Position numbers and translations under genes: made by a program. Positions 1-64,000 of a stretch of 64,000 nt of DNA are shown here, one piece after another (the first letter of the stretch is position 1; each line of letters starts with the position of its first letter). The notes under the pieces were generated by a model, which saw only the letters and a list, made by a program, of their open reading frames with translations, was not told the DNA's origin and made no database searches. Source of the DNA: Magnolia sinica (taxonomy: Eukaryota > Streptophyta > Magnoliopsida > Magnoliales > Magnoliaceae); the NCBI RefSeq assembly GCF_029962835.1, contig NC_080582.1, positions 75,140,177-75,204,176 on the forward strand, read 5' to 3'.

Positions 1-1590
1 CTGGTTGCTGATGCTTTCAGTAAAAAAGAATATAAACAAAAGAGTTTAGTTAGCTTAATGTAAATGAATGGGAAATGTTGAATTTCATTAGAGATTTTAA
101 TATTCGATTAAATTTTCAAGAGAAGAATATTTGTCTACGTAATATTATGGTAAAATGAACCATTGTGGAGCGAATAATTGAAGCTTAAACGAATGATGTG
201 TGGTTTTTAAAAATGATAGCTAAGTATTAAAATGATAAGACTTCAGATTGGAGTATAAGGGACGATAAATGAATTTAGTATCAAGGTTGACTCTGTATGC
301 CTAATATTCTAGATCTAAAAGATGAGATTCTAAATGATGCGCACCGAACTAAGTTTACAATTTACCCTGGAAGCACAAAGATGTACATTAGTGTGAAACG
401 ATCATTTTGGTGGTCGAATATGAAGAGAGAAATCGCCGATTATGTGTCGAGATATTTTGTATGTTAGTAGGTAAAGGCGGATCATCAGAACCCAACGGGA
501 TTATTGCAGCCACTGAAAGTACCTGAGTGGAAGTGGGATTGTATTTATATGGACTTTATAGTTGGTCTTCCTAAGACGCGAAGAAGCACGATTCAATTTG
601 GGTAATTGTTAATTGATTGACCAAGTCAACTCACTTTATTCCTATCCGTATCAATTATTCAATAAAGGAACTCGCCAAGCTATACATTAAGGAAATAGTG
701 AGACTTCATGGTGTCCTTAGTTCTATTATATCGGATCGAGACCCACGTTTTACTTCGCAATTCTAGACAAGTCTATAGGAAGATATGGGTACGACTACGG
801 ACTATAGCACAACATATCATCCACAATCTAATGGGCAAACGGAATGTGTGAATCAAATATTAGAAGACCTGTTACGTGCATGCGCTCTGAATTTCAAGGA
901 AAGTTAGGACGACAATGTACATTATGTTGAATCCGCCTACAATAATAATTACCAAACAAGCATCGGTATGGCTCCGTACGAAGTCTTATATGGACGTCCT
1001 TGTCGAGTACCTACTATTGGGTCGAGGTAGGTGAGAAATATTTAATTAGGCCAGATGTTGTACAAGAAGCTGTTGAGAAAGTTAAAATTATTCGAAAGCC
1101 ACTACAAGCTGCTCAAAGTCGTCAAAAGAGCTACGCTGACAATCGAAGACGAGATCTAGAGTTTACAGTATAAGACCACATATTTTTGAAGGTTTCTCCC
1201 ATGAAGGGATTAATCTGGTTTGGTACCAAGGGAAAAATCGTACCACGTTTTATCGGACCATTTGAAATATTAGAGCGAATTGGAGCAGTGGTATATCGGC
1301 TTGCATTACCTCCTCAGTTGGCCAGTGTCCATAATATTTTCTATGTATCGATGTTATGGAAGTACAAGAGGGATTCTTCTCATGTGATTGACTGGCAAGA
1401 TCTAGATTTATAAGAAGATACATCTTACGTGGAGAAACCAATTCGAATATTAGATCGTAAGGAGTACATGTTGCGCACTAAGACGGTACATTTAGTCAAG
1501 GTTTTATGGAGTTATCATGAAGTAGACGAAGTATCTTATGAGCAGGAAAGAGAAATTAATGAGAAATATCTTCATCTCTTTGAGCAGTAG
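1..1590 (+). mobile_element. Ty3/gypsy chromovirus-type element, 3' part of pol (fossil)
   Basis: The window opens inside the pol region of an LTR retrotransposon. The first codons read LVADAFSKK, the end of the RNase H region. An integrase core follows at about 480-1,010, with the typical wording YHPQSNGQTE near 810-845. A C-terminal integrase/chromodomain-like stretch lies at about 1,180-1,590, including GPFEILERIG and LPPQLASVHNIFYVSML. This order and wording fit the Ty3/gypsy chromoviruses, probably the Tekay/Del group. The 5' part lies outside the window. The copy is clearly decayed, with roughly ten breaks across this stretch, and should be treated as a fossil. It runs into its own polypurine tract and 3' LTR just downstream. 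Confidence 0.9.
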
Positions 1591-4500
1591 TTTCAGGTAA
1601 ATTTCGAGGATGAAAATTTTCTTTTAAGGAGGTAGAATGTAACGACTGTGAAAATTTAATAATAATAAAAGATTTTTTTAATCTTATCTTTATTTTATAT
1701 TTATTTTAAATCTATCTTATCTTCTATCTTATCTATATCATTAACTCTTCTACTTTAAATATACATCTAACCCTCCTCGCATTTCTCAAGATTCAAACAC
1801 TCAAATGTACGTCGTAAAAAAAGTTCTAATCGAAATTAGATATTAACAAAAAGGCTACCTGCAACAATAGAGAAAGGGAGGAAGAGAATTTTGGATAGCT
1901 TAGATCAGGTATGTATATTGTTATTCTTTTAGTAATTTTACATATTTAATGTAATTTGATTTGATGTATGCAATGAACGGTATGGATCGGCCACACGTTC
2001 ATTGCATTGAATTATAAGTAGATACAATGTAAAGGTGAAGGGAGTCTAAAATTCTGTAATTGTTATTGGTGTGCATCTAATCGAATTAGATTAGATATGT
2101 ACTGATCATATGATCCCTAAGGCCAAAATATACATGGGTCTTAATTTTCAGATCAATCTGACCATCGGATGGACCACATTAGTTAGATTTGGAAGTGTTT
2201 GATAAGGGAACCTTAGATTTTAACGCAAGTGTTGGTATCACTTGGCGTAGAAGGTCGAGATGGGCTATTAATGTATGTGTGGTTAGATCCACACCATTCA
2301 TCTAATGTGCAGAGGCAAAACATGACAAGACCTCAAGAATTTGAATGATCTAATCATCCACTAGGCCACCTTGATCAAATAATTTTTAATCAATTTTATA
2401 ATCTTAAAAATGAAATAAAATATAGAAATCTAGAATATAAATTTTAATTATTTGATCATTTAGAATTTGGCCACCTAGGTTGTTAATCAAAGGTGGGCCT
2501 CACCATGTAATAAAAATAGATGAATAATAATATCGTTGATATAATTGATAAGACCTCGGAATTCAAACCAACCTAATTACATTGCGGAGTCTATACTACC
2601 AGACTCAGGTGAGTAACCTAACTTGTTTCGTGATTCATTAAAAATTAAAATAAATTGTTTGTGATTGTTTGATTAATTGATATACTGATTTGAGTATTTT
2701 GTTATGATAATTGTATGCTAAATTCATATGTGAATATTCTGATTAAGATAACTATGTCAAATATGAAAAATATGCATTTACATATCATCCATCATTCATT
2801 ACATTTACATAATGCATGGTCGATCCTAGGGGTCCTTCTTGAAAGAAATGTCAATTCTGGTAGAGTGTTATCAGATGCGGGATATGCCCAAGCCTACTGA
2901 AAGGTGGAAGCCTACCCAACGGGTGGATGCGGGTTGACAATCTCCAAGCTAAGCAGATGGACGATCATCCCATGTCATGCCCTGAACCCGGAGGTTGGAC
3001 TCATAGGAATCCCGATCGTCGAATTTGGTGCCTACAGCCTCCGTAGTACCCCATTCTCGACTCCAAGCACTCATACGCCAGATTTCAATCTTGGGATCCT
3101 ACAATGAGGATTTTATAATGTACATTTATTTCGTAAGAAGCATAACCATAAGTTTACCCAAATCACAAAGGCAACATCATCATCACATATCCACTAATAT
3201 AAACATTTGAATACAATGCTGAAATGGAAATATATATGTCAAAATCAAAGCTCCAGAAGACCGCTACATGCTCCATACTCAACACTGTTGTAACCTAACG
3301 CCACTTGCACGCATCTATCGTGCATAAGCTTATAGAAAGCTTAGTGGGTGGTGAAAGTGTGTGCATAAGATAAGTGCTAAGTAAGTAATATCAGAAAAAT
3401 CAGAGTAAGTGACAATACTGACAAACTCATAAATCATACAATATCAGAAATACTGGCAAGTTCATAAATCATACGATATCAGAGTAATGCGAAAACAAAC
3501 TGATAGGTCCATAAATACCATCAGCCTTATCCAGGATATGCGATGCAGAAATATAATAAAAATAATATCATATACTGATGAAGCAATGTAGATCAGCTAT
3601 GCAATACGGAGACAGCAAGCCAAATATTAGATGCCGATAATGCAATGCAATATGCAAATCTTGATGAGTCCACGAATACCGTCAGTCGTATCTAGGCTGT
3701 ATAAATGCAGAAACATAGTAACCCAAAATGCCATATGCTGCGGATGTAATGCGATATGTAGTACGAATGGAATGACCATGCTGGAGTGTGAAGTCGGGAT
3801 GATAGTACGTAGTATTGCAGACTATGGGGTCCATCACAAGAGACTTCTATCCAAATTAGTCCCATTCCTAAATTTAGATAGTTAGACTCAATGTGGTAAA
3901 CTCTTGATCTCAGGTTAGTTGCGCACCCTAACCGAAATATTGGCCATTGCAAAGGTACATGTAACAAATAGTTGTGCACCATCAGCCCGAGTGGATAGTG
4001 AATGAATGAATGAATATGCAACTCCTACTCCACAAATCAGTATTGTACATTTCTGGGATCATCATCGGGGTCTAGTATACTCCAAACTGGCTACCGCACC
4101 TGCAGGCCAGGTAACCCAGCGACTGGAAAAGACCTCACTACTCACCTGCCAACAGTATACCAATGCCTACCCGGCTCGTTGATAGTGGACCCATTTAGGA
4201 GTTGGTCAGACTTAGCCTAGCTATGCCTACTCCCTCAGGCGGATAAGGCCACACCCCCTCCCAACAGACTATGACACAGTGGGAGACGTGGCTTACAGGT
4301 ATACGGCCCTCATGTGCTCATATATATTCACTCGGTCTCGACGTTGGGGCGTCTTCTGATACCAAGAGGGTTTAGGAATTTTCACCCAGGGCCATCTATG
4401 GCAGCCCGATACTCGAACCAAACATTTTCGGTGTCCCATCTGGCCATCCACGATATGCCTGTGGAGGCCACGACCCTTATGTCGCTAGGGCGTACAGTAA

Positions 4501-4750
4501 TCATAACACACAATGTAAGATGCATGAGTCACACAATCCAGTGTGCATCAATCCTGAGCATACTGTGCGCTCATGTGAGATAACCTTCGCTTATCAGGGA
4601 GTCTCATAACAACCTGCCCAATGACATATGCAATGGTCAACCACATCTCATAACAAACATGCAGATAATGTGTATGGGCATATATCATGATGCTATGCTG
4701 TCATATACTCACAATCGGTATCAATAATCAACATCAACAATCGGCCTCGA

Positions 4751-5960
4751 CAATGTGGACTTTAACCAACATTGCCCTAAGGAATGGCCCACATAGAGCC
4801 TAACATATAGTGGACCCATGGTTCGCACAAGGGCCTAATATACAACACCATGGGCCTTACTCAAGAGCTCAATACACATCACAATGGGCCTCTCACATGG
4901 GTCTAAGATACATCACAATGGGCTCCATCACCTGGCCCTCAAATGCACCACAATGGGCCTCATCACATAGGCCTAATATACATCACATTGGGCCTCAAAC
5001 ACGGGTTGAATACACATCACAATGGGCCTCAAATACGGACCGCGTATACATCACATTAGGCTTCGACAATTGGGAATCGGCCTCGATAATCAGCTTATAC
5101 AATCGGCCTCGACAATAGGATTCGGCCTTGACAATCGACCTCGACAATTGAATTCGGCCTCGATAAACGGAATCGACAATCCGAATCAGCCTTGACAATC
5201 GGCCTCAACAAATGAAATCGGCCTCGTCAATCAGACTTAGCCTCGACAATCAGAATCGACCTCGACAATCGACCTCAACATATGGAATCGGCCTCGTCAA
5301 TCGGACTCAGCCTCGACAATCGGAATCGGCCTCGACATACGGAATCGGTCTCGTCAATCGACTTAGCCTCGACAATCAGAATCGACGATCAGAATCGACA
5401 ATCAAAATGGTCCTTGATGATCGATGAGAATGGGCCTAACAAAGCCTAAGGGAAGGTCACAATGTGGACATTCAACCATCATTGCCCATCAATGTGGACA
5501 TTTAACCAACATTGCTCCCAAGGAGTGGCCCACATAGAGCCAAACGTATAGTGGGCCCATGGCCCCACACAAGGGCCTGATATACTTCATTATGGGCCTC
5601 ACTTAAGGGTCTCATACATCAAATGGGCTGCATCACACTGGCCGAAAATACATCTCAATGAGCCCCATCATATGGGCTATAAACACATCACATCAGGCCT
5701 TGCCCATGGGCCTCAAATACATCACAATGGGCCACAACCCATGGGCTTCAAATACACAATAGGTGGGCCCTACATATGGGCCTCATACACATAGAGTGGG
5801 TTGCATTAATGGGCCCATAGATGGGCTACAACTATATCAAGGTAGGCCTCATAGATGGGCCATAAGTATATCAAAGTGGGCCTCTCGAATGGGCTACAAA
5901 ATACATCAAAGTGGGCCTAACAGATGGGCCATGAACACATCAAAGGTGGGCCTCATGGAT
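4751..5960. repeat. Short-period tandem repeats inside the long LTR
   Basis: Phrases of about 30-40 bp built on 'atgggcctcacacatgggc' and 'catcacaatgggcctc' recur from about 4,800 to 5,050 and from 5,580 to 5,960. Between them, about 5,060-5,410 is an array of 'gacaatcggaatcggcctc'-like units of about 19-25 bp. The lead-in at 4,751-4,850 (a noun phrase containing 'aaccaacattgc' and 'tggcccacatagagcc') recurs at 5,493-5,585, so the zone also holds a larger duplication with a period of about 740 bp. Reading frames across it are composition artefacts. Confidence 0.8.
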
Positions 5961-6384
5961 GGTTCATAAACACATCAAAGGTTGGTTTCCACCATCTAGT
6001 TCACAGGGAAGGTGCAGATACAACACATCTTCAAGGTAGGGCCCATCATAATGCTATTTTCTATCCAACCTGTTCATACGGTCACAAAGACCTAAATCCA
6101 GAGGAAAAACAAATGCTATATTGTTCCAGAACTTCTGTACTCTCAAAATAATTTCAACGGTGTACGTTCAATCTCTACTGTTTCTGCAATGTGGTCCACT
6201 TGATAACTAGATCTGTCTAATTTTTTTAGTCTCAAGCCTGGAGACAGACTTACCAAATGGACAGATGGTAGGGATACATCACATGCCTCATGGTGGGGCC
6301 AGTCATCAATGGATGGACGGTAGGAATACAACACATGTTTCATGGTGGGACCGTGCATGGCTTACATCATGGTGGACTCCACCC

Positions 6385-6963
6385 GCAAAATGGATGGACG
6401 ACATAGATGTCAGGCTTGCTGCACTGTCCAGCAACTGAATGGTGCAGATATATACATCATGGTGCGGTTCACGTAGTGGCCCACCAATATGTTCTTAATA
6501 ATATAATATAATATTATTTATTATGTATATGTGTGCAGGTGGCAGATCCATGTTTAAAGGTGGGTCCCACATAGGAGTGGCCCACCCATTTTAATATTAT
6601 CAATATATATTATATATTATATATTATAATATCATATATTATATATATGATTCGGTGGCAGGAGGCTGCCATATCCACCGTCCAGATCCATCTGGATGGT
6701 GTGGATGCTAAGATAAAGGTGGGTCCCACGTAGCAGTGGCCCACCACAACATATATTACATAATATAATATAATATAATATAATGACATATAATATAATA
6801 TAATATCATTTATTATAATATAACATGATGTATATAAAAAAAAAAGGGCCACTGTCCAGAGACCCCTGGATGCTCTAGACGGTGTTGATCCAACGTACAA
6901 GATCATGGTGGGTCCACACGTGTGGCCCACCTCTCGTGCACATATACTGTATAATATATTATA

Positions 6964-7003
<40 letters not shown>

Positions 7004-7190
7004 TAATGCATATTATACTATCTTTCTCTATTTTTTTTAGTTAGCTAGTTAGTACACTCCAGTGTCAGATCACACTACACTGTTAGCCACACCCCTCTGC
7101 TACCACGTCCAGCATCCAGGGACACTGGACGTCATAGATATAACACGGCACCATGGTGGGTCCACATCGGCGTGGCCCACCGCTTGGATC
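6385..7190. repeat. Modules of GTGGGTCCCAC-type sequence separated by AT-rich spacers
   Basis: About five related modules, ending near 6,475, 6,590, 6,755, 6,940 and 7,185, each contain a version of 'aaggtgggtcccacgtag' followed by 'gtggcccacc'. The spacers are nearly pure A/T, including a (TA)n run at about 6,961-7,000. The modules contain small inverted repeats such as 'ccagatccatctgg'. They lie within the long LTR-like unit. A (GA)n run follows at about 7,318-7,362. Confidence 0.7.
7031..7096 (-). repeat. SINE 3'-end fragment
   Basis: The stretch 'ttagttagctagttagtaca' and the following 'cactacactgttagccac' match, with a few changes, the distal part of the complete SINE at 24,372-24,521, in the same orientation. 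The tRNA-like head is missing, so this is a truncated copy lodged in the long LTR-like unit. Confidence 0.6.
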
Positions 7191-7314
7191 AAACTGATAC
7201 TTGTGTTTTTCCTTCATTCAGGTCCGTATGGGAAGGGTGGTGTGGATAACACATCATGGTGGGATTTCCACCACCCATGGTGTGGATCTAATCCATTCTT
7301 CAAGGTGGGCCTCA

Positions 7315-7364
<50 letters not shown>

Positions 7365-8850
7365 CGGTTGGTGGAGGGACCCCGCCACTATGGGTCCCTC
7401 TTTGATACAACAAATACATCAAGATGGGTCCCACATATGTGGGCCCTCAAATCATAAATCAAATAAATAAAATCACCCACCTCAAGATCTCTTATTCATT
7501 CTTCCATTAACATGTTCTATAGTTTCAAAGAATGTAATCCAACGGTTGAGATGAGGCTTGGAGTGTGGGATTGGGAGATAGGAAGGTAGGCCACACTAGC
7601 TTCTCCATGGAAGCTTGAGAAGCTTAGATGTTGGGGCTTGAATTGCTTGGGAGAGTGAGAGAGAGAATGAGAGAGAGAGAGGTGATGGGAGAGAAGTGAT
7701 GGGAGAGAGGGATGGTGAGTGATGGAAGGGTGTACTTTGTTGTAAGAGAAGTTGACTTTTGTGGAGGGTGGTTGTACTTGGGGATGGGTGTGAGTGATGG
7801 GAGTGATGTGTACTTGATTGATGTGATATGTCGTGGAGATTCCTTCAGTATTTGCAACGCGCGGCATTTTTCTCAAACTGAACGTGGGCCTGCATCTCTT
7901 GGCTTGGGTATCGCCTCGGCCCATGAGACGTGGCGACAGCGCGGTCGTAAGGGTACAAGTCTCGGGTCGAGCCGACTCTGGAATACGGGACATGACTCAG
8001 GGCTACGCGCAAATGTTGATTACAGGTCGTGGGTTGCTGAAATTCAACCGGGAGGACTGCGGAAGCCTACGGAACAGTACGGGCTAGTATACGGGTCTCA
8101 CATCCCATCTAATGCATTCATACACCATTTGCATCCATATCATTGTATATACATTTTTGTATTATTTTAATTGCTATGATTATGAACCATGCATTGTTCA
8201 AACAATCCTTTTGATTACTCCCGATACATTCGCATATCATGACACACATGCATCTTAATAACTAGCTTAAGAAATTACTTGTTTTGGTATGCTATCATTA
8301 TTTACGCTTGATTGTGTTGATAATACATGTAACTTAAAAAATTATATCACCGAGTAAGCTACTCGCTCCCACTTGGAAGAATGTTTTAAAACACCAACTA
8401 GACAATATTATTGATGCAATTACTACTGAGATCTCAGATGTGCAGGCATAGATCAGCTCTCTTTATTGTTGATATTTTTGGGGCGTTGGGTAAAAACACA
8501 AAACTTTACAGTTTATTCATTTTGGACATGTACATATTGAAGTCCCCATTGTATGGACTGTATTGTTTAGTTTTTTTGAATATATATTGTGACTTGTGTA
8601 TTCTCCATTTAGGTGTACATCACTTTTGGAGTTGTACATTTTGAATATTAATCATATATTTATGAGTTTAGTCATCTCTACTTTAACTTTGATGCCGCAT
8701 GTAAAACTACTCTGATTATTGATCATGGGTGATGTTAACAGGACTACGCAGACACGTGAAAACTCACCCATATACATTTTTACTGGGTTCACACCTGGGA
8801 ACTCAGAAGGAGACTCTCCATACTCGGGTGTTGAATTTTGGGGCGTGACA

Positions 8851-10600
8851 ATTTTTAAAGATCATTTTAGGGCATGAGCCTAAAAGGAGGCAGACCCAAA
8901 TCTCATGTTTACACCCATTTTAGCACACTTACATAGACCAATAAGATGTCATCACGTGTCAGCATTACAGATCAATGTTGGCATAATTGTACTTAACACT
9001 CGAAGATATCTTTCACCACCTTTTCTTTGGCGATGCGTCTTTCGTTATTAATATAGTGGTATAGAACTGTATGCATGCCTTTTAAGAAATGAAGCGATGA
9101 ATGACACATAGTCCAAACGCATGATTGAGGCAATGTATGTGACATGTCTATAAAAGACCTACTAATGGAAGGATTCTATCACAAATCTGGAAATGCACGG
9201 TAAGGCCATCTCTCACAATCCTTCCAAAATGTGAGATCTTCCCAGAGACATTGGAACTCTCATAGTGATTACGAAGATTCTGAAGATTCGAATATCAGCT
9301 AATATTTAAGCGGATGTGTATTAATGGATTGGGGGTTGATTAGGATTCGGTGGATCCAATCCCATCAAATCCATAAATGTTCAAGGGTATGATAGGCGAA
9401 AGGGTGGAGATGGCCATGATCTAGCAAGATTTAAATTTAACAGTGTCTTGAAGATCCAATCTACGAAGAGCATTTATGCAAAAGTGAAGATCTAACTACC
9501 AATTTCATATTTATGAGGACTCCTTATGGGAAGACTACATGTCGTTGCTGCGAAGGATCCTAGACCATTAAGGAAATCCAATGAGTGCTTTACTGTCTCC
9601 CAGAACCTATAAAAGGAGAATGTGACGAAAAGCTTGAAGCCCATGCCAAGCATAATCTATCTTATATACATTTATCTTAGTAGAGCTTAGTTTTGCCTTA
9701 GTTTTAGCATAGATCGCTACTATCCAACACCATCGCTACTGTATTGTAGGATTAGCATAATCATCCACAAACTTCTGTTGTTGGATTCTGATCAACTGAC
9801 TTCTTACTTGGGAGATCAAACCTTCTGATCATGTTCTGTTGACCATTCGCTTAGCTTGTTTGTCCATAAGGACATTTTTATGTATTTATCTCTTTATTTT
9901 TCAATTATTTTTACTCAGTCGATTGTAATGGGCATCATTCACAAATTAATAAAATTAGCATTGTTTTAGCATTCTTTTCTTTTATTTGTTCATCTTCATT
10001 CTTTTGAAAAATACATTGGCTGCAATTATTGGTGAAAAAAAAATCATGAACGTAAGAAAAAAAGAATCCACCGGGAAGGACTAACCCCCACTCTAATGCA
10101 AATTGCTTGATCCTTGTTACAACTGGTGGTTGAGAGGGCAGTTCAAATCTAGTCTTTATCCGTCCATCTCAACAGGGGGCACTAGCATTCAATCAGACAT
10201 TGAGCCGATTACAACTCTGGCATGCCCATATTTTATAATCATAGTTAATACATGCTCTCGTTCACAAGTGTAACCTAGTGTTTCATTGAATTGTACAACC
10301 ATACCACACCATAGAACACACAATGGTGATTGAATAATCAGCGTTAAAAACTTCCCAAGGGCTTTTAGATGAAGCTGATACTTTTGTTTTCCTTTCATCC
10401 AGGTCCATGTGACATAATCAATAGGTTGGATGTCAAATAAAAATAACAGTGAGCCTTACGAAGTTTTTAATGGTAGGCGTTCAATCACCACTATTTTCCT
10501 TCCGTGTGGTACGCGTGAGATTTGGATCTATCTCAATAGATCTGAAAAAGTAGATGGACGGCGTAGATAAAACAAATATATCACGTTGAGGCCCACGGAT
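8851..10600. mobile_element. Fold-back MITE split by a 1.4 kb repeat
   Basis: The left part (about 8,858-8,905) carries 'catttagggcatgag'-type sequence, the left arm of the common fold-back family of this window. The rest resumes at about 10,273 ('ccataccacacc') and runs to the right arm ending near 10,600. The interruption at 8,906-10,272 shows that the MITE was present before that repeat arrived. The right end lies only about 300 bp upstream of the phytocyanin start codon. Confidence 0.6.
8906..10272 (+). repeat. Dispersed repeat R, copy 1, promoter-like and poly(A)-like signals
   Basis: This stretch aligns in order with 16,858-18,075. Both begin near 'ttacacccatttt...accaataagatgt', carry a TATA-like 'cctataaaaggagaa' (about 9,607; 'gttataaaaggaaaac' in the other copy), a stretch with AATAAAATTAGCATT (about 9,947), and 'ggaaggactaaccccc' near the end. 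No coding capacity is seen. A TATA box followed about 350 bp later by a poly(A)-type signal would fit an old solo LTR or the intergenic region of an integrated pararetrovirus; I cannot decide between them. The copies differ at many positions, so they are old. Confidence 0.55.
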
Positions 10601-10898
10601 CACTCTTTAGTAGCCACCTCGCACGGTTGGCAATCCATGCTAACGGACCTTGTGGGGTCACATAAAACGAATCTGAAATGTCAGGGGGGTTATTGAAATA
10701 TTTCAAATAAGAGGGGAATGCGTTTTCAATTATGAGAGACCATATGGGTTTGTTTGTTTTTTTTACCATTACCCCCCAAAAAAGAGACCTTTTCCACTGC
10801 TTTCTCCGTATCACAGACGCTCACTCCATCACTCTTTCCACTTCAGCATCCTTGAAAAAGAGAAAAAGAGCCTCTGATTTTATCCAACCGCATCGATA

Positions 10899-13800
10899 AT
10901 GTCAGGCGCAGTCTCACCGCATCTCCTCCTCCTCTTCCTCTCCGCTTCCGTCCTCTTCTCCGCCACCACCGCGACCGACCACATCGTCGGCGACAACCGC
11001 GGCTGGAATCCCGGCGTCAACTACACGCTCTGGGCCGGAAATCACACCTTCTACGTCGAAGATCTCATCTGTAAGCAACCCCCACCCCTCCACAACCGTC
11101 AGATCTAGCATCCTCCCTTCCTAACGCCGTCATAACGGCAACGGCAAGCACGCAAGTTTCCATTAATCCCAAGCGTGTGGCATCCAATCCGTTCAATCTT
11201 TTTAAAGCTTAGTTTAGGATGTGAATCTAAAAATTGAGCAGATTCAAAACTCAAGTGGACCACACCACAACATATAGTTGGGATTGAATGACCACCGTTG
11301 AAACCTTCTTGGGACCCACAGAAGTTTTGTATCAGGCTGATATTTTTTTTTTCCATTCGCTCTTGTAGGGATGACCTTATGAACGGATTGGATGGCATAT
11401 TAACATCAAGCACTTTCCATCTCTACTGTTTCATGTGGTGTGGCCCACTTGAGTTTTGAATCTAGTTCATTTTTGGGATCACAGGCTTATGTGAAATAGA
11501 GAAACTGATGGACGGAGTGGATGTCACGCAGACATCTCGGTGGGCCCCATAGAGCTATGGGTTACTGAAGCTTATGGTACCACCTGTTAAAAGGAATCTC
11601 GCTTCCACTCGGCCCGCATATCCATACCTTTGGCTTTACTTGAGTGGGGCCATGGTTCGGAGATCCAAACCGTTGGAAGATTGGAAAGAATTCTCTCAGA
11701 GTAACTAAAATCTTAACTTCAACGGTTCATATTCAACCGAAAAAGTGACCACATATTCTGTAGGTAGGATCATTCAATTTTAGAGTTCTTTTATGGATGG
11801 GCCATCCACATAGAGAGCCATGGTATCAACGGTTCAGATTATTGAACCAAGGTACAGTCCAAACTCTACAGGCGAGCGTTGGTTTTTATTTTTTATTTTT
11901 ATCAGTCATTTTCATGCCTGAGATTGTAAGTTTTACAAGGACTCAAGTCCAACCGGTTGGATCACATCCAACCCTTCCAATATGTTCATCCCGTCCTAAG
12001 GATCACCTTGTACAAAAATCATTCCTGTACGCTTATCAAGTGGGCCACACCATGAAAAACAATGCATATCCATTGAAAAGTAACAGAAAACATATGTCGT
12101 CGATTCGATGAGTGGATGTGACTGTTTTTTTTTTTTCCCTTCTTTTTTAACTGAAGACAAACCTCGTAGGGAGCAATCTATTGGACGGGTTGGATGTCAA
12201 AGGCATGTGAGAGGTTAGAAGTTATCAACTTGGTGGACCGTCCAACTGACTTTTGGGGTGGAACTCGTAATATTAAAGGTGAAAATGACTGATTTAATAA
12301 CTACAACCACCCCTCTCTACTTCTAGTTAACACAAGAATACAAATTTAGATAACCACGAGTAAATAAAATAAATTAAAATGAAAGTGAATGGTGCGAAAT
12401 CCACCTCCTCCTCTCCTCCGTCCATTGTTTTAGCTGGTGCTAGAATATTAGTTTAAAAATATTTTTCTAACTCATGTTAGAACATGAGTCCAAAAACAAC
12501 GGAAAAAATGGGTAGAAAACACCTATGGTTGAAGCCTTTGTAGTTTTACCTTGATATTTATATGCCATCCAAATCATTTATAAGATTATTACGAAAAACA
12601 TTAGATATTAGATTAATCCAAAACCTTTGTGGCCTAATGAATGTGAACATTCAATCCACATTGTTTTCTATCATGGATTAAATTGAGTTTTGAATTGGTC
12701 CATTTTTTTCAATTAATATAGTAACATGAGCTGAAAAAATAGATCAAAGAATTGAATTTCTCGCGAACATCAGAGTGAGTTGTGCAGTTCCACCGCAAGT
12801 AGAGTCGGATTACTAGTGAGTCAAATTAGTTAATGGAAAAGCTTTCTGAGCTTTACGATAACGTATGTTTTTTTTATCCATGCAGCCCATCTAATTTTTC
12901 AGCTCATTTTTGGGAATGAGCAAAATCATGGGAAGATTTATATTTCAGGTGGACTACACTATAGGAAACGGTTGGTGGTGACTGAGTGCTCACCATTAAA
13001 AACTCCTGGGAGGCTACACGAATTTTGAATAAGGTGATATGTATGTTTTCCTTTCATCCCAATCTTTGTGACCTAATCAACAAGGAGTTTTCAATGATGG
13101 GTGTTTAATTACTTAGGTTTCTTGTAGTGTGGTCCACCTCAGATATGAATCTGACTCATTTTTGGGTAATTCCATGAAATGAGCTGAAAAAATGAATGGA
13201 CGGTGTGGATAAAACACATGCATCGTGGTGGAGCCATAGAGCTTTTTCCAAAATCCACCTTACCCACGCCTGTAATCGGAGGGGTCACAATCGAATCCGA
13301 GTCCGTCGCAAGAGATCCGCTTCCAAAAAAAACATTGGGTGTCATTATCAGCCAGGGTGGTATCAAACTGTCAATGGCATCTCCCATCGACAACGCCAGC
13401 ACGACACTTGTCTGTTTCGGACATTTCTTAAATGGTGGTGAACATACACGATGCATGCACGGTGGACCCATTCTTACAACCGTCCATTGATGGATGCCAT
13501 CTGGATGCTTAGGATCGCGAGAGAGAAGCCTAATTTCTGATAGGCTTCATCGCGCTGGGGCCCACAATTTGAACGGTTTGAATTGTCAATGCCATGCTCG
13601 AGCAGAGTATGATGGTTCATACACATGCACTTAAAAATCATACCCGTTCCTTGCATCTAACTCAAATCAAACCGTCCAAATTCTGGGTCCCAATGTAGAT
13701 AGCTCACAGGCCATAAATTCCAGTTGAATGAACCATTGGCTATTTTTGATCGTAGCCGTTCATTAATATTTGTCAATCAAACCGCTCATTCCACCACAAG

Positions 13801-14588
13801 TTATAGATATTTTGTTGTGGGCCATCAAGATACGGTAGATCCAGGAGAACTGGAGTCTGGCAGAGCCATTTCCCTACTCTACTATAGACATGGCAGGATA
13901 ATGAATCAATCAGGACCGTTCACATAGTAGGTCGTATCATGGATTATTTATTACTCAAAAACTCACACCCATCAGACAATCAATTACATGTAATGTTGAC
14001 CATTAACAATTTCTGTTTCCAACCGTCCCTTTGGAAGCCACCAATTAGATGGCTAAGATCTAACTTTTGTTTTCAAAAATCTTTCCATCCTGGCAATTAG
14101 ATGGACGGTCTGGATTGATACAAAATCATTTTTTACACTCGAAAATAAGAAAATGCATCGAACTCCGTTATAACAGCCGCGGGCGTTATAACAGGTTAAA
14201 ACTGTTGATCTGATTCCTCATTCTCTTCCTCTCTCTCTATCCAGCCTTCAGGTACCAGAAAACCACCTACAATGTCTACAGGGTCAATGAGACCGGGTAC
14301 GACAACTGCACGACGGAGGGAGCATTGGGAAATTGGAGCAGCGGCAAGGATTTCATCCTCCTCGACAAGGCCAAGAGATACTATTTTATCTGTGGAAATG
14401 GATTTTGTTTCAGTGGGATGAAGGTGACTGTTCTTGTCCACTCGCTGCCGCCGCCACCGGCTGCGTCAGTCTCGGAAGACCATAAGAGTGGCAGAGAAGC
14501 GGTTTTCCGGCGAGGATGGGCTGTTTTCAGGGTGGTTTTGAGTGTAATGACTGTTTCAGTTGGGTGGGTCATCGGTGAACTGATTTGA
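10899..14588 (+). CDS. Early-nodulin-like / lamin-like phytocyanin, two exons
   Basis: Exons 10,899-11,070 and 14,245-14,588 are joined across a GT-AG intron of 3,174 bp in phase 1, giving 171 residues. Residues 1-26 form a signal peptide (LLLLFLSASVLF core). A plastocyanin-like domain spans about 27-123, with DHIVGDNRGWNPGVNYTLW at its start and DLISFRYQ across the splice. Residue C107 of YFIC is kept, and C79/C112 can form the family disulfide. The two usual copper-ligand histidines are replaced by Y66 (YNV instead of HNV) and F111 (GFC instead of GHC), so copper binding is unlikely, as in early nodulin-like proteins. A short proline run (126-129) and a hydrophobic tail (about 150-167) fit a GPI-anchor signal, placing the protein at the outer plasma membrane or cell wall. 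Exon 1 is GC-rich. The call is firm; the precise subfamily is less so. Confidence 0.9.
11190..11560. mobile_element. Fold-back MITE in the phytocyanin intron
   Basis: It shows the left-arm phrase 'caagtggaccacaccacaa', the middle 'gggattgaatgaccaccgtt', and the mirrored right arm 'tgtggtgtggcccacttgag', ending in 'ggtgggccccatagagc'. It begins about 120 bp after the splice donor. This is the same family as the copies at 16,050, 40,115 and 41,520. Confidence 0.75.
12540..12800. mobile_element. Degraded fold-back MITE in the intron
   Basis: Only parts of the family are recognisable: 'atgccatccaaatc', 'gtgaacattcaatccacatt', and a right-arm-like 'aacatgagctgaaaaaatag'. It is heavily decayed, so the limits are approximate. 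Confidence 0.35.
12870..13250. mobile_element. Fold-back MITE in the phytocyanin intron
   Basis: The left arm ('cagctcatttttgggaatga', 'caggtggactacact') and the right arm ('tgtagtgtggtccacctcag', 'gaatggacggtgtggataaa') are in inverted orientation around a conserved middle ('ctcaccattaaaaactcctg'). It is complete but diverged. Confidence 0.7.
13251..14244 (+). other. Rest of the phytocyanin intron; no gene seen
   Basis: The stretch between the last intronic MITE and the splice acceptor 'ctctctatccag' contains short GTGGGCC-rich remnants and a small palindrome around 14,165-14,195 ('gttataacagccgcgggcgt' and on). Short reading frames here do not resemble proteins. Confidence 0.6.
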
Positions 14589-14691
14589 AATTAAAGAATT
14601 GCCCGTGGGGGGCATTTTGGTAATTTTTTTCTTTTTCTTTTAAAAAAAAAATTAAAAAAATTAGGTGGTTTGGTTGTTGTAGTTGTGGTTG

Positions 14692-15512
14692 AATGGGGTC
14701 TCGGCTATACGAATATGTTTAGAAAAATATCTTTAGTCGATACTCCAACTTGGGTTGTGAATTAATGCTCCGAAAGTTACAACTTTGTGAAAGAAAAAAT
14801 AAACTTATTTCACTTAAGTTCCATATTTTCATATAAGATATTCATACAACCCAATCACTCAACTTGTGAGTCTAAGTTGAACGATTTGAGACACAATCTT
14901 AGCTCGATGTCCCGTGATGGACGTCAAGCCCAGCGAGATGGACATTATTCTATAGTTTTGGAACTGATGACCCATTAACAAGCGGTCTAAAGCTTGTTCA
15001 GAAAATCAGAGCATTTCTGTAATGAATGAGGTATCAAGATTTCTTGTGCGCAAGCATTAGAGTTTAGATTAACTACGTTCATAGTGTGGCCTATTTATAA
15101 TTAGCGAAATGGTGATTCGGTCTTAATAACCTTAAACCATTGGTTCGTAGGCTAAATGGATAATTGAGTCACTTTGGTTTGTTAATTATGATCCGGCCCC
15201 TAGTTGTCTCATCTTTGGATAGATCTTTAATCTAGTTATGGTAGTTTTGATTTGTTAGTGATAGGTCAGCTAAATGTGGGCCCCATGTGAACAGATCATG
15301 TGGTTAAATTCGGTGTTTAAGTGATCAGCTGGATTCGTTGGCTTTATACAGTTGATTAATCGGATTTGTGCGGTTCTTTATTCGTACCACTCACGTATTG
15401 GCTAACATCAAGTGTTAATGGTCAGTAAGTGACAATATAAGTTAATTATAATGAAAAATTTCAAGGGTTTTTGGAAATCCAAAATAATGAAAATCTAGAA
15501 CGTTACACACAC
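14692..15512 (-). repeat. Possible old solo LTR, minus strand
   Basis: Read on the minus strand, the right border is TGTGTAACGTTCTAGATTTT, a style common at the start of chromovirus LTRs. The left border would be near 14,692, ending in CCCCATTCA. No target duplication could be matched and there is no coding sequence, so the limits and the call are tentative. It lies just downstream of the phytocyanin gene and may contain its 3' untranslated end. Confidence 0.35.
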
Positions 15513-15749
15513 TCGGGCCATTTATGTTGTGAGTGTCCCTCCACCCAACCTATTTATAGTGTGAGTGTCCTTCTACCCTTGCTTAATATGTTCCTGTGTG
15601 GACTTCCACCCCGCACGTGTCGGGGAGTGTTGGAGTGTTAAGTCCCTTGATGTACATTGATACACCATCCTCTGATGGCTTGATCTTTTAGAGAAAGTGG
15701 TTGTTTGACAATGTGTAAGTGATATCCACTTGCTCTATCATTTGCTGCA

Positions 15750-15890
15750 ATTCATATTAGGAGGGGAGCCCAAAAATCAGGCCAATTGAAAACACATGTG
15801 GACCACATCATATGAAACATTAGGGATGGATTAAAACCTTTTTGAGGCCATCAAAGTTTTGGACTAGTCTAGTATTTGTGTTTCCCCATC
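15750..15890. repeat. Partial fold-back MITE
   Basis: It holds only the left arm and middle of the family: 'gtggaccacatcatatgaaa', then 'gttttggactagtctagtat' in place of the usual 'gttttggatcaagctgatat'. The right half is missing. Confidence 0.5.
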
Positions 15891-16049
15891 GGTGTGGTGT
15901 CTCCATTGCTCGATTGGTTTTTCAATTTCCTATGTAAATCACCGTAAATAAGTAATTCTTATTTTCATTAGTAATCTATGTTTCCTTTTCAATGTGATAT
16001 GGTGGCAGGCACTCTGAATTTATTGGCCCTAAACCTAAGGGTAAAAACT

Positions 16050-16475
16050 GCGGGCCTATTGTGATGTATGTAACTTATCCACATCGGTCATCCCTTGCAT
16101 GAGCTCATTTAGGGCATAAGACAAAATGAGGAAGATCTAAAGCTCAAGTGGACCACACCATAAGAAACAATGAGAATTGAACGTCTACCGTTGAGAACTT
16201 CTCAGGGGCCCTAGAAAATATGGATCAAGCTGATATTTGTATTTTCCCTTTATCCATGTCTACGTGACCTTATGAATGGGTTACATGACAAATAAAGATC
16301 AATGTACATCAATGTGGGCCCAAGGAACAAAACAACTTTAAATAGTGGACATGTAAGACCATTGTTTCCTATGGTGTGGTCCACTTGAGCTTTAGACTTG
16401 CTTCATCTTTTAGCTCATGTCCTAAAATGTTCTAGTAAAATGGATGGATAAGTCACATACATCGCAGCGGGATTT
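16050..16475. mobile_element. Fold-back MITE, complete
   Basis: The left arm starts at about 'attgtgatgtatgtaactta' and includes 'caagtggaccacaccataag'. The middle includes 'ggatcaagctgatatttgta'. The right arm includes 'tatggtgtggtccacttgag' and ends with 'cacatacatcgcag'. The two arms are inverted copies of one another over about 130 bp. Confidence 0.75.
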
Positions 16476-16593
16476 GACTGATTTTCGAGGTGGAAGAATT
16501 CTATCTCTTTGCGAGAAGTAATAATGCTTCATTTACTAGTATTTATCAAGGATTTGAAAAATCAAACACCTCTTTATGGTAAATTGCCTTCAG

Positions 16594-16823
16594 AGATTAG
16601 GTATTTCCCATGCTTGGATCGAGCTCTCTCTACCTTAGATATGGTAGCATTTGATTAAATCCAGCTGATGTCAAAGATTGGGTTGCACAAAGCATGTTTA
16701 AAAGTTATTTGGTCACGTGCATACTTAACTGGGCCCTACTTTTGACACCACCTACCATGTAATCAAATCATGCCATGTCAAGGGTGTAGGGAGCTCAATC
16801 TAAGCAGGAGAAATACCCAATTT
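16594..16823. mobile_element. Fold-back MITE with about 40 bp terminal inverted repeats
   Basis: The left end reads 'attaggtatttcccatgctt' and the right end is the inverse of 'aaattgggtatttctcctgc'; the inner arms 'gatcgagctctctctacc' and 'ggtgtagggagctcaatc' also pair. It is about 230 bp, with no coding capacity. The target duplication and superfamily are not resolved. Confidence 0.55.
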
Positions 16824-16857
16824 GCATGTTGGGTGTTATACAAATCTTCTTGATGTG

Positions 16858-18075
16858 GCTTTATTTACACCCATTTTTTGGCATACCTACGTGGACCAAT
16901 AAGATGTGGACACATGTCTGCACTACATGCCTAATAATGACAAAATCTTACTCACACTTGAGAATATCTTCTACCATGTATCCTTTGATGACACATCAAC
17001 TGCCAAAAGTGAAGTGGCACGGACTCATACGCACATTTGCAGATAAGACAGAGACGAATGATTTGTAATCATAATTTGTATGACATAAGCAACTAAGGCA
17101 ATGTGCTGGACAAGTCTATAAAGATTCACCGAGACAGAGATCTTATCACAAATCCAGATATGCTCGGCAAAGCCGTCTCTCACAATCTTTTCAAAATAAG
17201 AGATCTTCCTAGGGATGCTCGATGCCCTTTTGACAACGATGAAGATTCGAATATCAGATCATCATCGGAGCATATATGGGAATTACCAATGGATTGGGAT
17301 TCGATCCGGACCCATCGAGACTAATCCTATAAGATCTATATATGGATCTCCACGACCCCACTAGCAAAAGATCTGAAAACGATTTTTGACCTCCGAAGAT
17401 CTCTTAAGCCAGTTAAGATGATTAGGTAACAATTGTGTTGTGATTATCAAGAATCTTGGATTAACAAGGAAAACTAATGAGGGTTTTGCTACCTCCACAA
17501 GTTATAAAAGGAAAACGTGATAAAGAGCTTCAAGCCTACATCAAACACAATCAATCTATATGGCGCAACATTACTTTAAATAAATAAATAAATAAATAAA
17601 TCTTAGCTTTGTTTTTAGTCCCTTTACTTCTATCCAGCTACCATACAGAATGTCTGAGGTTTAAATTAGCTCAAATTTCTATTGTCAAACGCCATTGGTG
17701 TTGTACTCTTAGGAGTAGTATAAATATCCGTGACCTTTCATCGCTGGATCCTAAACAATCGAGTCCATGGAAGATTAAATATCCTGGTCACATCCTACTG
17801 ACCATCCACTTCAATTGTCAGTCCATTTGAGCGATTCAAATATTTATCTTTCATTTTATTTTTGACTTTAGTTTATTTCTTTATCAATTATTTATTAATA
17901 AAATTGGCATTTCTTTTTGCCCATTTAATTTTAAATCTGTTCATTTTCATTGCATTGAGAAATACAAAGACTTAATCATTGATGTAAGAAAAATTCTTAA
18001 CCCAAGGCAAAAGGAATTCTTTGGAAGGACTAACCCCCTACCCAAGGCCCACTTTAAGCATATCATTGTATTTAT
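16858..18075 (+). repeat. Dispersed repeat R, copy 2
   Basis: It is collinear with 8,906-10,272: 'ttacacccattttttggcat', 'gtggaccaataagatgtgga', TATA-like 'gttataaaaggaaaacgtga' near 17,500, 'aataaaattggcatttcttt' near 17,897, and 'ggaaggactaaccccc' near 18,030. A (AAAT)n run sits at about 17,576-17,600. No protein is encoded. See copy 1 for the possible identities. Confidence 0.55.
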
Positions 18076-18084
18076 TTTTCATTC

Positions 18085-18365
18085 AAACTATTGATAAGGC
18101 CAAACAGACTTGTATGAAGGGAAAATACAAATACTAGCTTGATGCAGAACTTTTGTAGTTTACAAAAAAGTTTTTAATGGTCATTCACCACTTTTTCTAG
18201 TGGTATAGTTCACAAGATATTTGGATCAGTCCACCAGGGATTTGGATCTTTGGATTTGCTTTATGGGACAACGTCATTAAATGGGCTCAAAAAATAAAAA
18301 TAAAAATAAAATGGATGGATGGTTTGGATATGAAACAAATTCATCAAGTGGGCCCCACACGGTAA
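18085..18365. repeat. Partial fold-back MITE (right half)
   Basis: It retains the reversed middle ('atactagcttgatgcagaac') and a right arm ending in 'catcaagtgggccccacac'. The left half is missing; copy 2 of repeat R lies directly to its left. Confidence 0.5.
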
Positions 18366-18734
18366 GGGTAACACCAACTAAGCTATTAGCAGGGTAACAG
18401 CTAATCCGCTCCCGGTGCATTGAAGAATTGGACCGTCAGAAGAAGACCAACTGCTTAGATTCAATGCAGGTGTGTGGCCAACTTGATGAGTGGTTCGGAT
18501 GAATTTGTCTGTAACAATAGCACATCATACCTGATGATTAATGGGAGCATGGTTTAAAGTGCCATTATAACGGCTCGAAACGGCCACCGGCGAAATTGTC
18601 ATGTGCCGTTATAACAGCTGTTGATCTATTCATACCGGCAGTTTAATGCCGTTATAACGTGCACTATCCAATGGCTGGATCTCGGAAGCGGATTGCATGG
18701 TGTGCCACACACCACCCACCTCTTTGGTGTATTG

Positions 18735-19765
18735 ATGTCACTAAGTTCTGTGGACCACACTACTACGTATGCGTTATATCCACACCGTCCATCTATTTTA
18801 CAATATCATTTTAAGTAACTAGCCCAAAAATGAGTCTGAGCCAAACCTACAGTGGACTACGCCACATAAAACAGTGGGATTGAACACCTATATCTAAAAA
18901 GCTCTTGGGAGACGAAGTTTTGGATCAAGCTGATATTGGTGTGATTTAATGAAGGGGTTGGATGGAAAATAAAAATCATGCTGGGCCATAGGAAGGTTTC
19001 ATTGGTGGGCGTTATTGTCCCCCACAACTTTACGTAGTGTGGTATAGAGGTGTACAGGAACCGAGCTAGCTCGGTTAGCTCGCTCGACTCGACTCAAAAA
19101 AGCTTGAATCTTCGAGCTGAGTTGAGCTGATTTTTAGAGCTCGAAAATGAGTTTGAGCCGAGTTCGAGCTGGCCCTAGCTCGACTCGACTCGGATGGAAC
19201 CCAGCTCGAATCGAACTCTGATCGAACCAGTTCGGTGACTCGGTTACTTTGATATTGATGTTACTCACCAAGTGTTTGATGAAATGACTTAAAGAAGTGT
19301 GGCTGGTGGCAATGAAGGTATGTATATGAAACCAACACCATTTTTTTCTTGATTTTTATGTTGTTTAGAAGGTGTTTGATAAAATACCTATAAAACCATT
19401 GTTGCTGTCTCAAATACAATGATATTTCGAAGGTGCAATCCAAGTGTTTGTGAAAATGCTGCAATGATAAACTCAGCTTGATTGGGCTTGAACTTGGCTC
19501 GAACTGGCCGAGTTGTTGACTGAACCAAGTCAAGCTGGCCAGTCGAGCTCGAGGACCGAGCCGAGCTGAGTTCGAGCTAAGGTCAGCTAGTAGCCCAGCC
19601 AAGTTGAGCTGAGGTCCACTCGACTCGATTTGACTCGATGTACGCCCCTAGTGTGGTAAACTTGAGGTTTGAGTGTTTTTTTTTTTCCCATGCCATAAAT
19701 TAACCCAGCAAAATGGATGGACGGTATAAATGTAACACATGGCCCACATAACTTGGTGGACATCA
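18735..19765. mobile_element. Fold-back MITE split by a hAT element
   Basis: The left part (to 19,044) has the family arm ('tgcgttatatccacaccgtc') and middle ('gttttggatcaagctgatat'). The right part (from 19,651) resumes within 'gtgtggtaaacttgaggttt' and ends past 'atggatggacggtataaatg'. The inserted unit is 19,045-19,650, with its 8 bp duplication GTGTGGTA on both sides. Confidence 0.7.
19045..19650. mobile_element. Non-autonomous hAT element (family A, copy 1)
   Basis: This 606 bp unit has terminal inverted repeats TAGAGGTGTACA and the inverse of TAGGGGCGTACA, flanked by a perfect 8 bp duplication GTGTGGTA (19,037-19,044 and 19,651-19,658), diagnostic of the hAT superfamily. The interior is rich in 'gctcgactcgactcg' and 'ccgagctgagttcgagct' motifs and encodes no transposase. 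Movement would have depended on an enzyme supplied elsewhere. A second copy is at 24,099-24,828. Confidence 0.85.
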
Positions 19766-19899
19766 ACACACTACTGAAGTCGGTGGCGTGTGCACACCAT
19801 GACTCCCCCGGATCTCTTGCCGTTGGTGGGAGACATTAACTGCTGAAATCTGGACGGATGCGGATTAGCTACTGACGGCTCCAGTAGTGAGATTCCTAC

Positions 19900-20050
19900 T
19901 GAAGTGACGTCACTAAGGTCTGTGTGCCCACCATGATTTATATGTTATATCCACACCGTCCATTCATTTGTAGAGGTCATTTTAGGGCATGAGCCAAAGA
20001 ATGAGGCAGATCCAAAGCTCTAGTGAACCCCACCATAGAAATCATTTCAG
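19900..20050. repeat. Left half of a fold-back MITE
   Basis: It has the arm phrases 'tgttatatccacaccgtcca' and 'cattttagggcatgagccaa', then 'gaggcagatccaaagctcta'. The middle and right arm are missing. Confidence 0.55.
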
Positions 20051-20194
20051 CAGTCAATCTATACGTCCACACATTAACGATGGAATGGGACTTTGGTCGG
20101 TCCGATATGTTTTTTATTTTAAAAACTTTTTCACCCTTTCTTGGATGACAAAATCCGGTCCACATCCTCTGAAGAAAAGAGAAAAGATTTTATG

Positions 20195-20640
20195 CGAGTT
20201 GCATGGGCCCACTGTGATGCATGTTGAACATCTACCCATCAGTCAGATGCACCTTTCCATAGTGGGCCTAGGGCTTAAAAATCAAGTCAATTCGTGACTT
20301 TTGTGGGCTACACCACATACAAAAGTTGAGGAGTTTCCCTCCATTAAAGCATTCATAATCATTTTTTGGGTCCACCGATATGTGGTTCACAAATCCAGAC
20401 TATCCATTATGTGTGTCCCACCTGCATGAGGGTTAGACCAAGTTTCAGTCGCATCCAAATTTCATGTCGGCCCCACCAAGTGCTTTTATATATTTTATTC
20501 ACATGATTTTAGATGGTATGGCCCACCTGAGTTCTGTATATGGCTGATTTTTGGGAAATCCCATAATTTAAATGGGACCCATCAAATGTATGGTGTTGAT
20601 GTGTTGACATACATCATGGTAGAGCCCACACAGCTCGACT
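20195..20640. repeat. Second short-repeat family, tandem copy 1
   Basis: It runs from 'catgggcccactgtgatgca' to 'gcccacacagctcgac' and is nearly repeated at 20,715-21,178. It includes 'aaatcaagtcaattcgtgac', 'gatgagggtt'-like and 'gatggtatggcccacctgag' phrases. The outermost parts are inverted relative to each other. It has no coding potential. Confidence 0.65.
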
Positions 20641-20714
20641 TCATGGGAAGTTCCCATGAGCTCCCATGAGAAAAGGTTCTATGCGCTCGACTTCGCGAGT
20701 CTGTCCCATGAGGT

Positions 20715-21178
20715 AGAGCTGTGTGGGCCCCACCGTGATGCGTTTCGAACATCTACCCCATCAGTTAGATGCACCGTTCCATCATGAGCCTAGGTCCCAA
20801 AAATCAAGTCAATCCGTGACTTGTGTGGGCCACACCACATACAGAAGTGGAGAGGGGCCGTGCACCATTAAAACATTCATAACCATTTTTTGGGCCCACT
20901 GAGATGTGGTTTGAAAATCCAGCCCATCCATTATGTGTGTCCCACTTGGATGAGGGTTCAGACCAAGTTTCAGATGCATGAAAATTTCAGGTGGGCCCCA
21001 CCAAGTGCTTTTATATGTTTTAACGGTGTCTTCACATGATTTTAGATGGTATGGCCCACCTGAGTTCCGTATACGGCTGATTTTTGGGATATCCCATAAT
21101 TTAAAGGGGACCCATCAAATGCACGGTGTTGATGGTCGACACGCATCATGGTGGGGCCCACACAGCTCAACGTCACAA
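20715..21178. repeat. Second short-repeat family, tandem copy 2
   Basis: It is a direct duplicate of 20,195-20,640 with scattered differences and is separated from it by about 75 bp that includes two 'gctcgacttc' phrases. It ends 'tggtggggcccacacagctc'. Confidence 0.65.
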
Positions 21179-21214
21179 GAGCTTATAGTGAGGTCGAGCG
21201 CATAGTACCTTTTC

Positions 21215-21218
<4 letters not shown>

Positions 21219-21248
<30 letters not shown>
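21219..21248. repeat. (CA)n microsatellite
   Basis: An uninterrupted CA run of about 15 units. Confidence 0.9.
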
Positions 21249-21249
<1 letters not shown>

Positions 21250-22019
21250 CCAATCCGCGCATCAGGTGATTCTCACCATGATTACGGGAAGTGACCAAAA
21301 TAAGATCAATAAATTTTTTAGGTGGTCCACACTATCGAAAACAATGAAATGCACCCAAAAACTTCTGAATTCACATCGTGGTCCATGTGATAGTTGGATC
21401 GACATTGTTTTCATACTATTCCACTTTCTTGGTCGGACTACTTTTCTGGAAGGGTTGGATTCCTTATAAAATCTACAGTGGACCCCACAAGAAGAGTTGT
21501 ACCAGTACTATAAACCTTCCTACAAAGGTTTCAGAGGATCCGGCCTCTGCCGCTTCCGACTACAAAAATGATTAAACAGTACATGGGCATGTATGGTCCC
21601 TATAATACTATCGCTCGTGTTACATCATTCCACGTGCGAAAGCGACGCTCGTGCAAGATCCAAAGATGATCATAAGGTGGACCCACAGTGCAGGTTCTCT
21701 GGGCCAAGAAGTAGTACGTTGTTCATCTAGTGGGGCCCAAATTTAAAATTGAATAAGCAATGGTCGAATTGTTTTAGCCCTCCATTTCTTTTGCACAATT
21801 TGGGCCACATGAATAACCAAAGAAGCTAATTTTGGATCCATTAAATCTTCATAGAATGGGTTACATGATGAAAGGCTTGGATCTCACACGTAGACATCAT
21901 GTCAACATGTGTGAGTCACGAATACAGGAAATGTGCACTCGCGCGAATGCAGTAGAAGTGTTTGTCAGCACATGGAAGGAGGAATTATCTGCACGCACCA
22001 GCCTACGATGCATACTGCA

Positions 22020-22620
22020 TAGGGCTGAAAGTCGGGCGGGTTCAACCGACCGACCCGCGACCGACCCTGCATTGGGTTGGGCTCGGGCTGGTTGTTGGGT
22101 TTGGTCTCGAGGTTAGGCTATATAAACACCAACATGATAAATCTTGGGTTGGGTTGGGTTGGGTTGGGTTGGGTTGGGTTTGGGTGGAGCTCTCGGGTTG
22201 CCCGACCCAACCTGAACCTAATGAATATATATAAATTTTATATCAATTATAATTGAGTGTGGATTGTCGATGTTGAAGGCACACGAAATTCGAGTGCCAT
22301 CGGGTCTCATTGCTCCACACCATTTGCGATGACTTAAGCTACCAAGATATGTCGGATTTCTCTCCCAAATAGATAGTTCTTTATGATAAATAACTATATA
22401 TATAATTAATAAAATCAAAAATATAAAAAGTAAGACGTGTGTTAGCATGTATTCACCCGACTAATCCAATCAACCTTGCCGAGCCCGCTTGGGTTGAACT
22501 TGGGTTGAGAATTTCAAACTTAAGGATGGGTTAGTTTAGGTTAGGGTTGAGGTATGGGAACCTCGGGCTGGGCTAGGGTTAAGCTCCAACCCAACTTAAC
22601 TTGCCCAACTTTCAGCCACA
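22020..22620. mobile_element. Non-autonomous hAT element (family B)
   Basis: This 601 bp unit has terminal inverted repeats TAGGGCTGAAAGT and ACTTTCAGCCACA, with a perfect 8 bp target duplication ATACTGCA (22,012-22,019 and 22,621-22,628). The interior includes a (GGGTT)n stretch at about 22,144-22,180 and an AT-rich centre, with no transposase. It is related in style, but not in sequence, to hAT family A. Confidence 0.85.
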
Positions 22621-23119
22621 ATACTGCATAGTATATTAGGGTTTTCAAATTTGATATGTGGGCCCATATTTCGTTAATCCAGACCATTGGTTTGTGGCAT
22701 CCCACCATGGATGGACCTTTCACCAAACATTCAAATTGGAAGATCCCATGCAGAACTCTTCAGACCTTTCTCATCCCAGCATTGCTCTACTTCTCTTCCT
22801 AACCATCTATTTGTAAGCCACCGCTCGAAAACCAACGGCTCTTCTATGGAGCGGCCATGATACATCAGAGTGGGAGGCAACAGGCCAACGGTTTAGATCA
22901 TCGCGATGTGGGCCCCACTTGCAAAAAATAAAAAAACCCACGTACATAATGGGAGCCTCGGGATGCGAAAAAAATACTGAGCCAAGCACGTGCGGTGTCG
23001 CCGTTAGCAGTTAAAATAGCACGTGCTTAACTGCATATGTTCGGGAATAATGATCACGTACATTAGGACGTATGGTAATTACCATATGTTTGATCATTGA
23101 TGAGAACAAGTGGCGTTTT

Positions 23120-23420
23120 TGTAAAATCCAATCCGTCCATCAGGTGAGTCCCCACATTTTAGTTCTGTATGTGAAAATTCGTCCTGATCCATAGCTCAAG
23201 TGGACCACGCCAAAGGGAAAATGGCGGACATTGGGAGGGAGATGTCCACATGGAAACTTCCAGATGGAATGTTGTGCCGACCTTGATGTATCTATGCCAT
23301 CCAACCCAGTAATCAGGTGCGCTCCACGTGGATGAAAAAGACGTCCGAATATGGGCCATTCCAAAAATATGAATGTTGTCAGATAAAGTCACAGGTGGGC
23401 CACACATGGGTTGTTTGGTG
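23120..23420. repeat. Short GTGGGCC-type repeat, family uncertain
   Basis: It starts 'ccaatccgtccatcaggtga' and contains 'agctcaagtggaccacgcca'. It ends with 'caggtgggccacacatgggt'. The arms look partly inverted, suggesting another MITE subfamily; the limits are approximate. Confidence 0.4.
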
Positions 23421-24098
23421 TGTGGGTTGATTACGATCATCGAAACTCATGCACACAGATACGGTAAACTTGGCAAAAGTATAGATCAATCCAAACCGTT
23501 CGAATTGTGAATGACGACTTATTTTCCCCTCATATGAACATCATAGCTTTAATTTTTTTCGACATGAAAGAACGTTTGAAATGGAAGAGAATCAACGATC
23601 AGTACATCTTGATCGTCTTTTTTCTACATACACCTTCCAAAATGATAGATGGTCCAAATCTCATACATGTGGTGCGAGTTAAAGAAGTACCTGGCACGAG
23701 CTGATTGGTCCACGTAAGCAAGCAACCCCGAGTGGGCCAGCGAGGGTCTGGGGTACTCTCTCTCTCTATTTTAATCAACTTTCGTGGTGGGGCCCTTTTA
23801 CTAATTTAGTAAGGGATTGGCAGTGCAGCACATGGTTGCACGTGGGCAGTATCTGCAAGTCGGACAGGATGGCAGTCCTATCCACAGCGGACGGCCAGAT
23901 CTGGACGCGGATTCGGTGGATGGGGGAACCACCAATGTTGGTGGATCCGTGACTGTGGGCCTGACCAAGATGTATTTGATTTATATCCACACCATCCATC
24001 CGTTTTTCCCGCTCATTTTAAAGCATGAGCCCAGAAATGAAGCAGATCTAAACCTTAGGTGGACCAAACCACATGAAGCAGTGGTGAGTCGGTGTACA

Positions 24099-24828
24099 CG
24101 AACCGATCTAGCTCGGTTAGCTCGCTCGACTCGACTCGAGAAAAGTTCGATTGGACACGGTTCGAACTGAGTTCGAGCCGAGTCAAACTGATTTTTTGTT
24201 TTTTAGCTCGAAAATAAGTTCGAGCCGGCCCCAACTCGACTTGACTCGGATTGAACAAGCTCGAATTGAACTCAGATCGAACTAGTTCAGTGACTCGTTA
24301 CTTTGATATTGATGTTGCCCACCAACTGTTTGATGAAATGACTCAACAGAGTCTGGCTGGTGGCAAGGAAGTTTTTTATTTTTATTTGTTAGCTTGTTAG
24401 TACACCCCACCGTTCACACTGTAGTGTTAGCCACCCCCACCAAGGAATCGATACCAAGACCTCAATGTTGAAATGAGGTATCTTTCACTTTGTCTACCAC
24501 TTGAGCTATGGATCAGGGTGTAAGGAAGGTATGTATATGAAACAAATATCCTTTTATTTATTTATTTATTTATTTATGTTGCTTAGAAGGTGTTTGATAA
24601 AATATCTGTAAAACCATTGCCGTTGTTTTACATACAGTGGAATTTTGAAGGCGCGGTCCAGGTGTTTGTGAAAATACTGCACAAGTGAACTCGAGTTGAT
24701 CTTGGCTTGAACTGGCCTGAGCTGCTGATCGAACCGAGCCGAGCCGAGTTCGAGCCAAGGTCAGCTAGTGGCCAGGCCAAGTCCGGCAGAGGCCAGCTCT
24801 ACTTGGTTCGACTGGATGTACACCCCTA
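24099..24828. mobile_element. Non-autonomous hAT element (family A, copy 2) carrying a SINE
   Basis: It is homologous along its length to 19,045-19,650 ('gctcggttagctcgctcgac' near the left end, 'tgtacacccct' at the right). The flanking 8-mers AGTGGTGA and ACTGGTGA match at seven of eight positions. The 150 bp excess over copy 1 is explained by the SINE at 24,372-24,521. It encodes no transposase. Confidence 0.75.
24372..24521 (-). mobile_element. tRNA-derived SINE inside the hAT element
   Basis: Read on the minus strand, the unit begins near ATCCATAGCTCAAGTGGTAG, a good Pol III A box (TAGCTCAAGTGG), followed about 45 bp later by a B-box-like GGTATCGATTCC. It ends in an A-rich tail (AACAAATAAAAATAAAAAA). 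The target duplication AAGGAAG (24,365-24,371 and 24,522-24,528) is perfect. Comparison with hAT copy 1 shows the empty site directly. A 3' fragment of the same SINE is at 7,031-7,096. Confidence 0.85.
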
Positions 24829-25204
24829 CTGGTGAATGAACCTCTACCATTAAAATTTTGATAGGGGCCACAAAATTTTTAGATCAAACTTATATTTCTG
24901 TTCTCCGTTCATCCAGATTTGTGACCTTATCAGTAGGTCGGATGGCAAATAAACATTACGGTGGGTCCTGGGAAGCTTTTAACGGTGGGCATTCAATCAC
25001 ACTGTTTCCTGTGGTGTGGTCCGCCCAAGATTTGGATATATTTCATTTTTGGGCTCAGGCCCTAAAATGAACTGGAAAAATGGATGCACGGCGTGGATGT
25101 AAAACAAATAGATCACGGTGGGTCTCACACTCTTGAATCCACCGACCTGAGTGGCTTTCTAGGCCCATCGACTCCCGTCCACTGATGAATACTGGCCCCG
25201 ATCC

Positions 25205-27400
25205 AGCCAAGTCGACCCTCATCGTGGGGCCTTCTTGATGTATGTGTTGTATATATATGCTGTCCATCTATTTTACCAGCTTATTTTAAAAGACGGTCCC
25301 AAAAATAAAATTCATATAAATCTCAAGTGGACCACACATCAGGGATTGAATGCTCACCGTTAAAAGCTGTTTTGTATCAAGCTGTTTGTGTTTTTACTTC
25401 GTCCAGGTTCGTGTCCTCAATCCAACCTAACCTGCTTTCTTAATGAGTCTAAGAAATGGGACTGGACCCAGCTTAATCAGGTTAGATCCATCGGATACCG
25501 CGGTTCCAACAGGTGTCACATTCCAAGACCTTAAAAAAAAAAGGTTTTCATTAAGCTACTTAATTTACTAAAGCAGCTTTCATTCAGGCACTTTCATTAG
25601 GTTTCTTTAACAGCAGTTAGATTAAGTGGGTCATTGTTTGTCAATAAATGAACTTGCATCCTAATGACAATGCCCTTTCAACAAACAATTCACAGGTCAA
25701 AGGTTAGAATTGTTAAACCGATCTGATTTTAATTGATATTATGCCCATCACACTCTTTGGTTGGAGGCTTCTCAGCTTCCCTTTTGCAGTTGTTTTGGGC
25801 TTTTTATAACTCGTGATATAGTTTAGGCAGGAAAACCTCCAACCCATACTTAAACCTTTTGGACTCCTACCATTGTACCTTCCGCCCAACTCGGCTACTC
25901 TTGTTCGTACCCTTCTACCTCCAAACCAGTTCCCGTTCACTGGTTTAATGGCTGCATGGTGGTTGCTTTATGTTGTAAATAAATGAAACCCAAGTCATCA
26001 ATATTTCCTCAAGATCCCTCCCTAGAGATGTAAATACCCAAGATCTTTCCAAAACCTACTCGTCGGGTTAGGATGAACAATGTGCAGAGATTAACTCATT
26101 TGATTCTCAATCTTTTCGCACTCCTAAAGCATTCCAGTCAGGTTGTTCTTCCTTCGAAACCCTGAAGGCCATCTCCTCTTGCCATACCACCAACACGTCT
26201 CATGTGTGGGGTGATTTTTTTTTTCATAAAATATTTCTCAATTATTTTCTCTTCCTTGGCTGTTACTTTAGGAGTTTATTCTCTTTGCTTTTCAGGAGCT
26301 AAATTGTTTGATGATATTCCAGTTTCAGTCAAATTGTTTAATATTGCATACTTTTCAGGTCAATGTAAATTCGATGTTTATGACCGGTAACTTCAAGAAA
26401 TTTATGGCAAAAAGCCAAGTAAACGACTCAAAAATCCTGGGATTGCATTTATCATTTTATTAAATGTGTTTATATAAAACTAATGCAATGTCTCTCAATG
26501 TTTAAGAGGACTATCATGCTAGCATTCACGATGCAACATCAATGGGAGCAACTTATAGGTCTATCATTTTTACCATTTCACTTTTGTTTCAATTGTGTTA
26601 TGTTTCATTTGGATGTGTAGAAATATTGAGAATAAAAGTATCTTCTGGATTTGAGTTTTAATTGATGGGACATAATTATGATGATCATTTGATTAGTTTT
26701 CAAGGTAGATGATATTCTTTACATTACCTTATTTCATTAGTAGCTGACTTAATTTTGGCTATTTACTATGTATTTATTTCAACCTAATATTTTGTGAATG
26801 GGATTCTTATTATAAACAATTGCGTGAAACTTTTTTCTGGATGACTATCAGGTGTAATAGATTTTAAAATATAAAAAAAAAAGACAAAATATGGTGATAT
26901 ATATTTTTTAAATTTGCAGAAATTTTCGCGACGGACCAAATCCGTCACTAATTTCTGAACAAGTTCATCATCAAAGACAGATTTGAGGTCCGTCGCTCCT
27001 GCTAAGATCAACGATGAACCATATCCATCTAAAAGTTTATAAAGACAAATATTTCAGGTGGGTTTATTTTTTTAATCCTACAAAATTGTTTTTACCATGC
27101 GGCAAACAGGGCAGACGATGTAAATCAAATCCGTCGTTGATTTAGTTTTGCGACGGATATGGTCCGTCAAAAATTCACAACTTTGGCATAGTGTCAAGAG
27201 GTTGAATGGAAAATAAACATTACTGTACACTCTAGAAATGTCTTAAGGATAGGTGTTCAATGATCATTGTTTCCTGTGATGTGGCCCACTTGAGATTTTT
27301 ATTTGCTTCATTTCTAATACCATGTTCTAAAATAAACTATCTAAACGGATGGACACAATGATATATAACGCAAACATAGAGGTGGGCCCCCCGGTCAGGG
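25205..27400. mobile_element. Fold-back MITE split by a CACTA remnant
   Basis: The left part (25,205-25,419) has 'tccatctattttaccagctt' and 'caagtggaccacacatcagg'. The right part (from about 27,194) has 'ggttgaatggaaaataaaca' and 'ctgtgatgtggcccacttga', ending 'gaggtgggccccc'. These are the two halves of one MITE. Confidence 0.6.
25420..27193. mobile_element. Truncated CACTA element, right end preserved
   Basis: The right end is TTTGGCATAGTG, the inverse of CACTATGCCAAA, a typical CACTA terminus. The last about 260 bp hold several copies of the subterminal motif GCGACGGA/TCCGTCGC in both orientations (about 26,930, 26,990, 27,130 and 27,155). TCA occurs at both junctions (25,417-25,419; 27,194-27,196), fitting the 3 bp CACTA target duplication. 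The left end does not show CACTA; it opens 'atccaacctaacc', so it is truncated or rearranged. No transposase is recognisable inside, so the element is non-autonomous or gutted. Confidence 0.65.
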
Positions 27401-29359
27401 TCGTACCCACCTGGCTGGATAAGAAAGCCCTACGTAAGCCGACACGAGAGTAAAATTATGTCTGGAATGGGGGAGCCGTACACATCTACATGCGGGCTGA
27501 TGTGACGTACTACAATAGATGCATGAGATCTGAGCTTTTCATCACGTGAGCTACATCGTTTAGATTCTCTGACATAAAAATCAGGACATTTGACGCCTCA
27601 GGTGGGCCACAAGCATATCAAAATGAAAGAACGGCTAGAGTTCCTAACCGTGAATTTACTTTGTATGAAACTCTAGCATCTCTGGTTAACATGTGGGGAG
27701 CACGTATACGTTGAACATGAACCACCAGTCCATTTTAACACTGCAATTCTATCAAAGATGTGGGGCCCACCAGATGTTCAAGATCTACCCGTTCATCAAG
27801 TTGGCATGGCCTTTACGGGCCCAAACATCTGATCTGTCCTTTTTTGAAGTGTGAAGTTGTAGACGTATACAGTGTCATTCATGGTTCTGGAAATAGACGG
27901 GTCAGAAAAAAAAGAAGATGATGCATCGATTGGAAGGAAATGAACAAGATCAGATGGTTGAGATCTTCCAATATGGAATTACAACACATCCGTTCAGCAA
28001 TGGGGCCCATTAGATCAACCGTCTGGATCACCAAACCATAGCATGGGATGCCACTTACACAGATTTGGGGCGTCGACCTGCTCCCATCCGCGTAGAACTT
28101 TTCCATGTGAATATGATAAGGTTTGATGGCCCCACATGCACCTTTTTCCAGATACGCCACACGTGACGTGTAGAAAGAGTACTGTGGAACCCCTCCGGCA
28201 GCACCATAAGGTGGGCCCATTGTGAAAGTAGAGCAAATGAAACAACGTAACAGTCCACTCATCAGGTGCGCCATCTTGACAAGAAAGGAGTGGACGGCTT
28301 TAAAAAAGTCGTTAGGTGTCCAGATTTCATCCACTAACCATTTCCACTGGTGTATGGTCTCAAAAGGCAGAGCAAGAATATCCAAAATAATATGTTTTGG
28401 AAAAGCTATTACCTCCCAAGCATAACCAAGATGTTCTTTAATTTTATAGGAAAAAAAAAACACTAAAGATGCCATTTTCACCTGTATGAGCTATTGATGC
28501 ACTGTGATCTTGCCTAGTTAAATCTACAAACATCAGGTTGCAGAATTATATGTCATTGAATTGAGTTCAGTGGGATATAAATTTCATTTAACATTTTAAA
28601 GTAATAGAAAAGATTGAATTACTCTTAAGTATCTGAACTTTCAGTCTCAATAAGAAATATAGTAGGATTTCCAATGGATTTTGAATTTTATTACATCTGT
28701 GAGCTTTACAATATTGATGCATGTGTTTTATTCATGCCCGTCCATCTATATGCACCCTTTATATATGACACTTGAGTTGTATATGATAAGTGATTGGCAT
28801 CAATTATGAAATCTGATATGTTGATTACAATTTCACTATCCAATAAATGATAGTTTCAAATAAAAGTGTATTTTCCAGCGAAGATATGGATTCAAAACAT
28901 GGAATTGAACGGTCAAAATACCATGGTATTTCTGCACCTATGATCATTGTCTGATAAAGTTGTTAATTTCATCTAATACAATGCAATGCATCTCTCCAAA
29001 CAAGTTTTATTGAATGCGCCACATTAGTCACACCCTACCCCATCGTAATCTTGCTGACATATGATTCACCTTCAAAACCCTCTCACAACAACATGATTTG
29101 AATCAATTCATCAAACAGTTAGTGATTTGATCAAGCAATGGTATATGAGTAGTCATCAAATGGGATTTACTCAATCACCCTATTGCAACAAGATCTACCG
29201 ATCGAAGAAGCTCGTGCTAATCACCATGCCATATTATCTAGATCACTTCATGGATAAGGTGGATGTACACCTTAATGTAACTAGGTCTTATCAAGCACTT
29301 CTCTTATTGTGCATACCTGTAATGGTCACGGTCTTTATTAATATTTGTGAAATAGACAA
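27400..29359. other. No gene seen; dispersed repeat remnants
   Basis: 27,500-28,480 contains GTGGGCC-type short-repeat phrases ('gatgtggggcccaccagatg' near 27,760; 'aaggtgggcccattgtgaaa' near 28,210). A 200-codon open frame on the minus strand (27,879-28,481) lies wholly in this repeat material. 28,500-29,359 is AT-rich and without signals, except that its right end may be a continuation of the outer copia LTR noted at 34,876. Confidence 0.5.
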
Positions 29360-29404
29360 GCCCTTAATAAACACTTATCAAAGATGAGCATTTAATCAAC
29401 AATC

Positions 29405-30245
29405 TTCTCAAGACAAATTTGCTGCCTTTTTTTTCAAATTTTCATCAAGTGCAAACGAAGGAAATCTGCAAATTGTCTTCAGGATATAATGAACTCTCAA
29501 TCCGATTTTCAACACAAAAATTTGCACATTTAAGTGTTGAACAGATCTCTAGTTTTGACACCGATATGCTTTAACACGTTCAAAAAAAAATCAGATCGAT
29601 AGTAATTGTACAGAAGATGATATAATCTCAAGGATTAAGAGTATTATCTTCTGGATATCCAGGATTTATATTAATTGAAAGGTTATGGATTTCTTCTTGA
29701 AGAGGTGCTAAAGTGCCTCTTCTAGAAATCCATATCCATTCACAGCAAATAATTGCCTTCCATGAAAGGACATGACTCTTTGTCCTATGGCAGTTATTTC
29801 TATACCCATTCGACAGAAGCAGTTATCCAACAGGAAAAACTGTATCCACATAAGCGACACATGGCATAGGTGCCACATGTACAATCATGTCACAATTACT
29901 CTCAATTAGCAAAAAAAGGTAATAAAACATTAGGGTACCATGGCCCAAAAAATCGAACCGTGTGCCAAAAAGACTAAGGCTCTTATTGCTCCTTGCGAAG
30001 TGCTAAGTTCACATAATAAAGCGCCCAAGCAGCCCTACAACCCACGCCACGCGTGCGCATGCGGGGACGGTGCTTCGCACCGTCCTCGAGGAAATTTGAA
30101 CCCTGGTTGCATAAGCAAAAACCCCTTCTCTTACCGACTAGCTATACACATTATTTATGAAAAGTTTAAATAATTAATATATTTATTTACTTTCTAAAAA
30201 TAACTTTTATTTTTGAAATTTATTTTTATTCTAAAAAACACAACA
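29405..30245 (-). mobile_element. Ty1/copia 3' LTR (minus-strand element)
   Basis: It is an LTR of about 841 bp, matching 33,984-34,831. On the minus strand it follows a good polypurine tract (TTGTGGGGGAT, 30,246-30,257) and begins TGTTGTGTTTTTT. It includes a hairpin-prone phrase 'acggtgcttcgcaccgtc' and 'gcgcccaagcagccctacaa'. The exact outer end is uncertain by a few bases. Confidence 0.75.
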
Positions 30246-30257
30246 ATCCCCCACAAT

Positions 30258-30712
30258 TTCAAAAATAAAATTAGATTCTAGAATGAAAAGCATATCAATA
30301 TAAATAGGTGCATAAGTAAAGGTATCTTTTGGATTTGAACCTTTAATGTAGAGTCTCAAAGTTACGTCAAGTACATAGTGGCCCAATAGTCTTGAACCAC
30401 AGACCTTATATGACTCACCAGACACAAAATACACATCTATTCATATTTAACTGGAGATCTAAAAGTTCACACATTTCCGGCCTTGTGCGTATCCTTATTT
30501 CATGATTCTTATAGAGACGATACCAATCTCTTCAAAAGCGGTCTCACTTCTCTATTCATATAGATAAATCTATCAAAGATTATTCTGTTTCATCTCAGCA
30601 AAGTCTGCTTATAAATCTATTAAGAGTTAATACTCAGTCTCTCATGAAATGTAGAAACCAGACACTGGACTTTTAAGAATGAAACTCAAAAATTATTTTT
30701 CTAGTGTATGTT
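30258..30712 (-). other. Copia 3' internal, non-coding
   Basis: This is sequence between the end of RNase H and the polypurine tract of the minus-strand copia element. It is AT-rich with no reading frame of note. Confidence 0.6.
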
Positions 30713-33700
30713 TCAATCACATACTTGACTTGTTTGTCCCTTTGAACCTAGCCTATATTTCAAAACATAGGTAGGGTTGCCATCAAGAGTGAAAGTTACA
30801 TCTTTTATGGATCTTAGTCTCATTCCTTTAGTGGTTCTTCTTATCTGATCTCTTGATAAACCTTTTGTCAAGGGATCTGCTAAGTTTAGGATGGATTTAA
30901 CATATTCCAGTGTAATTACTCCATCTCTGAGCAATCCTTTAACAAATTTATCCCTTAGACCTTCATTTCTATACTTACCATTATATGTCTTACTCATAGC
31001 ACGACAAAGAGTAGCCTGACTATCGCAAAAGATAGATATGACAAGAGTAGGTTTTGGCCAATACGTGATTTCCAACAGTAGGTATCTTAGCCATTCACCT
31101 TCTTTACAAGTAGTGCCAAGTGCAATAAACTCACTTTCCATTGTAGAGTAAGATATGCACGTTTGTTTCTTAAATGCCCATGATATTGTTCCTCCTCCAA
31201 GAGTGAATATCCAGCCACTTGTAGATTTAGATTCTATGCTATCTGCATTCCATCTTATATCATTATACCCTTCAAGTACAGCGTGATATAATTTATAGTG
31301 TAGTCCATAGTTTATGGTTCCTTTTAGATACTTCAAAACTATTGAAATCGCATTCCAGTATATTTATCGTGGATTACTGGTATATCTGCTTAGCATTCTT
31401 ACTATGAATGCTATATCGGGTCTAGTGCAATTCATTGCATACATTAAACTCCCAATAACACTCGCATATTCTTGTTGCTCTTTACATCTTCCAGCATTTT
31501 TAACCAATTTAATACTTGGGTCAAATAGGGTTGAAACCGGTTTACCATTATAGTGATTAAACTTCTTTAATACTTTCTCTAGGTAATGAGATTGTGTTAA
31601 GGCTATTTCATTATTAAGATTATAAATCTTAATACCTAATATTATATCAACTTTACCTATATCATTCATGTCGAAGTTGGTACTTAGAAACTTTTTAGTT
31701 TCTTTCACACAGTCCTCATTTGGTCTAAATATTAGCATATCATCTACATATAGACAGATAATGATTTGACCTTTAATATATATGCACTTATCTTCTTGGT
31801 TTAGTCTAAAACCATTAGATTGTACTACTTGATCAAACTTCTCATGTCATTGCTTAGGAGCTTGCTTGAGCCCATAGAGAGATTTGACCAGTTTACACAC
31901 TTTCTTCTCTTGCCCGGGTTGAACAAACCCTTCAGGTTGTTCCATATAGACTTCCTCATCTAGATCACCATTTAAGAATGTTATTTTGACATCCATTTAA
32001 TGGATTACTAGGTGGTGAATTGCTGCAAGAGCAATTAAAGTCTTAATGATAGATATTCGAGCAACAGGAGCATATGTATCGAAAAAATCGATACCTTCCT
32101 TTTGTTTAAATCATTTGGCTACCAATCGAGCTTTAAACTTATTTATAGTTCCATCAGGATTGAACCTTTTTTTAAAAATCCACTTACATTCTATAGACTT
32201 TGAACCTGGTGGAAGATCGGCCAAATACCAAGTGTTATTTAAGACTATGGAATCCATTTCGTCATCTATGGATTCCATCCAAAACTGTGCATAAGGAGAT
32301 AAGAGAGCTTCATTAAGTGTTGATGGATCACTTTCAATACTTAGTGGTAGAGTAATCTCCTTTCGTATTTCATTTCTATCACCTTCTATAAGGAACATAT
32401 GGAAATCTGGGCCAAACGATGTTTCTTTTCTTACCCTTTTCGATCTTCTTGGTTCATTTCCTTCTGGATGAGTGTTAGATTTATCATGAAAGTTGTTAGG
32501 TTCTTCGTTCATTGGATCTATTATATTTTCATCAACTTACCTTTTTGTGTGATTATTTATATAGTCTTTATATACTATATTTTCAAAAAATATAGCATCC
32601 CTAGACTTTATAATCATGTTTTTGACAGCAAAAGAGGTTTGTTCTAGGACTAGGAATCTATATACGGGACTATGAATCGCATAATCCACAAAAGTACACC
32701 CGATTCCTCTAGGACCTAACTTTACTCTCTTAGAATCAATAATCCTGACTTCTGCTATACTTCCCCACACCTTGAAGTAATGAAGATATGGTTTTTTCTT
32801 TTTTCATAATTCATATGGGGAGATATTCAATTTTTTGTGTGGGATAGCATTTAGAATACGGTTTGCTGTTAACAATGCTTCCCCCGACAAATTCAGTGGT
32901 AATCCAGAATTTAATATCATACAGTTGATCATCTCAACTAATGTCCTATTTTTGCATTCTGCTAGGCCATTTTGCTGAGGTGTGTAAGGTGCCGTAAATT
33001 CATGGATTATACCATTTGATTCACAAAAGTCGTTGAATTCATTAGAAGAGTATTCACCCCATCTATCACTTCTGAGGGCTTTAATCTTTATATTCAACTG
33101 ATTTTTCACCTCGGCCTTATAAAGCTTAAACTTTTCAAAGGCTTCATCTTTAGATTTTATCAAGTATATATAGAAAAATCTAGTGAAGTCATCGATAAAT
33201 GTGATAAAATACCTTTTTCCTCCACGAGTTAAGGAATTATTTAAATCACAGATATTGAAATGAATTAACTCCAAGGGTTGTGATTTTTTCATGCCAGTCC
33301 CAAATGATTTTCTAGTTATTTTAGAATAGGCACACACATCACATTTCCCTTCTTGTTGAATTTCATGATTTGGTAGAAGGCCTAGGATCATCATTCTTTT
33401 CATTGAATGATAATTAACATGACCTAGTCTAGCATGCCATAAAGATACAGAATCCACTATATAAACGGAAACATCATTATTATTATTAATATTCAGTTTA
33501 ATCATACCATTACATGAATATCCTTTGCCTACAAACATACCATTCTTGGTGATAATCAACTTATCAGACTCAATCACTATTTTGAATCCTCTCTTATTGA
33601 GAAGATCGCCTGACACTAGATTTTTAGACATGTCAGGTACATGTAATACATTTGTTAGTGTCAGTCTTTTGTCTGATGTAAACTGAAGCTCTACTGTTCC

Positions 33701-33742
33701 TTTTTCAACAACATTCGCACGAACGTTATTACCCATCTTCAC
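30713..33742 (-). mobile_element. Ty1/copia pol region (fossil)
   Basis: On the minus strand the order is GAG-pre-integrase with the HHCC zinc region (LWHARLGHVNYHS, CDVCAYSK) at 33,742-33,330; integrase core (DDFTRFFYIYL, APYTPQQNGLAE) to about 32,804; reverse transcriptase segments at about 32,512-31,364; and RNase H (SGWIFTLGGGTISW, STMESEFIALG) to 30,713. Integrase before reverse transcriptase defines Ty1/copia. A recognisable gag region is missing between pol and the 5' LTR, and pol is interrupted about five times, so this is a broken fossil. A scrap of the fold-back MITE family lies at about 33,822-33,850. Confidence 0.9.
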
Positions 33743-33983
33743 TTCTTGTTTAGTTGTTATACCTTCATAGGTCTTGAAGATGTTTCGGTCCTTCGATATA
33801 TATCATGAGAGAATAGTGGTGATAGAACGCCCACCATTAAAAACTTCCTAGGGCTAATTATAATGTTTATTTTGTTAGAATTTTAGAAATATAAGAGTTT
33901 CTTGTACACAACGGAGGATAGAAGAAAACGATAACAAAATGATCAAATCTATCGGGTTCAAGGCTCGACTTGAACAGTCAATT

Positions 33984-34831
33984 TCTCAAGACAAATTTGC
34001 TGCCCTTTTTCTGGAATTTCCAGCAAGTGCAAACGAAGGAAATCTGTAAATTGTCTTCAGGATACAATGAACTCTCAATCCGATTTTCAACACGAAAATT
34101 TGCACATTTAAGTGTTGAACAGATCTCTAGTTTTGACACCGATATGCCTTAAGACGCTCTCTTCGATTCAGCAAGAGATCAGATCGAGAGTAATTGCACA
34201 GAAGATGATATAATCTCAAGGATTAAGAGTATTATCTTCTAGATTATAGTATCCAGGATTTATATTAATTGAAAGGTTATGGATTTCTTCCTGAAGAGGT
34301 GCTAAAGTGCCTCTTCAAGAAATCCATACCCATTCACAGCAAATAATTGCCTTCCATGAAAGGACATGACTCTTTGTCCTATGACAGTTATTTCTGTACC
34401 CATTCAGACAGAAGCAGTTATCCAACAGGAAAAACTGTATCCACATGAAGTGCTAAGTGCGCCTAATAAAGCGCCAAAAAGAGCCCAAGCAGCCCTACAG
34501 CCCTACAGTTGTACCATGGCCAAAAAATTTTGAACCATGTGTCAAAAAGACTATCTTTTTACTCCTTGAGATGATGCGAAGTGCTAAGTGCGCCTAATAT
34601 AGCGCCAAAAAGCGCCCAAGCAGCCATACAGCCCTCGCCACATGCGTGAACGGTGCTTCGCACCGTCATCGAGGAGATTTAAACCCTGGTTGCATAAGGA
34701 AGAACCCCTTCTCTTACCGACAAGCTACACACACTATTTATGGAAAGTTTAAATAATTAATATATTTATTTACTTTCTAAAAATAACTTTTATTTTTGAA
34801 ATTTATTTTTATTTTTCTTAAAAACACAACA
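33984..34831 (-). mobile_element. Ty1/copia 5'-side LTR (minus-strand element)
   Basis: It matches 29,405-30,245 from 'ctcaagacaaatttgctgcc' to 'aacacaaca'. An internal duplication of the 'gcgcccaagcagcc' phrase (34,455-34,510 and 34,570-34,640) makes the central part longer. The roughly 44 bp just outside it (34,832-34,875) repeats the polypurine-tract side of the other LTR, unusual for a 5' LTR and suggestive of recombination. The LTR copies differ at several per cent of sites, so the element is not recent. Confidence 0.65.
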
Positions 34832-34875
34832 ATCCCCTACAATTCCAAAAATAAAATCAGATTTTAAAACGAATA

Positions 34876-35900
34876 GCCCTTAATAAACAATCATCAAAGA
34901 CGAGCATTTAATCAACAATCATCGAACCTTTAACCATATTCATCATCAACTTGCACAAATGATCAGAACCAAACACCCAAAACTCATCATATAATCACCC
35001 AATGATCATAAGAATATAAATATTTGTGTGTTAATATAGGTATAACGCATATAATCCAACAATCTTCCACCTGGCTCAAAAATAGAGTCAAACCTTTCGT
35101 AGTCCCATACCCCTAACATGAGAAAAATGAGTCTCATCATAGTGGCTTAGTCAAAATGAGTCCGCCAACATTCCCATGTATAAATACAAGTAGAAACCTC
35201 ACTGTCGGTTATCTACCCCTAATGAAGTGATACCTCATTTCATATACATTTGAACTCCATATTAGGCATGTGAGATCTTTAAATATCATTCTACCAATAC
35301 TCAAGGGGCTCATGAAAACTCTCAGACTAGCTAATAAACCTTAACCATATGACTTACACCACAACACCATAGGCAAGATTTTTGGCCTTTACAGATGAGA
35401 ATGAAGAGGTCTGTTTCTGGCTAAGGCATGAAATTAATTACTCTCCCTTACTGTAAAAGTTTACAAAAAATGTAAACTAATGCTCTCATCATCTCCTCCT
35501 TAATTAATATCAGGGTATTCATCTACTCTCATCACCTTGGTGATAGACAACATGAAGATTCTAATCCCTTATCTAGTAGTGAAAATTCTCTTGATAGCTT
35601 TGTTTAAACCCTAGTTTTGATTGGAAATTCCTAACTAGAACCATGATGTCCAAAATGTTGTGACTGATGCATAGTATCACATACGTACATACATCAGAAT
35701 AAAGTTCTTTACACATTTTCTCCATTTCTAAATCATTCTTGGAATGCATACTTCACCCAACCTGAGATTCTTCTCTGTCGGCTAAGCCATGCAAACATTC
35801 TAAACAATTGGAAATGTATTTTAAGAGTCTATTAAGATAAGCACAACTTTTTAAAATGGTTCCTTTTGATTTGACTCCCAAGATGTAAGTTATATACCAG
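34876..35900 (-). mobile_element. Older Ty1/copia element, LTR and 3' internal fragment
   Basis: On the minus strand, GCCAGGTGGAAGAT (35,062-35,075) is a typical copia polypurine tract and is followed by TGTTGGATTATATG, an LTR start. The LTR therefore runs leftwards from 35,061 and is cut by the copia element ending at 34,875. To the right, 35,076-35,900 is probably its 3' internal non-coding part. It was older than, and the target of, the inner copia insertion. No coding sequence is recognised. Confidence 0.5.
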
Positions 35901-36395
35901 TGCCTTTCATTTCAAAATTCAATGACAATTAATGTTTTTCAAAATTCAACCACAAGTAGGCTTAGTAGCACCTCTTAGTATCTGGTTATCAGCAAACTAT
36001 TGCGTGCAAAAAATAAAAATAAAAATAAAAAGTCACCCACATACAAAGATAGGATTAGAAAATTTTCTATCTAATTTTCATGCATGTAGTAGTTTTCCTT
36101 GTTCACAAGAAGCCCAAAGAGAGCCACCGACAATGGAAACCGTACATACCGTCATATGAAAAGAATTATAATTTATTTTCAAACATCTTCTCATAGATTT
36201 AGTGGCTTTTTTGTTTACGATGGACCAAAAACAATCAGTTACCAATGGAATGCACATGTAAATGATGCAAAGACTACTTCAACGCATACACATGCATGCG
36301 CACACACATACATATATAGAGAAAGTCTAAAGTCCAATCAGTTGGACTATAAGTTACAGTCCACCAAGCAAATAACTTCGTATTTTCATGTGTTT
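35901..36395. other. No gene seen
   Basis: AT-rich sequence. Short open frames are not protein-like. Confidence 0.5.
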
Positions 36396-36572
36396 TGCAA
36401 CGTTCAACCTGTCTAATAGGGTCATGGGGATGGTGCAAAAATCAGCCATATCCACTCATTGAATATTAACGGCTAGGCATCATTTTCTATGTTTGCCTCA
36501 ACAAATGAGTAGATGGAGCTGATTTTTGCGCCAGGTTATTCTTACAACCTACTAGAAGGGTTCAACGTTGCA
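36396..36572. mobile_element. Small fold-back MITE
   Basis: TGCAACGTTCAACC at the left and GGTTCAACGTTGCA at the right are near-perfect inverted repeats. Inner arms 'gtgcaaaaatcagccatatc' and 'gatggagctgatttttgcgc' also pair. It is about 177 bp. The superfamily is not determined. Confidence 0.6.
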
Positions 36573-36823
36573 CCGTTAGGAAAAAATAAATTTAAAATTT
36601 TATTTTTTTTCTTATCTTATGGTTTTGATTATCCTCTTTGAATTTTAGTATTGAGTTTAGTTCCACATTGAAAAGGAGATGAAAAAATTAAACTGTTATA
36701 TTAGAACCCAGGGGCAAAGTTGTTAGGACCCAGGCATTAAGGATATTCCTTGTAGGGGTGAATCTCTTTTTAAGATAGTGACTTGTAATTTAAAATAGTG
36801 ACTATAATTTACTTCAACACTCT

Positions 36824-36825
<2 letters not shown>

Positions 36826-36883
<58 letters not shown>

Positions 36884-36885
36884 TT
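36826..36885. repeat. (CT)n(TA)n microsatellite
   Basis: A run of CT followed directly by TA; the frames across it are artefacts. Confidence 0.9.
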
Positions 36886-37239
36886 CTTCTTTGTTGTATT
36901 CAGATTTTTTGCTTTATCTTTTGAGTAGAACGAACAGATTCATATGGTTTATTCATTTGATCATCACACTAATTTATCGTCACGTCACAACCCTTCAACT
37001 CATGAATTTTTCTAAGTTTTACAAAACCATTCGCTTCCATCAATATTGTACCACAGCGATGAGTTCACGGAGATTGTCAAAGCTGGCTATCTCATTCATG
37101 GCTTCCATCCATTTACTTTTACCAGTAAAAGACAATGCAACAAAAACATTCTTTGTTGATTCCAAAAAATAAATAAAATCTTTAAAAACTGACCCTCACA
37201 AGAGGCTCCCATTACCTATGTAGGGTAACGTCATGGTAT

Positions 37240-37560
37240 TCCAAATCAGGGTGTTAGGTAAAGGCAGCGTAAGGGAATGGCCTTTATAGGAAAAAAAAAA
37301 TGAGCTACAACGTTCCTATAATAGTTTAGAAAGTCTTTTTTCATAAAAATAAAAAAGGCAGGTATTATAGGCTGAAAAGTTTTTTCATAAAAATTAAAAA
37401 AAGCCATAATGGCCATTGAAACATATATCGTAATGTAATGACAATGGCCCATATGGTCACACAATGGCCATTACGGTCACACAATGGTCAATAAAACACG
37501 TATTGTAACGGTAACGATAGTAGCCGTTATGATCACCATTATTATTATGGAACACCTTAG
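37240..37560. repeat. AACGGTAACG-type dispersed repeat
   Basis: It contains alternating 'aatggccattacggtcacac' phrases and 'gtaacggtaacgatagtagc', with a short terminal inversion ('ggtgttaggt' against 'aacacctta'). It is followed by a poly(A) tract at about 37,588-37,612. It looks like a non-autonomous DNA transposon. Confidence 0.45.
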
Positions 37561-37581
37561 ATGACTCTCAACCTTAAAAAT

Positions 37582-37612
<31 letters not shown>

Positions 37613-38789
37613 CAAACAAACAAACAAGAAGAAAGAAAGATAGAAAGAAAAGTGGTTATATCTTGCTAATGCGAAATCTCCTAAAAGTTGTTGGTACTAT
37701 TGTTCACCCCTATTATCGCCATCCCCTGCAATAACCAATCAAGGAGAGTTACGCGTGATTTGTATGGATTCACATAGTGCATTTGAAGATCTGCAAATAT
37801 GTACGGGGAAGATTTATCGATAAGCATAGCTGGAGCGCATCAGGTAGTGTTGTGTATTACTTAAGTGATAAATGAATAAGTTGTGTGTGAACGATTACAG
37901 GGTACATGACAAGAGAAGAAGCAAGTGAATTCAAGTAGTGGAGATTGATTATGGTAACTGTCGAAACATGAGAATGATCCATATAGTTGGATCAAAGATC
38001 GTCTTATACCAACTAAAACAAACCAAAATCTATCTTTTAATTATCTTATCAAAATTACATTCCATAGTATAATCCTTTACTTTCCTTGTCAAGCAAATTA
38101 CATTCTATAATGGAATCCTTTACTTTCCTTGTCAAGCAAATTAATTACATTCTATAATGTAAACTTTACATTTCAAGCTCCCCATTTACATTGTGTAGCA
38201 TAATGTATAGCGGTAACTAAGTAGCTGGTAGTTTCTAGCTATAATTTGAATCTACGCTCGCACACTGGATTCAGTTAATCAATCGAAAATGTGTCTTATT
38301 GTTGCTCTTCGCGACCATTAGTGCAGGGCCAGCTGTAACTGCTGCATGGCTAGCCCAACAGCTAGAAAACGGCTAGTTGTTGTACGAACTCCACCATCTA
38401 AATATCGCCTAATCCGATTTTATGCATTAAGCAAGTGATTGAACACGCAACCAATCTATTTAAATCTTGGTCATACACTACGTGTCTACCTACCTACCTT
38501 GGTACTTGGAGTCATTGTTATTCAGTTTGAATTGAAGTCGTAATTTCAATTCTCGCATACCCGTGCATCTAGTGTAGAAAATGACAGCAACAACTACAAT
38601 TGGCATTCCCCCACAAAACTTTGAATGGAACTTTGAAGAAGAAGACAACATGGCAAAATTCAGTAAGACCAATAGCTCCATTTTCGTTAGGGTATGAATT
38701 TTAGACTCAATTTTCCTGCTGCACGTGGCTTAATTGTACCAATTTCATTGAGAGATAACCCTAATCACGAATTATGGCTTTTCATTATC
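37613..38789. other. No gene seen
   Basis: Apart from the tandem repeat at 38,045-38,165, no coding or RNA feature could be supported. Confidence 0.5.
38045..38165. repeat. About 46 bp tandem repeat, 2.5 copies
   Basis: The unit 'attacattctataatggaat' + 'cctttactttccttgtcaag' recurs with a partial third copy and only a few differences. Confidence 0.8.
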
Positions 38790-38849
38790 TGGCCTAATTA
38801 TCTCCTGAATGACCTTTCTTTTTCATCCTTGAATTTGTAATCCGACCCA

Positions 38850-39530
38850 ACCATTTGGTAGGTTATATCTTTGAGGGCCGCCCACCACAAATGACACTGA
38901 TCTAACAATCCTAACCATACAATGGGAGGACTACCCATCCCCATGGCATGGTCTGGCCCACCCGAGTTTTTGGGGGGCCACAGGATGGACAGGGTGCGTG
39001 AAAGGAAACAGACTGTCCACCGTTTATATTTTATAATATTTTTACTGGTCATACCGTGATTACGTGAAATCCACTCCAACAATCAGCTACCTTGTCAAAA
39101 TTAATATCTGAGGCCCAAAAAATTAGGCCCATCCGTGATTTCTGTGGACCACACCAATTGAATTTGGGTGGTGTGCGGTTTCCAGGGCGTGCGAGCAAAG
39201 GGGTGCGTCCACTCGAGTGATCTCCACCATGATGTGTTTCCAAATCCACAAACCATCAGGTGCGTGATCGCATTTCAGGTGTAGGGATCAAAATCCAGGC
39301 AGATACCTTATTCAGGTGGGCCACAACAAGGAAACATCTAGGAGTAGGACGCCCACCCTTGATTTGTTATGGTGTCCACCATGATGTGCATGTACAATCC
39401 ACACCGACCATTAGTTCCATCACCCATCTCTTGAGCCCAGGGCCAAAAATCAGACTGATCCGTGCTTAACTTGAGCCACACCGAAGGAAAAAGTTGGATG
39501 AGGGTTAAAACAAGACTGAAATTTGTTGAC
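38850..39530. repeat. GTGGGCC-type short-repeat cluster
   Basis: Phrases related to the family at 20,195 appear ('cccaaaaaattaggcccatc', 'gtccaccatgatgtgcatgt', 'aaaatcagactgatccgtgc'). The cluster lies just downstream (3' side) of the small membrane protein gene. Boundaries between copies are unclear. Confidence 0.4.
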
Positions 39531-39671
39531 TATTGCTAGCTGCTAACATGCACCAGGGGCCAATCTCAGCCGTCAAAAGGCTTATAAAATCACACATCCA
39601 AGACTCACCGCTCAAGAAAAAGAAAAAAAGAAAAAAGAAAAAGCAGGTGTCGATTAGTTGGACACAAGTAT

Positions 39672-39941
39672 CTACTTAGATCGACGGTTGCGATCGTCGT
39701 CGGAAGAACCGGTTGCGACCTTGGCGACATCAAGAGCAGTTGCATCTGGCTTGGCCTTGGCGTAGAGGGTGAAGTAGCCAACGGCGCCGACTATTAAAAA
39801 CCCAGCCACAGCCATTTGAAGAGGGGACAAGGGTAACTTGCGCCGTTGGTGAAGTACTTCACTCGACTGATGGCCATAAGCCCTCTTCGACGTTTCAGCT
39901 CCTGCGCCCTTCATGTCCTCGTTCCCTTTCTTCTCAGCCAT
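39672..39941 (-). CDS. Small single-pass membrane protein, function unknown
   Basis: A single uninterrupted exon encodes 89 residues. The N-terminal 1-40 is polar and basic (KRAYGHQSSEVLHQRRKL). One membrane segment lies at about 43-61 (MAVAGFLIVGAVGYFTLYA). The C-terminal tail holds KPDATALDVAKVATG and ends in a charged run. This layout matches a conserved plant family of short membrane proteins that I recognise by the 'ALDVAKV' region but cannot name functionally. The start is the first ATG after a (GA)n-rich leader (39,950-39,977). Codon use and composition look like an active gene, unlike the surrounding repeats. The repeat MITE upstream begins about 175 bp from the start codon. Confidence 0.75.
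   Translation of the reverse strand: MAEKKGNEDMKGAGAETSKRAYGHQSSEVLHQRRKLPLSPLQMAVAGFLIVGAVGYFTLYAKAKPDATALDVAKVATGSSDDDRNRRSK

Positions 39942-39949
<8 letters not shown>

Positions 39950-39977
<28 letters not shown>
39950..39977 (-). repeat. (GA)n in the probable 5' leader
   Basis: On the minus strand a GA run lies 9-36 bp upstream of the start codon of the small membrane protein gene. Such runs are common in plant 5' leaders. Confidence 0.7.
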
Positions 39978-39982
<5 letters not shown>

Positions 39983-40019
39983 CTTACAAGCGAGAGTACG
40001 TTGATAGATAGAGAGATTT

Positions 40020-40090
40020 CTTGCTACGTGGGAGCCATGCAGGCTTCCTCTTGTTGGACACGTGGTAGTTGTCATGGGACTACGTGTTTC
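40020..40090 (-). promoter_or_regulatory. Cluster of ACGT-core (ABRE/G-box-like) motifs
   Basis: Three ACGT cores occur within 70 bp: near 40,026, the G-box CACGTG at 40,059-40,064 (minus strand reads CCACGTGTCC, a good ABRE), and near 40,082. They lie 80-145 bp upstream of the start codon at 39,941. ACGT boxes are bound by bZIP factors and clustered copies often confer abscisic-acid or stress response; that use here is inferred. Confidence 0.5.
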
Positions 40091-40114
40091 TTAGCGGAGT
40101 ACGGGGACCCGAAT

Positions 40115-40652
40115 CATGGTTTTACGCAGTTTGGCTGGTGACACAATACCAGCCAGCTAGCTGATGTCAAAGCTCTGTGGGCCACACCATGATGTATGTG
40201 TTTTATCCATGCTGTCTATCCATTTTTTCAGATCATTTCAGTGGATGAACCCAAAAATGAGGCAGGTCGAAATCTCAAGTGGACCATACGACAGGAAAAC
40301 AGTGTTGATTGAACGTCCACCTTTAAAAACTCAGGGCTCACTGTAATGTTTGTTTGCCATCCAACCTATTGATAAGGTCACAAAGACATGGAATTAGGGA
40401 AAACACAAATATCAGCTTGATTCAAAACTTCTGTCGCCCCCCAAAAGTTTTCAACGGTGAACTTTCAATTCTCACTGCTTTCTATGGTGTGGTCCACCTG
40501 AAATTTGAATATACCTCGTTTTTTGATACATCCCATAAAATGAGCTGAACAAATGTATGGACAGCGTGGATAAAACAAATACATTATGGTGGAGTCCACA
40601 TAGCTTTGACACCGCTGGCTGATTTCGGGTCACCGGCCAAACCGCGTCGGGT
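40115..40652. mobile_element. Fold-back MITE with extended arms, copy 1
   Basis: The outermost ends are ACGCAGTTTGGCTGGTGAC (left) and the inverse of ACGCGGTTTGGCCGGTGAC (right), followed inward by 'gctagctgatgtcaaagctc' and its inverse, then the usual family arms. The arms exceed 150 bp each. The central part is in the opposite orientation to most other copies in the window. Confidence 0.75.
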
Positions 40653-40789
40653 TTGAAGACTCCGTCGGTCGGACCGAATACAGTTCGGTACCACGAGTCA
40701 CTGACCGGGTTGGGCCGGTTCAGCACCCGACACCACCCACCGAGTCCTTTGACCGGAATCATCTACCACACCTGTTTGACAACACGCAA

Positions 40790-41520
40790 GCTCTATGGGG
40801 TCCACCATATTGTATACGTAAAATCCACATCGTTCATCAGGTGAGAACCATTATTTGGACTGTGCATTCAGAAGATAAGCATGACTAAAATCTCATATGA
40901 CCCACACTAATGGAAACGATATAAAATTTCTCCCAGGACACGTGTGGCCCACCTGAGTCTTTTATCAGGTTGACTTTTGTATCTTCCATCATCCCAGTGA
41001 GCTGTACCTGATTAACGGGTGTGATGAAAGACACACACCATGATGCCCCACACAAATTAGCTACGGTCTGTTTAATCTCAGCCGTGGATCCAGCTGATTT
41101 TTGTCTTCAGGGCCAAAAATCTAAAACAAAACCTGATCAACCTGATAGACTGAATTTTACATTTACAGCATGATGGGACCCACAGTCTTGGGGTGACTAG
41201 GGCTGTACATGTGCGAGTCTATTGAAAAATTTGATTTTGTCTGACCCGAGCCGGGCCCATTGATAGCCCTAGGTATTGTACAGGACTCCAGTCCGTGCAT
41301 TAGCTGAGTCCTGGAGTGTACCTATGGATGTAGGAGATCAGGACCGTTCACTGGTTGGACAGGTTGTAAGCAGATATATGCATGAATCACTTGCCTGAAC
41401 CCCATGTCTCCCCCTCATTTTAGGACAATGGCCAAAACATGAGATAGATCCAAAACTCAAGTGGACCCCACAAAAAAAAAACAAAAAAAAAACAGTGGTG
41501 ATGGATATACCCAGCGGGGA
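40790..41520. repeat. Mixed short-repeat remnants
   Basis: 'gtccaccatattgtatacgt' and 'catcaggtgagaaccattat' near 40,800, and a fold-back MITE fragment at about 41,410-41,510 ('gccaaaacatgagatagatc', 'caagtggaccccac') with an A-rich insertion. No gene is seen. Confidence 0.4.
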
Positions 41521-42062
41521 CGCGGTTTGGCTAGTGACCCGACCCCAACACTAGCCAGCTAGTTGATGTCAAAGCTGTTGGCCCCAGCATGATGTATGTG
41601 CTTTATCTACGCTGTTCATCCATTTTCCAGCTCATTTTAAAACATGAGCTAAAAAATGAGGTAGATCTAAATCTCAAGTGGACCACACTACAAGAAGAAC
41701 AGTGGGGATTCAACACTTACCGTTGAAAACTTTTTGAGGGCCACAGAAGTTTTGGATCAAGCTGATATTTGTGTTTTCCCTTTATCCAGGATGCGTCACC
41801 TTATCAACAGGTTGGATGGGAAATAAACATTGCACTGGGCCCTAAGAAGTTTTAATCGTGGACGTTAAATCAATACTGTTTTCCTGTGGTGTGGTCCACC
41901 TGTGATTTGGATCTGCCTCATTTTTGGGCTCATGTATTAACATAAGATGCAAAAATGGATGGATGAAGTGGATAAATACATATACACCATGGTGGGGCCC
42001 ACAGAGCTTTGACACCAGCTAGCTGGCGCCCGGCTGGTGTTGGGGCCACTAGCCAAACAGCA
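41520..42062. mobile_element. Fold-back MITE with extended arms, copy 2
   Basis: The ends are GACGCGGTTTGGCTAGTGAC and the inverse of ATGCTGTTTGGCTAGTGGC. Inside are 'ccaacactagccagctagtt' and its inverse, then the typical family arms and middle ('gttttggatcaagctgatat'). It is the best-preserved copy in the window and defines the full structure of about 540 bp. Confidence 0.8.
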
Positions 42063-42074
42063 TCCACCCCAGCT

Positions 42075-42260
42075 CTGAAACAATCTCGAGGGCCACCGTT
42101 GTATTTATTTGCTATCCAACCATTGATTCCACCTAGGATGAAGGGAAAACATAAATATCAGCCTCATCCAAAACTCCCGCATAAACCAAGATGGTTTCAA
42201 TGGTGGGCGATCAATCTCAACTGTTTCTTATGGTGTGGCCCACTTGAGATGACGTCCTAA
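42075..42260. repeat. Partial fold-back MITE, reverse orientation
   Basis: It holds the reversed middle ('aatatcagcctcatccaaaa') and one arm ('tatggtgtggcccacttgag'); the other arm is missing. Confidence 0.5.
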
Positions 42261-42318
42261 ATTCATCATGTGCTGGGCAACCAGTGGATGATTTTTGAGT
42301 GCTAACTTCTAATTTCAA

Positions 42319-42451
42319 GTCAAGTCTCCAAAGAGAAAATGTTCACATAACTTTCACATATGAGGGCGTGGAAAAAGGTAGGCAATACCATGAAGTTCAC
42401 CTTGGAATGAAAATTTTGGAAAAACCCACCCAACAGGTGGGCCACACACAT
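42319..42451 (+). repeat. 133 bp direct repeat, left copy
   Basis: It runs from 'gtcaagtctccaaagag' to 'gtgggccacacacat' and recurs at 62,565-62,697 in the same orientation with two mismatches. Sequence outside the 133 bp differs completely at each copy. It borders the CACTA block on its left. Confidence 0.9.
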
Positions 42452-42989
42452 GTTAGAAATGCCGCTAAAGGTACTAAAAATGCCGTTAAAAGATGTAGCA
42501 AGTGCTGCGAAAAGATCAGTGAAACGCCGCTAAAAGCTTTCAAAGACGCCGCTGAAAGTGCCGATAATAGAAATTCTTCTTGATTCTTTACTAATCCTTT
42601 CACACAAATTCCTGTTAATTCTAACTGATCCTTTCTTATATTTGCTGTCCTACAATCAAATCTCCATCAATCTAACTATCAAATTTCTATCTGCATAACT
42701 ATCAAAAACCTATGATTGAATTACCCAATAATCTAACATTCATCAAGACAACAATTAGCACAATATCAACAAAATTACAATTAATGGTCTATTTAAAGTT
42801 TTCAAAACAAACTATAAATGTCTTCCTTTCCTAGCATTTCACATGAACTGTTTCAGTACGGTCCCCTTCTAGACCGATCATGTCTTCCTTTCCTAGCCAC
42901 ATCTTCTGGCAAATGTCTACAACACCAACCTCACTGGCCATGGTCACGTGTCCACTATGTGTGATGTAGGCCCTTTTCTTGCAATGAGC

Positions 42990-43588
42990 CTAAATTCCTC
43001 CCTGGGAAGTTTCCCTGCAATGGGCTGAGAAGCATAGCTGATTCGGTAAGTGGCACAGCATTGAGATTATACTGCTTGGAGCTGTAGAGTGCTGCAGAAC
43101 CAAGTCCTCTATTTGTTGAAGACTTGAACCTTTATAAACAATCAAGCCTATGACAAACAAGAAAATAAAAGGACAATCAGCTTCACAAGTCACCTCTATA
43201 GTTGGGAAAGTGTCACAGTAAAAAAAAATTGTCATTGTATCAATTGGAACTTTTCTTCTCTTTTCTTTCTTTTTTCATTTCCTTTTTTCTTAATGATTTG
43301 CCTTCAATTGGAACTTCAATCACATGAATAAATTGTCATTGTATCAAACTATACGGTGCTACAAGGCTTACAAGCACCACAATACAACCCCTACTCAATT
43401 GCTTGCTGGCAGGTATTGCAAATCATAAGCAACAAAGGAAACAAAAATTGGCCTTGTAAAAGAAAACCAGTAAGAAAAACACACCAAGTATGAAAAATTT
43501 AGAAAGAAAAAGCAAACATAAGTCATCACCTGATATTCTTGAAGTGGATTTCGTTGCTAGTCAAGCATGTACAAGAAGCATCCAAAAC
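42990..43588 (-). other. Exon-like segments of unidentified origin
   Basis: At 43,530-43,588 (minus) a 59 bp segment lies between a good acceptor (TTCAG) and donor (GTGATG). At about 42,995-43,140 (minus) a longer protein-like stretch reads PLTESAMLLSPLQGNFPGRN in one frame. Neither could be assigned to a gene. They may be further captured fragments. Confidence 0.3.
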
Positions 43589-43683
43589 CTGAAGAAATAA
43601 GAAAACTCAACAGTCAGAATGTAGATGATAAATATGATTGATTCAGTTCATTCATATTCGTAAGATTCCATTAATTTACCTTA

Positions 43684-44060
43684 GGGCCCGTTTGGCCGGT
43701 TGAATTGGAAGGGATTGGAAGTTAAATCCCGGGATTGGCCGGGCGTGCCAAACAGAGTCGGTAATCTGATCCCAATCCCATGGATCTTAAGACAATCCAC
43801 TGACAACACCATCATTACCTTTAAATCCCATCCAATCCACCCTAATCCGTTCAAATTTGCCTGGGACATGTTTGGTTCGTGGGATTGGAAGGGATGGGAA
43901 GGTTTAATCCCCGGATTGGCCAGGTGTGCCAAATAGACTGGATATAGCAATCCCATGGAGCTCAAGACAATCCACTGACAACACCATCATTACCTAGAAA
44001 TCCATGCCATCCATCCTAATACCATTCAATCCCTTCCAATCCACCCGGCCAAACGGGCCC
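43684..44060. mobile_element. Tourist-like (PIF/Harbinger) MITE
   Basis: This 377 bp unit has perfect 16 bp terminal inverted repeats GGGCCCGTTTGGCCGG, flanked by the target duplication TTA (43,681-43,683 and 44,061-44,063), the hallmark of the superfamily. The interior consists of two similar halves each holding 'ggattggccgg/aggcgtgccaaa'-type and 'caatccactgacaacaccat' sequence. It has no coding capacity. Confidence 0.9.
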
Positions 44061-44546
44061 TTAGATACTCTAACAAGACCATGATAGAGGTGGTGATAAT
44101 GGACAAGATGGCATTTTCACTCGCACAAGATAGGGTCCTAGATAGGAATTTTGGCAACCAAGAAAAAAAAGATCCTTGAAGCAGACCCTAAGAAGCTAGG
44201 ACAAGATACTTCTCTTCTACCAAGTCTATCCAACAAAGAAAAATAAACAAGGAGCAGCCGGCTGTTTCTAAATGCTAAGTAAATTCCTAACATTTCAATA
44301 GCAAAAGGAAATGAACCAAAATCGCAACTTGCTATGAGAAACTAATGAAAAACAAACAAAAAACAACAATAAGGCCACTGAATCCTAGCTTTTTTAACAT
44401 AAGATGCCTTAAAATGTAACCAAAAGGAAAACAAACACAATCTAATTCGCAGGCAATATCCGACCAAAAATTAGATATAACCAACTCTGCATGGTCCTGC
44501 AACCCCATTTAGAAAAAAAAATCGCAAGGAGAGATGAAATGCCGAC

Positions 44547-44618
44547 CTTCTGCTTCTTGAGCCTTTCATTCTCTTCTTCCAGACGTGAAACCTTGTTCTC
44601 CAGCTTGTTCGTGTATGC
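44547..44618 (-). pseudogene. Captured exon of a group A (ABI5/AREB-type) bZIP factor
   Basis: Exactly 72 bp (24 codons) lie between an acceptor (TGTGGCAG) and a donor (GTCGGC). They read AYTNKLENKVSRLEEENERL and on to KKQK, the start of the leucine zipper of abscisic-acid-related bZIP factors. In that family this stretch is a separate short exon. The DNA-binding basic region that should precede it and the downstream exons are not nearby, so it is an isolated captured exon. Leucines and the heptad pattern are intact. It lies on the same strand as the transposase genes. Confidence 0.8.
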
Positions 44619-44756
44619 CTGCCACAATGAGGAATAAATTCTCAGTCTTAAAAAAAAAGAAAATGGAACTGGTTTTCAAAAATGCAAAGTGCACTACAAT
44701 TTTTAATGGGTGCATGGTTGTATGATGAAATCCATGTTTTTATGTGTGTATATGCA

Positions 44757-44860
44757 TGCATGAATGGATGGAGTATGGATGGATGTATGTATGCTTGCAC
44801 GGATGGATGGATGAGGTGTGTTTGTGAATGTGTGTATGCACGCATCATGATGGATGGATG
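44757..44860. repeat. (ATGG)n-rich microsatellite
   Basis: Imperfect ATGG/TGGA repeats; frames on both strands across it are artefacts. Confidence 0.8.
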
Positions 44861-44869
44861 GATCCACAA

Positions 44870-46064
44870 TTTTCTCCATGTTTCCCTGAGTCAACGATAT
44901 GTGCTTTTAGGCCCCATTAAGGGAAAATTTATTATTCCTAAATATGCAAACATGCATCTGAATATTCAGTTAGAACAAATTCTAGGCTTGTTTTTTGAAA
45001 GGTCAAAAGATATTAGTGCCTAGATGCATGGTGCAAAAATAATTGTCTGACTGGCACTCATTTGATTTGATGCAATAGGGCTGATGATATATTTTGACAA
45101 CTCAAAATGGCTGGAAAAGATCAGGGCCAAATTACCTTGTTAGATCGTGCATGTGCAACAGAAAACTGAGATTGGCCGTTGATGACAAGGAATGAAGAAT
45201 CGCCAATGCAATCCTTGTTCTAAGACAAATAAGAAACTTAAGTATCATGCAGTCCATGCAGATTCACAAACTGTTAAAAGAAAGCCAGCTTTTGGCCATG
45301 TGAAAAGATTTGTAGTCTGTGAGAACTATTTTCATCAACTTCTCATTGTTTTCTATAATCGGAAGAGATACATAGCCTGTGAGAACTATTGTCCTCGCCC
45401 TGTTATCAGCGGAGGGCATGGAAAGCACTAGGATCCCCCATGTCTTATGTAGCACCCCTTTCCAGCAGCCCAATCGAAGGCCGTGAAAGGTGGGAACTGT
45501 AGTTATTGTGGACTTGTAGAAGGTTCTCTTTCTATAGTACAATACATTAGCAAGCAAAATTGTCATGAAGAGTGTTTAAGGTGGAGGTGAGTGATTGAAA
45601 TTAAGCACATGTGCTATTTGAAGTGCTGCATTCCAACCATGATTTGAAGTACCTTAGGGTATTTTTCGAAGTAGAATCTAGTCTTTTGGCCATGTTTGTG
45701 TAGATGGTTACTTGTTATTCATGCAAGACTTGGGCAGATGGTCACCAATGTCGGCTTGTTGTCTTCAACTATAGAATCTAGATCACCTTTCTTGTAAAAT
45801 ATGGCTAATAGGACCGTGAAGTGGTCATTTGTTTTCATATACTCGCTATAGTTGGTGGCCTTTGGCCAGGCTTTTGGTGCAATTTAGGGTCAGGCCTTAG
45901 TTGTAGGATTCATCCATTTCAACTGAAGTTTCCTCTTCAATCCCTGGATTTGTGCTTTCAGCCTGGATTCTTGAAGGAATCATGATTCTCGTTCTAATGA
46001 TTCACATTCCAACTTCTAGGAACTGCTTTTCTTTTCTTTCTTTTTTGGTTTCCTAAATGGGATT

Positions 46065-46113
<49 letters not shown>

Positions 46114-46374
46114 CTTTTCCTTTTGGGTTTCCACACACACACAGTGTGTGTACTTTTTCTTTTCTTTTCTTTTGTTCCCAAATGGGATATGTTGCTATTT
46201 ATATCCTATCATATTTGTGTTAACATTTTGCCTTAAAAAAAGGATCATTCAGTTCACCTTTACTATAAGAATCATATTATCAATTATGCATTTACAATTT
46301 TTTTAAAAGAAAATCTAGCCTTCTATTAGTTAGAGACACAGTGCTATTCATTTTACAATATATTTTTATGATTT

Positions 46375-46409
<35 letters not shown>

Positions 46410-46466
46410 GCAGATGATTCATAGGCACTTTGACCTTCTAACTTCTCAGAAACAGGCAGTTCTTAC
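44870..46466. other. No identifiable gene; microsatellites
   Basis: A (TA)n run sits at about 46,067-46,109 and (CA)n at about 46,377-46,406. Open frames at 45,192-45,566 on both strands do not resemble a known protein. Confidence 0.5.
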
Positions 46467-46554
46467 TCTTTCATACACATATAAGTTTCCATCAGCATGA
46501 GCAACGACAAAAGTGCTTTCACTTTCAGGAACCCATGCGATGTTGGTGCATCGA
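46467..46554 (-). pseudogene. Captured exon of a WDR20-like WD40 protein
   Basis: An 88 bp segment lies between acceptor TTTTCCACAG and donor GTAAGA. It reads RCTNIAWVPESESTFVVAHA and then DGNLYVYER, the conserved WD40 blade wording of the plant homologues of WDR20/CreC. No other exon of the gene was found nearby, so it is an isolated captured exon on the transposase strand. Confidence 0.75.
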
Positions 46555-46599
46555 CTGTGGAAAATAACATTTGTAGCTTTAGGCTAACAAGCACATGAG

Positions 46600-47953
46600 A
46601 TCTTCTATAGGAACAAACAAGCATCAAGTCATCTAAGAAATTGCATATAATAAACAGAACCAACAAGGGATGTGACCATTAACATGTTGAAAGAAGTTAT
46701 AACCTAATACAATATTATAATGCTTGCAATCTGCTTTTCCTTGCCTGGCTATGTAAAGAAGACATTTTATCTTTTAATAACCAAAAGAAGATTCATCTTT
46801 CATTAAAAAAAATAAAAAATCTCTTCTTTTTCTTTTCCTTTCTTTCTTTCTTTTTCCTTTTTTTTCCCCATCTTTTAAAGATAACCAAAGCTTTATAAAG
46901 AGAGAGAAAAGGGTGAGAACAAAACAACATTAAGGGAGAGGCAACAAGGAATCCACGGTGAGTGACCTTCTCACTGCTTCCTCTTTCGAACGAGTATCAG
47001 CAACCTTTTTTGTATCCATTCGAAAATTATTTCTGCAACTACTCCTTGAATGCAGTAACTCACAATGAGAATTAAGCATTGAGATGAAGATGTGCAATGC
47101 ACACACACGCACATGTGAGCATCCATTGTCATCAAATTTCCCCTTCATAGAGAAGGGTTGTATTATTTTTGTGAGGACGTACACTTCAGATGTAAGCAGT
47201 TACTGTTCAAGCATGTCAATACTAATAATGTGAGCTTTTTCTGATGGAAAAACATGTTGAAGAGTCTTTTCCTACTTTTTGTTGATGAGAAAAAGTTTGC
47301 ACATTCTCCTAGTTCCTGTTGATGAAGCAAAGGTGTAGGTTCCATCCCCAACTATTGTCGATGAGAAAATGGTGGATTCCAACAAGCAATCCTTACACTT
47401 TTCCAGAATTTGGATTCTTGGCAGAAGAAACTAGGTGAGCATTGTGAGAGGAACATGAGATTTCCACTTATTACCCAAACAAGAACTCAAAATTGGAATC
47501 CATCTTTCAATAATTCTCTTGAAAATCATCATTAGATGATTATTGTTTTTTTTTTTTTACCTCTTTCGCCTTGGATTTCACATGTCCTTCGTGTAATCCA
47601 TGGAGATGCAAAATCATGTAACCATTTAAAAGTTTGCACCAATGGGTTGGTTTAGTTATCATCTAGTGCATGAAAAGATTTTATTTTTATTTTTTTATAA
47701 TCATTTTAGTGTATACAACCTGGATTCTTGTATACAAAACAGATATTTTTTTTCCATTCAATTAACTGCAGTTTACTACACCGGTTGCATTCTTCAGTTT
47801 GCTGATTCAGTTTTTAACACATCAAAACTGAAAGAAAGATAGGCCCGATAGTTGAGCGCCTCTTTCTTGTGGAACCGAATGCAGTATAGTACAAGTATAT
47901 TCTGGAACTATCTTATAAAACCCATGTTAAGGAAGTATGTTTGACAGATGAAG
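46600..47953. other. No identifiable gene
   Basis: T-rich and A-rich tracts around 46,800-46,870. The open frames at 46,930-47,351 (minus) have no recognisable domain. Confidence 0.45.
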
Positions 47954-47999
47954 CTACCAAGCAATAATTTCAAAAAGGGAGCAGCCACAATTTACACCC

Positions 48000-48120
48000 A
48001 CCTTTGTCACTAGCATACAGTCAATGTTTCCATTTGGGAATTGAAATAGTACAAAAGCATAATATTTCAGCTTTTTGTGTCCAATGCACCTCACAACTTT
48101 CTGTGACCAGCTGTGGTCCT
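48000..48120 (-). other. Exon-like segment, unidentified
   Basis: On the minus strand a protein-like stretch KVVRCIGHKKLKYYAFVLFQ and FPNGNIDCMLVTK runs from an acceptor-like GTCACAG to a donor-like GTGGGT. Its regular codon use suggests a real exon, but I do not recognise the gene. Confidence 0.35.
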
Positions 48121-48699
48121 TCATTATGGTGTAGAGAACACACAAAATAGTCACTTAAATACATCCAGACAAATCACAGTAGCACTTCTCCAACATTCAA
48201 ATTTTTCAAAACTGAATTGGAAAAAAGAGAATCAAAGTAAACTAAATCAGATTTGAAAGTTGGTCAAATCATAAATAGGCGTATTATGGACGGAGACATT
48301 GTTTTCATTAATAGGCCACCTAGTACTCATAAACATTCATTACAATCATTTTCTATCTATGTGCATGATGACCATACTGTTAAGATCAATCCTCTTATTT
48401 GTGCTCCCCTAGGTGCGGATTTTGATGGGGATTGTGTTCATATATTTTATCCATAGTCTCTACTAGCAAAGGCAGAAGTTTTGGAGCTGTTTAGTGTTGA
48501 AAAGCAAATCTGTGGTTCTCATAGTGGTAGTCTGAATTTACAACTGGTGCATGATTCTTTATTGTCACTGAAACTCATGTTTAGGACTTTTTTCTTGAAC
48601 AAAGCGACTGCGCAACAATTGGCTATGTGTTTCACCAGTTTTACCAGAACTTGCTTTGCTTAAGGCTCACCATACAGGTCCTCTGTGGACTGTTTTACA

Positions 48700-49130
48700 A
48701 ATAGTACATAGTAGACAAGGAATGGCCCACTACAACCAATAGCCAAGATCAAAATAGGTAGCCACAAGCACTCTGGTGCAACCACTGCATAGACAACTGC
48801 CATGAATGAAACCATCAGCACCAGGCATGCAATGATCGTAAGCCGATGGCCCCACATAAGCACATCACGTAAAACTCATGTGATGACCCCATGCCCAGAT
48901 GAAGCAGACAACGACGATAAGTGAGCAATATAATGTGATTGTATTTGAGAACAAGAAAGCTTTGAATGAACAATGCTTCACGAGGATTGCAGCCCCTTGG
49001 TTTGGGTTGTCATTCTTGTACCCACCTGGCATTGTGAATGCGGTAGTAAAGGTGATAGTGGTGATGAGTGCAGCCACTAATGTGCATGTGCTGACCCTAG
49101 CTTTGTAGCGCTCGTTTCAGTCAGCCACGT
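48700..49130 (-). pseudogene. Fragment of an ankyrin-repeat/PGG-domain membrane protein
   Basis: The minus strand reads YKARVST, then VAALITTITFTTAFTMPGGY with NPNQGAAILV: the PGG domain of ACD6/ITN1-type proteins. After one frame shift near 48,865 it continues WGHRLTIIACLVLMVSFMAV and IGCSGPFLVYYVL, the last membrane segments. The ankyrin repeats are absent. It lies antisense between the two NRPE1 segments, with a junction at about 48,705, so it is an insertion into, or fusion with, that fragment. Confidence 0.8.
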
Positions 49131-49633
49131 CCATGGATCGCACCATGATATCTCAAGTATTTCAAGATGAGCAGCTGTGTGAGAGGAAGTGTTAGTTGGT
49201 ATCCTAATCCATAGGATTAGAAGGCTGGTAATCTGCCCAGACCTGATTTATTAGGTGGTTTGATAGACCCACCATCATCATCTTAGCTCCTCTCGGACAT
49301 AGTTCCAAAACTCGATGACTTGACTAGGCATCTGACCTAGTGAACTCGACTCAGCTGCATTCTAGGTTGAGTTGTCCTGTAAATTTGTACTTTTTACTGG
49401 ACTGTACTGGACTTGGGTGTTCACTTGGATAGCAAGGATCTCAACCATTGGACAATAGCACTTCAGCTATCTATTTTAGATATTTTATATTAGGGAAATT
49501 CTCCAGTGCTCTCAGAGCATTATAAGTTACAGTTCTCCTAGTCTCATCTATCCATTTGAACAGTTCAATCCATCAATCTGAACTGCCTAGTCCAGAACAT
49601 GATGGACTACCATGCGAAAAACACACTGATTGA
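49131..49633. other. Spacer between NRPE1 segments
   Basis: It includes 'actcgactcagctgcattct' near 49,345 and a 'ttataagttacagttctcct' stretch near 49,520. No coding similarity is seen. It may be NRPE1 intron mixed with other insertions. Confidence 0.4.
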
Positions 49634-50799
49634 ATGATCCAGGACATATCACCTTTGCTGCTTCACTTGAGATCAAATTACAATGAACTTGTAGAGTTGC
49701 AAGTGGAAAGCTACCTGAAAACTGTAAAACTGCCTATCGTGACTCGTATTCTAAAGTTATCTGCTTTGGGTAATTTGATAGATTCTAAAAATGATTCAGC
49801 TATCAGTAAGGTTGTTCAACAACTTGGCTTTTTGGGGCTTCAACTTTATGACCGAGGGAAGTTTTATTCAAGGCGTTTGGTTGAGGATATGAGTTTCCAC
49901 TTCCAAAATAAGTATTCTGTTAATGGTGTTGACTATCCTTCTGAGGCATTTGGGTTAGTTAAGAGCTCCTTTTTTCAAGGTCTGACCCCCTATGAAGAGT
50001 TGGTCCATTCCATATCATCCAGGGAAGTGTTGATCCGTTCTTCCAGAGGACTTACTGAACCAGGAACTTTGTTTAAAAATCTAATGGCCACACTTAGAGA
50101 TGTCGTTATCTGTTATGATGGGACAGTGAGAAACCTCTGCAGCAATTGTATAATTCAATTTGAGTATGGACAGGTGGACGAAAATAGTCCTGGAAGTTCT
50201 CTTGCTGGTGAACCGGTTGGTGTATTAGCTGCTACTGCAGCATCAAATCCTGCATATAAAGCAGTTCTTGATTCTTCTCAGAGCAACAACTCTTCATGGG
50301 AATAGATGAAGGAAATACTTTTGTGCAAAGTTAACTTCAAGAAGAATCAGTAGGCCATTTACAGCATTTCCTGGTTCGATAAGTCCTGCATAGTTTCTAA
50401 CACACCCTGGAACCTACATTTCATGAATAGTTTCTAACATCTTACATCAGAAAGTCATTCAAGCTACATTTGGCTCATGAGCATTTCACAGGCATAGAAA
50501 AACAAATTTATGACTTTGGAATTTCTACTCTTAGGCTCTTAGTAGGTTTCTGTAAATTATGAAATATGAAGAAAAATCTCTTTAGTGGCAACCAAATGTA
50601 CTCTAAACTAATAACCATTAAAGCAGAATAAAATTATATATACACAAATACAAATAGGCATTATAAAATGATCAACAGAAGAAACATCATGTCATGTTCT
50701 GCCCACCAATGGTATAAGTGTGGCCTGCCTTTTAGTAACATGTTGACTACCAAGCTTTGGCAAAAAGTAAGGAAAACTAATTCAAGATAGAGAACTCAC

Positions 50800-50889
50800 A
50801 GTTTTGAACTTCTCCATGTTTGTCTCAAGACAACTCTCTAATTCTGACATTTTCCCAGTGCCATAGCTATTCGCCAAGTCAACGTAAGG
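50800..50889 (-). pseudogene. CSN3: Captured exon of COP9 signalosome subunit 3 (CSN3)
   Basis: A 90 bp segment (30 codons) lies between acceptor CATGGCAG and donor GTGAGT. It reads PYVDLANSYGTGKMSELESC and ETNMEKFKT, matching the CSN3 region just before the PCI domain (SYSTGKISDLE in Arabidopsis, by memory). The exon that should follow, with NLGLVKQ, is not found, so this is a lone captured exon. The COP9 signalosome removes NEDD8 from cullin ligases; no function is implied for the fragment. Confidence 0.75.
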
Positions 50890-51089
50890 CTGCCATGAAG
50901 AAACATTTTATGAGTGTATTAAACTTAAACTTAATTGAATACTATCACAAAAGACATAAAATGGAAGAAAATGACACAACTCACCTTGACGCCCTTTTCC
51001 CTCCTCCTTTACCCGGGCTTGGGACCGGCAATGCAAGAAGTTGCATTGGCGGAGTTAAAAAAGGGCTTAAGCTCCATTTGGTTTGAGAA

Positions 51090-51593
51090 AAAATTATATT
51101 CATAAAGATTGATGTGATGACCAAATGGAGCCTAAGACTTATATGCAAATTTACTAAAAGGTATGATAGGAACTCTTACCCTACAAATATGATGACTAAG
51201 TGACCACATGTAAAAAAAAAAAAAAAAAAAAAAAAAAGAAAAAGAAAAAGAAAAAGAAAAGAAACAGAAGAGATTAAATTAAAGACATGCAAATGCAAAA
51301 TTCAAATCACAAATCATAATCTTATAAAACTAAGATTAAATTAAAGAGATTAGATGAGTTTAGATGTGCCCTCTATAATTAAACTAAGATAAAAATAAAC
51401 TGTTTAGATGTGTCTAACTCAATCCAAAAGTCTGAAACCACAGATCCCTACTACCCCCACTTACAAAAGATGTTTACAGTTCCAAATACTTAATAAAAAC
51501 TTCTCTCATGTAGTCATCATCCATTTCTGTCTGCAACCTATAAAAAATAACAAAAATAAATCAATTACTATTCACAATCTCATACAATAAGTT
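51090..51593. other. No gene; A-rich tract
   Basis: A long A-run at about 51,212-51,260 and AT-rich sequence downstream of the second transposase gene. Confidence 0.5.
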
Positions 51594-53847
51594 CTATTGC
51601 TTAAAAAATAATAATAATAAAATAAAAAATAAAAAATAAAAACTTACCATACATAAAGTAGTGGGCCAAGCAATACTCGTTCCAATTGCATCCCCAATTG
51701 TTTTATATCGTCCATGGGTCCTTATCAAATCCTCATCACGTACCATTGCCACTTGAACAGATACTTCCCAGAAACCAACTCCAAGTTTTTGCCCCCCTAC
51801 TTTTGTCAATGGATCCGTGCTCAAAACGGTTCCTTTAGCTACAGTATCCCCAGGCCTTACAATACTCTTAAGAAGAACTTGAGTCACATTAGTGCAACTC
51901 GTAGAATTCCCCTTATTCGCCAAGTCTCTCTACAAATGATAAATCAATGTCAATTCTTGTATACAGCTCGAACTATGTATAATTGAAAACATATTACACA
52001 TAAAAATATACATGTATATATTATAATTACCTGAGGGGTTGGAACCAAGTGGCTTGATGATGAGGAGGGTTGGTTCAAGTTGGGATTAGCTGAAACACCT
52101 AATAATGTAGCTAGATTAATGCTTGGATTCGTTATGGCAGCCATAAATGTTGTCATAGTTTCTCTTAGTGAAGATATTTGAGCATCTCTTTCAGCCATAG
52201 TTTCTCTTAGGGAAGATATTTCAGCATGCAATTCCTCATATTGCTCATCTCTCTTCTGAGCATTGGAGGTCATCCCTTGGGACTGGACACTGTGGGATGT
52301 TGTGCCCCATATATCAGAAGGAGAGGGACCTAACCCGTAAGCGCGGGCACGGCCATGTCGTTCGTCACCCATGACTTCTGAGAATATATCTTTCCCCGCA
52401 GTGCTGTTCTGTGAAGCCTCTGGCTGCTACGAAGTTCGTTCATTTAATTGTTCCTACAATTAAAAATCACCAATTTAGATTTTATAGTGCTAAAAGATTA
52501 AACAAAATAAGAAGATACATATACATACCATTGCTCTTGCTGAGGCCTCATCCACAGGCATCCCATTCTTGCGTTTATGTGTCAACAAGAACATATCTAC
52601 TCGGGTCAAATCCTCCCCATTGGCTCTCTTCTTTCTCTATCATTATTTAAATAAGTTATACATGAGAAATAGATTGACATCAAATTATTAGGTGATTAAT
52701 ATAAAAATTACCTCTTCTTCACGTATTCGCGCAAAGCTCTTCGTGCCTGTAGTGTGGCTAATGCGTTGTTTTCTCCGATTTTCCGTATTTATCTTATTAC
52801 GGACCTAAAATGTGACACATCAACCGAGTAATTTATCAAATTTCAGCTTAAGACAATTGTGTAATTTCATAACATGAAGGTTTTAGTAACTACTCATCAC
52901 ATACTTTTCCCTCTTCAGAGTTCCAAAACTCAATGAGGGCCTTCCACTGATCCATTTGGACATGCTCATTGAGGTCTGCTAGCCGCGCCTCATCATTATC
53001 ATGAGGTGAGTAGTGGAATTTCTTCAGTTCACACTTTCAATCCCTCCATTTTTTTTCCAATCGACATCAACACCCAAGATTTAATCTCTTTGTCAAACTG
53101 AAACTTGGACTACATCACATAAACAAAGTAGACAATCACATATTGAATAAAGAATAAATAATCAAATACATAAAATACATAAAACAAATCACCATTACCA
53201 TGGCAAGTTCGTACATATCATCCTTCTTCTCGTTTGGCACTACCCTCCAATTAGAATATGTAAGGGGTGCGTAATCCTCATTACGTGCTATTGTCCCCAA
53301 AACGTTTGTCAGCTTGCTAGCATTTCATTAACAGGTTGCCCTAGATTGTTGGTGGTAATAAAAATGTGTTGCCCTTCACGCATGTTCCAAACTTGATGGC
53401 ATCGTGTGGGGCCTCGACTCCTTCTCTTCGTGAACAACAAATCTGTTGAAAAAAATGCACATAAATAATATGCAGACTTGTATAGTTCATTAGCAAAAAA
53501 TACATTAAATTTTTAAGGATATTAGAACCAATGCATAACATACCACTAGAAGTATCCTCTAATGAATCAACTGTCTGGTGTGGATCCTGAGGCAAACTCT
53601 GGGAGAGACCCGCCGTAGGCAGGGGAAGCTGGGGATGAGAAGGACCCGCTGTAGACTCGGGCAACAAAGGCTGGACTGGACCCGATGTAGCCGGGGAAGG
53701 CTGATGCTGGGAGGGACCCGCTATAGGCTGGGGCAACTGAGGCTGAGAGGGACCCACATGAGTCTCGGGTAGCTGAGGCTGATTGATGCCACCAGTCATA
53801 AGGCTTATCGGTAGCCTAGTCATGCGTTTAGAACGAGCACGTTTCAT
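51594..53847 (-). pseudogene. CACTA second transposase gene (Transposase_24/TNPA-like)
   Basis: Several exons are visible on the minus strand. The N-terminal part (53,847-53,545) has imperfect proline-rich repeats of about 14 residues (GPSQPQLPQPIA). The core (about 53,440-53,100) reads SRGPTRCHQVWNMREGQHIF, NNLGQPVNEM and YAPLTYSNWRVVPNEKKDD. A basic stretch at 52,800-52,710 reads NRRKQRISHTTGTKSFARIR. A coiled coil at 52,240-52,140 (ISSLRETMAERDAQISSLRE) follows, then the C-terminal block (51,923-51,640) with DTVAKGTVLSTDP and IGDAIGTSIAWPT. This is the plant Ptta/En/Spm (PF03004-type) gene that accompanies TNP2. At least one stop and one frame change in the core show it is decayed. Confidence 0.8.
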
Positions 53848-53992
53848 GTCTTAAGAAGAACCTGAGTCACATTAGTGAACAGATGCATGTTGATAAGACG
53901 ATTCAATTTTGAATAAATAAATAACAGAACCATATGAAAAAAGACATTTTAATTTCTATTTCATACATTAGGAAAACATGGTACTTAAGAAA

Positions 53993-56900
53993 TCAATTAT
54001 TGTACAAAATGTCGTCTCCAATGGGATCAGATAACTCAGTATCATCTATTTGTTCTTCTACCATCAGCTGGGTAGGTAGTAAATATGTGACAATTGTTGT
54101 ATCATCGACATCTGTCCTTTCCCAGCTAATAGTGTCATCACTCGGGTCCTCCAAACATTGATCATCGCAGGGCGACATGCCTAAGAATGTATCAACATCA
54201 TCTGCAGACTCTTGCCCATGCATCTCAAATAAGTCTCTAGGTTTCGTCCTCACTACAACATGCCAATCCTTCTCGATGAGGTCTTGTACGTAAAACACCT
54301 GCTCAGCTTGAGATGCAAACACAAATGGTTCATCAGACAAATGTTGACCTGTATGGCATAATCGTTTCAAATTCACAAGCGTGAACCCCAACCCATCCTT
54401 CTTAACACCCCTGCCTTGAGATCGAACATCAACCCAATCACACCTAAATAATACAACCTTCCGAGTACCACAATATTCCAGTTCTATGATGTCCGTCAAT
54501 ACACCATAGTATGTTACGTCTCCTGCAATAGGATTTCTATCATTGACACTTGCAAAGCTTGATGTCATTGTAGTCACAACAACTCCACTATGTTGAGTTT
54601 TTCTTTTTTTCTCAAAATCTTTGGTGTGAAATCTGAAGTCGTTTACAATAAAACCCTTATATCTTCTTGCCATACTAGGACCCCGAGGTAGCCATCTAAG
54701 GTCTTCTGAAACCTGCTCATTCCTTTCATGGCGCAACTGTTCAACCTATTCAGATACCGAAAATATTCATTCAAAAGCTCATGTTTGAATAATAATTTTT
54801 TTTTATATAAAAAAAGCATGCACATGTCCTTAAACTTATCAAATCGACTACTTATACGATCACTAAACCATTTATAAAATGTATCATTGTGAATGCGTTC
54901 TATGTCCCTTGGCCGTGCGCAACGATTCATCCGCTTAACAACATTCATATGTTCTCCGTAAAAGTCATTAGTTTTAGCAATTTTTTTATTTTTTTTTAAA
55001 GAGTAAATTTATCTATGCATAAATTAAGTCCTATAGTTGGCTTACTCAAGAAATGGGCTGAGTTCATGGCAGGACATTTCGATGTGCCTGTGCAGATGTA
55101 ATGTTATCCAGTACACAATCCTCAGACTTCCCTAATGCACAACCTACTAGTGGGAAAATAGAGGATTGTTCTTCTATAACAGTGTTGGCATAGTCATCAT
55201 TCCGTATTGGCTGATTGAACCTTGTCTCTATACCATGCAGGTACCTCGAGCAGAATGTTAAGCATTCTTCTGCCAAGTACCCTTCCGCAATTGATCCCTC
55301 GGGCCGACTTCTATTACGCACATATGACTTTAATGTGAGTAGATATCTGTGATCACCAATATTAAAAAGTTTAAAAATATATGCTCGATTAGCATGACTA
55401 GCATAGAATGGCAAATAATTTTAATTTCTAAACATTAACACGCACCTCTCAATGGGGTACATCCATCGATATTGTACCGGTCCAGCTATTTTTGCCTCAC
55501 CCGCTAAATGAATGGTCAAATGCACCATAATATCAAAAAAAAAAACTGGTGGAAAGATCTTTTCTAAATGACAAAGTGTTAACACAATTTGAGATTCCAA
55601 TCAGTTAAAGTCTCTTACTTGACCAACTTTGGAACATAATTCTCTAAAGAATCCGCTCAATTCAAGTAAGACTGAGGTTATGTTCTTAGGTAATGTTGTT
55701 CGTATCGCAATTAGAAGTAGTTGCTACATCATAATATGACAGTCGTGGCTCTTGAGTCCTGAAATTTTATGCTCTTTCAGATGCACACAACGTGAAATAT
55801 TAGCTGTATAACCATCTGGAACTTTCACCCGCTTTAAGATTTTACAAAAATCATCCTTCTCACTTGGTGACATAGTAAAGCATGCGGGTGGCAAATATGT
55901 CTTGTTAAATGAAAGTTGTTTTGGGTTTAATGTTTGTCTTATACCCATATCTTGTAGGTCAAGACGTGCCTTTACACTATCCTTTGTTTTCCCTACAATA
56001 TTCAACAGCATCGCAAGCACATTGTCACATACATTCTTTTCAATATGCATCACGTCCAAATTATAACGCAATAGATTATGCTCCCACTATGGCAAATCAA
56101 AGAAAATGCTCTTCTTTTTACAGTTATATCTTTCTTCCTCATTGTCTTCTCGTCTTCTCTTATGCCCATGACTGCCTACAGTCTTCCCAAAGGTGACATT
56201 AATTCCCTGCAACTGGGCCAACACATCAGAACCAAATAATGGAGTTGGCGCCTCGCCAAATTCTTCCGTGCCATCAAAGGATCTGCTATCAGTTCTAAAC
56301 TTATGATCATGTTCTAAAAATCGACGATGACCCATATAACAAAACTTTCGACCATGTTTTAACCATTTAGACGAAGTGTCCTTATTACAACAAGGACAAG
56401 CGAGACGTCCTTTAGTGCTCCATCCAGACAAGTTTGCATATGCAGGGAAGTCATTGATAATCCACAACAATGACGCACGTAATCGAAATGTCTCATTGCT
56501 TGAGGCATCATAAGTGTCTGCACCAACCTCCCACAATTCCTTTAACTCATCTATCAAAGGTTGCATATACACATCAATGTCATTACTGCGTCCATAAGGG
56601 CCAGGAATAAGTAAGGACAATATGAGATTAGGTTGCTTCATACACATCCATGGTGGTAAGTTATATGGTATCAAAATAATAGGCCATGTGCTGTGAGCAA
56701 TACTCATTGTCCTGAATAGATTGAAACCGTCAGCTGCTAACCCAAGTCTAACATTATGACCGTCCGAAGAAAAGCTTGGATGGTTGTGGTCAAAAGTTTT
56801 TCACGCTGGGGAATCAGTAGGATGCCTTAATGTTCCATCGTCTTTGCATCCTACTTCATCCCATTTCATAGAGGAAGCTGTTTTTGATGACATAAACAAC

Positions 56901-57890
56901 CTTTGAAGCCTTGGTTTCAAGGGAAAATGACGCAATATCTTAGCTGAAATTTTTTTATCCTATGCAGATGAAGAAGATCCCTCACCATTTGACTAATGTT
57001 CAGCCATTTTCCATCTGGAAGTACCACATATAGTACATGATTGCTCATTGATGGCCTCCTTCCAGTACAACATACAATCATTGGGACATGCATCAATTTT
57101 GTTATATTTGAGGCCTAACTCCCCAATAATCTTCTTGGTTTCATAGAAAGACTTTGACAACATTTCACCCTCGGGAAGAGCCTCCTTCAACAATTCAAGT
57201 AACATGGTGAATGATTTATCACTCCATCCACCAAGGCACTTTATGTGATATAGTTTCATAACGAAAGAAAGCTTAGTGAATTTCTTACATCCCGGGTACA
57301 ATTCCTGATCAGCATCTTCTACCAATTTGAAAAATTGTTGTGCTTCAGTATTCTGCCCATGTGTAGGTCCATATGATGTGTGGCTTGCATCACTCTCTTC
57401 ACCATTTAGATTTGAAATACCGAACACATCATGTAACAATCCGTGCATATCATCGTGTGGATCTGGATTATCGCCTACGACATTTGTGGTAGCAGGCATG
57501 GAAGAAGACGTAACCTCCCCATGGAAACGCCAGTAGGTGTAACTTGTATTAAATCCGTCACACACGATATGATCATATGCTACTTCTCGAGACACCCAGA
57601 AGTTATTGTTACAGTTCTCACATGGACATCGGATCCTCCCTCTATTACTTGCATTTGCAAATGCAAAATCTGTAAATTTCGCAGCTCCATTTAAGTATGC
57701 GTCGCTGACCCTAAATCAGACAATAAAATTAGAGGATATGTCAAAAGAACGCATCTTGACCACTAAGCCACAACAACTAAGATGAGAAGTTTCTAAATGG
57801 ATACCTTGGCAGATGAATCCAACTCTTATCCATAAGTATCTTCCTTAACCACTCAGACGGGTAAGTGAAAATACATTCTGGGTCTGACAA
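53993..57890 (-). pseudogene. CACTA TNP2-like transposase, decayed
   Basis: The minus-strand domain order is the standard one. Transposase-associated domain at 57,890-57,500 (MDKSWIHLPR, an intron, then FTDFAFANASNRGRIRCPC). TNP2/Transposase_21 at about 57,300-56,090 (LYPGCKKFTKLSFVMKLYHI, PYNLPPWMCMKQPN, RLACPCCNKDTSSKWLKHG). DUF4218 region at 56,071-55,064 (DVMHIEKNVCDNVLAMLLNI, AGPVQYRWMYPIER, YLAEECLTFCSRYL). DUF4216 at 54,736-53,993 (YYGVLTDIIELEYCGTRKVV, FASQAEQVFYVQD). At least four in-frame stops lie between about 57.0 and 55.7 kb, including one right after WKMAEH, so no functional enzyme is made. The N-terminal exon boundaries and the DUF4216 part remain open. It defines the block as CACTA. 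Confidence 0.9.
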
Positions 57891-57899
57891 AGCTTCCTA

Positions 57900-58513
57900 A
57901 TATAATTTAAACAAGCCCCATTATCATCCGTTCATTTAGCAAAGGAAGCCAAGTTACAATAATAACATGTCCCCCTAAAAAGACATCCCATCACCTCTTC
58001 AATCTACACAGAATGGTTTTAGCCAAGATATATTAAGTAACCCTAGCCAAAATAACTGGAGAAATGTTTAATCTGCACAACTAAAAGTACTGAGAACACA
58101 AGTACCTCTCTTGTTGAATTACTTCAAGAACGCCATAACCAAGATAAGTCTTGCACACCAGTGGAATGTTTCTTGGAAGAATTTTACTCCACTACCATTA
58201 TATGAGCATCAAAAATCACAAAAGGCAAACATTTCTACAGAAATCCACCCAATAGTGAAAATTGATGTCCTGAAACCAAAAATGGATCAAACCATAAAAA
58301 CCAAAGCATAGACTCCAAAGGTCTTTGTAAATTTCCTCATCTATTGCATAAACAACACTAAATGATAGTTCCAAGTATGAGATCTTTGTAAATTTTCTCA
58401 TTGTAAATGATAGTTCCAGGTAGGCCATACAATCCATGGTCAGGTGTTCTCCCAAGCTAGCAATCCCAAGAGGGAAAAAAAATAGCTTAAAACTAGGAAT
58501 AAGAAAAAATTAC
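57900..58513. other. No identifiable gene
   Basis: AT-rich sequence upstream of the TNP2 start. Open frames at 58,111-58,455 on both strands are not protein-like. A short near-repeat of 'agatctttgtaaattt' occurs at 58,320-58,400. Confidence 0.45.
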
Positions 58514-58587
58514 CTTAATGTAAGTGAGGGGCCTCGGCCTTTATGATACCATGTGCAATAGGAGGTAAGAATGTCAAGTGCAAATAC
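58514..58587 (-). other. Exon-like segment, unidentified
   Basis: A 74 bp segment lies between acceptor CTCAG and donor GTAATT on the minus strand. One frame reads HLTFLPPIAHGIIKAEAP. The gene was not recognised; a captured exon is likely because of the intact splice signals and its neighbours. Confidence 0.35.
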
Positions 58588-58875
58588 CTGAGCAAAGCAT
58601 ATAAAGAGAAAATAGCTTAGTTATAGGCATAGATACTACTACATTGATGTTTTTGAACATGTCATTCTAAGCCAAAAAAAATAAAAATGAAAAACATAGA
58701 TTTGCTAAGCCACACGTGTGTGTAGTAAAGCTCATGTACAAGTGTCAGCATGGCACAATTGGTACAAGACCCAATCCATTATATTACAGGAGGAAATGGA
58801 GAGAAATCACAAATCATCATCATCAGGTAATGTTAATGATTTTATTTTTTTCACTGAAAGGTTACAACAAACCCA

Positions 58876-59129
58876 CTCTTACGAATTTTTTTCCAAGCTT
58901 CTTTGAAGCCTCGCTCAGTTTAACACTTGAAACAATAAGCCATGCATCATGTGGAGTTATAAAACAAAATTAGAAACTTCTAGCAAACAAAGGGATTCCA
59001 TCAAACTTTTGAACTAAAAATGAAAAAGAATTGCAGTGGACAATGGACATTGCTCACCAAAGAGTTCAAGGCCTTTCACAATTGTGACACATTTGTGTTT
59101 ATTTCGAACAACCTTTTCGATGACAACTT
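58876..59129 (-). pseudogene. Two captured exons of density-regulated protein (DENR)
   Basis: Exon 59,058-59,129 reads VVIEKVVRNKHKCVTIVKGL and ELFG, the start of the SUI1 domain of DENR, and ends at donor GTGAGC. The next exon (about 58,876-58,922) reads VKLSEASKKLGKKF and ends at donor GTAAGA. Both are in the right order on the minus strand, separated by a short intron of about 135 bp. The N-terminal zinc part and the rest of SUI1 are missing. DENR works with MCT-1 in translation re-initiation; this piece is a non-functional capture. Confidence 0.75.
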
Positions 59130-59139
59130 CTTGTCTCTC

Positions 59140-60388
59140 TTACACAAACATAGGCATTTCAATGAAGAACAAAAACTGATGGAACATTAATAACTCAAAT
59201 ATGAATGACTGGAGTATTAGTCTCGATATAAAATGATGAAAACTCAACAATTGCGAAGTTGGCAATGGCAAAAGAAAGATTGATAGCATGAAGTCATCAT
59301 ATAGAATCATAACCCCAACAAGTTCATGTCGCTATCTAGTTTTGAATAGTATTTTTGTTCTGCAATAAAAAGTCATTCCTAAACATGAATAAACAAATGC
59401 ACATCACAAATCAATTAACCGTTAAAACTATAAATCCAGAATGTTCAAATGAGTTAATCATAGAACAAAACTACTCAAACAACCATGAAGCTATATAATC
59501 AATTAACTGCTGAGTAGCAGCAAAACAAAAATTAGCTACCAATATTGCTCTGAAACTGACTGATTAACACTTAAATCATAGAACAAAACTACTCAAACCG
59601 CTGAGTAGCAGCAAAACAAATCAGTACCTTACAGTTCATTCCATGCTTCTAAGCATCCCATGCTAACCAAGTTCATTCAAGCCATAGATCAAACCCTCTT
59701 CTAGCATATTGGATGTCCCTTGGTTGGAGGAACTGAGCAGGCATCATTTGTTTCCACCCTAATTATCCATCCATTTACATTTTCAAGTCCTATTGAAAAG
59801 GAACCTCGAAACAGAGGCGAACATGTAATGTTTCCTATTTCTCTCAATGCCTCGAACAATGGGCAGCTGATGATTAGTATCCATCTCCTGAATCAGTACT
59901 GCAAGTGTTCTGCAGGCCTCAGGGTACATCCAAATAGAAACTTGCATTATTAAATAAAAAAGAGAGAAAAAGAAAAGAAACGTAATACCTCAACCTACAT
60001 CACAAACATGTGGTTTGCTATCATGTGTTTAACAAACCAACAAGCATCGCTTATTCCAATGAACTGTAACAAGTTGAAACAACACATGAAAAAAAAAATA
60101 AAATTTACTATCTTTCCCAACAGTAAGAAGGAACTAAAGAATATAGAACATTTACTCAATAATATTTACACTAACACCAAAAAAGACATGCATCCAATTG
60201 CAATCGCCAATAACAACAAAACTTGGTCACCAAGTCACATCTTGCTGATCAAGAAGCATGAAAATATATCAAAACAAAAACAGAGCAAAGTGATCTGTCA
60301 TTTTGAAAAGACTAGTGAACCAAGCATTCATCCATACCGTATGTCCCAAAACATAGCAGGAATAAATAAGGGTGGAAGAAAACCATAC
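59140..60388. other. No identifiable gene
   Basis: AT-rich sequence with a duplicated phrase 'aatcatagaacaaaactact' at 59,456 and 59,575. The frame at 59,720-59,953 has no recognised domain. Confidence 0.45.
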
Positions 60389-60468
60389 CTCTATGACTTC
60401 ATCAACAACTTCAAGGTCTAAATTCCCGGGTACAAAACCTGCTCCAATACCTTGAATCTTATGTGGAC
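60389..60468 (-). pseudogene. Captured exon of cysteine synthase (O-acetylserine lyase)
   Basis: An 80 bp exon lies between acceptor CACTCAG and donor GTATGG. It reads [20 protein letters not shown] and VDEVIE, the conserved [11 protein letters not shown] region around the pyridoxal-phosphate phosphate-binding side of the enzyme. It follows, in gene order, the exon at 61,368-61,505. The enzyme makes cysteine from O-acetylserine and sulfide; upstream catalytic exons are missing here. Confidence 0.8.
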
Positions 60469-60984
60469 CTGAGTGATTGTGATGACACAACTTAGAAAGA
60501 AAGAAAGCACAAATGCATAAACCACCTAAAAGCATGATTATCTGAGGAGAAAACATCCAAACAGTCATCTTTGCTTTTACCAGGCTTTCCTTGTGAAAGT
60601 ACATTGCTTTCCAAAGGATCCGCGGCAATAATTTGGAACATCACCGTGTATGCGTGAAATAAAGAAAGGGCTAAATATACGAAACTCCATGACCCAACAA
60701 TCCAGAACTAAAATATCCAGTAATTTACAAAGTGATTTTAGGCAAAAAGTTGTGTTGCAACTGGTTAGGACAGCTCTTGCCAGCCCATAGACCCAGCCCC
60801 CTAAAGGCCGGACAAGTTCGCAAGCCTGTCCTAGTACTTGCCAAACGGGCCAGAAAGGCCTCGATCAAGCCTTGCAACATTGGAATGAGTCGTCATATGA
60901 TACCCTTATGTTAGGATTTTTCCCCCATTCAGAAAATGACCAAATATAAGATTTTTATTTTATTTTATTTTATTTTATTTTTTA

Positions 60985-61060
60985 TTTAGAAAATGAACAA
61001 ACATCAGAATAGTTCCACCAGTTACATTCCCCACAACAAATATATCTGTCTTGCTGCTTG
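60985..61060 (-). pseudogene. Second, degraded copy of a cysteine synthase exon
   Basis: The minus strand reads DIFVVGNVTGGTI, a variant of the cysteine synthase motif [13 protein letters not shown] found intact but for one change at 61,368-61,505. It is probably a tandem duplicate. A shared filler sequence ('cctaaaggcc...gacaagtt') flanks both copies at about 60,800 and 61,215. Confidence 0.6.
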
Positions 61061-61367
61061 TATATTTGTGTTTGGATGCCACCTGCAATCATTGGTTTGG
61101 GACTCAATCGATGATTTAGGTAACAAATAGGAGAGACCCCAAAAACAAATCCAATTGGTTTTTGAGGAAACGAACATTGCAGGTATTCAAGACAGTCAAC
61201 AATGCGTCCAAGGACCCTAAAGGCCTGACAAGTTGGCCCAGCCTGTCCTGTTTGGACATTCATGTAATTGGCCTGGAAAGGCCTCAAACCAACTCAGCTC
61301 ATGGTGGGCCAGCCCTGGAATCGTTCCTAAAGCCACTCCGACCATAAAATACATCATCATATTATAC

Positions 61368-61505
61368 CTTTATGTTAGGATTTTTGTCTTTCAGAAAATA
61401 GCCAACGCCAGAAATAGTTTCACCAGTTCCAATGCCTGCAACAAACATATCCACCTTGCCACATGTATCTTCCCAGATTTCCGGACCAGTTGTTTCATAG
61501 TGTAT
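61368..61505 (-). pseudogene. Captured exon of cysteine synthase
   Basis: A 138 bp exon lies between acceptor TGTGCAG and donor GTATAA. It reads [39 protein letters not shown] and NPNIK. The glycine-rich GIGTGGT loop that holds the cofactor phosphate carries GIGTGET here (G to E), so even the fragment would not be functional. A third partial duplicate of the TTGPEIWED segment lies at about 61,515-61,560. Confidence 0.85.
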
Positions 61506-61935
61506 CTGCACCAAACCATGAACACTATATCTTCCTAGATTTCCAGACCAGTTGTCTTTATAACATTGACTTGGTCGCTGATCCCAATTGAGAAAGGTGG
61601 TCTCAAGTCCAATTGATAGCACGGTTTCATCCAAAAAAGGATTTGGCTAAAGCATTTCATCAAACAAGTAGCGTGTTGTCCCTGCCCATGTGGAGAGTGT
61701 TGTCCCTGTCCATATAAAAATTAATTGAATAATTTACAGAACTATAAATGCAACATTTCAGCATTCAGGAGGTTTGCTAGTTCCACACATGTGGAGAGTG
61801 CTGTCCCTGTCCATCCACACTCAGCCACACGTGTGCTTGATCAGATTTTTCCACCATGTATGACATGTATGCAATTTCTAAGTGCTTGCGTATCATCCAT
61901 CACACTCTGCAAGACATTTCATACATTTTGAAACC

Positions 61936-61937
<2 letters not shown>

Positions 61938-61976
<39 letters not shown>
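61938..61976. repeat. (GA)n microsatellite
   Basis: A pure GA run; the open frames crossing it encode only Arg-Glu repeats. Confidence 0.9.
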
Positions 61977-61979
<3 letters not shown>

Positions 61980-62138
61980 CATACTGCTGCGGCTGTTGGA
62001 GAAGAGGAGCTACTGCTGCGGCTGTTTCTGGTGCTTCTTCCTCTTGCGGGCCTTCTCGCCGGGCAATGGCCGAGAGATAAGCATCTTCAACAAGCAATGG
62101 AAATGGAAGCCATATCAAGAGAGACCGGAGTGGAAAAG

Positions 62139-62152
62139 GGAGATCGAGAGAC

Positions 62153-62195
<43 letters not shown>

Positions 62196-62350
62196 TCAGT
62201 CGGTTGGTGGACTAAAAGAGGGAGATCGAGAGACGTTGGAGAGAGAGAGAGACTTTCAGTCGGTTGGTGGACTAAAAGAGGGAGATCGAGAGACGTTGGA
62301 GAGAGAGAGAGAGAGAGAGAGACTTTCAGTCGGTTATTGTGGACTAAAAG
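62139..62350. repeat. Tandem repeat of about 60-81 bp, three units
   Basis: The unit 'gggagatcgagagacgttgg' + (GA)n + 'gactttcagtcggttggtgg' + 'actaaaaga' occurs at 62,139, 62,220 and 62,280. The units differ mainly in GA length and are otherwise almost identical. It lies near the right edge of the CACTA block. Confidence 0.85.
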
Positions 62351-62564
62351 AGGCGCGATTTGGGAGAGGAGGGAAGAAGGGTTTTAGGAGAGAAATGGCG
62401 CGCGCGATCGATTTGGGGATGGGGCGATTTGGGGAAGTGGGGGAAAAAGCCCTCTTTTTTTTAATTTCAGAATTCAGCGGCGCTGGCTTTTCTATACACT
62501 GGCGGCCACGTAAAAACGCCACTGATTTTACATGTACACTGGCGGTTTGTTGTAGCCGCCACTG
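62351..62564. other. GC-rich stretch and CACTA-type subterminal motifs
   Basis: 62,370-62,460 is rich in 'gcgcgcgatcgatttgggga'-type sequence. 62,495-62,564 has alternating TGGCGG and CCGCCA motifs in both orientations, the style of CACTA subterminal arrays. The block ends where the 133 bp repeat begins. Confidence 0.5.
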
Positions 62565-62697
62565 GTCAAGTCTCCAAAGAGAAAATGTTCACATAACTTT
62601 CACATATGAGGGCGTGGAAAAAGGCAGGCAATACCATGAAGTTCACCTTGGAATGAAAATTTTGGAAAAACCCACCCATCAGGTGGGCCACACACAT
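62565..62697 (+). repeat. 133 bp direct repeat, right copy
   Basis: It matches 42,319-42,451 at 131 of 133 positions, same orientation. Sequence after it ('atactaaatcaaaccattag') is unrelated to that after the left copy. Confidence 0.9.
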
Positions 62698-62857
62698 ATA
62701 CTAAATCAAACCATTAGCCGCCCACAGCGTGTCCCAGCTGATGAATAGACCATCCTGGCTTTCAACCCATGTAATCTTTTATGATGCGGCCCATGTTTCT
62801 CTTGCAGGGCTTGCATGTTTCAGTAAAGTGATTCCACCATTTTAAGTCCATGCATAA

Positions 62858-63117
62858 GGGTCCATTTGGGTAGGGAATCCCACATAATCAAGATTAAGTC
62901 TAATCCCGATTTGTGCGGGGCCCATGCCCTCCTTTCAAATTCGCAAAGTTAAAGTGGTGCTTTCCTCTGCATAAATGTAGAAGTCCAGTAATTTCATCCA
63001 TGCGGAGGAAAGCGCCAATTTAGGGTGGCAAAATCTGACTTGGAGGGTGTAGGGCCTACCAAGATGAAGGTTAGGCTTACTCATCAATTTAGTAGCATCG
63101 CCTACCCAAACAGACCC
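62858..63117. mobile_element. Harbinger-like MITE
   Basis: The terminal inverted repeats GGGTCCATTTGGGTAGG and the inverse of GGGTCTGTTTGGGTAGG span 260 bp. An inner inverted pair, 'ggtgctttcctctgcat' and 'atgcggaggaaagcgcc', forms a strong hairpin. TAA at the left and AAA at the right are compatible with a decayed 3 bp duplication. Confidence 0.65.
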
Positions 63118-63700
63118 AAAATTTCTTTGCATTTTGTCAACTACAAGAGGAAATTAGCAAGAATTTAACTAAAAAAATCACAGTTAAGCATCATATCATT
63201 CATATGGCCCAGAAAGAACGTCTAAGAGATCTATAAAACAGGAGATGAAATAAATGACTATTGACCACAACATTCATAAGGTCCACTAAAGAATATTGTT
63301 ACATTAGGAACAGTTTGAAACTAAATGAATACACGGCTGGAATTGTTAACCATATACGATAATAATTTGAGATTGAAGGACAAGGGTTTTACCTCGAGGC
63401 TTATATCAGGACATCTCAAGATCTTGCGTCCCAAAATGAAGCTTGCAACCGGACAACATGAGTTTCATGGTAAATGATCAAGGAGGTTGAATCAAGGCCT
63501 TTCATCAATGGGGATTGGTCAGTCAAGTCATCAGCGTTAGAGAAAGCAAGCGATCTACGTCTTCAATGCAGATTAACATAGTAACACAACCAGATGAAAC
63601 CCGGACGTCTGTAAGCCTCTGTGTCATGCTTTCTGGCAACATGTTGTGAAGATGTAAATCCATGCTTCAGCTTTTCAACAAACTGTCATAAGACAATGTC
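63118..63700. other. No gene seen
   Basis: AT-rich intergenic sequence without supported features. Confidence 0.5.
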
Positions 63701-63704
63701 GTTT

Positions 63705-63945
63705 TGGGTGTGTTTGGATGCTCAGTTAGCCTGAATAGCAAATGTAACTAAATATAGAGTAAATAGCCAAAATCGAAGTGGGGCCATTTTAATTTAAAAT
63801 GGTGAATAACTTGGTATTTTTCAAGTAGGAATTGGAACAATCTCAATTGCTTACAAGTAGAGAGGACCTAACCTTGTTTAGCTCATTCCCACCTTATTAA
63901 ATTGAATTTCCACAATTCGATTCCCATCCAAACGCGAACTTTTGT
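63705..63945. mobile_element. Possible Harbinger-like MITE
   Basis: The left end 'gggtgtgtttggatgc' and the right end 'cccatccaaacgcgaac' are imperfect inverted repeats about 240 bp apart, in the style of the GTTTGGATG-ended Tourist MITEs. The target duplication is not clear. Confidence 0.45.
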
Positions 63946-64000
63946 TTCAAACTCCAGCCTCTTTCACTCTTCAAAATGCTTAACCATGGTGTCTATGACC

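Follow-up and report, generated by a model that had tools for sequence, protein, structure and literature searches.

The block of about 20 kb at positions 42451 to 62567 of the stretch analyzed here (64,000 nucleotides of Magnolia sinica DNA, hereafter the window) represents one member of a large family of CACTA (En/Spm-type) elements in the 1.84-Gb genome, and these limits were obtained by comparison with other family copies. We assign a probability of roughly 0.83 to the whole explanation developed below, in which host gene pieces would have been captured stepwise, with that of NRPE1 entering as spliced sequence, the assembled element would have spread as a unit, and the window copy would be an immobile, end-trimmed member of this multi-gene-fragment family inserted through break repair. 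Capture of several genes by a CACTA element is already known (Tgm-Express1, five genes) and what is new here is the spliced NRPE1 piece. Within the titles and abstract openings covered, which leave most subscription journals outside, no CACTA element with an intronless host piece and no transposon containing NRPE1 was reported. The original prediction had put the block at 42452 to 62564, correct within 3 bases, and its attribution to a CACTA element is borne out by the transposase domains and by the CACTA ends of other copies.

The minus strand of the window copy encodes a tnp2-type transposase (54254 to 57712; Pfam Transposase_21, E = 8.5e-93) with the domains Transpos_assoc (57515–57712), Transposase_21 (56207–56839), DUF4218 (from 55639), and DUF4216 (54254–54487). 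The same strand also carries a Transposase_23 (TNP1/En/Spm) domain (51684 to 51878, Pfam 1.9e-13) and a Transposase_24 (Ptta/En/Spm) domain in two pieces (52319 to 52636, Pfam 0.052 and 1.2e-8), and the window copy thus combines Transposase_21 with TnpA-like Transposase_23/24, as is characteristic of CACTA elements. A type-P1 twister ribozyme (50995 to 51061, minus strand, 75.5 bits) is predicted downstream of the Transposase_23-bearing open frame on the same strand.

Eight further copies (E1–E8) were fetched and compared with the window copy (W). Both ends start with CACTA/CACTG in E1, E2, E3, E6, E7, and E8, while E5 has one base changed at its left terminus and the left end of E4 is missing; the true termini of these other copies are CACTACAAGAAA...TTTCTTGTAGTG. 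Target duplications of 3 bp match in five of the seven copies with both ends (E1, E3, E5, E6, and E8), E2 and E7 show no perfect one, and E4 is unscorable. Next to the left end, many short GCCGCTAAA-like units are visible in the eight copies inspected, as seen by eye rather than by formal count. The transposase region is carried by E1, E2, E3, and E6 and is absent from E4, E5, E7, and E8.

Genome searches for sister copies upheld the idea that the block is one unit, since unlinked copies share the fragment set. All seven named gene pieces are present in a copy on C6 and in one on C18 (two of them partial in the latter), the block being common to both at 89 to 98% identity apart from some 1.6 and 2.6 kb, and therefore the set travels together; E2 is the copy in which all seven are whole or nearly whole. 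A random accumulation of independent nested insertions, with a single gene piece in each, would agree with the position of the ankyrin/PGG piece within the NRPE1 piece and with the lack of individual pieces in some members, but we consider it extremely improbable because the set recurs in unlinked copies with its order unchanged, between CACTA ends and with matching target duplications in E1 and E3. Apart from this PGG insertion, the nesting that would have undone the prediction was not seen for the set as a whole. The suggestion of a long-lived collector also fits, as the family looks stepwise: E8 has NRPE1 without PGG, and other members hold further modules. Among these, the 3.0-kb extra module of E5 gave nothing in a Pfam scan, its 4.4-kb module gave only a weak match to a CW-zinc-finger protein (Pfam, E = 0.0015), and the extra piece of E7 gave only a match at E = 0.08 (Pfam). 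We propose that the host pieces were gained one by one in ancestors of the family, most likely through repair of breaks inside the element with other DNA or cDNA as filler, and that the assembled element would then have spread as a single unit via ordinary CACTA transposition.

Like the Pack-CACTA/Pack-TYPE elements outlined in PMC8903248 and in the review PMC13317346, the family copies enclose host coding DNA of several genic loci between CACTA ends. Pack-TYPE elements are described in these accounts as non-autonomous, whereas the Magnolia family retains tnp2 and Transposase_24 genes, and the window copy departs from the Pack-TYPE definition by having a transposase region of its own. The CACTA elements of Chenopodium, as summarized in PMC8978399, are similarly transposase-bearing and contain host pieces that lie outside their coding genes, but single genes (Neprosin, AP2) are named there per element, against seven in the Magnolia block.

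The piece of NRPE1, the gene for the largest subunit of RNA polymerase V, is in two plus-strand parts (48248 to 48712 and 49632 to 50343), which match subunit 1 of Pol V in the PDB (E = 1.1e-78 for one part and 1e-55 for the other) and align to a likely host gene on C7, outside the family, whose locus was fetched. A GT-AG intron of roughly 128 bp interrupts this gene at the site that corresponds to the spliced junction of the piece (between 50311 and 50312). The intron is missing in all seven alignable copies (W, E1, E2, E3, E4, E6, and E8; E5 and E7 do not have that part), as well as in 40 of the 40 places scored across the junction, out of 76 candidates. E8 leaves the C7 gene sequence exactly at the next GT and continues in frame; read by eye, its residues past that point are those of the following NRPE1 exon. 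The left breakpoint is identical in W and E8, which argues for a single capture, and since E8 has no PGG, the latter would have arrived after NRPE1. The intronless state had no counterpart in the original prediction.

The NRPE1 piece would accordingly derive from a spliced mRNA copied into DNA. In mouse zygotes, repair of breaks captures reverse-transcribed spliced mRNA (as presented in PMC4516963), so spliced mRNA sequence can serve as break filler, although that case concerns experimental breaks and ours a plant DNA transposon. Against direct capture of spliced mRNA by the element, the NRPE1 piece could be an independent retrocopy predating its uptake. A retroelement would then first have spread a processed NRPE1 copy, of which the CACTA element captured a genomic instance. 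LTR elements are known to carry host cDNA, the piece is intronless, and only 27 of its 77 genomic places (gene included, hence 76 besides the gene) lie within 10 kb of a listed left end of the family (40 left ends scored of 354 candidates), all of which favors this scenario. However, those 27 places indicate that much of the spread occurred inside the CACTA family, and W and E8 have the same left breakpoint. We thus see a prior retrocopy as a serious possibility, although the less probable one, and retain spliced capture within the element. The route by which CACTA elements capture genes becomes testable here because a spliced-mRNA filler needs either cDNA break repair or an earlier retrocopy.

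Many copies of the NRPE1 piece lie in open frames of 300 to 680 aa, which could suggest that the transposon has retained it as a protein-coding gene, and E8-like and duplication-bearing copies seemed promising for selection because of their long open frames. Yet the private changes of 24 copies comprise 79 nonsynonymous, 23 synonymous, and 3 stop changes, against 72.4, 27.6, and 5.1 expected under no selection, an expectation derived from the spectrum of those same changes, and the NRPE1 region of E8 is broken across shifted frames. Protein-level selection was therefore rejected, a coding role appears highly improbable, and the sequences indicate that the piece is drifting neutrally at the codon level. 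The three private-change groups left out C61:124826, which differs from the gene by no nonsynonymous and 3 synonymous changes and by an 18-bp deletion, and E4, on account of its incomplete exon. Pairwise dN/dS against the gene is below 1 (0.3 to 0.9) in most NRPE1 copies, these counts including changes common to several copies.

RNA polymerase V directs transposon silencing, and the NRPE1 piece is oriented opposite to the transposase genes in the window and in the four fetched transposase-bearing copies, so that read-through from the transposase promoter would be antisense to it. Small RNAs made from such antisense NRPE1 RNA could conceivably target the host silencer, which we regard as a long shot; if it were true, any selection would act on RNA and not on protein, in agreement with the neutral codon pattern. 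More broadly, the NRPE1 piece lets the idea of an epigenetic conflict, in which capturing important genes may favor the transposon (discussed in PMC8978399), be tested on the silencing machinery itself.

Of the host pieces named in the original prediction, NRPE1, PGG, and cysteine synthase are strongly supported, bZIP, DENR, and WDR20 moderately (a single short exon in each case), and CSN3 weakly, with likely donors for three of the seven only: NRPE1 (C7), cysteine synthase (C3), and PGG (C1). The PGG-domain piece (48892 to 49113, minus strand, Pfam 1.9e-22) belongs to a stretch of about 48713–49300 that resembles nine places on C1, outside the family and 75 to 92% alike, which are its candidate host loci. 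The cysteine/cyanoalanine synthase piece (60358 to 61527, minus strand, PDB 1.4e-18) comprises two exons separated by intron sequence and is 91 to 93% identical to a fetched gene-like C3 locus outside the family, although the piece lacks 269 bp of the C3 intron; it would have been taken from genomic DNA together with intron sequence. A single cut-and-paste family may therefore combine pieces of unlinked host genes, genomic (cysteine synthase) and spliced (NRPE1), and move them as a unit, as these data suggest.

The bZIP, WDR20, CSN3, and DENR pieces, all on the minus strand, likewise look genomic in origin because their splice sites are kept, DENR retaining its GT donor. The bZIP (leucine zipper) exon (44547 to 44621, AG/GT sites) has a moderate Pfam bZIP_1 match (5.5e-4 on 25 aa, under Pfam's own cut-off); its region is covered in all 40 scored places of 762 candidates, window included, 34 of which match nearly all of the 401-base query, and no donor was found among these 40. 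The WDR20-like exon (46464 to 46583; PDB WDR20 1.2e-3, moderate) has 25 places, 22 at 93 to 100% (window included), one of 42 bases, and two at 81 to 82% (C6:60984334 and C3:31944909) that may be host genes. The DENR/SUI1 piece (58865 to 59139; Pfam 1.2e-4 on 28 aa, moderate and under Pfam's own cut-off) has two exons, the second recognized by eye only, around an intron-like gap, with host candidates at C12:22377416, C12:6374369, and elsewhere. For the CSN3-like exon (50785 to 50892, also read by eye), the best PDB match is COP9 signalosome subunit 3 at a weak E of 0.18, minus-frame PDB scans giving none at E 0.1 or better; the PDB comparison of the plus frames covered up to 57461. The locus C3:66109689 at first resembled a CSN3 donor but was rejected, since no more of CSN3 than this fragment is present there, next to LINE-like reverse-transcriptase frames (by eye), and therefore no donor gene was found.

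This organization recalls Tgm-Express1 of soybean (Zabala and Vodkin 2007, PMC1947982), a 5.7-kb CACTA element with five gene pieces and chimeric RNAs, in which, according to the outline of that report, unrelated host pieces, cysteine synthase included, are likewise present as exons and introns with usable splice sites. The Magnolia family differs from the element outlined there (PMC1947982) by its size of about 20 kb, its transposase genes, and its about seven pieces, one of them spliced.

The two edges of the window copy, initially taken for paired terminal motifs, are truncation points beyond which the element extends on both sides elsewhere. The left subterminal region (42451 to 42900) is short of about 350 to 400 bp relative to most other copies and the right one (62352 to 62567) of the last 32 bp before the CACTA terminus, so that no terminal inverted repeat starting with CACTA/CACTG is present; the window copy thus derives from a CACTA family without being an intact member of it. 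In place of the 3-bp target duplication, which is absent, a 133-bp direct repeat (42319 to 42451 and 62565 to 62697, 98% identical) flanks the block, its inner borders flush with both truncation points. This repeat, along with the missing termini, suggests that the window copy was inserted through double-strand-break repair: a trimmed element would have entered a break whose ends were staggered by about 133 nt, duplicating the target without CACTA ends. Patch-mediated repair in rice, where tandem duplications are enriched among events of 50 to 200 bp (as summarized in PMC7971508), accounts for an insertion with a flanking direct repeat, but the rice events duplicate the target itself, whereas the window copy is a 20-kb ectopic insert. 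The window copy might instead have been inserted by transposase between a pre-existing 133-bp tandem pair and have lost both ends later, given that the family transposes with 3-bp duplications and that E4 is without its left end. This is rather unlikely, as two independent deletions would need to stop exactly at the inner repeat borders, and the repeat has no further genomic match among 40 scored of 175 candidates. Finally, the tnp2 region of the window copy differs by about 5% from that of other copies, which differ by 2.4 to 3.1% from one another, and the window copy is therefore partly mosaic.

A search of the 1.84-Gb genome (127 contigs, the window being C10:75140177–75204176) with the edges of the CACTA-derived block returned at least 41 matches for the left edge (best 40 of 354 candidates scored) and at least 61 for the right edge (best 40 of 175 candidates scored); these copy numbers are lower bounds, since only the best candidates are scored. 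By eye, 13 left ends other than that of the window have a like-oriented partner right end on their contig, at a distance of about 10 to 52 kb, and eight of these paired-end copies (E1–E8) were fetched. For most copies, the assessment rests on tables of matches. E2 on contig C6 contains all seven host gene pieces, with WDR20 at 92% of its length, and E3 on C18 also contains all seven, two of them partial (WDR20 57%, PGG 51%), which bears out the original prediction that the fragments move as one unit; E1, E4, E5, E6, E7, and E8 hold subsets only. Features shared between copies are mostly 89–99% identical, with 76% (E8) to 96% (E3) identity over the right subterminal region. The family termini are CACTACAAGAAA and TTTCTTGTAGTG. 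The three flanking bases are identical at both ends of E1 (CAT), E3 (TCA), E5 and E6 (both ACA), and E8 (TTA); comparison of both ends gave no such match in E2 and E7, and E4 is not scorable.

Frame reads compared with Pfam and PDB confirm the CACTA-type transposase genes, which lie on the minus strand and carry Transpos_assoc, Transposase_21, DUF4218, DUF4216, Transposase_24, and Transposase_23. As for the seven host genes proposed within 42452–62564, the same types of evidence are strong for NRPE1 (the largest subunit of RNA polymerase V), PGG, and cysteine/cyanoalanine synthase and moderate for bZIP, DENR/SUI1, and WDR20, while CSN3 rests on a top PDB match with an E value of 0.18 and a by-eye reading. 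Six pieces share the reading direction of the transposase genes; NRPE1 has the opposite one. The transposase region of the window copy is a mosaic. Its tnp2 region (54451–57450) differs by 4.9–5.3% from E1, E2, E3, and E6, themselves 2.4–3.1% apart, and positions 52051–52650 differ by 4.2% from these four copies, versus 1.3–2.0% among them; the adjoining parts to either side differ from them by 1.5–3.2%.

The NRPE1 piece is spliced. The gene at C7:95746610 is 99% identical to the window and extends beyond the captured part at either end; there, an exon ending in ...GATGAAG is followed by a roughly 128-bp GT...AG intron (125 bp left unaligned, with a 3-base overlap) and by an exon starting with GAAATACTTTT. 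Both exons are fused without the intron in all seven copies holding that part (the window copy, E1, E2, E3, E4, E6, and E8), the junction having been compared letter by letter in the window copy and E8, and a 121-base query over this junction matched unbroken at 40/40 places (best 40 of 76 candidates, the gene not among them). E8 diverges from the C7 gene precisely at the next GT and stays in frame, and we read the residues beyond as probably the next NRPE1 exon, which lies past the end of the C7 sequence compared. Other pieces keep intron features: splice sites are retained in bZIP, WDR20, and CSN3, DENR retains a GT donor, and the cysteine synthase locus on C3 aligns with the window at 91–93% through intron sequence, 269 bp of the C3 intron being missing from the window piece.

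Long open frames over the NRPE1 piece in many copies suggested that it is a gene of the element, which prompted retrieval of the C7 gene plus 19 copies for a test. Private changes in 24 copies amount to 79 nonsynonymous, 23 synonymous, and 3 stop, close to the 72.4, 27.6, and 5.1 expected under neutrality from the spectrum of the same changes, which speaks against a protein gene of the element. The piece is drifting, and any putative effect would have to be exerted via RNA. The copy on C61, outside the three groups compared, has zero nonsynonymous differences from the gene. In one subgroup, a 42-bp unit (query residues 85–98) is repeated in frame, three times at C9:88687816, C3:122983538, and C6:94690557 and twice at C8:34806703; relative to the gene, the exon of these four copies contains no stops.

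The majority sequence of the 24 copies has only two aligned differences from the gene over the 669-bp piece, so the capture is not much older than the spread. The left NRPE1 breakpoint is common to the window and E8, and E8 keeps the middle of NRPE1 where the window has PGG instead, so NRPE1 was captured first and PGG later; E8 has a more distant right end. The roughly 180 bp just before the piece (window 48066–48247, E8 4415–4596) are likewise shared and have no match to the NRPE1 gene locus.

Counting the window, and with places mostly known from search matches, NRPE1 occurs at 77 places including the gene (138 matches merged within 3 kb, omitting four at 40–41% that are apparently other polymerase genes), bZIP at 40/40 scored places, 34 nearly whole (best 40 of 762 candidates), WDR20 at 22/25 places (93–100%), DENR at 20/27 (95–100%), PGG at nine places on C1 plus 14 long and 2 short ones (25 candidates), and cysteine synthase at 15/32 candidates. 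E1, E4, E5, and E6 share an extra 3.0-kb module, and E1, E4, and E5 another of 3.4–4.4 kb. The E5 module at L040:5419–9838, also in E1 and E4, gives a weak Pfam CWZF3-5-7 THD match (E 0.0015), and a CW-type zinc finger protein is possibly an eighth captured gene.

The block edges had been taken for a pair of end motifs; comparison with other copies overturns this, the window copy having neither family end. In those copies, the element continues about 350–400 bp past window position 42451 on the left and 32 bp past 62567 on the right. Each truncation point adjoins one unit of a 133-bp direct repeat (42319–42451 and 62565–62697, 98% identical), which had no further match among the best 40 of 175 candidates scored. 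We read this arrangement as an end-trimmed element that was probably joined into a break whose staggered ends were long. Passages of a rice study describe tandem duplications attributed to such break repair as enriched at 50–200 bp (PMC7971508).

CACTA elements with multiple host pieces are already known: Tgm-Express1 is described with five in 5.7 kb and yields chimeric RNAs (PMC1947982), and maize Pack-CACTA elements are described as holding many loci (PMC8903248). Spliced mRNA is reported to serve as break filler in mouse zygotes (PMC4516963). As far as the literature searched extends, it appears new that a single unit combines this many pieces with transposase genes, and that spliced and unspliced captures occur side by side, a silencing-polymerase subunit among them.

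A complete type-P1 twister ribozyme is predicted at 50995–51061 on the minus strand (75.5 bits, gathering cut-off 67.2); the Transposase_23-domain open frame, on the same strand, stops about 530 bp upstream of it. According to passages of PMC10226581, hammerhead and twister are the only ones reported in plants, twister chiefly in rice, and one is described in a peach circular RNA (PMC12542633). Genome-wide, at least 57 twisters score above the cut-off (best 62 of 82,502 loose candidates scored), and the ribozyme also lies at loci L071–L073 (C1:28099783, C1:30552034, and C18:48165864). The core of about 87 bp is also found in L071 and L072, which are 92% identical over 1.1 kb and elsewhere unlike the window, so the twister occurs in at least two repeat types. 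Relative to the window, it is unchanged in E6, whereas E1, E2, and E3 have two changes each.
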